64,000 bases of DNA from contig NW_017265149.1 in assembly GCF_001638985.1 (NCBI RefSeq), positions 863,619 through 927,618 of the forward strand, given 5' to 3'. This DNA is from Phycomyces blakesleeanus NRRL 1555(-) (Eukaryota; Mucoromycota; Mucoromycetes; Mucorales; Phycomycetaceae). Below, piece by piece: positions 1 to 64,000 of this stretch (its first letter is position 1; the number at the start of each line of letters is the position of its first letter). The position numbers were made by a program, and so were the translations under genes. The notes under the pieces are model-generated. The model ran no database searches, was not told the origin of the DNA, and worked only from the letters and a program-made list of their open reading frames with translations.

Positions 1-1041
1 CGCGAGGCATAGACTGACAAGCTCTATACCGCATCGATAATTAAGCATAATTACCGGGACCACAGCTTATTATTGACTTGCATCTTTGTACAAGATAGAA
101 TGATAATATCTGATTTTACTGTATCAATTAAAATGGAGAAGATACAAACCGCGAGTAAAGAAGAAAATTAAAAAATCCCATTCACTCCCCCGTTTTAAAA
201 GAAAATTTTTTTTTCTTCAAAGCCATCTGGGCGTAAAAGTAAAAGTCACGGCGCATAAAATAAACATCAGGTTCTGAACAAAAAATGCGCCCATATTCTT
301 TTATCAGCATGTGATATATATAACCCTCTCAAAGGATTTGTTTATTTCTGAGTGAGAGATATTAAGCTGTTTATATGTGAAGACTAATATTTACGTAGCA
401 TACAACTTCTTGCTAGAAATATACTTTCAAAAAACGTATATATACTTATTAAATCATGTAACTTGGAATTTCAATGTGGAATCCAAATAATTGGTTTATT
501 TAACAACTCCATTTAAAACATCTCTACGACTCGAATATTTATGAAAATAAAATAAAAAAGAAATAAAAAGTTAAAATGTACTTTCAAATGCATTATTACA
601 AGTAAACCAATCAATATACAATAACTGTAATTGCTATTATGTTTGACTCAATTATATAACGTATTACTTATAAGAATCGTTTTGCAAAATAGTACTTCTT
701 CACTGGTATTTGAGAGGCTTATATATATCACATGCTGATAAAAGAATATGGGCGCATTTTTTGTTCAGAACCCGATGTTTATTTTATGCGCCGTGACTTT
801 TACTTTTACGCCCAGATGGCTTTGAAGAAAAAAAAATTTTCTTTTAAAACGGGGGAGTGAATGGGATTTTTTAATTTTCTTCTTTACTCGCGGTTTGTAT
901 CTTCTCCATTTTAATTGATACAGTAAAATCAGATATTATCATTCTATCTTGTACAAAGATGCAAGTCAATAATAAGCTGTGGTCCCGGTAATTATGCTTA
1001 ATTATCGATGCGGTATAGAGCTTGTCAGTCTATGCCTCGCG
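1..1041. repeat. Long imperfect palindrome (333-bp inverted arms, 375-bp loop)
   Basis: Bases 1-333 are the reverse complement of 709-1041. The match starts at the first base of the window (cgcgaggcat against atgcctcgcg), so the left arm probably continues outside it. Only scattered mismatches are visible, for example aaccctctc against gagaggctt and atcagg against cccgat. The 334-708 loop is AT-rich and non-coding. The right arm is the left part of the 2-kb direct repeat 629-2620. The arrangement resembles a foldback element with long terminal inverted repeats, but only one arm is complete here. Confidence 0.85.
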
Positions 1042-2620
1042 TATTTCGTAGGGATCTGAGGGTTTTCTGCCATGCGTGTTCGATGTTAGATTGTAGTCAT
1101 CTCAAGTCTTCTGCGCATGACGTGGCATTTGTAAGCGGCCTTAATTTCTCAACCTCGGTTGGGAAGAGGTCCTGTTGCATAATCTGATTGTAATGTCGAT
1201 GGCGGATGCTGCTTTTTTTCTCTTATACAAAACGTGGGAAACTCTGAGGGTTTTCTGACTTAAACGCTTGGTGGGACGTAGTGGCGAACACACCTTACAC
1301 TTTTGTGTGCTAGCCAGTGGCTCTATCTGCCTAGCGGCTTATTAAGGTGATAATAATCTCCAACCGGGTCTCTCTCGTTTTTGCGAGAGAATCTTGAGCT
1401 GACCATACCTCAAGATAAGCAATATTTTTATTTATAGCAGGTATGTAATAAATAAATAAAAACATTCATTGACAATATACTAATCTTAACTTTTTTTTGA
1501 ATATTTAGATAAAGTAAAGCCAAGGTACCACCTTGAACCAGCTCAGCAAAGCTCTAGGCTTGAGTGTTCACCGACTTTAATTGTTTTTTTTTTTTTAATT
1601 TTTTTTATCAATATATAAAAGACCTTAATAAAATCAAAGTTACATATACTTTATTTAAACAAATGAAGTGAAATAGTATATAATATTATTATACGCGTTT
1701 TGGAAATCTATCTATTAAAGTCAACTCTAGTTTTGAATTACTCTGTCAAAAGATTAAAGACTCACAATCTAAAGCGTTTTGACACCCGCAAAAAATAAAA
1801 GCATGAGCATTGTTTTCTTGCTCATTTTAATAATCTAATCCAACATGCAAGACACATCATCAGAAAACACACATGTTCCTTTTGAGAAATAGGATTCCTA
1901 CTAAGACGAATGCATTGTGTACATGCATTAAGCAGATGTCAAAGTAATTCAGATTTCATCGGCTGTTGGCATGAGCCTGTCTAATGTCAAGTACATCATT
2001 AAGAGAATAGTTAAAATAAAATCTTCAGACCCAAGAAAGCGGCTTGTAGGACCTAGAAAGATTAGTGAGAAGACAGAAATATAATTTGTGCAAGTGGTTC
2101 GAAAGTACCCGATTTGCCGCATACTCTAGGCGAAGAGCCTCTTTAAAGTAAATAAAAATATTCATCTGTAGAGAGACAATTATCAGATATCTTGTCTGTT
2201 TAGGCTTTGGCTCACATATTCCAGATCATAAACCAACCTTGCCAAAGAGTCAATGAAGGGGTGTAATTCAGCTCAATTCATCACAATTCATAATCAAATG
2301 TAACGATAAAGGGGCCAAAGCTATCAGAAGAGTTTACAATGAAGTATTCGAGATTTTTTATGGTTAATATCTGAATATATGGAAAAGTGGATACTGTGAG
2401 AGTGCTATTTATTAAAGAGACAAAATAATATTGATTATGTCCGTTATCATTAAAATTCCTGTTGTGTAATGGTTGGTTTACACTGTATGAGTGTGTAGTG
2501 TACATGTGCCAGGTGTGTAACAGTTCCGGAGATTGTTAGCTTACCAGGTTCATTAGCAAGAAGGAACCAATGTTTAGTTGTGGAGTCTGTTCTTTACTCA
2601 ATTGTGGTGTGTATACCACA
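629..2620 (+). repeat. 2-kb dispersed repeat, copy A
   Basis: The sequence recurs in the same orientation at 6143-8134 with a constant offset of 5514 bases from end to end, so there is no net indel. I see only a handful of substitutions, mostly in the first 80 bases. The right end is sharp: both copies stop after gtataccaca and then diverge completely. The terminus reads TGTGGTATACAC in reverse complement and reappears inverted at 8478 and 9493. No intact ORF is present. A decayed Tc1-like helix-turn-helix coding remnant lies at about 1875-2150. It is probably part of a DNA transposon or foldback element. Confidence 0.85.
1875..2150 (+). pseudogene. Tc1/mariner-type transposase N-terminal HTH remnant (copy A)
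   Basis: One plus-strand frame, interrupted by several in-frame stops, reads as a transposase-like helix-turn-helix with the run ISSAVGMSLSNVKYIIKRI followed by a basic PRKRLVGPRKISEKTE linker and VRKYPICRIL. This order (HTH, G-R/P-R-K linker, second helical region) is typical of the DNA-binding half of Tc1/mariner transposases. No DDE catalytic domain follows before the repeat ends. The same remnant, with the same stops, is present at about 7389-7664 in copy B, so it was dead before duplication. The family call comes from motif recognition only. Confidence 0.55.
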
Positions 2621-2692
2621 CATTCAACTATTGATATAACCTCATTTCAATAAAACTCAATCTCGAACTCAAAATTCCGCCACCTACCATAT

Positions 2693-3798
2693 TGTGATAA
2701 TTCAGATAATATACATTTATACTTTTTATCTTGTTTTTTGCTTTTCTACCTAATACCCTTATAGCACTTTGAGATATTATAAGTTTATCTCCTAGTGACT
2801 TGCGGGTCTCATTTATGTCTACTTGTACAAGCAAAAGAAAAGCAAATCTCTTTGTACACTCGAATAAAAAGTGCACAGACCAGCTTAGAGTAACCTACGA
2901 ATCGCCGTTATAGAAACTTGTACTCCACTTTAAGAGTTATTTCTATACCGATTAAAACTAAACCCTTCGTTACTCTTTTTACTTCTTTGCTTCTTTGCTC
3001 TAATTTACTTCACTTTGCAACATTTATTTGATTAAATCTATAAGCTGCTACTACTGTCATAGAACAGTTATACAATCCTACTAAAAAGAGTATACAGCTA
3101 TGTCACTGCTCTGACGTGGGAGACAAAGAACACCCCTGGCAAAAAAAAGCGCAGACCCAAACTTTAGTCGCAGACTGCGGGTATATCAAAATAAAGCCCA
3201 TTCAACCGACACGGTTTTCTTCTCTTTAGCTTTTTTTATACTCTGGAGACGGGTACCCCCTGATTGCCTGTAGTTGAGTTTGACGCGCTACCTATGGGTG
3301 ATTGGGAGACATTCTTTTTCCATTCTGTGCAGGAAAAAGCGGAAGTGCGTCGTCTCTAGCTTCTTAGTTAATTCTTAGAGGCGCAGATCAACATTGTTCT
3401 GAATTGTGAATTTAATTGTATAATTTCTGAAACAATGGCGACGAGCAATGTTTAAAAAAAGCTGCCGCCGAGTTAGCATCATGAAAGTTTATTGAGTGGA
3501 GGACGGGGAGGAAGTGGAGTTTACTGCCGACTCTTCATGAAATCCTTGTTCGAAGCTCTCTGGAACTGACGGTGTTGCTTGGTAGTCGAACACGCTGGAC
3601 CCTGCTACTTTGTGGTAGGTTTCTCTGGTACGTTCGCAGGCCCTTCTCAGTGATGAGATAGGGTAGTTGGGATGAACCCGGTTGTTGTCTTACGCCACGG
3701 ATTAACACCATTCCCACACCTCCTTCGCTACCAAGTCAGGTTTACGTCCTGAGGGAGATTGAGCCGCGTAATGCGGGGACAAAGAACTTGGTGTCATG
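2693..3798 (-). mobile_element. Possible LTR of a retrotransposon, truncated next to copy A
   Basis: Read on the minus strand the segment begins TGACACCAAG and ends ATTATCACA. It contains a TATA-like tataaaaaaag and is followed by tggtaggtggcgg, which has the form of a tRNA-primer binding site (TGG start just after the LTR). It is more GC-rich than its surroundings. The internal region would be cut off at about 2621 by the 2-kb repeat, so a second LTR and a target duplication cannot be checked. It may instead be unrelated moderately GC-rich DNA. Confidence 0.3.
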
Positions 3799-5991
3799 CT
3801 TTTTATTTTTTTACATTAGTAAAAAAACATTAAGTGAAATCATATAAAATAAAATAGCTTCTTTATGTATATCTTTAATAAATAAATAAAATAATTTTTA
3901 AACTGTTGTTGACTAATAAAAAAATACGCGTTCAAACTTTTTTTTTACTTGATTGAAGAGGTTAATGTTGTAATTAGGAAGTCTCATTAATAAGAAAAAT
4001 TAATCTAGTTAAATAAGTCTGAAGATTAATATAATATAATATGGGTATTCTTATCATTGTGTTGATTACCGTGTTTGATTATATAGGTCATTTTTATCTA
4101 TAAAGTCCATTAAGAAAACTCAGAATAGTTCTTGAGAATGCCAATGGCGTGAAATGTATAATTTAAGTGGGCTAATCTGGATGAGCATTGTGAATGACAT
4201 GCATTGGATTGAGAGAAAGAAAGAGAGATATGGGAAAAAATAAAATGATAAAATGATTAAAGAAATGTGTGTTTGAAAGAGAGACAGAAAAGGCGTAGTG
4301 AATTGAATATACAAGTAAATGTCCTCATTGTATTTACAGTGTGTACAAAAAAGTTCAATTTGAAAGTATTTTTGAAACAAGCATCTTTACCTATAAGCCT
4401 TTTTGTACTTTGAATATCAGTGAATACTTGGGGTACTCCATCTATTATTGTATACACATGTGTGCAATTATATTTACGGTGCAAAAGATGGTTTGAACTC
4501 CAATAAGAAGAGTGAACAATTGTTAACAGTTACAACATACATTCTCCATTATTCTGTATAAAAGTAATTTGCTAAAATGTACAAGCAGTTTTTATATTGT
4601 AGTCTTTAAAGATAAGCTGATAGACATGGGGTATATCGAGTAGCAAGCAATGGATGTCATAAAAGAAGCGCATTTTCATATTAAATTTGGTGGAGTGGAG
4701 TGGAATTTTGATACATGCTGGTTATTGCAGCTGCTTCATTGCTATAGTTTATTTGTATATCGGCCTTTTGCTTTGTTTTGTTCAGATGCAATTACTCAAA
4801 ATATATTGCTTAAAATTGATATATTTTGAATTCAATAGATATTTGTGTATAAAAAATAAGAATTTGCAGAGGCGGCTTACAATGATTTGTAGACATATAT
4901 ACTAATTATAGTTTATCCAAGTCGGAATATTTTTGAAAGTTAAAAATAAGACTCGTCTTGCATAATATTTTGCAGATAAGCTAAGCTCTCTGTCCTCCTA
5001 TATAGTTTTATTGATTTTTGATATATATATTCAAAAAATAAATTATTGGATATTGCTAGGAGTGATCATAAGAATTAGTAACCATGTAAAGCATTGCCTC
5101 TTATTATATTTTTCAAAAAAGAAAGAAAAAATGGACTTATGCCTCAGATATTATTTTTATATATTAAAATACATGGAGCATGGCAAAGACAAAATAGGTG
5201 GCTGGACTTTATATCATGCTGACCCTGTGTTGAGCACACTATATTGATATCGTAATGGTCTTTAGGGATATATAGATTTGTTATCCAATAAGAGAACGAT
5301 TTAGTGCCACTGTTGTGCACTGAATGATGGGGTTGCCAATAGGACAGAGTACAAGGAGCATGTCGCTTCATCTAGCAAGTCACAAGCTTCCTCTACCCCA
5401 AAATGCTCTACCTTATTTTAAATGTTCGTGAATATCGGGAATAATAATAAAAAGTCAAATGCTCGGCAGCAAGTTATATTATGTTATTCATTCAATAAGG
5501 AAGTCTATATATAAAAGAAAGGGCTATCAAATGTAGAAATAATTCTAAATAAGCTTTAAGAACCTAGACTGATTCCTTCTAATCAAAATCACTGTTTATA
5601 CACAAAACATTATGCTTAACAAAAATAAGAAAGTCAAATTTCTTGTTAGAACTAGATTCTTATTGGACATAAGCTTATTATTTACAAATAAAAATAAAAA
5701 TACACAAATCTTATTAGAAATAAGGATGTAAATATTTAAGAGAAAGAAAAATAAAATAAAAATCAAATCAAATAAAAAAATAAAAAAAAAGACTCAATCT
5801 TTCCTGGCTGGGGTGTTTTGTTTCCGGTCACAGAAGTGATGGTTTAATGGTGTACACATACACATAAACATATACTCATCTTCTATCTCTTCTTCTTTTT
5901 CTCCTTCTTTTTTCTATCTTCTTTTTTGGTCGTCTATTGGACGTCATATCCTCACCTCCATCTTTACCTTTTTTTTTTAATTTTCTAACAT
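3799..5991. other. Intergenic AT-rich DNA upstream of the truncated glycosyltransferase
   Basis: No ORF in either strand has convincing protein character, and all are short and AT-driven. The last 200 bases before 5992 are A-rich and then CT-rich (5880-5980), as is common for fungal promoters and 5' leaders. I see no RNA gene. Confidence 0.5.
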
Positions 5992-6042
5992 ATGCACATC
6001 GCCATTGTCACCGAGAATTTTCTTCCAAAGGTTGATGGCGTG
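5992..6042 (+). CDS. Glycosyltransferase family 4 protein, 5' fragment cut by assembly gap
   Basis: The ATG follows a CT-rich leader (tttctaacatATG) and encodes MHIAIVTENFLPKVDGV, after which the sequence is N. This is the opening beta-strand and glycine-containing nucleotide-sugar fold entry (TENFLPKVDGV) conserved at the N-terminus of GT4 glycosyltransferases related to the SQD2/alpha-mannosyltransferase group. Members transfer a sugar from a nucleotide donor, and the acceptor in fungi is not established. Only about 17 of several hundred residues are visible. The sequence right of the gap is repeat copy B, not the rest of the gene, so the remainder is either inside the gap, interrupted by the repeat, or misjoined. 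A short N-terminal match is suggestive rather than proof. Confidence 0.6.
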
Positions 6043-6142
6043 NNNNNNNNNNNNNNNNNNNNNNNNNNNNNNNNNNNNNNNNNNNNNNNNNNNNNNNNNN
6101 NNNNNNNNNNNNNNNNNNNNNNNNNNNNNNNNNNNNNNNNNN
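6043..6142. other. Assembly gap (exactly 100 N)
   Basis: This is a run of exactly 100 N, the usual placeholder for a gap of unknown size. It separates the start of the GT4 gene from the loop of repeat copy B. The missing left arm of copy B's palindrome would fall here, which would explain the break. Confidence 0.98.
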
Positions 6143-8134
6143 AATTTCTATTATGTTTGACTCAATTATATAAAGTATTACTTATAAGGGTTGTTTTGTA
6201 AAATAGTACTTCTTCACTGGTATTTGGGAGGCTTATATATATCACATGCTGATAAAAGAATATGGGCGCATTTTTTGTTCAGAACCCGATGTTTATTTTA
6301 TGCGCCGTGACTTTTACTTTTACGCCCAGATGGCTTTGAAGAAAAAAAAAATTTCTTTTAAAACGGGGGAGTGAATGGGATTTTTTAATTTTCTTCTTTA
6401 CTCGCGGTTTGTATCTTCTCCATTTTAATTGATACAGTAAAATCAGATATTATCATTCTATCTTGTACAAAGATGCAAGTCAATAATAAGCTGTGGTCCC
6501 GGTAATTATGCTTAATTATCGATGCGGTATAGAGCTTGTCAGTCTATGCCTCGCGTATTTCGTAGGGATCTGAGGGTTTTCTGCCATGCGTGTTCGATGT
6601 TAGATTGTAGTCATCTCAAGTCTTCTGCGCATGACGTGGCATTTGTAAGCGGCCTTAATTTCTCAACCTCGGTTGGGAAGAGGTCCTGTTGCATAATCTG
6701 ATTGTAATGTCGATGGCGGATGCTGCTTTTTTTCTCTTATACAAAACGTGGGAAACTCTGAGGGTTTTCTGACTTAAACGCTTGGTGGGACGTAGTGGCG
6801 AACACACCTTACACTTTTGTGTGCTAGCCAGTGGCTCTATCTGCCTAGCGGCTTATTAAGGTGATAATAATCTCCAACCGGGTCTCTCTCGTTTTTGCGA
6901 GAGAATCTTGAGCTGACCATACCTCAAGATAAGCAATATTTTTATTTATAGCAGGTATGTAATAAATAAATAAAAACATTCATTGACAATATACTAATCT
7001 TAACTTTTTTTTGAATATTTAGATAAAGTAAAGCCAAGGTACCACCTTGAACCAGCTCAGCAAAGCTCTAGGCTTGAGTGTTCACCGACTTTAATTGTTT
7101 TTTTTTTTTTAATTTTTTTTATCAATATATAAAAGACCTTAATAAAATCAAAGTTACATATACTTTATTTAAACAAATGAAGTGAAATAGTATATAATAT
7201 TATTATACGCGTTTTGGAAATCTATCTATTAAAGTCAACTCTAGTTTTGAATTACTCTGTCAAAAGATTAAAGACTCACAATCTAAAGCGTTTTGACACC
7301 CGCAAAAAATAAAAGCATGAGCATTGTTTTCTTGCTCATTTTAATAATCTAATCCAACATGCAAGACACATCATCAGAAAACACACATGTTCCTTTTGAG
7401 AAATAGGATTCCTACTAAGACGAATGCATTGTGTACATGCATTAAGCAGATGTCAAAGTAATTCAGATTTCATCGGCTGTTGGCATGAGCCTGTCTAATG
7501 TCAAGTACATCATTAAGAGAATAGTTAAAATAAAATCTTCAGACCCAAGAAAGCGGCTTGTAGGACCTAGAAAGATTAGTGAGAAGACAGAAATATAATT
7601 TGTGCAAGTGGTTCGAAAGTACCCGATTTGCCGCATACTCTAGGCGAAGAGCCTCTTTAAAGTAAATAAAAATATTCATCTGTAGAGAGACAATTATCAG
7701 ATATCTTGTCTGTTTAGGCTTTGGCTCACATATTCCAGATCATAAACCAACCTTGCCAAAGAGTCAATGAAGGGGTGTAATTCAGCTCAATTCATCACAA
7801 TTCATAATCAAATGTAACGATAAAGGGGCCAAAGCTATCAGAAGAGTTTACAATGAAGTATTCGAGATTTTTTATGGTTAATATCTGAATATATGGAAAA
7901 GTGGATACTGTGAGAGTGCTATTTATTAAAGAGACAAAATAATATTGATTATGTCCGTTATCATTAAAATTCCTGTTGTGTAATGGTTGGTTTACACTGT
8001 ATGAGTGTGTAGTGTACATGTGCCAGGTGTGTAACAGTTCCGGAGATTGTTAGCTTACCAGGTTCATTAGCAAGAAGGAACCAATGTTTAGTTGTGGAGT
8101 CTGTTCTTCACTCAATTGTGGTGTGTATACCACA
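6143..8134 (+). repeat. 2-kb dispersed repeat, copy B
   Basis: This is a direct repeat of 629-2620 and almost identical over its full length. It begins inside the loop segment at the edge of the assembly gap, so its left palindrome arm is not assembled. Its right arm starts at about 6223. It ends at the same gtataccaca terminus as copy A and is followed immediately by the 163-bp tandem repeats. The high identity with no net length change suggests a recent duplication or transposition, or gene conversion. It contains the same dead HTH fragment (about 7389-7664). Confidence 0.85.
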
Positions 8135-8145
8135 GCTCTAAAAAC

Positions 8146-8471
8146 GACTTTTAAACAGAGAATCCGCTATACATATAAATTGACTAAGCAAAGCTCTTTT
8201 GTATGCATAATAAAGCTGGTAGGGCATGTTACGATCCACAATTTAAAAGTTGTTTGGTACTAATTACTCAAATATTGATCAAAATGTCAATTTATTTCGC
8301 TCGAAAAATGACTTTTAAACAGAAAATCCACTATACATATAAATCCACTAAGCAAATTTTTTTTGTATGTATAGGTAACTTGGTGGTGCATATTATGATC
8401 CACAATGTAAAAGTTATTTGGTATTAATTGCTCAAATATTGATCGAAATGTCAATTTACTTCGCTCGGAAT
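8146..8471. repeat. Two tandem units of about 163 bp
   Basis: gacttttaaacag starts at 8146 and again at 8310, and the first seven bases recur at 8472. The units share blocks such as ctatacatataaat, gatccacaat, caaatattgatc and aatgtcaattta, with about 15-20 percent differences judged by eye. The pair lies exactly between the outward end of repeat copy B (8134) and the inverted terminus at 8478, so it is boxed by two facing TGTGGTATACAC ends. It is non-coding. Confidence 0.8.
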
Positions 8472-8477
8472 GACTTT

Positions 8478-8785
8478 TGTGGTATACACATCACAATTGA
8501 GTGAAGAACAGCCTCCACGACCAAACACTGGCTCCTTCTTGCTAATGAACCGGGCAAGTTAACAATCTCCAGAACTGTTACACACCAGGCACACGTACAC
8601 TACACACTCATACAGTGTAAACCAACCATTACACAACAGGGATTTGAATTACAGGGACTTGAATAGTAGCAAATATAAAAACAATATTATTTTGTCTCTT
8701 TAATAAATAACACTCTCACAGTATCTACTTTTCCCATTATTGAGATACTAACCCATAAACAATCCCGAATACCTCACCTTCAATT
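8478..8785 (-). repeat. Diverged inverted copy of the 2-kb repeat terminus (copy C)
   Basis: From TGTGGTATACAC onward this matches the reverse complement of the last 310 bases of copies A and B (shared blocks include cacaattgagtgaagaacag and acactcatacagtgtaaacc). It is clearly older: there are many substitutions and a replaced segment near 8640-8690. Similarity fades near 8785. Confidence 0.8.
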
Positions 8786-8923
8786 AATGAATGGTGAAAA
8801 TCAATTCACTAATTAATAGAATCATTATTATTATTTTTCCTTTTGATCATTAAATAATAATTATTCCTTTCATTAATGATTAGTGACTTGTTTATTTATT
8901 TTTTCATGAAATTATTATACCTG

Positions 8924-9095
8924 CAGTCAAAGCTCGATTTAGTAATATTTTTTTCAGCACTTTTATTCGCAGTCACATAAAGCAAATCTGCAATATTGCT
9001 AAAAAACATGCGGAGTAAGAAAAAATACATTTGATTTAGTAATAGTAATACAATTTGGCTTCTCCCAAAAGTATTACTAAATCGAGCTTTGACTG
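8924..9095. mobile_element. Tc1/mariner-like MITE, 172 bp
   Basis: The element starts cagtcaaagctcgatttag and ends with its exact reverse complement ctaaatcgagctttgactg. The inverted repeats are about 24 bp (continuing into taata/tatta). The interior is short, AT-rich and non-coding. A TA follows the right end, as expected for TA-target Tc1/mariner insertions. On the left the nearest TA is separated by ctg/cctg, so the left target copy is mutated or the boundary is a few bases off. It has no transposase and would be mobilised in trans. Confidence 0.75.
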
Positions 9096-9492
9096 TATTA
9101 TTATTATTATTATTATTATTATTCATATGAATATTAATGCTGCTAATCCTACATTACATTTCAATACAAAAAAATTACCATTCACTTATTGTTCATTCTC
9201 TTTTGCATGTCAGTGACACCAACCAAGTAAGAGGCGCTTTATTTTATTTGAATTTACGCGACACCAAGATGCACAGGCCACATCATACTCTCTTTTCATT
9301 ACATCCCAAATTACATTTGGTACTATTCAATGAACATTAACCTGCAGAGATTACCATCAAGAGACAAATAGGTTTGACACAGCTTAAATAACAGATTAAC
9401 AAGATAATAAAAAATACACGCTCATAAAGACCCATTACCATCTTGGCACATGAGCAGGCTAATTACAAAGATTATTTGAAAGGCATGCTTAA

Positions 9493-9800
9493 TGTGGTAT
9501 ACACGTCGCAATTGATTGAAATACAGACTATACAATCAAACTCTGGTTCCTTCTTAATAATTAACTTGGCAAATTAATAATCTCCAGAACTACTATACAC
9601 TGGGTACAGGTACAGGTATGCTACACACTTATCCAGTGTAAGCTAACCATTACGCAACAGAAAATTTAAATAAAAGTGTATTTGAATTGTAATAAACATA
9701 ACATCTATACATATTTTCTCTTCTTAATGAACAGCACTCTCACAATATTTAGTTTTTTCATGTTGAAGATAATAACCTATAATAACTCCTCAAATGTCTC
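9493..9800 (-). repeat. Second diverged inverted copy of the repeat terminus (copy D)
   Basis: This begins TGTGGTATACACGTC and follows the same order of blocks as copy C (ggttccttctt, aatctccagaact, ctacacactta, cagtgtaagctaaccatta, cactctcaca) with more substitutions and a small insertion (ggtacaggtacagg). It has the same orientation as copy C and is the most decayed of the four copies. Confidence 0.7.
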
Positions 9801-12800
9801 GGGTAAGGCTGCCATATAATATTACAGCCTTTCATCGACTATACTTCAAATTATAGATATACACGACCAGTTCAAGCGTCATGTTATGATAATAGACAGG
9901 CTTGTACATCAACATTAATATCAGTACTTACAGGCATATCAAAGAATATATTTATACATGTGTGTGTACGTTCATTGCTCCAGTATTTAGTAGAGTCTAA
10001 TCGAACCGAGCATTTTGGGCTTGAGTGCAGCTTTAAGAATATAAAGCGTATTTAGTAAATTTCTAATTCGTTTCACTTGAGGCTCCTATAGATAATATCT
10101 GTTAATGTTATATGGTTGGTCACAGTATAAAATATTATAACGTTTTCTTTTATTCATATATTAATATGTGGTTTCAATCACAAATACACTTTAAAAATAT
10201 ATTCATTAGTTAATTGGGTTAGATTATAATGGATTAACCGTTAATAAAGATGCTTAAATACAACAGTATAGAAGAATTGATTTAAACAATTTCCCATGAA
10301 ACCATTTTTGCTACACTCAAGTCTAAGTTGTCTCACTTTGTTAAAAGTCTTAATAAATGCACACAGTTCTCTCTTTATTTTGCTAGATTTAGTTTACTCT
10401 ATATCTATACTTCCACCACTAAATGTAAATATAGGACAAAATATTTACACAAATGAAAACCATTATATTTTAGAGTACATATAGCGTTTAAAGTATCGTC
10501 CTAGGCTTCCCTAGTTTAGGATTTTCTAAAAAAATCTTGTTATCTAGACTTTGATATTGGAATAAAGCCCTTAATCTTTTTTCTTTATTTAGTCAATATA
10601 TTTTTTTGATTGAGACATGGGAGATAGCAAGCATACTTAATTACATGTTACAAGAAAATAAAAATTCTGCTTGATTACAAAATTAAGAAGAAGAAGAAGA
10701 AGAAAAGACAAGCTCACTTTATTAATTAGATGTATCTTTAAACTAAAAGTATTTTAGCCTTTAATAATAATAAGAACACATATATACAAGCACAGTCACA
10801 CACACGGTAATAGTAATAAACGCAAACCATCTAATATACTTTTGCTTTCTGTCACAAAAGTTTATTTTTCTTTTCTTTTTGACAAGCTTTTAAAGAATTA
10901 TATATTGGTAGCTGAACTACGTTCTTTAAAAGTTTTTATTACAGTTTAGTAAGCTACCTTTGGTAGTCTAAAGTCTATGACTGTACAACGCTATTCTTTC
11001 CTAGGTAAGCCTATAAGTGTCTAATGAATGATTGTGTATATTCACAATTAGTAATTTACCAAAAAAAATTGTAAAGCTAGGGGACTCAAAAAAGTGTCTG
11101 CCAGCAATTTCCTATACGATACATGTCAGGATGTCTATGCCGTGCAATGTCCAGAAAAGAATAAGAGATTTCCGGGGAAAATGCCCTGGTCAACAATACA
11201 TATCAGACATAGAAGAGTAACGTATGTTCTTTTAAAAGAGATAGAAATAGAACACTTATATAGAAGTAAAGACATAATTATAAGGTTATTAAAATATTTT
11301 TACTTTGCGAGCTTTGCTTATCCCAGACGCACTGATAATAAGTCTCTTATCTTATCATAGCGACTGAATATATATCTAATAGCCTTAATTTACACTCATA
11401 AAATACCTAATAATGTAGAATAAATTACAAGATAGCAAAGTTTGAAAGAAAGAAGATATAGACATCAGAAAGACGAAATAATCGGAAAACAAGCTTTGGA
11501 GGATTGGCGTTTGAGAAATCAGCTAATAAGTATGTCTAGTAATAATGTCTGCGAGATATATATTAAGATCGAACAAAACAAAACAGAGAAAAATAACCAG
11601 TAAGGAGGTGTTGAGGGACAACAAGGCCGGAAAATGATTCTAACAAAAATAAGAAAGTCAGGCTTGTAGTACAATTGACGGTGTTCATCGAAAGAATACT
11701 TTATATTATTGAGACTGAAGAATATGTATAGTAGAAACAATAATCAATATACACATACACATAGGTCATGATACTTAAAAGAAGTATATTTGTGTAAAAT
11801 AGAAAGAGAAGAAGAGGGTGTGACTTCACAAACCAAACCAAACCAAGAAAAAAAATAGGAGAAAAATAAGGTGGTCCTGAGTTAACAAGGAATAGTTACC
11901 AAACAGCTTTTCGCGTAACACTATAACGCGCACCCCACAGAGAAAACAATTTTTTATTATTCTTGACTTATCTTGAATTTCTACAATATTACTATTAAAG
12001 ATAATTCAGATATTTAGATTTTATAGTATAGTAAGCTACTAGATCTAGGATTTTATTTTTGTCAGTAAAATAAACCAATAGAATGTGGAATCTCTTTATC
12101 TCTCTTTAAAACTATAAACTAATATGTATCCTTTAACAAAAAACAAGTTGTTTCTTATTATTCTTATTTTTGTATTTCTTTTGTTGTTGACTTATACATA
12201 GCACCAATGCAGCCAATTATCTAGCTTTAGTATTTTACTGCGGCAGACAATGCTTTATTTCGTTTATTGTAATGTACTTTTTTTTTTAAAAAAAAAACTC
12301 GCTATAAATATATATATATATATATTCATTACCTTGGATACCATTGATTGATATGCTTTATATATGTATAGATAAATATACTTTCTACATACTGCTTAAA
12401 ATATTTGTACATTAATATTTACATATTGTAGCAAGATTTATTTCAGAGTTTATTCAAGCTGTTTATTTTTATTTAAAGAAAAAAGAAAATGTCTTCAAAT
12501 TGTCTATACATATCTAGACTTGCATAATATGTCAGTTGGCTTTCTATATTCAACACTCTACATGTGTTTGTACACAATCTTGACCGCAGTAAAAAATAGA
12601 TAGAATTAAATTAAACCAAAGATCGAATAATCACCCCAATTAGCAATTTTCTGCATTATTCGACTCTTTGTTTATACAAAGTCAAAGAGATCTAAACAAT
12701 TAGTGTTTTCAATATTATATTCTACAATATTGACTATTATATTATATAGACTACTTTTAAAAAAAATGAATATGATACTTGAGCAAGTAAATACTCATGT

Positions 12801-13338
12801 CAATAATAATCTTACTGCTACTACTATTACTACTGATATTAAACTTGTTTACTATACTTTTGTTGTTTTTATTTTTATTCTTTGGTTCAGATGGCCGACA
12901 TAGCTAATGAGCTCGCGTTATTATTTTGCTGCGGCAGGCACCACATTGATTTGTCTATTTACCGAATTTCACAAGCCGTAAACGTTTAGTTAGTCAAATG
13001 CAGTAAATAATATTGTGCCCGAACATAAAATATATAGCAAATACGACTATTCCTTTCAATACGGTCTTAATTGATCCGTCCCTTGTATACTTTAAATCAG
13101 GTACCCAACAAGGAAATACTTTAAAAATCAGAAGAAAAACCTTATAATTTATACATCAGATCAGCAAAGACGTACAAAGAAAAAAATGTAGCTGTATAAA
13201 TACTACTTGATCATATTTTTCCATTTGCTTTCCCAGATATAATTTCTTCTTTCTTTCTTTATCTCACTATATACATACCTTTATACTTATCTACCTACTT
13301 ATTTATATTCTTATAGCTATTAATTTCTGGGTATTGGG
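9801..13338. other. Gene-free AT-rich stretch upstream of the ABC transporter
   Basis: I found no coding region with codon structure, no tRNA box pair and no recognisable transposon. It contains microsatellites (gaagaagaag near 10690, an AT run near 12305), a T-run/A-run palindrome near 12280, and two short related segments near 12190-12270 and 12870-12960. The last 150 bases are CT-rich and TATA-poor, and probably include the ABC transporter promoter and leader. Confidence 0.5.
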
Positions 13339-16300
13339 ATGTCAGACAATATACATACCAACCCAAGCCCAACAGACACCGAGAAATACGAAGCTCATCG
13401 TCGTTCATATGTCAATTCGGTTGATACCATAACTGAAGGTGCTGTTGGAGTGCGCGGAAGTTATGGCGAAACTGAAGTGAATACAGTTAACATCGAAGGT
13501 ACACAAATATATTCTGATACCGTAGTACCAGATCAAGAATTATGTACTAATATATATATATATATATACTATAACTTTATAGATGCCATTGATCAATATG
13601 AAGATCTCAAGCGAGAACTAACCACGCTTAGTTACAAGGCAAGCAATTCCGGGAAGCTCGAAGAAGGCACTGCCAAATCAGATGCCTTTGACCTCGACGA
13701 ATTCTTACACAGTGTCTCTTCATCTGCTGACAAAGCTGGCCATACAAAAAAGCACCTTGGTGTCATTTGGAAGAATCTTATTGTAAAGGTAAAAATAGAA
13801 GAAGAAAAAAAGAAAATAATAATAATTCATTTATATTCTTAATTAAATCTAACAATCTATTTCTTGGATTTTTTTTTCTTTTAGGGTGTTGCTGCTGAAG
13901 CCAATACTATCCCCACTGTCACCAGTTTTCCACTCGGATTTCTCCGCTCGTTGGCATCTTTGGTAACTAAACCAAAGGTTCCAGAAAGAGATATCCTTCG
14001 TAACCTCACAGGTTTCTGCAAAGATGGTGAGATGTTGCTTATTCTCGGTCGTCCCGGTGCTGGATGCACTACCCTTCTCAAGGTCATTTCCAACTTGCGC
14101 AAATCATACACCACCATTGAGGGCCAGGTGTCTTACGGAGGTATCGATCCAGTAACATTTTCCAACCACTACCGTGGCCAGGTCTGCTACAATGAAGAAG
14201 AAGATCAGCACTATCCCACACTTACTGCAAGGCAAACTCTTCAATTCGCACTGCGTACAAAGACCCCGGGATCAAGACTGCCCGACGAAACTAGACATGA
14301 CTTTGTGGACCGGGTTCTCTACATGCTCGGTAACATGCTTGGTCTAACCAAACAGATGGAAACAATGGTCGGAAATGCCTTTGTACGAGGTCTTTCCGGT
14401 GGGGAGCGCAAACGTCTCTCAATTGCCGAACAAATGACAACCGCCAGTACAATCAATTGCTGGGATTGCTCTACCCGTGGTCTCGACGCTGCCTCTGCCC
14501 TTGATTTTGTCCGATCTCTTCGCATCATGACAGACGTTCTTCACAAGACAACTGTCGCAACATTCTACCAGGCTTCCAACAGCGTCTTCAACCTCTTTGA
14601 CAAACTAATTGTTCTAGATGATGGTTACTGCCTTTACTTTGGCCCTGTAGAACACGCCAAGCCTTACTTTGAAAAAATGGGATTCTTTTGTCCTCCTCGA
14701 AAATCTACCCCCGACTTTTTAACTGGTATCTGTAATCCACTCGAAAGAGAATTTCAGCCTGGATACGAAAAATCTGTCCCACAGTTTGCACACGAGTTCC
14801 AAACCCATTACCTAGCGTCTGAAATATACCGATCCATGATGACTGAGTTGAAAGATTACGAGAACAAATTCACAAACGACAGCCAAGCACAAGTATTCAA
14901 ACAAGCCATGAATGAGGAACACCAAAAACGTGCTTCAAACAAGGGTCCCTTTATTGCATCTTTCTACCAACAAGTCCATGCTCTCTTGATCCGTCAGTAC
15001 CACCTAATCATCAAAGATCAGGAAGCTCTCTTTTCTCGATACGGCACTATCCTTATCCAATCTCTCATCACGGCCTCTTGTTTCTTCAAGCTTCCACTGA
15101 GTGGCACTGGCTCGTTCTCTCGAGGTGGTGCTCTGTTCTTTGCTGTTGTGTTTAATTCTTTTATTGCACAGAGTGAACTTGTTCGATTCTTGATGGGCCG
15201 TCCTGTTCTTGATAAACATAAGCAATATGCTCTCTATCGGCCTTCTGCATTTTACATTGCGCAAATGATTATGGATATTCCTTATGCAATTCTTCAAGGT
15301 AAGAAACAATATATTGATATATATTTATATATAGCATTAATCTAATTTGTTTTATTATAGTCACTCTATATTCTCTATGCTCTTACTTTATGATTGGTCT
15401 CAACTTAACTGCAGGAAAGTTTTTTACTTTCTTCATATTGCTGTTCTTTATCAATATGTCTATGAACGGTTTCTTCCGTATTTTTGGTGCAATTACCAGA
15501 AGTTTCTTTGTGGCCACCCAATTGGCTGGCTTTGTACTTATTGCAGTATTTACCTATGTTGGTTATAGTAAGTAACTGTTGCTATTTGTTATATACACAT
15601 ATATGTAAAGAATTCTTCATTTGCCTATTTATTTACTTACTTATTGGTCAATAGCTATTCCATATCTAAAGATGCATCCATGGTTGTACTGGCTTTACTG
15701 GGCTAATCCTTTGGCTTATGGATACAAGGCCCTATTGATTAATGAGATGAACGGCCAGGAGTACACTTGTGAAGGTCCCGGAAACGCTGTTCCCTATGGA
15801 CCTGGCTATGACAACTGGGACTACAAGGTCTGCACTATGGCTGGCGGTGTACCTGGCCAGAACTTTGTCAAGGGTGAGGCGTATTTACTCCAGGCACTCA
15901 CATATAGATCCTGGGAAGCCTGGGCGCCAGATTTTATTGTTGTCATTGTATACTTTATATTGTTTACCGTCCTCTGCGCCCTTGCTATGGAGTACATCGA
16001 CTCTAGCGGTGGTGGAAACACTACCAAGCTTTACATTCCCGGAAAGGCTCCCAAACCTCGGACTGATGAAGAAGAAAATGAACGCCGCAAGCGCCTTGCT
16101 AAGATCGCTGACGAAATGGACGGAATATCTACCGGCACTACCTTTTCGTGGCAGAATGTCAACTATACCGTTCCGATCCCAGGTGGCAACTTGCAGCTTC
16201 TCGATGGTATCAATGGTATTGTCAAGCCCGGTCATCTTACTGCTCTCATGGGGTCCTCTGGTGCAGGCAAGACTACCCTTTTGGATGTCTTGGCTCGTCG

Positions 16301-18032
16301 TAAGACCACCGGTGTGGTCGAAGGCAACATTGTTCTTAATGGCGAAGCACTTATGGACGACTTTGAACGTATTACTGGTTACTGTGAGCAGATGGACATC
16401 CATCAGCCTGCCGTTACTGTTCGTGAAGCCCTCCGTTTCTCTGCCTATCTTCGCCAAGACGAGTCTGTCTCAAAGGCTGAAAAGGATGAATATGTCGAAA
16501 AGATTATTCAATTGCTCGAGATGGAAGACATCGCCGATGCTCAGATTGGCATGGTCGAATTTGGATCTGGTATCTCTGTCGAGGAGCGAAAACGTCTTAC
16601 CATCGGTATGGAATTGGTCGGCAAGCCCCAGCTTTTGTTTTTGGATGAGCCCACCTCTGGTCTTGATGCTCAAAGCTCTTACAACATCATTCGTTTTATC
16701 CGCAAACTTGCTGATGCCGGTTGGCCCGTTCTCTGTACTATCCATCAGCCTTCTGCCATTCTTTTCGGTCACTTTGATCATCTCTTGCTACTCGTTCGTG
16801 GTGGAAAGACTGCCTACTATGGCGAGATTGGTTGTGATGCTCACACTATGATTGACTATTTCCAGTCTAATGGTGGCCCCATCTGTCCTCCTGCAGCCAA
16901 CCCTGCCGAGTACATTCTTGAGGTTGTTGGTGCCGGAACTGCCGGAAAGGCTACTCGCGACTGGTCCGAAGTCTGGGCAGGATCCAAAGAGGCCAAGGCT
17001 CTTGAGAACGAACTTGCGGATATCGCCCGCTCTGCCAATAAGAACCCTACCCGAGAGGCCCGTACCTATGCTGCTTCTCACTGGACCCAGTTCAAGCTTG
17101 TTCACAACAGAATGGCTCTAGCATACTGGCGCTCACCCGATTACAACTTTGGTCGTTTCTTGAACATTGTCTTGACTGCTCTCATTAACGGTTTTACTTA
17201 CTGGAAGCTTGGATCGTCTTCATCGGATATGCAGAATAAGCTCTTTGCTCTCTTCAGTACCTTTATTATGGCCATGACTTTAGTCATTCTCTCTCAGCCC
17301 AAGTTTATGACAGAACGCCTTTTCTTCCGCCGTGAGTATGCATCTCGCTATTACAGCTGGCTTCCGTGGGGTGTGTCGACTGTCTTGGTTGAGATTCCTT
17401 ATGTTTTTGTGTTTGCTGCCTCCTTCTTGTTCTGCTTCTACTGGACCACTGGCATGTCCAACACTGCCGAAGCTGGGGGCTACTTTTACATTATGGTTGT
17501 ATTCCTTGTTCTCTGGGCTGTCACTCTTGGTTTTGTTATTGCTGCCGCCTCTGAGCTTCCTACCATGGCTGCCGTTATTAATCCTCTGGTCATGTCTTTG
17601 CTCATTCTTTTCTGCGGTCTCATGCAGCCCGAGTCTGCTATGCCGACTTTCTGGAGAAGATGGATGTACTGGATCGATCCGTTCCACTACTATGTTGAAG
17701 GTCTTGCGGTAAACGAACTTGAACATCTGACGGTTGTATGCACAGACGACAATCTCCTCAAGTTCACTCCTCCCCCTGGTCAGACCTGCGGCCAATACAT
17801 GGCTAATTACTTCTCGTATGGAGGGCCCGGTTATATCGTTAACCCTGATGCTGTCCAGCCTGAACAATGTGGCTACTGCACTTATAATTCAGGTGCAGAA
17901 TACTACTCGACTGTTTATGGCTGGGATGCTGCTAACAAATGGCGCAACTTTGGCCTCATTATCTGTTTCTTTGTCTTTAATACCCTTGTGTTCCTTGGAT
18001 TGGTTTACTGGAAAAGAAAAGGAAAGCGGTAG
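13339..18032 (+). CDS. PDR/CDR-type full-size ABC transporter (ABC-G)
   Basis: This is a plasma-membrane multidrug efflux pump of the fungal PDR subfamily. Exons are 13339-13788, 13885-15298, 15361-15567 and 15655-18032, giving about 1482 aa with frames joining exactly. A 39-nt in-frame GT...AG segment (13544-13582) may be an extra intron, giving 1469 aa. The order is reverse, (NBD-TMD)x2. NBD1 has the PDR-specific Cys in Walker A (GRPGAGCTT, residue about 205), signature GLSGGERKR and the atypical Walker B INCWDCSTRGLD. NBD2 has a canonical Walker A (GSSGAGKTT, about 890), degenerate signature ISVEERKR and Walker B LLFLDEPTSGLD. These asymmetric changes mark PDR proteins with one degenerate ATP site. 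TMDs follow each NBD. The C-terminus ends in a basic KRKGKR. The substrate cannot be told from sequence. Confidence 0.95.
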
Positions 18033-19029
18033 ACTGATGGGGATCTTTAAAAAAACTAACTAACTATCTGTCTGCCTAAATAACTGAATTTATACATACA
18101 AACTAATACATATATAAGTACTATATGATTAATATTTCCTTTATTTTTACTTCTTTAAAAAAATAAACAAGGGCCATATGCAGTATGCTTCTATACGTGT
18201 AAGCATCTTAATATAATAATAGTAAAGCCTTTTTAATACCTATTATAGTTGTATATATTTCTGTCTTGAGTGTATGTATGCCTGTTTATATATATATAAA
18301 TATGCTTATTCATCAGTAATCTTACGGGGACGACGTCTCCTGGTGCGGTACGACGTTTGTATCTAACCGGACTAATTCATTGTAGCTACCTGTCGGGAGG
18401 GCCGATGCCTTTCTCTAATTCTTCAGGGAAAAATAGCGTGTCCTAAAAAAAGGTACACTTTATCAAAAGATAGTTATGCAGAAGATTATAAGGAGTTGTT
18501 GTCATTAAAGTGTGACGCAATATTGTTTGATATTTTACTATTTATTAGCCTTCTTACGCGTATTATGTCTTTCTCTTTCTTTTACATATTGTATCTATAT
18601 TACCCAAAAGTGGCCCAAGGTCTGTCATTGAAAAAAAAAGCCAAAACTAGTGTGAAAGCACCAACTGAAGTTATCAAATAGTCGTGCCAGAAGTAAAGGA
18701 TGAAGAACCCACCTTTTTCAAGACAAAAGTCAAAAAAGGTAAAATAAAATAAGAAAATAAAAATCTTCCACTTTTGTTTACCCTTTTCTTCAAAGATATA
18801 GAGTCACTCCATGGTGTTCTAGGCAAAGATCTTTGCAGAATGGGCACAACTTGTGGTCCAATATAATAAAAATGTCGTTTCCCACTAGGAAAATCGTGTC
18901 CCTAGAATTAGCGATGTTTCTTTTTTTTTCTAAGCTTGGAGCCAGAAACAAACCAAAAATCAAGCATAAATATCGAAATATACTCACCTTCAGCCAATAT
19001 ACATAAGGATACATCTTCTAAAAAATTGC
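18033..19029. other. Intergenic DNA 3' of the ABC transporter with possible coding debris
   Basis: The stretch contains the 3' UTR of the ABC gene, then a slightly GC-richer patch (18320-18430, ggggacgacgtctcc, tgtcgggagggccg) of unknown nature. An ORF tail at 18600-18680 is Lys-rich and may belong to the same decayed helicase as 19030-19155. No intact gene is visible. Confidence 0.4.
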
Positions 19030-19155
19030 TTCCCTTGGTATGATGATCTTAGAAAAGCTTTGACAAAGACATTTGACCTGTGTAGCTTCCACCTAAACCA
19101 ACTTAAAGCTGTAAACGCAACATTAAATGGAGAAGATGTGTTCGTGCTTATGTCG
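19030..19155 (+). pseudogene. Fragment of a RecQ-family helicase (motif 0 region)
   Basis: A 42-codon open stretch reads FPWYDDLRKALTKTFDL, then NQLKAVNATLNGEDVFVLMS, followed by GTAAGT. The pattern 'aromatic-FRxNQLEAINATLxGxDVFVLMPT' is the RecQ/BLM/Sgs1 motif 0 to motif I entry. Here the expected FR has become FH. The Walker A that should follow (PTGGGKS) is missing after the putative donor site, and no further helicase motifs appear downstream. I infer a decayed fragment of an Sgs1-like or telomere-linked RecQ gene. No full helicase is present nearby. Confidence 0.5.
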
Positions 19156-19353
19156 GTAAGTAGCAATCGGGTTCCCGAATAAGTAATCAGATTTACATCT
19201 AAGGTATCATTCTTAAGAAATCAATTGCGTTTGAACAACTCTTTCAATTAAAGAATCTATTTTCGAAATTACTTATCTTCTATTTCTGCATCTGCCTTTC
19301 TCTTAGACAGGTTTCTAACAGTTTGTTCGTCTTCCAAAAAAAAAATCTCAGTT

Positions 19354-19740
19354 TTTGTCGGCGAACTCAACATTGCTTTTGACGACCCAAATGCATTGGT
19401 AAATACTGAGCGCAAACTAATGACCATTGGAAAAGGGCAACGATCTTTAGCCACCTTAGCTAGTGAATATTGTTGAATTTCTGCAGATGTCTCATGAAAC
19501 GAGTCTACTCAGTGTACTATCTTTTACAAAGCACTAAACAAGGGAACCAAATAACAACCAGAATGAGCGAGCTTGTTGAAAAGAGTGCCGTAATTGGCAA
19601 CCATTTTCAAGAACGTCACCTAGAATGATCAAGAGGTTCCTTACCAATATTCCGCCTCGCTGTTTCATCTCATAAGCACCGATCGATTTCCGATACCAGC
19701 AAGTCCCTGCACAATCCAGTTTCCCGGTACTGAATGAAAA
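19354..19740 (+). pseudogene. Decayed Ty3/gypsy-type retrotransposon gag fragment
   Basis: Coding pieces in changing frames resemble a retrotransposon Gag domain in order: FDDPNALVNTERKLMTIGKG (the FxDPxxxxxAERKLxxLxQG block), a piece with ESTQCTIFYKALNKG (WDExxxxxxFxxGLxxxIK block), a basic/acidic linker, then RLFHLISTDRFP-like sequence. At least three frameshifts or stops separate them (TGA near 19474 and 19495, TAA near 19550). No protease, reverse transcriptase or integrase follows. It is a dead relic of an element otherwise lost. Confidence 0.5.
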
Positions 19741-20941
19741 CTAATGCACTCCGAGTAGCTCAAAGAAATTCCCCCTTGTCCCAAGCGAAAAGGGTCGTCA
19801 TCATCATCAACAGGACTTATTCTTGTACTGTGACCAACCTAACCACATGTTCAGCTAATTTCCTGCTAAAACCGTTTCGTCAATATCGACCTTTGAGTAA
19901 ATTGTATTTTTACTTTGTAAATTGCAGGATTAATTAAAGCATGAATTTGAATAAACACTGCTAAAATATAAGATACTTTTAGTAGCAGTAATACCGATTC
20001 TTTTCTACTCCAGCGCAGAGCCAAAAAAAATAAGGTCATAATACTATACATTCAACAAAAATGCTATTAGCTATTTTCTCATGATGTGTGGTACTTTTGG
20101 ATATATACATATATACAAAAAGTCGAATGAATTATATGCACTTTTGTTTTTTACAAAAAAATATAATAGACAAATAGGCTATTTTGACTACCCCCCAGAT
20201 TAGGTACAGGAAAAAAGAAAGAAAGAAAAAGAAAAGAAAAGAAACAGTGCGAAAACTGTTCTGTGATACAAGTGCAGGACAGAACCGAATATAGTCAGAC
20301 AGGGCAGAACAATGCAGGACACTACAGTGCAGGAAACTACACTGCACTGCACTACATCACAGTATAGTACAGAAAATTACGATTAAATAAAATAATAATA
20401 ATAATAATAAGCATACAATTGGTTTAGTTACAAAACCAAACTGTTCACAATCATATTTTATTGCGCACGGCCCACGTCTAATACTACAGGCTGTGCATAC
20501 TTGTGATGCCTTCCAAAAAGAAAGAAGACTTTTGGAGGACAATAATGGCAATAATAAGCATAATTTTATTATCATTATCATTACCATTACTACTGCTACT
20601 GCTACTGCTATTGCTACTATTACTATTATGTATATATTGTATTACACGGCATCTCCAATTCATATATATTAATATATTTTCTTTTTTCTTTTATTATTAT
20701 TTCTTTTCATAATTAATTAAAGACTGTGCATCGAGTAAAAAGGGGTGAAAGGGATGGGGGAGCGAAAAGGGATTTGGGTAGGAAAGAAGAAGGAGATGAT
20801 GTGAAAGATGATATTTTTTTCTGACATTGAAGAAAGAAAGAAAAGAAAGAAAGAATGAAAGAAAAGAATGAATGAAAGAAAAGAAAGAAAGGAGAGAAAG
20901 ATAGTGAAGAAGAAGACTATGTATATAGATATAGACAATCT
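19741..20941. other. Intergenic, low-complexity DNA
   Basis: This contains a patch of short gcaggacactac/ctacactgcactgcac repeats (20270-20360), trinucleotide runs (20390-20410, and 20590-20630 ctactgctactgctac) and a long purine-rich strand (about 20740-20930, gaaagaaagaaa with gggatgggggagcg). No gene is visible. The purine tract directly follows the stop codon of the minus-strand coiled-coil gene and so is its 3' flank. Confidence 0.5.
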
Positions 20942-22518
20942 TTAAGGGTGAGGAGGGTGCTGGGGTGGAGGCGAATGAATGCCAAAAAGCCCACCTGAAA
21001 TGCGTCTGGAAGGATCTCTTCTAGAAAGGCTACTAGACAATGAGTTGATTGAACCTATAAAAGAAATAAGGAAAAGCGGACGTAATCAATGAGCAAATAA
21101 TTTATGGTTGCGTAGGTGTATGTATATTCTTCTTTACCTGATCTAGATCGATTGATAGCGTGATCAGGGATAGCTTGCGGTGATACGGAGCTATGCGACG
21201 AAACTGAATGGTCATTAGCGTGTAAGATGGATCCGATAGTCGAGGAAGATGCGCTATTGTCGAGCTGGAGGGGAGGGATTGGGCTATTAAAATAACCAGA
21301 CGTCTTTTCAGATGTCAATGAACGCTGAGAAGAGGTGGAGGTCGATCGATTAGCCTGTGATATTATCATAATTTTTTATCATCATTCATTATAAATAAAT
21401 AAAATGATGGTTAGCAGCTGATCATTTTGTCTTGGAACTCCAAATTTACCCTAACATGTCTTCCAGGGGAAGGAGGTACTGAGCGAAAGACGGGAGGGAT
21501 TCTAAAGACGTGACCATGTACACAAATGATTGTTTAAGTTCAACAATCCATACACACACATAGAATAAATACAGCTACTAATATCATTTTATATTATATA
21601 TTTTTTTACCCTTCATCTGCTGGGATGTCATCGATAGGTAGGTTGTTCTCTTTACGAAGTTGAATTAATTCACTCTTGTACTTGTTGCACTGTTGATATT
21701 TTGCCATATCTATATATATATATATAAGACTATTAAGAGCCAAATGTCTATATCGTGCTTTTTTTCTTTATACAACAAGACTTGACTTACATTCTCTCTC
21801 CATTTCAACCGCTTTACTCTTAAGAACACCGACCTCCGCCTTTAGGACTTCAATAAGGCCTGTCGGAGGTGCTTCTCCGAGAGCACCGGGTGAGTGAGGG
21901 ATCCATTTCTTAGCACTAAAATTAATAGATAACAAATCAATAATAGGCTTCTATATATAAATATAAAAACTTACTTGAGGGATGGTGAAGTACCTGCACC
22001 AGTGATAGCCGGACTCATTGGTAAAGATCCTGGATTGGCCAGATCTGCGAGTCCATAAGAGGAATTGCGTGAAGGTGACTGAGACAAGGTTTGTTGCATT
22101 CGGAGTGAATCGAGCTGTTTCTGAAGTTTATTGACAATGTACTCCTGCTCCTGTTCTAGTGCATTTTCGAGGTCAATTTTCTCTTTCTGGAGCTAGATTT
22201 AATAAGCAGAAAAAATATATATATAAATAAGGGATAAATGAATCTAATTAGAAACCAAGATAATAATAATAATAATAATACATGTGTGTGAAATAACAAC
22301 ATAGACTTTGTCATGACATGCTTTCTACTTGAATTAACGTGACTTACCTGAGAAAGTTTCTTTTGGAGCATGTTTGTCAAATATTCTTCTTCTTGTTCAA
22401 CCTGAACCAATAATTCTCCTTTTTCTTTCTTTAACCCAGAGATACGTTTCAGTAGCTTATTTGAAATATATTCTTCTTCTTGTTCTGCCAATGCAGTCTA
22501 TACACACACACCGTTAAT

Positions 22519-22549
<31 letters not shown>

Positions 22550-23189
22550 CTTTCTTTCTAGTGTAGTATAGTTTACCATATCTACAGTCATTTGTCGTAA
22601 GAGCTGGTTGTCGTGTCTGAGGATATTGACGTGTCCTTGCTCCATTTCAAGTTCAAACTCAAGTTTTTTGATGCGCGCCTCCTGTGCCACGCATGTCTTG
22701 TGCAACTTTGTGGTTTCTTCCCGCAGAACATCCAAATCTTGAATATCCATCAAAATATCAATCTTTGAGATTGTATCGCTAGATAAATAGTAAAGGAATA
22801 ATAATATTAATATTAACAGCCATGTCAAGACGTTAAATAAAGGCGGTGTGTTTTTCTTATATACTATGTGTAATTATATATATATATATAGTGTGTGTAG
22901 TCTATATTATATTTACTAGCTTCCACATCCATAATCATCTCTATTTATTTCTCTATCTCTCTATCCACCAATCAATCAATCAGTTCATTAATCAATCAGT
23001 CAATCAATCTTACGTCTGTGAGCCTGATTGAAGTCTGTCCAAGGTAGCCTGAAAAGCTTTTGCGCGTAAGGCTAAGTCGGCTTCCAAAGATGCCTTGTCT
23101 TTACGAGCCTATTATTATCATTATCATTATTATTACTATTAGTTACTGTTACTGTTGTTATGTTTATTGTTGATTATTGATTATTGACT

Positions 23190-23241
<52 letters not shown>

Positions 23242-23500
23242 ATGTTACCTTGTCAAGCTGTTCTCTGAGGGAGTCTGTGAATTTCTGCTCTCCTTGTTGC
23301 AACTCCTTTAGAGACTGTTCATCCTATAGACAAGTAATATATAGATATATAAATAAACCGTAGATATAACACCAATAGGAATAAATCAAAGGTCTTACTG
23401 GGAGTGAGGTGTGGTGAGTAGCTGAGTCGGTCGAAAGGGAGGTCTGTGGGATGGTGGAGGTCTGGTCTTCCAGTGTCAATTCTGCATGCGTCATGCTCAT
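20942..23500 (-). CDS. CCDC6-like coiled-coil protein (DUF2046-type), 11 exons
   Basis: Eleven exons join in frame: 23399-23500, 23249-23323, 23014-23108, 22577-22778, 22348-22497, 21975-22192, 21791-21915, 21610-21709, 21450-21501, 21138-21354 and 20942-21054. Together they encode 482 aa. The core has the repeated acidic heptad blocks EQEEEYISNKLLKRI, EQEEEYLTNMLQKKL and EQEQEYIVNKLQKQL, the hallmark of human CCDC6 (474 aa) and relatives. An S/P-rich C-terminal third ends in a proline-histidine tail (SPPPQHPPHP). The role in fungi is not established. In animals CCDC6 is a checkpoint-linked coiled-coil protein. No catalytic domain is present. Start: first Met of the MSMT context, with no upstream in-frame extension. 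Confidence 0.85.
23191..23240. repeat. (TA)n-(TG)n compound microsatellite inside an intron
   Basis: About 15 TA units run directly into about 10 TG units. The tract sits in the second intron of the CCDC6-like gene, 9 bases beyond the splice donor (on the minus strand). Confidence 0.9.
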
Positions 23501-25197
23501 GATGAAACAATGAGTGTTTGGTGTTTATTATTATTAAAGAAAAAGAAACAAAAAAAAACAAAAAAAGGAAAAGTTTGGTGTGTTTTGATTTTTTTATATA
23601 TTATATTTTTTTTTATATATTTTGTTCTTTCTTTCTCTCTCTGCTTTTGCTATTATATCGGATTTTCAAATACAAATCAAGCCAGCAAAGGTATGTTGCA
23701 GTACTGAAATGAGAAGTAGTAGTAAAGCCGTAGAAGTAGTAGTAATAGAAGAAGAAGAAGAAGAAGTGGCTGTAGTTAAAGGGAGAAAATAATAAATAAA
23801 TAATAGGTAAAATTGTAAAAGGAAGAGAGAAAGAGAGAGAGAGGAAGAGTATTAAGTGGGGCGATGAATATGGGGATCTCAAATAAGCTTTTTATTTTTA
23901 TTTTTTATTTTAAATACTTTAATATTTATATATATATATATCCATTTACATATAAGCGTGTGTAATTATATTTTGATTGGATCACAGAAATGAAAAAAAA
24001 AGTCCCTCCACCCCCCCCCCCCCACCTCCTCCTCCATTGATCATTAAGCTCGTGGACAGAGCCTGTGAGACAAGTTCTTACAGGACAGACAAAGCTGCAG
24101 GACTTTTACGTGACATCACATTCACGTTTATCTCTAAACATGTTTCTCGGACTGCTAATAAGATTACATGTAGAACAAACAAAATGAATTTCTTTTTGAA
24201 AGTTTCAAAGATGCATATATACACTACTCTACTCTACGCTACTCTACGCTACTCTACGCTACAATACACTACATATATACACATGCGCACGTACAGCGAT
24301 AAATTTCCTATTTTGAAAAATAAAGTATCTTACCAGAAAGAAGAAAACAAACCGTTATTATGTACAATAGTTAATATGCAAAACAAGAGGCGACATTAAA
24401 GAATAAGATATTGATTATAAAATATTGTCATTCGTGCCTTGCTAATCAATCATACTCAAGTTAATCTTCTATTCAAATTTGGGATCCAGTTGGACCAAAG
24501 GATTGACAATAATAATAATGAAAAGGTCATCTCCATGAGCATATAAATATATTTTTCAAAGAAACTATGGACGCAAAACATGAATATAATACATTCAATT
24601 TAACCGTTGTATATTTATTGTAGTATTTCATTGTACTTTATTCTAGATTAGTTGTTTGATGTATTGAATTGTATTGGCCAGATCTATCGTCAGAGTAGAT
24701 TTTGACTGGAATGACAATCACCTTTTTTTCTTAAAAAAAATCCCCACAATACGTGCAACCAATAAATAGAAGAAGATAATGCGTTTGTCGTGGTGGTTCG
24801 AGCAGAAGTCCATATGGGTAAGATAGTTCATACCTAAAAGGTAATTTATAAATGCGGTTCTGTGTTTGTTTCGGAAAAAACGGAATGTAAGCGATGCAAA
24901 GGACAAGAAGGATCGATTTACACTTTAACATCATATATCCAATAAGTCTTTTCTTCCCTTCTTTTTCTTTCTCTCTTTTGTTATTTTTGTTGCTCGTCTG
25001 TTTGTTCGTCTGTTTGTGTGTGTGTGTGTGTGTATGTTTGTTTTGGGGATTCTTTTGGGAGTGGCGAGTCTAAATCCCCACTGAGCCTGGCTTCTAAAGT
25101 GCAAAGGTTTTATTTTTTGTGCTATCGTTGCTGGTATTGTCAGGATTCAAGATCTTTTAATGCCAAACATTTGATCTGCTGTAGTTGATTCGGTTAA
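23501..25197. other. Intergenic DNA between divergent/tandem minus-strand genes
   Basis: This is the promoter side of the CCDC6-like gene, then low-complexity DNA: a GAAGAA run (23745-23765), a C13 homopolymer at 24011-24023, and a ctactctacgct repeat (24220-24265). A minus-strand ORF pair at 24718-24934 has no family resemblance or splice support, so I do not call it. A (TG)n run lies at 25016-25032. Confidence 0.5.
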
Positions 25198-25615
25198 TCA
25201 TATGTATTTACTCCACAGATCTTGAGGTCTCTCAAGGATAAATTCGATTGAGCCGGGGTCGGGATTATTTTTCGCATTGGTGTTGATGGATGTAATGTTA
25301 TTAAAGGAAGTAGCAGCTTTAAAGACTACGGTTCTAGTTGTTTATTTAATTTAACAAGGTAAGTGGTATTATTATTATTTTTATTTTTTCTGGTAAGATC
25401 AAATAAAACAATGCATGAAATTCAAACCTCTTTCTCATTAAGACGTTTTCGTATGTTTTGGTTTCATTAGGATGATATTTTTTGAAATGACTTCTAAAGC
25501 CATTCAATGACTCGAAGGACTTTTCCTTTTTACAAAGTTGACAGACAAGTGTCCTTTTGCTTGAAGGTTTAACGGTGAGGTAAGTGTTTCGTTTTGTAGT
25601 AAATGTCGAGTTCAT
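25198..25615 (-). CDS. Small C2H2-type zinc-finger protein, two exons, 107 aa
   Basis: Exon 1 is 25428-25615 and exon 2 is 25198-25333. The phase-2 junction gives an uninterrupted 107-aa product ending DLWSKYI. One finger is visible at residues 25-48 (CQLCKKEKSF, then HFKKYH), i.e. C-x2-C...H-x4-H. The rest is basic and polar. The donor is GTTTGA, weaker than the GTAAGT used elsewhere, so the splice is less certain. The intron-free reading ends after 89 aa with an AT-driven tail, which favours splicing. A TATA-like tatatatttatag lies about 20-35 bases upstream of the ATG. It is likely nucleic-acid binding. No orthologue recognised. Confidence 0.55.
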
Positions 25616-26995
25616 TTTTTTTTTGAATGAAAAGCTATAAATATATATTTGCAGTTATTTCTTCAAGAGAAGAAATAGTACAATGTAAAATAAAATAAAA
25701 TGAAATAAAAGTAAGCTAAATATTGTGTCGTTTGTTAGCCTTGAATATTTGACATAAGTTGCACTAATATATATACTGTGTATACACAAAAAAAAACTCT
25801 CAGAGTCACACAGATACACAGATACACAGACAGACTAGAAGAGTCCCTTCTTCTACATATATAAACATAATTGAAATCCAGAACTAGATTGTGATAAAAG
25901 TGAAAATACTACTTTTTTTTTTTATTATTGAAAAGTTATATAGAATAATGTAGTCTAGCTTATAATATGACTACTATTGATTGATTTTCCCTTGACAATA
26001 AATGCATTTTCTTAAAATATTCATTTTTTTTTAATTTCCCTTATAATCATTAGAATAAGAATATCAAAAATCAGCTGGTACTTTTATTTTATTTTATTTT
26101 ATTTTATTTTATTTTGTAATTCTGTGATTCTGTAATTTTGTGATTCTGTAATTCTGGAATTCTGGAATTCTGTAACTCTATAAATTTGTAGAATTTAGGA
26201 ATACTACTTGAGGGGATTTTTTTTTTCTCTGATGAAACTATATATATATATAGAAGGACCTTGTAATAATAATACTAATAAGAAGCACATGTATAAGGGC
26301 TGAGTTTGTAGCATTTACTCGTGTTGATATGCAAATGTCTTGGTCAATCTTGAAACCACTTTCTATATACATAAATATAAAAATCTATTATCTATTCAAA
26401 TCATTAAAAATATACTTATTATTATTTTTTGTTTCAAATAGAAAAGGACAAATAAGCATAATACTTCATTAAGTTCAACAACATCAACAACAACAACAAA
26501 AAGACTACGCACATTTTGAATGAAGCTCATAAATATTTATAACTATTATTTAAGCCTGATTTTATTAGGGTTATTTTGACATTTACAGATCAACACCAGC
26601 AGCATCATCATACATTATTATACATTACTGTACATTTTTATCTGGTAGTAAGTACAACCAATATTAATATACACTTCAATTATTATACTTATAGTTCTCA
26701 CAGCCACACACACATATATTTATATATTTATATATATATATATATCTTTACAAAATACTACAATCTAGATTACTTATTATTAAATATAAGAGTTTCAATT
26801 CAAGTTCAATTAACAGCATAACTTTGGTATTTGACTTTGTATTATTCTATTTCTCAATTACTTGCCTCATGGTACTTTATACTAAAGGGAGAAAGATAAA
26901 GAGGAAGAAAGAAGAAGAAGAAGCTGAAAAAAAGGGGAAAAAAAGATACGTCATTAAGTAGCCTTCTTCCCTCTTTGCTTTCTTTCTTTCACAAG
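25616..26995. other. Intergenic AT-rich DNA
   Basis: No gene is visible. The stretch contains an (ATTTT)n array (about 26081-26115) followed by an imperfect decamer array of tctgtaattc/tctggaattc units (26116-26180), and a (TA)n tract (26710-26745). Confidence 0.5.
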
Positions 26996-27004
26996 TATAT
27001 AAGG
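26996..27004 (+). promoter_or_regulatory. TATA box of the LIM gene
   Basis: tatataagg lies about 130 bases upstream of the LIM ATG, after a purine-rich tract and a CT-rich block. Spacing and sequence fit a core TATA element. Confidence 0.5.
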
Positions 27005-27133
27005 TCAACCTTGGCTCCTCTTCCCCTATTTTTTTTTTGGTTCTTGCTTTTTCAATTCTTTTTTTTGTTGCATTCTTATTTTCCTTCTTTTTCGAGGCAA
27101 AAAAAAAGAAAAGAAGCCGAAAACCACTTAATC

Positions 27134-27457
27134 ATGGACTGCTCTATATGTTTAAAGACTGTCTATTTCGTGGAAAAGGTAGAGGCCAACGGACGGCCTT
27201 ACCACAAGTCCTGTTTCAAGGTTAGAAATCAAATGAAAGGAAAAACTAAAATACAATCTAGTGTTGTATATTATCATCAAATGACTGACTAAAATAATTC
27301 ATTCTTGTTATTAATTAATTAAACAATTAATATATAACAACACCAGTGCACAGAGAGTGGATGTCGATTGACGCTTGCTAATTTCCACTATTGCGAAGGC
27401 CGACTATTTTGCCCAAAACATGTCCCTAAACTACAAGCTATTGTTCGACGTACGTAA
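27134..27457 (+). CDS. Small single-LIM-domain protein
   Basis: Exon 1 27134-27220 and exon 2 27347-27457 encode about 68 aa ending IVRRT. The protein is essentially one LIM double zinc finger: C3-x2-C6-x17-H24-x2-C27, then C30-x4-C35 (the usual spacing is x2), C45 and C51-x2-H54. LIM domains bind proteins, often actin or transcription factors. An alternative 3' end is possible: GTACGTAAA after the codon for R65 is a good donor, and an acceptor at 27709-27710 would give the tail LGIIQEAA. Both tails are short, so the function is the LIM domain alone. The product is shorter than typical cysteine-rich LIM proteins. Confidence 0.75.
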
Positions 27458-28343
27458 AACAAATACATATTCTATAGCCATCTCTTTGCAATCAATATCT
27501 GTTTGACTTGGCTCCCTTTTTTGGTATTCTTCAAATATACATATAAAAATAAGAAGAAGAAAAGAAAGGGATGCAGGAGGTACCCACAAGAGAGAAAGAA
27601 AGAGGGGGAGGGGGGAGGCTAATAGGGGATGTAGGGAAATAATTATACTAATGTATATACGTATGTTTGGTACTCATTCCCATTGATTTTTTTGTTTTTT
27701 ATTTTTAGTTGGAATAATTCAAGAGGCTGCCTAATCATATATATATATCTACACTCGCTTACACAAACCAAATATATACATATATACCCATTATAAGAAA
27801 CGGAAGCAGAAGAAGCAGAAGAAGAATATCCGAGACTCTTTTTTTTTTTATACATACAAGAGTCAAAATTATATATTCTATTCTATTTTATTTTATATAG
27901 TGTTGTTCAAGAGAAGGAGAAGTTCAATAATAATTATAAGGATGTTTATAGTAATAAAAGAAAAGCAAACCAAAGTATTTATTATATATATAATTTGAAT
28001 TAAGTGCTTGGTGTAATCCCTGTAAATAAAAACGCCAGGCAAGGGAAACAAGGGTTAAAAATATAGTGTCTGTATATAAAACAACCTTGAAACTGAGTCG
28101 AATTCTGGAGTCTCGGGGAACATGTAAGGAGTTGAAGAATAAGAATAATACTGACATTAATACAAATATCTGATCATAATTATAATACTTGTAGCTATAA
28201 GTATTACTTGCTTTAATTACAAATGTTGCTTTTTTTATTATTAATATTATTTAAAATATGTAATATATGTATATGTATATGTGTATGTGTATGTATATGA
28301 GTTTTTGTATATGTGCGTTTGTGTATGTATATAGTAAGCATCA
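27458..28343. other. Intergenic DNA between convergent LIM and NRAMP genes
   Basis: The stretch holds the 3' ends of two convergent genes, AT-rich, with GAAG- and GGGG-rich patches (27560-27620) and tatgtatatgtgtatg-type repeats (28265-28330). A possible third LIM exon of 26 bases starts at 27711. No other gene is visible. Confidence 0.5.
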
Positions 28344-30523
28344 CTAAAAAGTCTCTGGGTTAGATGGAAGCAAAGAATCATTGTCAAGAGGTGTGTAGAT
28401 GAGATAACCAACAAAGCCAGAGTACATAATACCCATTCCCATCAGTACAGGCGGATAAGAGTATTCTTTCAGGAATCTAATGCACAGGTAAATATTGAGA
28501 CCAAACAGAATCCAGGAGATTGTCCAGCATATGGTGTGCATCCAGCGGCTGTTTTTAAACGTGCTTGTCATTATTCTACTCGAGCTAGTAAGCTTGAGGA
28601 TTGGAATAATAGCCATAGGAAGGCACAAACTATAGTAAAAAGAGATACATTAAATTATTTTGTGTTATATATTACATGTATTATTGTATATCTATGCTTA
28701 TACCGAGTATCAAACATAAACACTCAAATAAATAGCCTCTATATCTATACCTATTTTATTTTATTTTTTTATTTATTTCTTTTTTACTTACCTTTGCAAT
28801 ACATTCAGAATCTCGCCTAGGGTGTCAAATCTATTGACGGCTAATACAGCCACCATCATACTGGGAACCAATGATATAGTACGAGTGAGAGCAACACGAT
28901 GCCATTGCTTTTTAAATATAGCTCCAAAGAAACCTTCCACAACCTATAATAAATATTCTTTAATATACACATATCATTTTCCAATCCACATGTAAAAAAA
29001 AATCTTAAACTTACATATTGTCCGGCAAGAGTACCTGTCATGGTCGAACTCTGTCCGGCGGCAAGTAGCCCAGCTGCCCACAAATATCGGGCATATTCGC
29101 CCAGCGTGTTCCGTAGCACTTCAGAAGCATCGTACAGACCCGGAAGACTGTCTAGGGTGTTTCCGGGTTCATAAAAGACTTGTGCAAATACCACGACAAT
29201 AGCCAGGTTTATAAAGTAGGATGTCAGGAGTGCCAAACCAGATTCAACAGCAAAATAAAAGTTTGCCTCCTTGAGTTTTCGTTCGCTCGGCTTCTCTCCT
29301 AGATTACGAGACATGACCAATGCACTGTGAGCATTTATATATATATATATATTCAAAAAAAACTTTAATGTCAGCATAATGATATATAATGATATGTATC
29401 CATGGTTACATTTTCTCTCTCTTTACCTGTGAAGAAACATATTGTGAGGCATAATAACGGCTCCAACCATACCAACTGCTTGGACAGCTGCATGCTCGGG
29501 AATTTCGGGTATAAATATGCCATGAAGAATATTAGGAATACTTGGATGAGACGAAATCATCTCAGCCCAGAAACAGGCGATCATGACTCCGATCAAGCTC
29601 ATGAAGAAGACCTCGATTTTGCGGACGCCATATTGTTGCAGCCACATGAATAAGAATGTGTCAAAGGCTGTGATCAACACCCCTACCGGAAGGGTAAATC
29701 CAAAAATGATCTTTAGGGCAATGGCAGTACCCACGATTTCTTGGATGTCAGAACCAATGATTGCAAGCTGAGTAAAAGCCCACAAGAGATATCCTACAGG
29801 CCGGCTGTAGCTGTCCCTGATCAACTGAGCCAAATGTTTTCCGGTCACCACGCCCAACCTAGCCGACAGGATTTGAATAACTAGCCCTATTTAATATAAG
29901 CATATAAGTATGTGTGTTTTGTATATGTAAAGCCGAGTATTTGAGCGTGGCTTATTAGTTTGGACTATTAAATAACCAAATACACACATACACACATATA
30001 TATATATATACCCCACACACACACAGACACACACACATAATTCATTAAACTTTACCAGCCCCATGAGCCCACAAGAGTAACCAAAGAAGCTTGTATCCTG
30101 CGACTGCACCTGATTGAAGATCGGACTCAAGATTACCAGGATCCAAATAGGCAATTGCCCTATAAAAAATATACATACAAAAAAGAAAAGAAAAGAAAAA
30201 GGTACACAATCGAATTAAATTACGACAGAAAAAAAAACTTAACAACTCTATTCCTAAAGAACAAAAGACATACATAAAACTTACATTAACCAACCGGGAC
30301 CACTGTAAAGCATAAGTTTTTTCCATGAAAAGTATGGCTCATGTTCATTTTCATGTTCATGTTCTTGATCCTGATTGGTGTCGACCTGACCTTTGACATC
30401 CACTTCGACATTCCATTCGTAATCTTGCAATGGCTGGTTATTTGACAAGCTCTGGTAAGAAGGAACATTTTGTCTCAATAAACCGTCTCGTTGGCTCGGA
30501 CCGTTCGAATTGGATCCAGCCAT
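28344..30523 (-). CDS. NRAMP/SMF family divalent metal transporter
   Basis: Six exons (30285-30523, 30056-30159, 29427-29886, 29015-29324, 28792-28943, 28344-28629) join in frame to 516 aa. It is a proton-coupled importer of Mn2+/Fe2+ and similar ions. Diagnostic motifs are DPGN at residues 86-89 in TM1 ([16 protein letters not shown]) and MPHN at 260-263 in TM6, both of which coordinate the metal, plus the transport signature [16 protein letters not shown]. The N-terminus is hydrophilic with a repeated [12 protein letters not shown] stretch, a possible cytosolic metal-sensing or sorting tail. The length matches yeast Smf proteins. Vacuolar/endosomal or plasma-membrane localisation cannot be decided from sequence. 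Confidence 0.93.
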
Positions 30524-31179
30524 TGAAGGAAAGAAGAAGAGGTTGTTAGAAAGAAAGAAAGAAAGAAAGAAGAAGAAAATAAAAAAGAAAGAAGTACCTT
30601 TTTTTTTAATATAGTCTATTTTATTTTTATTTTAGAAACGTTTTGTAAGGTATGCATGTGCGTTGCATTGAATCGAACCCTTTCTATTTATGGATATCTA
30701 ACGATCTACGTCACATTCAAACACCTCTCTATTTGTTTCTTCACTCCCTCCCCCACCCCCTTTTTTAGCCGACTTTTTGTCCTCGCCACAAAGAAGAAGA
30801 AGACCACCTAAAGAAGTATATATATATAAATATAAATATAAGATCTGGAGATAGTTATGTATCTTTGATATCAGCAGTAATAATAGTCAGATAGGGATCC
30901 AATTGTAGATATCACTTTTTTTTGTGATAATGTATCAAAAGTCTAGAAGATATATATTATAAGGGTCTTTTTCTCTATTTTCTTTCTTTACACTTCTTTG
31001 TGATTGATTGGGCGTGGGATTTATGATAATCAAAAGGTTATGAGTATTATTATCGGTAGTATTATTTTGAAGGATAAATAAAATGCAATAAATACAATAA
31101 AGGGTAAAATAAATAAATAAATAAATAAATAAATAGAAAGAAGTATGATAGCTTTATGGATTTTTTTTATATATATTAT
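30524..31179. other. NRAMP promoter region
   Basis: The stretch has GAAA repeats just upstream of the ATG, a CT-rich block (30720-30780), and (AATA)n near 31108-31135. No gene is visible. A B-box-like gaatcgaacc at 30672 lacks a matching A box and T stem, so I make no tRNA call. Confidence 0.45.
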
Positions 31180-32624
31180 TTACAGAATAACTTGCTTCAC
31201 CAATCTACGTCTCTCCCGGTTCCATTCATCAATCTTCTCACCCGAGGCAAGTCTCTTTGCTGTCTGGACTGCTACTAAATCAAGCGAGTGCTTGTCACAC
31301 CATTCAAGCAAAAGCTCCAACTGTCTTCGGACAGACCACAAGTAACGCTGAACAGGTGAATAAAATGCCTTGGTATTTTCATCATTCTCTTCCAATCTAC
31401 AAACAATACAACACAAAAAGGGGCGTTCAAAGTAAGTAACTTTCTGTATATAATATAATATTCACTTCACTTACTTGTCTGGGGCCTGGATTGGAGGAAG
31501 GGATTTGCAAAGTTCACGAGCCTCTTTAATGGCGTCATAGGCAATCTGGGGAAAGTAAACATTGCCTTCACCGATTTCCTTCTCCTTGTTAGATTGGCGG
31601 AGATCAAGGATGGCTTCTAATAAAGCTGTATCAGCGGTTGTCAGGCAGACTCTGACTCTGTCGAGGTTATTGTATGATTCGATAGCCTAAATAGAGATTT
31701 ACATCATGAATACATTACATTCATAATACACCCATATACACACACACTTCTTTACAAAACACATAATCTAATATATGCATGTATGTTTGTCCTATTTACC
31801 TCTTCAATCTCTTTTTCCAAATCATCAATCTCCTTTCTCAATGAAGCCTCGGTTCCAAAGTCTTGGCCTTTCAATAACTATCAAATCGCATTAATAAAAA
31901 AGATGTTCATATACACAAAACTCATTATTTATATACTCGTATCAACCTGCTTACCTCATCTAACAGCTCTGTAAGGTCTTCACGATGATTCTTCAAGCTT
32001 CTGTAGTCAACTTCGTTCTTTTCATTCTGTTATTTTGATTTGTTTGTTAATAAACTTGATCATATAATAAACCTCTTTATATGTATATTACTTACTTGTC
32101 TCTCAACATCACGAATACGTTCATCAACCTCCTCTACCAGAGATGTTGCTTCTCTGACCAACTCTTCGTCCTTTTTCATGTGTTTCCTTACTCGTTCAAG
32201 TTCAGCCTTTACCTCACACTATTAAACCAATTTCCAGGTCAGAGATCCATGATATATATATATATTTAATTAATTTTTTAGTTTAATGGTTTCGAAACAT
32301 AATAAATACTTACGGTTATGCTCAAAAAGAACCATTGAATACTCCAAGAATTGATGTTGATTTCTTCCTTCTTCCAGTAAGTCCTATATCAACCACAATA
32401 AACAATATTAGCAAAATTAGTCTTCCTTATTATTGTATATATATAAAACTTACAACTTGGTAGTTTTTTCTTCGAGATTCTTCTGAAGAGGCTTTTTCTC
32501 CATCTCTAAATGGCGAATGGTTTCGATTGTCTTGAGACATGGTTCTTCGACATGCACAAGTCCAGCTACGGCATGAGTCAAGTCTTCCAGAGCAGACAGT
32601 TGGGCAGGTTTAATGGTGGTCATT
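31180..32624 (-). CDS. Coiled-coil protein, seven exons, frame disrupted by one base in exon 1
   Basis: Exons are 32454-32624, 32314-32383, 32096-32218, 31955-32026, 31800-31877, 31475-31686 and 31180-31396. Exons 3-7 are in frame and acidic/basic heptad-rich (EVKAELERVRKHMKKDEELV, SLRKEIDDLEKEIEE), ending in a helical domain (FYSPVQRYLWSVRRQLELLL). The exon total is 943 nt, one more than a multiple of three. The ATG frame (MTTIKPAQLSALED) and the coding-like downstream frame (GLVHVEEPCLKTIETI) are joined only if one T of the run at 32579-32581 is dropped. That would give about 313 aa. It is either an assembly error or a real null allele. I do not recognise the family; kinetochore or centrosomal coiled coils are possible, but that is a guess. 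Confidence 0.6.
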
Positions 32625-33424
32625 TAAAATGTATGTGTATATATATATACAAAACTTAATAATAATAATAATAAAGAAGAAGTGAATAAAAGTAATAAAC
32701 GGGAGGTTTTTGTTTTATACTACTTTAAGCAAAAAAAAAAAAAAAAAAAAGGTAAAATGGGTTTCTATTCCCTTTCTTCTCTCTCTTCTCTTTGGTTGAT
32801 TTTAATTTTCTCACCCCGCAATTACTTGTGTTATAAGAAAAAGAATCCATGTATATAAAATAATAGAATTAATCCCGCTTCCCCCAAGTACTTTGGGAAC
32901 AACGGTAAGAAGTTGGAAGAAAAAAAAAATTAAAAAAATTGCAGTGGTGGTGGTGCAATGTGTGATGTTGTGATATGCATGGGATAGTGTGTATGTGGAC
33001 ATTTTTTTTTACAAAACAATTGTTTATACGTTTAGCAAGGCTATAAAAATCGTGAGGATTTAATGTGTATTATTTGAGGTAAATAGTATAAGGGAAGTAG
33101 TATAATATATATATATATATATGATAGAAGGAAAGAGGGAAAAAAAACAAGAAGAAATGAAATAGAATAGAATATAATGGGAAGGAATAGGATAAAATGA
33201 AGAGGGGGAAATCGGTCTTCTTGTTTTTTTTTGTATGTTTGGTTTGGAGAAGAGAATAGTAATAGTAATAGTAATAGTAATAGTAATAGTAATAATAAAA
33301 GTAGTACAAGAAAATTAGAAGAAGTACAAGAAGTAGTAGTAGTGGCGGTGGTGGTAATGATGGTAATGGTAGTGGTAGTGGTAGTGGTAGTTGTGGTGGT
33401 GGTAGCTAGAAATGAAAAAGAAAT
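32625..33424. other. Intergenic, microsatellite-rich
   Basis: The stretch contains an A20 run near 32731-32750, (AT)n at 33105-33122, (TAGTAA)n at 33256-33290 and a degenerate GGTGGT/TGGTAG array at 33330-33400. The ORFs here are repeat artefacts. It serves as promoter of the coiled-coil gene and 3' flank of the flippase. Confidence 0.5.
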
Positions 33425-36400
33425 CTAATGTTTAATATCATCTAGTGGAATAGGTTCGTTTGGTAGGTTTTCCAAGTGCGCTTCTCTCTCTCGTCCAGTC
33501 TTCAATACAAGCTCTATTTCACGAATAATGTCGTTGTCATACGGATAGTACTGATGAAGGATATGTTTGGCTGCCACTCGGGGTACAAAGCAGGCCACAA
33601 TCGCAAGCATCAGGACGAGCCAATAGAATCCACTACCAAATAATCGCAGGTGTCCAGCAAAGATAAAGGTATTGAACTGGGAATAGATGGCTACAAACAA
33701 ATAATACACCAGAATCGAGAGAGCAATGATTCCAACCTGGATCCAAGTGTAACTGTAGAGCGAAAAGGCAATAAAAATGTTTGCCACGCACACACCAATA
33801 CTCGACATAATGGTACCCATTTCGTAGAGTCCATTGGTCGAATATCCATTGACATCAAATGCACCGGCAACAAATAGAATGTACGGGAAGAAAAAGGAGA
33901 CCGCTGATTGGTAGATCGCATCAACAACCGTGAGCCAGAAACGCCAGGTCTTGAATTTGTCGTTACGGAGACCCATATGGTAAAGTTCGGGGTAGTGCAG
34001 AGAAAGTCGGGCAGACAAGTCTTGATCCCAAATACCGAGAAAAATGATCGGAAGAGAGGTGAAGATGAGATTGTAAAGTGTAACAAGAGAATAATCAAAG
34101 GTCATTGAGCCATTGAATCTATTTGAAGAAAAGAAGAATTTAGTAAATAAGGTCATGTTTAGTATACTACAACTATATTTCATCAAGCCATGTCAAAAAC
34201 TTACTGGCAAAAAATCTGATACCAGAACAACATAAAGGTCCACACAATATTCTTAAAAAAGAATCCCATAATCGTCTCAGCTGTACGCAGGTAGGACCAG
34301 CGACCGTGAACGAGCAATAACTTGCGGAGGAATCTGAACTGTGCAATTGCATAATCAGAGGCCATCACAGCCTGTCTTCCTTCGACGCCACTGATACCAA
34401 CACCAACATTGGCCGACTGAATCATTGCCACATCGTTTGCACCATCACCAATAGCCAGAGTCATGACCTTGAGTCCCTTCTTGACAAGCATAACAACCTG
34501 TGCCTTTTGCTTGGGACTCACTCGACAACAAATGACACTTGCGCACTGCATGCCAAGGTCCAGGAGATCATCCTTACACTCATTTAAAAGAGCATACCGA
34601 AGAGTCGTACCGTCAATAACCAGTGCCCGCTTCTTTCCTGAGCTGTGTTCGGATGTCTCCAGTGCTTGTTCAAGTTGAGCCTTGGTCTCTTCTCTTGTCT
34701 GGGCCTTTATAACAACCAGCTCCATATCGACAGTCAAGAGATTGCAGGAGAAACCGATGTTGATCGCTGTCTCGGTTTTATCACCAGTCAGGACCCACAG
34801 TTTGATACCTGACTTGGCCAATTCGGCAATAGTTTCTGGCACACCTTCCTGAAGACGATCTTCAATAGCAGTACCTCCCATCAACAGCATCTCGCGCTCA
34901 ATTCCTTCACACACTTCGTCAATCTTCTCTTCGCGACCGTGGATACTTGCGCTGGCTTCCTCGTATCGTTTGTTCCATGCAGCATATTCATCATTGGCAA
35001 TAAATCTATATGCCAAGCCCAGGGTTCGAAGACCTTCATTAGCAAATTCCTCCAGGGCATCTGAAGTGGTCTCGCGTAACCGGGCCTGAGACTCAGCCAG
35101 GGCGGTCTGGTTTCCAAACTCTGTGCACAAGCGTTCGAAAATGATAGAATCGGCACCTTTGCAGAGTAATACGATCTTGTCGCTGCCTTCGGGTCGGACA
35201 ATGACGCTCATTCTTTTACGTGTAGAGTTAAATTCGAGGATGTTTAGCAGCGTAAATCTCTGCTCCTTGCCTTTCACCAAAACGGTCAAGGTGCGAGTCT
35301 TGGCAGTGTGGTTCAAGAACACGAAGCCAAGATCACGAGCAGTTCCGACAAGTGCAGCCTCATCGGGAGACTGGGCCTTATATTCGATTTCGTCTTCGTT
35401 GTCCGGGTTGTTTCGTTCGGGGATCGCAGTGTGGCAAATTGCAAGTGCCAGACCGAAATGCTCCATCATTTGCGAATGTTCGTCACCCTTACCGAGATCT
35501 TCAAAGAATGCAGGGTCGACAAATGTGGGATTTCCGACGTGAGGGTTGTCGAATTGCTTGGCCTGTATTTCGAGCATGCGTTTCTTTTCTTCTTCCATGA
35601 TTTCGTTGCTCAGCTCCTTTTCGCTTTCGTTTGTGTAAGACGATTCGTAGTCGTGGATTTGAGTAGAGTTTTCGGTATGACGAGTGTTCTGAGTACGCAG
35701 ACGAGCACCTTGGCTAGCTTCAGTGGTGCCAAGCCCGTAAGATACTCCGTTGATTGTACACTTGCGAAACTCCATCACGTTTTGGGTTAGTGTTCCGGTT
35801 TTGTCAGAAAATACGTATTCAATTTGGCCAAGATCGTCAGAAATATTCCATGTTTTCGGAATACAGGGAGCATCTGTTGGTTCATAATACATGTCGATAT
35901 CCGAGTAAATGAAATAAGCCTAATCATAGTAATAATAGTAATAAGTAAATGGCTTATAAACACATTATACATTGATATCAATATACTTACAGCAAACGTC
36001 TTGACAATTTCAACTGAAATATAGAGTGAAATTGGTACAATATTCTGGTACAAAATCAATGTAACCCTATAGTAAAGAAGAAAATTTATATATTATTATT
36101 AGTATCATTACTCTTTTAAATTCTATATATAAATATTTATACTTGTATTTGTAGCTATATCTGTAGTAAATTATATCTATAATTATAATGATATCTATAT
36201 TTATATTTATAGATGTGTATATATATATTAAGAATATATATGTAATTTACCAAAATGTTAAGAATCCAGAATATGAGCCACTGCTTCCTTCAATGTCGTA
36301 GTCAAAGTAGCGTGATGAACCTTTGCCATTGAATTGAACACTATCGATTACGGAACTCACTATACACATTATTGCTAAGATTACAAAATTGGCAATAACC

Positions 36401-38006
36401 TTAAAAAAATTGTATTAGATAATGTTCTTATAATAGATAAAATACCAAGGAATTATGTTTGTGGGGCTTGTTTACTTCACTTTACTTTATATTATTATTT
36501 TATATGTTTAAAACTTACATGTGGATTTGTACCCTTGGCCATTTTGCTTCGCTTGGAAGGAGTTTGGCCAGAATTGAGCATGATTTTGGTTTCACTGCCG
36601 GTATAGACTACCATACAGATTACCCATTCGGTATTGCGCAATACACAGCCACGAAGAAGCATGTTGTTGTATGTAACTGGATCGGATTTCTGGTGTTGTA
36701 CTCCTGAACGCAATGTCGCTGTCTCGTCAACTTCTTCGATTTCCCAACGAAGAACAGCGCTGTATTGGTATAGGTTCACATGTGGAGGCTCGCTCTCGAT
36801 ATAGAATCTTGCTCTTTCGCAGTCATGAACAGTCTTGAGGTCACTTGTGCCGGGCAAACCTTGGCGAGCCTTGAGATTTGTCTCACCATCAAGATTCTGT
36901 GTCTCGACATAGCACAGGTTGTCGGCGTCTGAGGTGGACAGGACGATGACATCTGCTGGTACATCTTCATTGTTACGGATTTTGATGTAGTCTCCTACTT
37001 GAACGTCCTGCCAGCGAGTTTCCTCCCATGATGCCTTGCAGTCGATTCCAGGAGGGTCTGTTGGATGACTATCGGCACAGCGTAGACCTGGTGCGACAGT
37101 AGAAGGACGACGGGGAGGGGAAGTGTCGTTTGTGGCGGTACGATAGAGGACGGAGTGTGGGATAGATCCTGGTCTGTATGGCATTTTGTTATTGTTGAGG
37201 TTGTTTTTAGAGTTGAGATTACTGCTGCTGTTTGGGTTGAGCATCCTACTGATTGAACGCAGGGTGTCAGACCGAGGTCGGAGATGGTGATGGGCACGCT
37301 TTGGCTCAGTTAATGGTAATGGTAGGACTTGATCAGAGTTACGAGGGGATCCGGTGTCTGTAAGAGGCTGTTTTTCTTCTTTGGGTCTGCGTTGCTTGGC
37401 ATCTTTTGATTTTGAGTGTCGATAGAGACGGGCGTACTTATTTTCTGCGCCTGAGATAACACAAATGAATCCCCACGCGACTTTGAGGATGTGGAAACGA
37501 CCCTTGGCTACTTCTGGTAAATTGACATTACGCCAATTCTTCAAGCCAAGAACCTTTGCCTTATTGACTCGTTGATCACTTTTACTACGTTTCATGTCTT
37601 CTATACCGTCTTTGATTGCTGTGATAACGATAATGACAATCAAAGGTAGGGCGGATACGGCGGGTTCTGTGACGCCAAAGATTGGGATGCATTGGAGGAC
37701 GACGAGGAAAAGGAAATAGAGATTGGCGACGTTACGGAATTGTTCAAACAAGTTTTTAGGTACGAATGAAAGGATGGTGTATTTTGCTGTTCTAATTCGA
37801 TTGTTCGCATAGTGTCGGTCGATAATACGTCCTTTGTGGTCATATTCAGACTGGGGTAACTTTGTATTTACGTAGATATTGCGACGCTGTTGCATGTACG
37901 ACGATGTCGACTCTGTTCTTCGGAGCTCTTTTTGTTCCTCTTCATTCTTCAGCTGCTCTCTCGTCTTCTTGTGAAATAATGCCTTTACTCGAAGAGATTT
38001 ATTCAT
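33425..38006 (-). CDS. P4-type ATPase phospholipid flippase (Dnf1/2-like)
   Basis: Five exons (36519-38006, 36251-36399, 35991-36066, 34205-35919, 33425-34118) join in frame to 1373 aa. It moves phospholipids from the outer to the cytosolic leaflet. Visible motifs are IRTAKYTILSFVPKNLFEQF before TM1, actuator loop NLDGETNLK, PISL in TM4 (VPISLYISVEIVK), phosphorylation motif DKTGTLT with Asp about 610, KGADS in the nucleotide domain, and hinge GDGANDVAMIQ, then six C-terminal TMs. The long N-terminus and the roughly 130-residue polar, basic and Asn/Ser-rich insertion between TM2 and the actuator domain fit the Dnf1/Dnf2 class better than Drs2 or Neo1. Function needs a Cdc50-type beta subunit, which is not encoded here. 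Confidence 0.95.
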
Positions 38007-40934
38007 AATGATTATCTAAATAGAGTAATAAATTCTAAACAAGAAAAAAAAAGTTGTCCAATGCTATCAGCATGCATGCATATATGTATATATTATATTA
38101 TTGATTTAACATTTATATCATAAATGCTATAAAGATATATACAAATATAAAAGAAAATAGGCGTACCTTTTTTCATATATATATAATATATAATTGTTTA
38201 ATATGTATAGGAATTAATTAAAGTAAAGATGTATATGGATATGTAGCAAGATGTATCTAACAATACATTAGCCTATATATATATATATATAAAAGGGAAG
38301 AAGAGGAAGAAGAGGAAGAAGAGGAAGAGAAAGGCTTAGTTCCTGGGAAAGTGAATATAAAATATGAACGAAATAAAATAAATAAATAAAAATAAAATAA
38401 AATATAAGCGGGAAACATAATCTTTTCGTACTCAAGGGGAAGGGGGTGGACGACAGAAGGGAGAGGGACCGATAAAGGCCCGCAAGTTTAAAAGCAGGGT
38501 ATCCTATTAGATATCGTTGTCCCACGTGGAGAAGGACTCCAACGACTCTAGCGACGATCCGGTACTTTATTGAACCAGCACTCGGCTAAACACAACCCGT
38601 TCATTCCCACCTTTGGGATTTGAAGATGGTCATTTCACGCCACCCAGGCTATTTAGAATTGACTAAGCAGGTGCTATTGGGTCAGGGCCACTATATCTTG
38701 ATAGCTGCTCTTAACCCACACAGAATTTGACTTTTATATCTATATAAATATGTGTGGGTCTTGTTTCTTTCTTCGCTTCTTTACCTTCTTTACCTTCTTT
38801 ACCTTCTTTGCTTCTTTGCTTCTTTGCTTCTTTTGTTCCCTATTCCTTCCTTACCCTTTTTTTTTCTTTATCAACACAGGTCAAACATATTATGACAAAG
38901 ATTCCAAGGTTCTATATTTATTTTTTTATTTTGTACACAGCATATCACTGTATACGAAAAACAAAAAAAAACACAAAAAACAAATGGCAGACATTACAAC
39001 TCAGACATTACAACTATGAGCAATACGTTACGCGCCTTGCAACTTTCTCTAAGCCAATAGGATCCTAACATTTGGTTTTTAGTGTCTCATTTATTAACAA
39101 ATGGGAGCTGTAGAGCTCCAGATATTTAAAACATCTTTCAACCAATTGGCTCTATTGCGTAATTAACCAGACCTTGTTAGACACTGTAGAAAGGTTTCAG
39201 TGCTTTGAAAGCAGAATGATATGGAAGCCATTGGATGTCTTGAATAGGTTTCATAAAAAGAAAACCGGAAGATCTCTGTGGACCTTTTAATCAAAATTTT
39301 GTACATATTTGTTTCAGAATTTATCATAATTTTGTCAATATTATAATCTTAAAAAAAAGAATCAAAACAATCCAACCGATTAGTTGGAAAATTCCTATTA
39401 AGGCGACATATTCTTAATGGTGGTTGTGATTGACACAGTGACTATAGTAACATAGTGGTAAGTAGCAGCAGTTATGTGTGTGTATGTAGGCTTTATTTTC
39501 ATTACATATAGTTATCGATTGATTGATTGACTAACTGACTGACTGACTGGCCAACTTCTTTGGTCTTTCTCATCTTTATTTCTAACTTCAATTTATTGGT
39601 CTGTGCAAATACAATAATACAAAAGAGAATTACTTCTAGACGTATTGTCTGTTCAAATAAGACTTTATGATGTACCTAAATGTAATGCACGACTAGCACT
39701 TGCCAGCCACATGGCTCACGGTCACATATCCCTTTTCTCGGATTAGTAACTGCATGCCTAATGCTACTCTTGCAGCCAACTCCTTACGCAAAGTACCGCA
39801 GCAATTGTGCATCATCAAAATCATTGGCAACAAACGAAGCAGTGTCCAGATTGAGAATGACAATAAACATAAGTATATAATTAACTTGCCATCAAAATAG
39901 CAAGCTGTCAATTTTTTTGAGAGCAAATTTTTAATTTGCAATTTATTAGTTTGCAATACGCCGATCCAACTATTTTTGCTGATTGCCAACTTTTATTCCC
40001 AAGATCCGCCCTTACTACCACTAATACTATTAGTGCTTTAAATAAATCATATGTATGTACAAAGCTGATAATGCAGTCAGCAGCTTAGTGTATAGGAGAA
40101 AATTGTTAAGCCTTGCATAATTTATATTCAAACTTATGCTCTATATCTACATGCTTTACCATACAACTCATATGCACAAAATATGCATACATTTGGAAGG
40201 TACAAAAAAAAGCAATTAACCATGTTATCTTGACTGGTTTATAGCAAGTTTATAAATAAAGGCATATTTCCCAGCAACAACAAAAAAAAACTTTTGATAC
40301 AGACTATTAAAGTGTTTAAAAGCATTACATCATTACCACAATTATCAACATTGACACTGGTACTGGTACTGGTGCTAGCACTAACACTAACACTGGACTA
40401 TTGTTTTGTAAAAATGCAAATACACTATCTACGCCTAAAAGTTATCGATAAAGGCTTGAAAGGTTAAATTGATATACGGATTCCCAAGGTAAGATTAATT
40501 TATGTGGGTACGATCTAGACCTTTTGGTCGCTATAAGTATTATAGTTGCGAAAAATTAAAATCAAATAGACGTACCCGGAAACTAGTCAAAGAAAAAAGA
40601 AAGAAAGAAATCTATTGACATTGTGCTTCACATTATAGGCCTTAAGGATTAATGGGAAATGAATAAACGCGAATCTTATTATTATGGCTATGTTGATATT
40701 TTAATTAATTAACTACTATTGTTTCCTTTTTGCAGCAATATATCTTGAACACCCCATTTTACTTATAAATACGCGTGGAATTCAACCACAAAGTAAATAC
40801 CCAATGTCAAAAAAAAAGTGTTTAACCCAAAACGTACAAACTCCTCAAAAGTCGAGTACTTCTTTTTCTTTTTACAGAAAAAAAATGTGCCTGGGTTATG
40901 TTACAATACTTGCGAGAGCGAAAGGTTGATATGA
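38007..40934. other. Long intergenic stretch upstream of the flippase
   Basis: The first 800 bases hold the flippase promoter and leader with AGGAAG repeats (38290-38332) and a GC-richer block (38400-38720). Beyond that lies a cttctttac array (38763-38832), then AT-rich DNA. A plus-strand reading at 39665-39840 has several Cys/His but many stops and no identifiable family. No intact gene is visible. Confidence 0.5.
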
Positions 40935-41132
40935 TCATTATTATTTGTCATAAAACTGGACCTGTTGCACAGGACAAGTACTGAAAAAGAAAAGGAATTT
41001 ATTACCAGGTGTATACTTTGTGGACACACTTTGCGGCATCATGACGCCCTTAATGGCTTTGTTTTGGCCGAGTTTCCGGGTAACAAGTGCAACGGTTACC
41101 TACAAATATACCCACACTCGCAAAGTGTATGA
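40935..41132 (+). pseudogene. Decayed C2H2/BED-like zinc-finger fragment
   Basis: An ATG-less 65-codon open frame contains CILCGHTLRHHDALNGFVLA followed by EFPGNKCNG. The 'CxxC...RHDALxRHxxxxCPG' layout is that of zinc fingers found in transcription-factor and transposase-like proteins, but the second His pair and the Cys are altered (GF for RH, F for C). There is no start codon and there are stops on both sides. A spliced reading through a different frame (GT at 40925, AG at 41009) gives no recognisable protein. It is probably a relic. Confidence 0.35.
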
Positions 41133-42706
41133 ACCAATGCAATTTCACTTATATTCTAGAGACCTGAACCACATGAATTCTATCATAATTCCATCAAGAT
41201 TGAAAGGGAAATAAAAAGTTTAAATCAGCTACGCGAATTAAAATATATTTCCAAAAAATCATAAAAGTAATAATATTAAGGAGCATGATTTCTAAGCAAT
41301 CGACATGATTTCAAATAAGGTAGCGGTCATTTTTAGATACGCAACCTTAATTTTATTGTAGGTGACATTACTTTCCGAAAATTCACTGTACCTCTAAAGC
41401 AACACACACACACACACACACACTTATATATATATATACACCCCTTCTTTTTTTTAATTCACCTATTTTTGTTTGGTAACTAGGTGGCTTGATGACTTTA
41501 GGATATATATAATTGACAGAAACGCCACCAAAATAACATAGCAAAGTCTTTATTTAGCTACTTTAATATAAATTCTTAAGCTTTCTTTCTTTATATATAG
41601 AATACATCATATCATAAATCCAATATATTAAAAAAGGACACTATGCACGGATACTGCAACTATACCATGCACAATTGTACAAACAACAGTTTTACCGGTT
41701 AGAAACTACCGATTTTATTCGCCGCGTTGATCTTTTTTTTTATTGCTAAACTACAACAGGTTGTTTTGATAGCCATTAAAAGTCAAACCAGAACTCAAAA
41801 TATTGAACTACTTTTAAAGTGTCTGTGTATGCATGTGTCCCTTCTTTCTGAGAAAACAAGTACTTAAAGGTAGGTTTACTTAAAGAAAGACACACACAAA
41901 AGAATAATGATTTTGATCAGAAAGTAGTTTTGATAGTTCAAGTGAGTATTCAATGTACAGATATGTGATTGCAGTACAGAAATCTTATTTTTTTTTTGGA
42001 GCAAGAATATGCCGGGGCCAGATTTTCCTTTTTGTCAGCAACACTGATAATCATACATTAATTTCTCTATTATCACAGCCCTTTTTATGTAGATTGTCAT
42101 TCATAATCCCAGTAGGCCAACCAATGAAAGGAGAGAATTAAAAAAAAAAGTGTGTTGCATACAGAAATCTGATAGCAAAAAAGATCTGCCTGTTTCGGAA
42201 TTAACTTGATCATCTTTTCCACTGGATGATCTTTTACACTGTCTTTGATTATATATTTATTTTAGTCTTATGTGCATATGTTTTAGTATCAGTCCTCAGC
42301 CTTCAATGTTCAATGTTTAATGATCGATTATATGTATAAGCATTACTATTAAAATAAATAAATAGAAAATTAAGAAGGTCTAATAAGAAAATTAGATAGG
42401 CTGTAAAATATATGAACAAATATAGAACAAAGAGTGTTATCCTAATATAATTGTTATTAAAAAATAAATTGAAATGATATTCATCACTAAGAACATGAAT
42501 AAAATAGGTCTAGTAAGTAAAAGAGATTTCCAGGTTTTCAGCTCTGGAAAATACACACACAGAAAAAGTACAAGAAAGTAGGAGAGGAAAAAGATGAACG
42601 TCTCAACTGAAAGATTTGTGCAAGCAAGCATACAGAGTGAAACACAGTCAGTCAACAAACTCGCGAGTAATAACCTTCCAGAATTTAAAATCCTCTCCCA
42701 CGCATG
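41133..42706. other. Intergenic AT-rich DNA
   Basis: The stretch contains a (CA)n run at 41403-41423 followed by (TA)n. No gene or RNA is visible. The final part is the 3' flank of the 721-aa gene. Confidence 0.5.
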
Positions 42707-44872
42707 TCATATGTCGCGATAAAGAGGATCAAGGTACCATTTTGAACACGATGGATCCTGGGGAATATGCTTCTTCTGCTCGTCGTAAAGACTGTCAAAT
42801 AGCCGGTCGGTCTCACTGCCGCACTCTCTATTCGGATTGCGTCGGACATCTTGTCCAGTCTTACTCTTTATAATTCTATCGTCATTAGGCACCATTTGGT
42901 CCCGACCCAGAATCTCGTTCTTGTCCAGAACCACTGTCGATAACTCGTTCTCTACATGACTATAGTTATGATTATGTTTATGATTATGATTATGTTTATC
43001 ATCATGGCTATTTGGTCTTTTGCCACTTTTAGACAATGTCTGCGAATTTTCAGGCAAGTGATTATTATATATGCTTTTCAAGGGATGACTGACGCCAATA
43101 TAGCGAGATTGAAAGTCGTTCATGATCGCATTTGGGTCAAGACAAAGATCAGGCGTTAGGCTGCCCTCCCTACTTATATTGCTCGACCATCCTTGTCTAA
43201 TTTCTTGTGGTGAAGGAAGATATTCAAATGCAGTATAATAGCTATCGGTAGCTATCGAACTATCTCTCGAATACTCTTCGTTCATAGTAGTCATAGGTAT
43301 CATGTTGTGTATAATATCAACACACGTTTGACAGGACGAGGCACGTAGTAAATGGTCTTGGATATCATCTTCATAATTACTAGCGGAGCCATTTGAGCCA
43401 GAGAGATCATCACCATCACCATCGGACTCGTAAATTTGAAAATCATCACAATTGTGTCCAAGGGGATCAGTATGAGGAGGAGAAGGATCTAAAGAAAATG
43501 GCTCGGCCCAGCACGCAAAACGCAACAATTTTCCCTGTCTTGGCTTTCGGAAAGTAAACTGGATAGTATTGTTGCCTTCTCGAACCAGACAGCGGGCCGG
43601 CAATCTCTCATTAACACTAGCCAACTGATCAACCAAAGCATCATTGTACTCTTTGTTGTCAATGTAGATCGATCCTGATTTCAGTATTCTTGAACCTGAT
43701 TTAGACAAAGGCCTGGCATTCTTCATCTTCACATCATCTAAAACCTTTTTATTCACTCGCTCTCTATATTCCGCATTGTTTCGATTGTCTTCAGGAATAG
43801 ACAATTGGTCAGGCTGGCTGGGGACATTATTTACTAGCTTTGCTTCTGGGTTTGAGGCGTCTTGAGCAGATTTACCACGAAACATCTTGTGTATACGCGT
43901 GTTAATGGATTCCCATCTCCTTGGAAATTTTGATTTCTTGTCTTTATCTGAGCTTGTTGTGGCTCTTGTTTGGGATGATTGTGAATGTCCTTCGTCGTCT
44001 TCTTCTGCTGCTGCTTGAATTGATGATTCAATTGCGGGAACAAAGGAGAACTCTTTGGTGTTTTCTATCTTGATACCGCTCGACTTTCCATAGTCAGATT
44101 TGGCACTTTTAGTATCGCTAACAATATCAGCAGTACAAGATGTGTCTGGTGCACTATCGATTATTGCAATAGCGGCAGAACTGAGAGTAACATCAACAGG
44201 CGGGTCCGACTGAAATAATGGGGATCCCTTGAATGGATCGAAACGGACAAAGGGCTCGGGAAGTAGTTGTACATTCCAATTCTCTTTATCTTTATAATCT
44301 GCTCTAAAAGCTATTTTCTGAACTTTATCTTCTATGACCGATTTTTTCTCACTTTGCTCAATATTCGATGAAAAATATGAACTTCCTTTGTGTTTTGGTT
44401 CTTTTGTTCTTGTTCTTGCTGTTGATGGTATATCTTCAGGTGAACTTCCATTAGGCGCAAAAAGGGATGAATTAGTTGCCTCTCCATTATTATTACTGTG
44501 GGTCAAACTTGGCATGTTGTTGGTATCCATTGTATCTGCACTATCTATTTGGACATAACAAGAGAGATAGTTTGACATAGATGTATCTGTCCCCTGAAGT
44601 GCTTCTGGTGATAGTTGAGGAACATAATATTTAACTGGACAGGGATCTATAGTAAGGCTTGGCTGGTTTCCAGAATGACCTTCGGTTTCCTGGTGAGCCA
44701 TTAATGCCTCTTGTTCTGGTGGCTGCAATGTAACTGATGTTTCATTGGTAGTCTCCAAGGGTTTACGTGCAAGGGCCTTAGCCTGATCTTTATCAAAAAC
44801 TCTCTCTATTTGATTGGGTCTGTTTCGACGCAAGACACGATCCAGTAAGGAACGTTTATAGGTACTTGACAT
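42707..44872 (-). CDS. Hypothetical 721-aa hydrophilic protein, single exon
   Basis: One uninterrupted ORF of 721 codons, ATG at 44872, is the longest intronless gene in the window. The product is polar and Ser/Asp/Asn-rich with no signal peptide or membrane segment, so it is probably cytosolic or nuclear. More ordered pieces are KIAFRADYKDKENWNVQLLP (about 200-220), PRRWESINTRIHKMFRGK (about 320) and RCLVREGNNTIQFTFRKPRQ followed by GKLLRFACWAEPF (about 430-465), the last resembling a small beta-rich domain. A His/Asn tract (HNHNHKHNHN, about 625-637) is encoded by a tatgattatg repeat. The basic N-terminus has KRSLLDRVLRRNRP. I do not recognise a family. Confidence 0.8.
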   Translation of the reverse strand: MSSTYKRSLLDRVLRRNRPNQIERVFDKDQAKALARKPLETTNETSVTLQPPEQEALMAHQETEGHSGNQPSLTIDPCPVKYYVPQLSPEALQGTDTSMSNYLSCYVQIDSADTMDTNNMPSLTHSNNNGEATNSSLFAPNGSSPEDIPSTARTRTKEPKHKGSSYFSSNIEQSEKKSVIEDKVQKIAFRADYKDKENWNVQLLPEPFVRFDPFKGSPLFQSDPPVDVTLSSAAIAIIDSAPDTSCTADIVSDTKSAKSDYGKSSGIKIENTKEFSFVPAIESSIQAAAEEDDEGHSQSSQTRATTSSDKDKKSKFPRRWESINTRIHKMFRGKSAQDASNPEAKLVNNVPSQPDQLSIPEDNRNNAEYRERVNKKVLDDVKMKNARPLSKSGSRILKSGSIYIDNKEYNDALVDQLASVNERLPARCLVREGNNTIQFTFRKPRQGKLLRFACWAEPFSLDPSPPHTDPLGHNCDDFQIYESDGDGDDLSGSNGSASNYEDDIQDHLLRASSCQTCVDIIHNMIPMTTMNEEYSRDSSIATDSYYTAFEYLPSPQEIRQGWSSNISREGSLTPDLCLDPNAIMNDFQSRYIGVSHPLKSIYNNHLPENSQTLSKSGKRPNSHDDKHNHNHKHNHNYSHVENELSTVVLDKNEILGRDQMVPNDDRIIKSKTGQDVRRNPNRECGSETDRLFDSLYDEQKKHIPQDPSCSKWYLDPLYRDI

Positions 44873-45095
44873 TTGATTTTTCTTTCTACTCTATATGTTT
44901 TTATAAATATTATATAATAAAATATAATCGTTGTGTCGGAAAGAATACTTGTGGTTGATAATGGCAAATGTAATTAAGCAAAAAGTTATAGGATAAGGAA
45001 GAGGGCTCATCCTTTTTCGTTTTTATGTCTTAATTAAAGAGAAACTTGCGTAGCTTACAAAGGAAGTAAAAGATGATTAGTTTATCTTTCAATTC

Positions 45096-45138
<43 letters not shown>

Positions 45139-45485
45139 TCATTATAAGGTCTAGTCCATTATTTAGTACATGTCTTTATCACATAAAACTCGTTGGCAGG
45201 CTAGCTATAAGCTTGAATAGTCAAACACAATGAGAAAATATACATACATACATATATAAAACATATATTGTTTCATGGTAGATATTGAATATCTACCATG
45301 TTATGTACTGGACATCTTGTCCTGTAGGTTGACAAAACCCTTTGTCATCACTAGAAAGTGAATGTCAGGTACATTCAAGGCCCGACGTCCTGATCCCACC
45401 TTTGGGTCTGGGCTCTAACTTGTAGGCATCCGCATGCCAGCCAAAAGACTTCCTCTTTCGTCTCCCACCAAGCACCGTATTAACG
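44873..45485. other. Divergent promoter region between the 721-aa gene and eL24
   Basis: Both genes are transcribed outward from here. It holds an (ATT)n tract (45096-45137), a perfect 27-base palindrome (45274-45300) and a GC-richer segment (45340-45475, cccgacgtcctgatcccacc) close to the eL24 start. Confidence 0.5.
45274..45300. promoter_or_regulatory. Perfect 27-base palindrome upstream of eL24
   Basis: catggtagatatt, a single g, then aatatctaccatg: 13-base arms with no mismatch. It lies 186 bases upstream of the eL24 ATG in the shared divergent promoter. It could be a dimeric transcription-factor site or a cruciform-forming sequence. No known motif is assigned. Confidence 0.5.
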
Positions 45486-46366
45486 ATGAAGTAATGTATT
45501 TCGTTCATTCATTCATCCATCCATCCATCCATCTGATGCATCTGCCATGAATGTACTTGTCGAATTCCATCTGACTTATTTCCTACCTTCCCTTGTGCTA
45601 TGTTGACCCCTTTCACTATAATAATTACACCAGGCTTGAGATTTGCTCCTTCTCTGGCCACAAGATCTACCCTTCCAAGGGTAAGACTTACGTCCGCATT
45701 GACAGCAGGTAAACAATTTCTTGAAAATTATGGAGAAGACAAGAGTAGGATTAGAAAGAATAGAAGAAGGAGAGGAGAATGTATAAAATTGAATTGAATA
45801 CAATTGATGATTGCAAGATTGCTAATTACATCATTTTTTTAATTCATTAAAATGTTTTTAGAGTAAGCAAAATTATACATCTATTACAGACATACATTCC
45901 CCATCGACGATTACCGAAACGCTAAAAAATTAGTTGTACACCTTTTGTATTACTCTTTTGCATTGTTACTTTTTTAATATTCTAGAGCTTCCGTTTCATC
46001 AACGGCAAGTCCGAGTCCTACTTCCTCCAGCGTCTTAACCCCCGCAAGATCAAGTGGACTGTCATCTACCGCCGTTTGAACAAGAAGGGTATCACTGAGG
46101 AGATCGCCAAGAAGCGTTCCCGTCGTACTGTTAAGCACGAGCGTGCTGTCGCTGGTGTCTCCTGGGATGCTATCCGCGCCAAGCGTAACCAGAAGCCCGA
46201 TGCCCGTGCTGCTGCTCGTCAGGCCGCCATTGCCAAGTCCAAGGAGGCCAAGAAGGCTGCTGCTGCCACCAAAAAGACCACCACTGGCTCTGCCGCTCAG
46301 GGTGCCAAGGTCTCTAAGCAGGGTGCCAAGGGTTTCGCTCCCAAGGCTGCTGCCACTTCTCGTTAA
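45486..46366 (+). CDS. RPL24: 60S ribosomal protein eL24
   Basis: Exons are 45486-45490, 45634-45708 and 45988-46366, about 152 aa. The first coding exon is only ATGAA, and the third base of Lys2 comes after a 143-nt intron, an arrangement common for ribosomal genes. The product matches eL24 throughout: [58 protein letters not shown] and [20 protein letters not shown], then the Ala/Lys-rich tail. It is a component of the large ribosomal subunit at the intersubunit face. The acceptor used for exon 3 (after tctagAG) keeps the frame but leaves DSSFRF, one residue shorter than the usual DS-x-x-FRF. Codon use is markedly biased (AAG, GCC, CGT), as expected for high expression. Confidence 0.95.
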
Positions 46367-48354
46367 GAAGTCATTTTTTTAAAGAAAAATTTACTGCACA
46401 CCTTGTGCTGAGTCGATTTTTTTTTTGAAAAATAAAAAAAAGTATATATATATAATCTATCGAATATGAGATCAATCTGTTGGGGGATGGGGGAGTGTTG
46501 AGAGTGAGAACAAAAGTAAGTATTCGATCTATAGATTAGTAAAAAGATAACCAGGCTATTAGAATATATTTAAGTCAATACACATGAATGTATACATCTT
46601 GTACGTGTATATATGTATATATGTATATATGTATGCGTTGTGTGTGTCCCCTTGGTAACGAACTCAGCGAAAAATAGCATTATCCTTTTTAATACATGTC
46701 CCGCGGCTGGACCGAATGATAAATTGTATTCGTTTTTTACTTGTCTTGTTAATGTGGGGAGAAAACAGGGTTTTGTACTCCACTGACGGAACTTTTTTCA
46801 AACTAATAATAACATTAAACAATTTGGGACCAACGGCTTTTTAAAGAAAAGAAGGCCTTGTATTTTTCCAATAGTCTTATGTGATGTGTGATATAGACCC
46901 TCTTTTTGAAAAAAGAAAATTATTATAGAAAATAGATCTATACATTTTCTGCTGGAATCAGAAACTTGATTTGATTCTATTCATTTGGGTGCTATTGATC
47001 CATGGATCTTTGATTTTGTATCTCATTAAGTTTTTTATAATAATTTGCAAACCGTAAATCCTGATCTGTGAGAATTCAGTATTCAAAATTAAATGCCTTT
47101 TAATATTGTGTAAGATATATATATAACTCTATACTTGTCTAGAAAACGAGGCCAAGAATGTTTTCATTCGTTAAGAATAAATGCCTGTGTACCGACTCTC
47201 AATGGTAGACCCGATAACTTTTGTCATCGTTGCACTTGTCTTTATTTTTATTCTTTCTGAGTACCAAGTTTTTCTTTTCTTTTTTATGTTTGAATCTAAC
47301 TTTGGATCGCTGGATCAGAGTAATACTGTTCTGTTAGCCACCTAGCCTTCAATATATGATCTGATCAATTTACGGCCTCAAAATATGCTTATATGCTTAT
47401 ATGCTTATATACATTAATCATATGCCAAACACCTTTCCAACCAACAAAAAAAGAGGACATTCATTAAAGAGTTTTGTGCTTGCAATTATTATAATAATTG
47501 TAATCTTTAGAATTATTAGAATTATGATTTGGAGTACAATTTTCCTCGTTCTCTACAATCCATAAATGTCATATGTCGTTATATCACTGGTCTTTTTTTT
47601 ATTTTGTCTTTTCCTTCATTGACTTGTTCATGGGAAGTTCATAAAAATATATATAAAAAAAGATCCCTTGCATAACCTAACTTCAATTATTCCAGATAAA
47701 TTGTATCTAAAGCAGATCAGAAATACTAGGCAAAGGTCATTACCTAATATAAGCACCAAGAAGTATTTCTACAAATTTGTTTAAGACTTTAAACAATATT
47801 TAGCCAGCATACAAACTCCCTTTAGAAATCAGTTGGTTTTTTTATATGTTTTATTTTGTGGGGCATAGTATATAATATAAGAGCATCAGTACTGAAGGAA
47901 AATTCTCCCGACTATAAAAAAAAAAAGAAAAAAAAAGGCTGCGTGTGGTACACTCTCCTTCCCGTTTGACTTGATTTGCTAATACATCTTCAAGGTCTGC
48001 TTAGGATCAGGTTATTATTTCCATATATTCCTTTCTGATCCAATAGGAGGCCCTGTAGGACACAGAAACCTATTGTGTTCATAGGCTTCCGAGGAACTAC
48101 TTTGTCGTTCTTCGAAGTCTGTGTTCAAGGAAGGCTGGGTTAGGTAATCCTTTTGTGGCACAAAAGTTGCTTACCTAAGTAATTTTCAGCTTCATATCCG
48201 AAGCTATCCAATTATACATCTTACAGCAGCAAAGGATCACCAAATAATGTATAATTTGACACCCACACACTCATCCACCCATACACACACATGCCCACAC
48301 GCCCACACTGATCCCGCTGATTTCTTCCCCCCTCTTTCACTCTTTACGGGTTGT

Positions 48355-48360
48355 GTGGGG
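48355..48360 (+). promoter_or_regulatory. Candidate Mig1/CreA-type GTGGGG site
   Basis: gtgggg lies within ttgtgtgggggtgtcgc about 290 bases upstream of the hexose-transporter ATG. It fits the SYGGRG core bound by fungal carbon-catabolite repressors. Short motifs occur by chance, and only the context makes it plausible. Confidence 0.3.
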
Positions 48361-48554
48361 GTGTCGCATTATCCCATCCAATTGACTTTGAGCTTTGGCG
48401 GAATGTACCGCCTTTTACATCGCCTGTCACGAAAATTACCTGTTTTCGTCTTTTTTTTTTCTTTAATTTTTTTTTACACAAGACATTGTGGTTGCGGACA
48501 TGAGAACCACCAACTCGTTGTATTAATGAGCTGCCAAGCCAATCGGCCAGGTAC

Positions 48555-48563
48555 TATATAAAG
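48555..48563 (+). promoter_or_regulatory. TATA box of the hexose transporter
   Basis: tatataaag, 79 bases before the ATG and followed by a CT-rich transcription-start-like stretch (ttctttctcttactttaatacc). Confidence 0.65.
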
Positions 48564-48641
48564 CCCTTTCAAAAACATTCAATTATTACATTGTGCTCTT
48601 CTTTCTCTTACTTTAATACCCTATATTATATTAAGAGCAAT

Positions 48642-50680
48642 ATGGGATTTATAACCAGGCTCACAACTAATGTCTACGTATGTATCGAATATATACTTTG
48701 CAATTCATCATACAATAAATACTCATCTTTCTTGTTTTACTGTCAATAGGCAATTGGTGGTTTTGCTGCCATTGCTGGTATCTTGTTCGGTTTCGATATT
48801 GGTTCCAATTCGGTAAATATTTATTAGTATTCTTGATCTTACCTGATTTGATTTGATTTGATCTGATCTGACCTACCCTGACCTACCCTGTTCTGACCTA
48901 ATCAAAATCGACCAAATAAATAAATAAAAATAAAATAAAATTTTACAAATTTTCTAACAATATTCTTTATGTAATTTCTTTTTTGTTTAAAAAAATATAG
49001 GGAATTATCGGTACAACTCAATACCTCGAATACTTCCACAGCCCAAGCGATCTTTTGCAGGGTGGTATCAACGCCTCTCTTAGTGCTGGTTGCTTTGTTG
49101 GCGCTTTGGTTTCTGGTTACCCCGCTGATCGTTTCTCCCGTAAATACACCTTGATGGGTGCCTCTCTTCTCTTCGTTCTCGGTGCCGTCATTCAGGCTGC
49201 ATCAAACGGTGTCCCCATGTTATGTGCTGGTCGTGTTCTTGCTGGTCTGTCTGTCGGTGTTACTTCCATGGTTGTTCCTCTTTACCAATCTGAGATTGCT
49301 CCCAAGGAGATTCGTGGTCGTATTGTATCTGTTCAGCAATGGAGTATTACTTGGGGTATTATGATTTCGTAAGTATTCTTTTTTTTTTAAAAAAAAAACA
49401 ACTTTTATATATTTTCTCTAATAATTTTTCTATCCTTCCTTTTATTAAGCTTCTGGATTCAGTATGGTTGTCAGTTTATCCATAATACTGCTGCTTTCCG
49501 TATTCCATGGGGTGTACAGGGTATCCCTGCAGTTATCTTGTTCTGCGGCATGTGGTTCTTCCCCTTCTCCCCTAGATGGTTGGCTGATAATAACCGTATG
49601 GACGAAGCTATTAAGGTTCTTGCTGATATCCATGGTGATGGTGACATTAACCACCCCCGTGTTCAACAAGTAAGTAATCATTCAATAATGCTTTACAAGA
49701 AAAAAAGAAAGAAAGTAAACTAATATTTCTCTCTCTCTTTATAGGAAATCAAAGAAATTCAGGCCGTTATCAACTTTGACCGCAACATTGCCTCCCACCG
49801 TTACAGTGATCTTCTCAAGCCTGGAATTAGATACCGTGTCTTCCTTGGTGTCTGTCTTCAAATCTGGCAGCAGCTGACCGGTATGAATATTATCATGTTC
49901 TACGTTGTCTACCTTTTCCAGCAGGCTGGTATCGGAAGCTCTCAGCAGGCCACTCTTGTCTCGTCCGGTATCTCTTACGTTGTTAACGTTGTCATGACTG
50001 TTCCTGCCATTCTTTTCGTTGACAAGTGGGGTCGTCGCCCTACCATGATTTTCGGTGCTCTTTCCATGTCTCTCTTCCTCTGGATTGTCGGCGGTATCTT
50101 GAGCACTGGTACCTGGACTCTTGATGCCAAGGACAAGTGGACTGTCGATATCGGAAGCAAGCCCAAGGCCGATGCCGTTGTCGCCTGTATCTACCTCTTT
50201 GTCGCTTCCTTTGCCACATCTTGGGGCCCTCTCGGATGGATTTACCCAGCTGAAATCTTCCCTATTCGCGTTCGTGCCAATGCCGTTTCTATGTCTACTG
50301 CCTCCAACTGGCTTTTCAACTGGCTCCTCAGTTTCGTTGTTCCTATGTTGATGCAGCGTCTCCGTTTCGGTCTTTACATGCTCTTTGCCGGTTTCAACTT
50401 CTTGATGGCTCTCCACGTCTTCCTTGCTTACCCCGAAACCAAGGGCTTCACTGTAAGTTTTTTTTTTAAAAAAAATTCGTCGTCTTGTTTTGAATGTTTA
50501 TTTACTTATTTATTTTCTCACTTTTTTTAGCTTGAAGAAATGGATATCGTGTTTGAGCACAACCCTCGCAAGAAGATCTCGCGCTCTATCATTGAAAAGG
50601 AGTCCGCAGACCGTTTCCGTACCCTATCTGAGGGATCGATCAATGAAAAAGAAAAGATTGCTGTCAGCAGTGATGTCTAA
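48642..50680 (+). CDS. MFS sugar (hexose) transporter
   Basis: Exons 48642-48677, 48750-48812, 49001-49368, 49450-49669, 49745-50452 and 50531-50680 join in frame to 514 aa. It is a plasma-membrane monosaccharide transporter of the major facilitator superfamily, sugar-porter family. Motifs in order are FGFDIGSNSGIIG (TM1), PADRFSRKYTLMG (loop 2-3), VPLYQSEIAPKEIRGR, PRWLADNNRMDEA, QIWQQLTGMNIIMFY (TM7), DKWGRRP (loop 8-9), GWIYPAEIFPIRVRA (TM10) and YPETKGFTLEEMD. The length is typical. The C-terminal tail is short and charged. The promoter has a clear TATA box and a possible carbon-repressor site. Glucose is the likely substrate, but the sequence does not fix it. Confidence 0.95.
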
Positions 50681-50731
50681 GAAGAAAGAGAAATCTCAAG
50701 ACAAATTTTCCTTGTTCCTACATACTCCCTT

Positions 50732-50744
50732 TTACCTACTTACC

Positions 50745-50790
<46 letters not shown>

Positions 50791-50838
50791 TCTACCTACC
50801 TACCTACCTACCTACCTACCTACATACATACATACATA
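50732..50838. repeat. Tetranucleotide array (ACTT)n / (ACCT)n / (ACAT)n
   Basis: About 105 bases of continuous 4-base units change composition in blocks: tacctact, then about ten acttactt units, then tacc units, then tacata units. It begins about 50 bases after the hexose-transporter stop, so it is probably within the 3' UTR. Confidence 0.9.
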
Positions 50839-51916
50839 TTTGCTATAATATCTCTTAGTCCATTATTTCATAATATCATGATCTCAAAGCATTAATCTTA
50901 TTATCTTCTCGCTCAAAGTATCAAATATATTTATTTTTCAGTTTTACTGTGAGAATTTCTTTGGTTTCTCTTTTTCTTTTAAAATCTTTATATATATCAA
51001 TTGTGATAAATCTGAGCATGTTTCTTAAAGATAAATACTCTAAAAAAGAAAGAGAGTTTCAAAGGGATGTATATATTATTGTCGAATATATACGAATATT
51101 TGCATAAAAACAAGGAGATTATATAAAAGTCTATAAATTTTGAAGGTTCTACTTTAACCACAACTTGGCTTGTCTTGCTAAAAAATTCCCAAGACCAATT
51201 GCTCAAAAAGAAGATTCATTAAATTTATTAAAGTAAATACATGTCATTAAGCAACAATATACATACATACATATATACATATATAATTTTGTGTAAATTT
51301 CATATTCGTTAAAGATCATATGATTTATTGATAAGGTTTGATTACCTAATACTCGATATAATTGAAACCTTTTTGACAGTAGGACAGTAATGACCACCCC
51401 TAATTATACCTGAATGAAAATAAATAAATATACACTGCCACACAAATATTCGATGATTCGTCTAAAATTCTGTCCAAAGAGCAATGTGACTTTCTCTTTC
51501 TTTCTTTATATATATATATATATCTACGAGACATCTGCAGTTCAGGTGATTTTCATTTAAAGAAATGTGCATTACCTTAATACCGTAACAAAAATGATAG
51601 GAAACATTAAATATTCATTAACTCTCTCCAGCATAAAATTAAAGGGCCAATGGACTGGCCATTGATTAAGTTTTTAACTGCATCTGTTACTTTCCCATCT
51701 ATATATTAATTTGCGCGTGCTAATTTGGTGTAAAACAAATGTTACCCTAGATACCCTGCCTTATCGGTAATAAACACGCATGGGTCCCTAATAATGGCGT
51801 AAGGTGTTTTCACTACTTCAATTAACAATGCAAAGAGAAAGAAGAAGAAGAAGAAAAAGAAAGAAAGCAAAGGAGCAACGGAGCAAAGGAGCAAAGGAGA
51901 GTAGGGAATTTTATTA
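50839..51916. other. Intergenic DNA between transporter and secreted precursor
   Basis: AT-rich and non-coding. Near its end there is a ggagcaaa/ggagcaac array (51866-51900) directly before the TATA box of the next gene. Confidence 0.5.
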
Positions 51917-51924
51917 TATATAAA
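51917..51924 (+). promoter_or_regulatory. TATA box of the secreted precursor gene
   Basis: tatataaa, 72 bases upstream of the ATG at 51996 and just after a purine-rich ggagcaaa array. Confidence 0.6.
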
Positions 51925-51995
51925 TATGAAGAAAAAAGGATAATATTTTATTAAGAGTATTTTTTTGTTTTTTTGTTTTACTTACTCAATTAATC

Positions 51996-52691
51996 ATGCA
52001 AATTCGTAGCTTGATTATAGTTCTTGTTACAACGACAGCTTTATTAACCCACGCTGTCCCACTTTCACCCAAAACATACAACAAAAGCCTTAATAGGCGT
52101 TCGGGTGTAACCGTAAAATCGTCACCTAGTATCCACCAAGAATTTACTACTACAGATACTTCGACTGATTCATCCAGTGATGACTTGTCCCAAAGTTCAA
52201 CAAACACTACTAATTCAACTATCGTATCATCTCCTGTAATTCATCAAGAAACCATTTCCATTGATACAACCACTGGCATGACAACAACGACAACTTCAGA
52301 TACTACGGTTTCGGCCCCAGTAACAGTGATCACAACTGATGAAGATCCAGAGGATGGACCCAAAGAAGCCGATAAGAAAAATACTAAGCGCTCAAGTTCA
52401 AGTATCGATATAAACACAGACCCTATAATTGATCAAACCTTGGTTTCTGTTGACACTTTTGTAAAAAGATCTGCAGATCATGACAAGAAAAATGCCAATC
52501 CTGCTAGTGTGATCATATATAACTGTCCGGGGCATAGACAAGCTATCATTACAGCCGATGACTACTCTCCTTCAATTGAAACCAAAAGGCCCAGATCGAA
52601 TGGTCCCCATTTGAACCCTGCATCCCCTCAAGGTTTAGCATTACCACAAAGTGTGGACTACGAAGCCTCTCCTGATGCTTTGTCTGGTTAA
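51996..52691 (+). CDS. Secreted repetitive precursor with dibasic (kexin) sites, 231 aa
   Basis: A single-exon ORF opens with a clear signal peptide (MQIRSLIIVLVTTTALLTHA, cut near residue 20). Dibasic pairs stand at 34-35 (RR), 131-132 (KR), 157-158 (KR) and 197-198 (KR), splitting the chain into five peptides. Within it a motif repeats imperfectly: SSPSIHQEFTTTDTST (42-57), SSPVIHQETISIDTTTG (78-94) and TDPIIDQTLVSVDTF (141-155). The first two lie between Ser/Thr-rich, probably O-glycosylated stretches. Only one Cys occurs (177), so there are no internal disulfides. This plan (signal peptide, repeats, Kex2 sites) is that of fungal kexin-processed secreted peptides or pheromone-like precursors. 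No known family recognised. A TATA box at the expected distance supports expression. Confidence 0.75.
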   Translation: MQIRSLIIVLVTTTALLTHAVPLSPKTYNKSLNRRSGVTVKSSPSIHQEFTTTDTSTDSSSDDLSQSSTNTTNSTIVSSPVIHQETISIDTTTGMTTTTTSDTTVSAPVTVITTDEDPEDGPKEADKKNTKRSSSSIDINTDPIIDQTLVSVDTFVKRSADHDKKNANPASVIIYNCPGHRQAIITADDYSPSIETKRPRSNGPHLNPASPQGLALPQSVDYEASPDALSG

Positions 52692-55600
52692 TTATTTTTT
52701 CTTTCTTTCTTTTATATTATATATTATATAGTATATATAAAGATACCCCTTCATTTGAATTGGAATAATTGCCATTTTTAATACAAAATATCTATCGACA
52801 CAGCTATAAAGAGAAATAATGGTTATTGGCTTTGTGCAAATAAAATCTTACAAACAAAAATTCAGTCGATATAAATCAGAAGAAAGAACCAAAGAAAGAA
52901 AGAAAGAAAGAAAGAAAGAAAAATATATGTAGATAGTTTCAATGAAACCAGAAATGAATAATACAAGGGTCTTATATTTATAGAATATGAAGGGTTATTA
53001 TAAGAAAAGAGACCACTTTTCTTTGCTAGTAAGGAAGAAAAGGTTCGATTGTTTATTTTTTTTTGTAGAAAGGGGATGGCAATACATCGTCCGTCTGAAA
53101 TCCAAAGGATTAACGTTAATCACAAATACTATAAAGGTAAGGCACAGCCATTTCTGTTAATCAAATGAACCGCTTGTAAAGGATATATATATATATATAT
53201 ATCTTATCTCTAGATGGAGTAGCCAAAAGAGTATGCATTTTTACTATTGAAGAAATTAATTCTGCAATTTCTTTTGATTGTGTCTTTAGAGTGCAGTTGA
53301 TGTAAGAGCTGGCTATAATGAATCCACTCAATAAAATCCATCGACCATTACAAGTATCCAATGAGCTAACGTGGAATGTGACTTGCAAAAAGTATCTATA
53401 CTTTTTTTTTAAAACAACGTCGTGCGTTGATTTAACTTCTTTAACGGAGTTTACTTTAATAAGACCCTTTGCAGGGAAGAGGATTAAAGTATACATAGAG
53501 TCTTGCATCTACTTTACGCTTTTTGCCTCCTTTCATAATGATGCGTGCTGATGGTAAAAATGTGAAGCAAAAATAATGTGGCTTTCTTCTGATCATGTGC
53601 CTGTGACTTTTACCTTTGAAGAATGTGGGAAAGAAAAGTAAACAAAAAAAAACAATGAGCGCCAGAGATGCTAGGTTATGAATTGAGTCAAAAATCACCA
53701 TTTGCTTTATGGTCATAATACATGATTGCGTTTTTTGATCTTCTTATTTTCACTCAGAAATGAAATTCTTACACTCTTTAGATCGAATGACCTTTAATTA
53801 ATTCCTCTCATTTCAAAAGAAGTGCGGTGTTAATTAAGGAATTAAACAACTAAATCCTAATAGCAAAACAGGAATTTTTAGAATAAATAAAGGCTGAATT
53901 TATTGACGAGAACGATGTATTTAACTCTTGAATATATTCACTAAATATACATATATAGTCGATGCTTTGTTACTTTCTGAAATTATACTGAGTTCTTGAC
54001 CATTACAAAAAAGAATCAAGCTTTTTACATACAAAACCGATAATTGAAATTAGTTTTAATGGTGAATAATACATACTACAACAAAACGGAAAAAGGACAT
54101 TATAGAAACCTTGATTTATTTTGTAGTATTTAATTTAAACTTCTAAAGTGAGCCATAATGTTAAGATACTTGCTTTGCATACTTGATAGTTATTGCATTT
54201 ATGAAAAATTATATTTGATAATTTTGTTGTACCTTTTCTTTTTAATATGGAGTCGTTGATAACGTAAGCACAGAATTGACTGTAATGTAACCATAGAAAT
54301 AAAATATAATACTTGAAGGTGGTTTAAAAGTGGTGTATTATGAATGAAGTATAAAAGAATAAGAATAAGAAAGATAATCGAATATCAATGATGATTAGAT
54401 CTACCATTGAGACATTACGATTAAAGATACATAAGCTATACCTTTTTTTTTCTGGTATTTTGAAAAGAGCACTTTTTTATTTGACAAGAATACTACCAGA
54501 AATCCAACTTTTCTACCAAGTTTTTATATCTAATATAATTTGATGGTAAATCTACCTTAATGACTCCAATATTGTCGATTTGAGACCAAGAAAAAGAAAA
54601 AGAAACACTATCTGTAAAATACTTTTCCATTTAGAATGTTAATATGTTTATTGTTATGAACCTTAAGAAAGAATTTTTTTTTTTTAAGAAAAAAGGGCAT
54701 ATTGAGTGCCTCTCCCAATATTTTTCATGCAATGTAATAAAGTCATAAAAGTAAGCTTTATTATATACAGCTAAACGAACAGAAGGTCTGTATAGTTTCT
54801 GCACATAATCAAGATTTTAACACAAAACTTAAATATATATATATATAAGGATTGTTGAAGAATGTATTACGGTTCAGATTTACAAGCGTTGACTGACTAA
54901 ATAACCTTATTCTTTTTCTTGTTTAAAATGTAAGCTTACAGATAATAAAAACTTTCAAGGCAGTACATGAATATAATCAAAGAAGAACGTAAAGGGACCT
55001 TACAGTAACTAGGGGGGTAAGTATCCACAAGGGATGGTTAACCTGAGCTGATCACTTATTCATTCATTCAACCAACCAACCAACCAAAACAACAAAAAAT
55101 TAAACAAGAGATATTCACTCTTGATGTTTATGCATTATGATGATGAAGAGGACGTGTTTTTTTTAATAGGTAAAAATCCGATAGACTATTAAGATTAGAT
55201 TGACACCAAAAGATAATGCAAGTAAATTTAAGGACCAACTCTGAGTTATCCGACCATATCTGCAACACGAGAGATTATAATATGTACCCAAGAGTTAAGG
55301 TTTGACTGAAGGAGAGACATAACATACAGTGCGTCTAACATACATACATATGTAGGTATACATGTATGTGTGTATGTATGTATGTATGTATGTATATATA
55401 TGTGTGGTTACGCACTACATTTACTGTTGCCTAGCAAAGGCCAAGAACACCAGGAGGTATTGAATGCAGGAAAAGAAGAAGAAAAAGGAAAGTAACATTG
55501 ACAGACTTCCATTTACAACATGAGCCTGTTTATTGAGGAGGCTTATTCTGCAAACTAAAAAAAGAAAAATGGTGCTCAATTTCCTTCCTATGAGACCATG

Positions 55601-57580
55601 CTCAAGTTAAAACACAAAGAAAAAAGTGAAAATTTCTAATAGTAAAGCAGACTTGTATAGCTTACGATATTATGGAATACAATTCACAGAGGCTTATTAA
55701 AGTTTGCTTTGTAAGTTTACGCAGAATACTATTGTGAAGAGAAAGATAAGCCATTCAGTTGAGTTCAGTGCGTAATCCGGGTATAGTTCATTCTGAATCA
55801 AGAAAGAGCGTCTATAGAAGGAACGCAAGATTCTTGTATTAGGAAACTGCATACAACATTATGGCACCAAGACATAAAACTGAGCCTTCCCTTCAAAGCA
55901 TAATTCTTTTTGTGATTCTGATATTATTGTGAAGTAAGAGATTAGGTACTTTTCTCAGCCTTTATTGACCCAAATCTTTAATTTCGAAAGCTAAAATAAC
56001 TTATATATATTTATAAGAAGTACTTTGACTAGCGTTCTCTAGTCTTTCGGGTTTCTTTTTCATCTCCTTGGCTTTAAATCCAAGTCAAATTCTCGCATCT
56101 TGATTGTTACAATATCTTGAGCTCCGAAAGGCCAAAAGAAAACCTCGTTATTATTATCATTATTATCATCATTATAGTTTAATTTTCTTTTGTTACCTTT
56201 GCTTAGCTTGTACTTTGTCCCTTTTGGACGCTGTATTCATATATGATGTTGTTTAGAATACAATGGGCTTGTAACATTAGCTTTGTGTATTTGATTCTAC
56301 GTAGAATATACTAGCTCACTCTGACGAGATTGTGGTCGTATGACTTGTCTTCCACACCTTAACAACGTACAACCTCTTGGCTGTAATTTTTTCTTTCTTT
56401 CATGGAAATCATCTCCTTAAAAAAACCCCATGATGTGGGACAGAAACTCTTGATCTGTGATAAGAAATGAAAGTTATAGCGTAGTGCTCTGCAAATAATA
56501 ATAGCAATAGTAATAGTAGTAATAATCCAACCATAGACTTTGAACTATTCCCAAAAAGACATATATTCTAAAAACACACACACACACACAAAGGCTGTAC
56601 CTGAGTGTAACCTTTATAAAAATAAAAATAAAAACAAAAAGCTTCGGGGAATTGATTTGAGTTTTCTTTAAAGAAAGTACAAAAAAAAGGATACTGGTAT
56701 TTTTTGAATACTATTAATACATCAAGTGGGTCTCGAAATGTATGACGACGGTGATCATACTCATGATGATGTAGAGAATAGTAATGTTGGTAAAAGTCGG
56801 ATATAGATATACTTGGCCTATACTCAAGTATGTGTATGGTTTGCTAAAGTAAGAAAGCCAAGAGGTGCACAGAAACGACGATTTGTGAACTTTAGAGTTG
56901 TACCTGTGTATCTTTGTAGTACAGAGTTAGAAGAAGTCTATGAAGAAAAAGAAGAAGAAAAGTTTGAAAATGGTTACTCCCGTTTGGCCGTTTCTTTTTT
57001 ATTGCTATTTTAAAATTAACTCCCAAAAAATAAAAAAATAAAATAAACAATACAGAAAATTTTGGGAAATATTTAAAACTGATATAATTTTTCAAAAATA
57101 AAGAATGAAAGACTTTCACACAAACACACATAATATACAAAGCTCCAAGAAGTTGTTTTGTGTTTTGTTTATTAAAATGTAATACTGATAGAAATAAGAG
57201 TAGCAAAAATATTTAACTAAAGAAAGAAAGGTTGAACATTGAGAGCAAATTAAAAGAAATATATAAAGAAATAAAGAAATAAATAAAATAAAATATGTGC
57301 GCGAGTGAGAGTGTTGTATGTATAAAATATGGCTCTATTGTTTCTTTAATTGACAAAGGGAAAGGTAATAAAGGTTCCATTTTTTTTTGTTTCTTTTCCT
57401 TGGGTAGTCCGTCTATTATAAGTATTCTTGTTAATTGAGGAGAAAAAGGAGGAGAGAAGCTAGAATGAAAGAATAAGATCAACTTCATTCATTCAATGTA
57501 ATATATATATAATAATAATAATAATAATAATCAAGGCAACCATAAAAGAAAGCAAGAAAAGAAAGAATCATATTCTTGTT
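52692..57580. other. Long gene-free stretch
   Basis: About 4.9 kb are AT-rich with no convincing coding region on either strand. Features are a GAAA run (52893-52922), (AT)n at 53184-53200, acatacat/tgtatgtatg arrays (55338-55400), a (CA)n run (56576-56590), and a GAA-rich block near 56930-56960. An ORF at 56813-57013 has a basic stretch (KVRKPRGAQKRRFVNF) but no other support. Confidence 0.5.
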
Positions 57581-59159
57581 TTAGTGAGACTTCTTGTAGA
57601 CTCTCAGGCCATCGTCCTTGTGGTCCTTCTTCAATGCTAAACCGATACGCTCACCATCGGAATCAAAGGTAGTATAGAAAGCGTTTGTGAAAGTTGTGCC
57701 AAGCACCCAGTCACGCTCCGAATTGCCACGGCTGAGACGTGTGGTGCAGTAGCCACAGCAGTCGGTGGCGTTCTCTCGGTGAACCCAGTACTTTGCAGGC
57801 AATTCAACAATGTGGTCTTCCAGAGTTAGCTTGAGAGTAGGAAGCTTCTCGGCCTCGCAGCAAACGAAACGATAGGTCTTGTCAGAAGCATGATATCTTC
57901 CACCAAATGTATCGTGGAACTTGTCAGCTATTTATTTTATTTCATTAAAAAAAAAGAAGAATTAATTAATATTCAAAAAATAAAATAAAATAAAAAATTT
58001 AATCAAATCTTATCTTACCTTGATGAGGAGGCATAACAATAAATTGACTTGAAGTGCTAATTGAAGCAATGGCATTTGGAAGCTGCTTCATGTTGAGTTC
58101 ATTATCAAAGTTGGCGTCACGGATACAGACATCCCAGCCATGTGCGTCTGCGTCTCCAGTATTGGCAAGTGGAATGTATTCAACATCACCGCTGATAGCT
58201 GAGGTATCAACACCACCTATTTTTTTTTAAAAAATAAAAATAAAAATTAATATTTCTTAGTATATAATTGTGTATATAAAAGTTATTTTTAATATGATTA
58301 ACTTACCAATAACAAGATAGCCTGCAACTTGTGTTTGGGGGTGGTAGTTACGTTTAACAAATCCAAATCCGCCAGATACGACACCAGAACTACTGCTAGA
58401 TGAAGTAGCAGCCGCATCAGCAGAGGTTGTGGCTGTGGCCGCAGTAGAGTTATCGGTTGTTGTGTCAGATTCTGTTGCGCTAGTTCCGGTTCCAGATTGA
58501 CTGAAGCCGTCGTCGCTTGTAGATGTGGTGTACATGCCAAACTGAGAACTTTGGACACCGCTGCCTTGTTGATAAGCGTTGGGTACAAAGGCTGAGGCAG
58601 GCAGGGCAACATCTCGCTTGGCAAGACCAGTAGATGAAGATGTGTGGAGTTTAGTGCTGTTGAAGTTGACCGAGCGTCCGAGGCCAAGATAGCCATCAAA
58701 ACCATCGTCAAATCCGCTCATACGGTAGGCTCCACCGAAAGGCATGTCGTGTACTGTCAGACCGGCGAATTCGAAAGTGTCGAGGTACACATGTGTGTCC
58801 ACACAGCTGTCGCCGTATTCAACCGAAAATTTCTCGCCGGTAGAGGTAACCGTAGAGGAGCGTCTGGCGTAGTATGTACAACGATCCAAGCAATTCTCGG
58901 ACTTACAACGGGAGCCACGGATCCAAGAATAGCCTGTTGTGGTGTCAAAGGCTACAGTGAATTCTTGGGGGGGAGTACCAATCTTGACTGTTCCGGACAG
59001 AGCACCGTTGTCAAGCTGATATCCTGCTGCTTTGGTGATTCCAGTCTGATTAGCAGGGTTGGTGCGACGGAACAAAGGGATTTTTACTGGCGTCGGGTCT
59101 GCGGTGACGGAGAGCAGTAAAGGAGCAATGGCTGCGATGAAAAAAGTAGAGTAGCGCAT
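57581..59159 (-). CDS. Secreted pepsin-like (A1) aspartic-protease homologue, predicted catalytically inactive
   Basis: Exons 58307-59159, 58019-58216 and 57581-57927 join to 465 aa. The start at 59159 begins a signal peptide (MRYSTFFIAAIAPLLLSVTA); the longer upstream ORF is 5' UTR. A short pro-region ends in RR (31-32). A1 fold marks are present: GTVKIGTPPQEFTVAFD, the flap Tyr in VEYGD, FDGYLGLG, and the C-terminal WVLGTTF with a Cys pair region. The first triad is Asp72-Thr-Thr (family: D-T/S-G). At the second triad the conserved AIxDTGTS reads AIASISTS, i.e. Ser336-Ile-Ser, so the second catalytic Asp is missing. Known mechanism requires both Asp residues, so hydrolysis is unlikely. A Ser/Thr/Ala-rich insert (about 225-275) and two KR sites lie in the linker. 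The ORF is intact, so it is a maintained pseudoenzyme rather than a pseudogene. Confidence 0.88.
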
Positions 59160-62100
59160 CTTGTGATTTGGGGATTGACTGTCTATCAAAAGACTGAAAA
59201 TGGATACCAGACAAATAAAAAATAAAATAAAAAGAGGGAGATTGCAGGTGCAATAAATAAAGACAAAATAAAAGGGGGTGGACGAGATATTTGATTTCAC
59301 AAGCAAAAAATAATAACAATAATAATTTTTTTTTTGGTTGCTGTTGTGATTTGGGATTGTTGTTCTTGTTGCTGTTTATTGGTGATGGTGATGGTGGATA
59401 TCAGAAAATAATCAAACAAAGAGATTCTTTTGTAACGACTGATGCTTTTGTTATTGTTGTTGTTTTAAAGAAAAGGAAGAATAATAAAAAAAGGGGGATT
59501 AAAGAGGGGTTTTTTTTGTTGGAGGTCTATTGTTCTTCTTGGTTCTTCAAGAGGTCTGTCCAAAGGGCAAATGAAAGCCGGGAAAAGAGTGCAAGAAGAA
59601 AGAAAAAGGAGCGCACCCAGGGCAAAAATAAGGACTTATAAAAGGCTGAAAATAATTTGACTCGACTGAATGAATAAATAAATAAATAAAAATATAAAAA
59701 TATATATATAATATTTATAATGCTCGATTAACGGAGAGAGAGAAAGACAGAAACCCCAAATATAGACATACAAACATATTTATATATTTATTATACAAAA
59801 GAGGGGTTATATATATCATGTATATATCATGTATATATTTGTATAAGATGTACATAATCAGCCAATTATAATAATGGAAGAAGTTACCGTGTGGTGTTAT
59901 TCGTATTGACTAGTTTATTCAATTATCCTCCTTTACATAAATCAACATTGTTCCTTTGCCAAGTAGATTCACCAAGCTTCCTCACACATATATTGCCATG
60001 GTTTCTTAATTATGATTTAATATCCGATCTATTCAGCAGCAATGAACGGGGCGCTCGATCGAGTTCCCATGTTTTCCTCTGCGTCTAAAATAGATCGAAA
60101 AGAACGCTAGGCAGATTCACTTCTTTTTCCCTTTTTCCTTTTCATATGAAGTGTACCAGTCACATTCTAGACTAATCTTGCAATCAAATCTAAAAAAAAA
60201 AAGAAGCAAAATCTCACACAAGGCAAGACAAAGTCAGTTAACTCTTCGTTCCTGGATGTTACACTGGCATTGTTCATTTTTATTCTGTAAATAGACCTCT
60301 TTGTTATTCTTTATTAGGAATCTTGGCAATTTTTCTTTTTTTTTTTTGATCTCTTGTAAGTCTCTCGAGACACAGACAAAAAAAGCAGGTGGTGTATTGG
60401 TTGGGTCATTCGTCCCGCAATTCAACGATTTTATTTAGTTATTTTTATATACATAAAAATAACTCTAACTAACTAATCGTTAAATATAAATGTCTTTATT
60501 TTACTACATAAATTACAATTTTATATCGAGTATTGAGCAGTAAGGTATCAATAACTAGCTACTCTAAATATGGTATATCCCTTTGCTTCTTCTTCTTCTA
60601 TCGACTTTTTAGACATGGTCTTTCTCCTTGGATCCTTTTATTGCTTTAAAATACTGGTGGCGCACAAATTGGTCAAATTGCCTTTAATGGGCTTTTGATC
60701 AATATATGAAAACACCGACCAGTGACCATTTTTGTTTCAACTATCAGCTTAGTCTAAACTGACAAATGTCAGATCTTTTGTCCCAATCAAATTACACTCC
60801 AACATAGCCTATCAAATAAGTATTCATCTTTCTTTTTTATTATTTACAAAAATAGATAAATAAATAGCTTTTTATATTCATTCATTTAACCGTGTATTTA
60901 ATAATTCATCAGACAATCTTTTTTTTTGTTTTTTGTTCCAATAACTTGAAGAGTTACAAAGGATATTAGAGGCTACATGTCTAATTCTTATATAGAAAAT
61001 AAAGTAAATGGTAAATCTCTGGCAAATAAGCACTCAGAAGAAGAAGAATAATAATAATAAATCAATTAGACGTGTTATCATGACTGCTGAATAGCTTTCC
61101 TTGTTTACTAATCAAAGACTAGTTTGTCATGACAGAATACACACCCAACATTAGACTGAGTATAATAAATATAAAGACATGCTAAAAATGATATGTCAAC
61201 TCGATTTAAACCATATATACCGTATTTGTAATAAAAATTGATGATATTTGAGAGCAAGCTCTACATCAATAAATGCTTAATTTACGATTAGTGATAAAAT
61301 AAATGGATCAAAAGTCAGGATTCAAGAAAGAGTATTATGTAATTCAGACTTTCAAATCCAAACACATAGTCTTTGTTTTTATTTTTATTAATACAAAAAG
61401 AAGAATAAAAAAACATTGCAGTGAAGTGCAATGCAGTGTAATTTTTAGTACATGTATAAATATATTGAAGTGAATGAATGGTTAAAATAGTGAATTATTG
61501 TGCTCTTAATTGAATAAATTGGCTAAAGGATCACTTATTCAGGAGAATATGAAGATTAAGGGTTAGCTGTGCCGAGATCATTTTTATTATCATTATTCCT
61601 AAAGCGTGCCAATTATGGTGATAGCCTAATAACAAAAAAAAAATCCTCCCCTTCTTGTCAGTGCCACCAAAAGAAGCCTGGACCATAGTGGGACAGAACC
61701 TTGGGTACTACCATTCTGACGTTCAATATTACTCCGTCCATTAAGCACATATTTGCCAATTTTATAATTAAAATGAGAGATTTGGTTGGCTGACAAGATT
61801 ACAGATATCCTTTATTTTTATTTTTTATTTTTACTTATCTACATTGAATTATTCTTAGGTTCATCTCCAACTTACGGACCCGAGGCTTCAAATATTTATA
61901 GGTCTTGGATCAACTCCAAACCATGCAAATATCGTCTTGCATAATCCGCACAGCCCATATCTGAGCAAAGTTTGATTCAAGCTTCTTTAAATAACCTATT
62001 TACTATTAATTATGTATTACTTTTTAATTAATTTATATCGACTGCGACAGTCACACTATGTACATTTCTTTTTTTTTTTAAAAAAAATGTATTATATTAT

Positions 62101-64000
62101 TTTCTCTTTCCATGGTGTTGCATTGAGAAAGACCGAGTGTTGTATGCCAAGTGTTGTTAGTCCTATATATATAATAATGTCTTGAATACAAATCAAATGT
62201 GTATTCTAGGCAGAGATATCCAAAAAAACACCCGCACTTTGTGTACATCGGCTTGGCTTCCACACAATGCTTCTCATTAATCAGCCCGGATCGAGTGATA
62301 AAGCCCATTATAAGTTTTTTTTTTTGGAATTCATTGTTCAAAATTTCTTTATTCTCGACAGCCAACACAAATAACCCAAACCAAATAATCTATTTCGAGC
62401 CTATATAAAGATATATATATATATCTTAACTCTTACTATATTTTGCTTTTGAATCTCAAAATAAACAATAGGTGCATACTTGAGACACACCCTAAAGCTA
62501 AAGAACATCCTACTGTCTTTATTTATATATTTATTTCTTTATATTCACATATAATTGGCTTAATAAAGTCAGGCCCGTGGATATTACTGATTTGTGTTAA
62601 GGTGGACTTAAACACTGGTATTAATGTCTACAAGCATTCGTACTTTACTGTGCTGAATAGATAAAGGTACCCAGATTTACTTTATAAGAACTGGCATTTT
62701 GCATTAAAAGAAACTCCTTGTAGGGTTTATAGTGAATATAAGCCATTTTTTTTGGCAAGTAAAAGAATAAGAAACAGTAAGAAAAAATACATATATTTAA
62801 AAGAAACGTTTAATACACAAAAGAATATTAAGCAGTAGATACCTGCCTTGTTTTTGTGAAATAATAATAAAATATAAAAAAAAGCTACTTCAAACTTTTC
62901 TGTTTTCTAAACTTCTTTATCTGAAATTCGAATAATCAAATCATGTTAAATGAAATAAACCTTTCAACAGTTTAATAATCACCAGTAATATTATTAACAG
63001 TAATATCCCCAGAAACAGTAACCCAGATCATAAGATAACTGTTTTGGGTCAAAATGAATTGCTCACATTTTGATAATTCATATACATCGTTTTAAAGTGC
63101 AAAAAAAAACACATCTACCAAAAGTGCAGAAAGGAAGTTAAGTAGCGCACCAAGATTTATCGCATTAGCTCAACGCATATATGTATAGCAACAATAAGAA
63201 AAATACGCATCAAGATACTTATGAAAGTTGGGCGTGTTTCATACACCAGTAGAATTAGCACGAAATCAGACCTTATCTTATATCTGTACATCACTCACAT
63301 TGGTAAAATAATAATAATCCATACGTTGAATAAATAACGTCTCATATGTAGTTTAGTGATATTCCAGGTGTACCTGAGCTGGTCACTGGCAAAACAAAGA
63401 TGAGAATTTTGAACAGTCTGATATCTGTTTTCTTCTGTACCCAATATTTATTGCCTCCCACCAAACCAAGACCTTTTTGCACTTTGAATTCACCACCATT
63501 CTAAGCGACTCCTCTTGTTTTTTCCAGAGACAGGTTTGTAATTTGAGAACTCATACAAGTTAAAGATGCCAGTTTTCTTTCTTTCTTTTATAGTTCCTGG
63601 CATTTATACTTTACAACCCACAAAATCGACAAGATTGACTGTACTACTAATACTTTTTTTTTGTTAATTCCCTCCGAGTTCCAATTACACGAGAGCTTTA
63701 TTGGGTTGGTCATTTGGGTAAAGTGGTTAGCATAGGATTATCGACTGCGGCCGTTTCTTTACTTATACAATCAAAGGTCTTGTGAGAATATAGATGATGT
63801 GGCCTTTATATTTTAGATAATTCTTATATATATATATATAACTTTGATGTACTGATACTTCCAGGAGAAATAACATATTGGTCATTTTTTTTCTCCTTTG
63901 AGTCATACTAAGATCTTTTGATACCTAAATATAGAGGACACGTTTCTTATTGTTTTATATCATAGCTGAGAGATAGTCATTCTATCTATTTCAGGTTCGC
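59160..64000. other. Gene-free right end of the window
   Basis: The first 500 bases are the promoter and leader of the pepsin-like gene (TATA-like cttttataagtcc on the minus strand at about 59635-59647). The remaining 4.3 kb are AT-rich with short repeats (tatatcatg twice near 59810-59835). The T- and A-run palindrome at 62070-62090 and several (AT)n tracts are the only other structure. No tRNA: gggtaaagtggttagca at 63715-63731 resembles an A box, but no B box or stems follow. Confidence 0.5.

What the first reader, a model, noticed from the sequence alone, without database searches (positions are those of the whole stretch)
51996..52691. Candidate new kexin-processed secreted peptide precursor
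A signal peptide, four dibasic sites and three imperfect copies of a P-x-I-x-Q-x(3-5)-x-D-T motif separated by Ser/Thr-rich spacers. Such precursors give rise to fungal mating pheromones, repellents or secreted signalling peptides. I recognise no family, and peptide signalling in this group of fungi is poorly described.
Basis: partly seen in the sequence, partly recalled or inferred. Interest (0 to 1): 0.75.

Follow-up and report, generated by a model that had tools for sequence, protein, structure and literature searches.

The report
Phycomyces secreted repeat-peptide precursor family
This gene of the mould Phycomyces encodes a secreted-looking protein that is probably cut by the kexin protease, and a sister gene in the same genome with regular 36-residue repeats bounded by Lys-Arg suggests that both descend from a peptide precursor; what the peptides do is unknown.

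Summary
Window 51996-52691 (+) is an intronless 231-aa ORF of Phycomyces blakesleeanus with a signal-peptide-like N-terminus, four KR/RR sites and three copies of P-x-I-x-Q-x(5)-D-T; none of 200,000 shuffles held two copies even of a looser pattern. A likely P. nitens orthologue (57-60% identity) keeps R34R35 and K131R132 but not K157R158 or K197R198.

The new evidence is an unlinked paralogue in the same genome (L002, 287 aa). Its motif proline stands at residues 44, 80, 116, 152 and 188, an exact 36-residue period, and KR precedes four of its five units. Unit 1 is strongly constrained between the paralogues: 14 of 17.0 synonymous but 3 of 49.0 nonsynonymous sites differ.

[quoted passage not shown] The paralogue fits the KEP repeat criteria by inspection; the window protein only partly. 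No function is shown. A mating pheromone is less likely; surface-active (Rep1-like) or signalling peptides remain open. A new family of a known kind.

The parts
51996..52691 (+). whole ORF, 231 aa, secreted-looking repeat precursor
   Evidence: P. nitens relative P0002 and same-species P0001
51996..52055 (+). putative signal peptide, residues 1-20
   Evidence: hydrophobic 12-mer at residues 6-17 (KD mean 2.69); A20 and P22 shared by all three proteins; not run through SignalP
52095..52100 (+). R34-R35, conserved dibasic site before unit 1
   Evidence: RR in P. nitens, KR in the paralogue
52101..52166 (+). unit 1, residues 36-57
   Evidence: 21 of 22 residues identical in P. nitens and 19 of 22 in the paralogue; 14 of 17.0 synonymous against 3 of 49.0 nonsynonymous differences to the paralogue
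52209..52274 (+). unit 2, residues 72-93, no dibasic site before it
   Evidence: offset 36 from unit 1; aligned with paralogue unit 2, although it scores higher with paralogue unit 1 (51 against 42)
52299..52343 (+). degenerate unit 3, residues 102-116
   Evidence: aligned with paralogue unit 3 with its middle missing, 4 of 15 residues identical; weak, my reading of the alignment
52386..52391 (+). K131-R132, conserved dibasic site
   Evidence: KR followed by Ser in all three proteins
52398..52463 (+). unit 4, residues 135-156
   Evidence: scores 45 and 44 against paralogue units 2 and 4, and 36 and 31 against units 1 and 3
52464..52469 (+). K157-R158, dibasic site without counterpart in P. nitens
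   Evidence: gap in P. nitens
52503..52568 (+). degenerate unit 5, residues 170-191
   Evidence: best match is paralogue unit 5 (33 against 10-19 for units 1-4); motif proline shared
52584..52589 (+). K197-R198 followed by Pro; probably not cut
   Evidence: TKRPR here, SRPR in P. nitens; poor P1' context is recalled

Best explanation
The gene encodes a diverged member of a Phycomyces family of Kex2-processed repeat precursors. The protein enters the secretory pathway (inferred from the N-terminus). A kexin cuts after R35 and R132 (inferred from conserved sites), removing a 15-residue propeptide and freeing a Ser/Thr-rich 95-residue fragment (36-130 after trimming of K131-R132) that carries units 1-3, plus a C-terminal part with units 4-5, which could be cut again after R158 in P. 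blakesleeanus but not in P. nitens. The ancestor probably resembled the paralogue, which would release 34-residue peptides of two alternating types (PSIHxEF and PKIDEKF). In a shallow model, units 1-3 form short beta strands. I think the products most likely act outside the cell as beta-structured surface or wall-associated peptides, as Rep1 repellents do in Ustilago; signalling is a close second. Shown: the repeats, their period, the alignment with the paralogue, conservation of two sites, and selection on unit 1. Inferred: secretion, cutting, direction of change and function. The confidence given is for the processed-precursor reading; I put the surface-peptide function alone at about 0.3.
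For: Paralogue with KR at 34, 70, 106 and 142 and motif proline at 44, 80, 116, 152 and 188. Alignment with R35-S36 and K131-R132-S133 invariant in 3 of 3 proteins. The window unit 1 to unit 2 offset is 36, as in the paralogue. In P. nitens 73 of 101 unit residues are identical against 41 of 95 in the rest of residues 36-231, Fisher p 4.6e-5; I drew the unit boundaries after seeing the alignment. Purifying selection between paralogues on residues 36-57, and within the paralogue, where pN is below pS in 6 of 6 pairs of units 1-4. Two kexin-like loci with S8 and P-domain matches, each followed by a frame with a transmembrane-like stretch (my reading); S10 carboxypeptidase and DPPIV-type matches are also present. 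The 95-residue fragment alone gives an all-beta AlphaFold2 model, mean pLDDT 76.5.
Confidence: 0.6

Rival explanations
1. A secreted Ser/Thr-rich wall or matrix protein with an ordinary Kex2-removed propeptide (cut at R35 only). The repeats are structural modules of one mature beta-rich protein, and no peptides are released.
For: The dibasic site at 34-35 is kept in all three proteins; the part after residue 20 is 30% Ser+Thr. The fragment models as beta strands across units 1-3. Units 2 and 3 have no KR or RR before them, and P. nitens has only two sites. Kex2 is known to process several wall proteins and propeptides (PMC2515848 and PMC8528282, passages seen).
Against: K131-R132-S133 is invariant in all three proteins, and the paralogue has KR at regular unit boundaries.
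Confidence: 0.25
2. A true signalling peptide precursor: peptides from the two genes bind a receptor, with unit 1 as the active core. This is a functional rival to the surface-peptide reading and shares its processing steps.
For: Unit 1 is nearly invariant between paralogues and species while the next spacer differs; the paralogue alternates two unit types.
Against: The conserved cuts in the window protein leave a 95-residue piece; no Ste13-like XA or XP repeat follows the sites apart from a single Ser-Ala after R158; Mucoromycotina mating pheromones are apocarotenoids (PMC6339444, section 18). No receptor was sought.
Confidence: 0.2
3. A decaying pseudogene or chance ORF.
For: Units 2-5 have diverged, and the paralogue's internal sites before units 2 and 3 have no counterpart.
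Against: Open frame in two species and in a second P. blakesleeanus record; similar length; selection on unit 1.
Confidence: 0.03

Closest known systems
KEX2-processed repeat proteins (KEPs) as defined by Le Marquer et al. 2019 and Umemura 2020
   Same: Signal-like peptide, repeated units, dibasic sites; Umemura counts KEPs in 38 of 39 Mucoromycota strains (passage of Table 1), and Le Marquer notes larger peptides in Chytridiomycota and Mucoromycota (passage).
   Different: The paralogue fits by inspection. The window protein has no KR/RR before units 2 and 3, and its P. nitens relative has only two sites. Supplementary tables could not be read, so I cannot say whether either gene is already listed there.
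Rep1 repellents of Ustilago maydis
   Same: Precursor with repeats separated by Kex2 sites; Le Marquer gives 37-aa peptides acting on hyphal wall properties (passage), close to the 34-aa peptides of the paralogue; Rep1 peptides form amyloid-like fibrils (passage of PMC9769878).
   Different: No sequence comparison was made; ten repeats in Rep1 (passage of PMC2515848) against five units; after residue 30 the two Phycomyces proteins have no strongly hydrophobic stretch (highest 19-residue KD mean 0.47 and 0.49).
Ascomycete alpha-factor-type pheromone precursors
   Same: Signal peptide and Kex2 sites between copies.
   Different: The units here lack a repeated Ste13 signature, and Mucoromycotina pheromones are apocarotenoids. 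That alpha-factor units are shorter is recalled.

Membership tests
KEP (Le Marquer 2019 pipeline, section 24 read): window protein | at least four fragments when cut at KR or RR | tested here: met
   sites at 34, 131, 157, 197 give five fragments; the P. nitens relative gives three and would fail
KEP (Le Marquer 2019): window protein | at least three fragments with a similar motif (FIMO) | tested here: inconclusive
   fragments 36-130, 133-156 and 159-196 each hold a unit, but unit 5 is degenerate; FIMO was not run
KEP (Umemura 2020, section 13 read): window protein | at least three tandem repeats of 8 aa or more each between Kex2 sites | tested here: inconclusive
   units 1-3 share one fragment without dibasic sites between them; the published code was not run
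KEP (both definitions): paralogue L002 | three or more repeats bounded by KR | tested here: met
   by inspection, not by the published pipelines: units 1-3 (34 aa each; 23 to 29 of 36 residues identical pairwise) have KR on both sides, unit 4 on its N-terminal side
KEP | signal peptide | tested here: inconclusive
   hydropathy and conserved A20; SignalP not run
KEP | kexin present in the organism | tested here: met
   two loci with P_proprotein and S8 matches
KEP | peptides actually released by Kex2 | not testable with these tools
   needs mass spectrometry or in vitro cutting
Rep1 repellents | sequence relationship to Rep1 and surface-active fibrils | not tested
   Rep1 sequence was not fetched; fibrils need the bench
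alpha-factor-type pheromone | repeated Ste13 XA or XP dipeptides after the Kex2 sites | tested here: not met
   residues after the sites are SG, SS, SA and PR here, and SG at all four KR of the paralogue; a single XA
ustiloxin-type RiPP | UstYa (DUF3328) protein gene near the precursor | tested here: inconclusive
   no PF11807 match in the genome, but the control rang in 0 of 14 genomes

The most novel reading that the evidence does not exclude
Phycomyces uses a family of 34-residue, beta-forming, two-type alternating peptides, released by kexin, as a Rep1-like surface system or as an extracellular signal. The window gene would be a copy that has switched from releasing single peptides to releasing one fused 95-residue three-unit product.
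Probability: 0.25. Interest if true: 0.65.

Novelty: new member of a known kind. Interest (0 to 1): 0.42.

Why it matters
Le Marquer et al. 2019 state that the role of KEPs in Mucoromycotina and other early-diverging fungi remains to be elucidated (passage). This family gives a concrete, testable case in a classic model fungus: two genes, defined candidate cut sites, predicted peptide masses, and a conserved core that can be synthesised. It also sets a precursor with regular KR-bounded repeats beside a relative that keeps the first spacing but lacks two of the cut sites, so the evolution of such precursors can be read.

Tried and rejected
Database families: Pfam gave only a sub-threshold RepB_primase match for the window protein (E 0.13) and sub-threshold MBF1 and Defensin_propep matches for the paralogue (E 0.0012 and 0.098). 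NCBIfam gave a sub-threshold TimP match on the signal peptide and a match to the proline-rich tail of the paralogue far below its cut-off (33.1 of 1700 bits). Sequence search of the PDB gave one match at E 1.6. I treat these as chance or composition. Rfam and tRNA scans of the window gave nothing (ARAGORN ran in its bacterial setting).

Wider relatives: three searches of the protein collection gave 2, 3 and 2 proteins with E up to 1. Those I accept are from P. blakesleeanus and P. nitens only. One search also listed two proteins of unnamed origin (P0003, P0004), which I reject because their sequences resemble only the IPDIPK tail of the paralogue (my reading). One search missed P0002, which shows the limit of that search: searches scored only the 7992 and 7985 candidates sharing most words, so distant relatives may be missed. 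The paralogue itself was not returned by any of the three. In the own genome, one search gave six matches: the gene itself, three pieces of the paralogue, and two weak ones on C2 (E 0.019) and C24 (E 2.9) that I reject; one search gave the two genes and two matches to the tail only.

Fold: no solved fold stood out; weak rows such as staphylococcal G5/E modules and membrane-attack-complex sheets may be only a shared beta arrangement, and a missing match shows nothing. Shared flanks: none of 463 window frames of 50 residues or more matched any of 141 such frames in about 10 kb on either side of the paralogue at E 1e-4, while the paralogue, added as a control, did; this makes a recent segmental duplication unlikely and says nothing on an old one.

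Literature: seven searches, seen as listings (titles and starts of abstracts): 9 of 9 papers listed; 1 of 1; 5 of 5; 15 of 67; 8 of 13; 10 of 8,928; 15 of 83. None of the listed titles was on this gene or on kexin-derived peptides of Phycomyces. The one paper holding both 'Phycomyces' and 'kex2' is a subtilase survey (PMC5371821, passages seen), which reports 1 to 3 kexin genes in most fungi. Only open-licence papers are held and supplementary tables could not be read.

Full report
What is there. The window lies in a 53.5-Mb genome (G000, C16:863619-927618); its protein is the same, but for one residue, as a protein named Phycomyces blakesleeanus in the database (P0001). ORF 51996-52691 (+) encodes 231 aa without an intron. 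Four KR/RR sites against 0.57 expected gives P about 0.0009 in 20,000 shuffles.

P. nitens. It has a 220-aa relative (57% by BLASTP; 60% in the alignment), which I take as the orthologue because it matches the window protein at 130 of 220 aligned residues against 89 of 220 for the paralogue; no P. nitens genome was available to test this. R34R35 and K131R132 are kept, K157R158 falls in a gap, and TKRPR is SRPR. Two of the three motif copies match exactly in P. nitens and the third has Glu for Gln. So two of the four proposed cut sites are missing in the sister species, and site 197 is followed by proline, which I recall to be unfavourable for kexin.

Paralogue. A search of the own genome found an unlinked gene on C6, 287 aa. 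It reads as signal-like peptide, short propeptide, then KR-SGVTVNSSPSIHQEFTSTDASTRPAKDDEPKNHA-KR and so on. KR sits at 34, 70, 106 and 142 and the motif proline at 44, 80, 116, 152 and 188: an exact 36-residue period. Its best self-match scored 110 against a maximum of 52 in 500 shuffles. Units 1 and 3 share one form (PSIHxEF), units 2 and 4 another (PKIDEKF); scores are 94 and 104 within the forms and 76-81 between them. The fifth unit begins ASVIIY and has no dibasic site before it. The surrounding 10 kb on either side share no frame with the window.

Correspondence of units. The window protein aligns along the repeat part of the paralogue (86 of 229 aligned residues identical). Its second unit starts exactly 36 residues after the first. 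Unit 1 matches paralogue unit 1 best (96). Unit 4 and its P. nitens counterpart score highest with the PKIDEKF form, and unit 5 with paralogue unit 5. Against strict correspondence, unit 2 of both species scores higher with paralogue unit 1 than with unit 2, and unit 3 is barely recognisable (4 of 15 residues). Across nine units cut from the two P. blakesleeanus genes, the motif proline and the aspartate are invariant (the degenerate window unit 3 and the P. nitens units were not included). I infer a five-unit ancestor. The direction, an ancestor like the paralogue with later loss of sites, is inference; homogenisation of the paralogue's units is an alternative.

Selection. Between the two genes residues 36-57 differ at 14 of 17.0 synonymous but 3 of 49.0 nonsynonymous sites; over residues 1-57 the figures are 28.7 of 44.6 and 34.3 of 126.4. 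Within the paralogue 6 of 6 pairs of units 1-4 have pN below pS (pairs with unit 4 used 24 codons, others 36). Against P. nitens, units are more conserved than the rest of residues 36-231 (73 of 101 against 41 of 95, p 4.6e-5), with unit boundaries that I set after seeing the alignment; units 1 and 2 carry most of this (21 of 22 and 17 of 20), unit 4 little (9 of 20). The first unit is the best candidate for a functional core. Synonymous change is near saturation, so exact ratios are rough.

Processing machinery. Two loci with kexin-type S8 and P-domain matches are in the genome (frames), with S10 carboxypeptidase matches and DPPIV N-terminal matches; I did not assign the last two to Kex1 or Ste13. 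A UstYa search found nothing, but its control rang in none of 14 genomes, so it says nothing.

Known kinds. KEPs were defined in 2019 and surveyed again in 2020 (PMC6339444: abstract, sections 18 and 24 and passages seen; PMC7329392: abstract, section 13 and passages seen). Umemura's Table 1, in the passage seen, gives 357 KEPs in 38 of 39 Mucoromycota strains. The paralogue meets the repeat criteria by inspection; I ran neither published pipeline. The window protein meets the fragment count, but its later units are too diverged to call, and its P. nitens relative would fail. I therefore describe the family as KEP-like with one clear candidate KEP, and do not file the window protein itself as a proven KEP. 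Rep1 of Ustilago is the nearest functional analogue by unit length and architecture (passages), but no sequence test was made.

Verdict. Knockouts of six C. cinerea KEPs gave no apparent phenotype (PMC9769878, passages of abstract and text), a caution for any functional claim.

Noticed in passing
window 52500-52519 and G000:C6:934666-934685: The two paralogues share an exact 20-base stretch (CCTGCTAGTGTGATCATATA) at unit 5 although synonymous sites in unit 1 are near saturation; with up to 2 mismatches the genome search found it only at these two places. Cause unknown: chance, conversion or a DNA-level constraint.
   Followed up: partly
L002 922-1785: The paralogue itself was not returned by any of the three protein searches, so it may be unannotated or modelled differently in the records held.
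   Followed up: no
window 42707-44890 (-): A 727-residue open frame with no Pfam match at E 0.001.
   Followed up: no
window 15609-18032 (+), 29423-29890 (-), 34201-35919 and 36495-38015 (-), 45986-46366 (+), 49001-50530 (+), 57581-59375 (-): Frames of ordinary genes by Pfam: PDR-type ABC transporter, Nramp transporter, phospholipid-translocating P-type ATPase, ribosomal protein L24e, sugar transporter, aspartyl protease.
   Followed up: no
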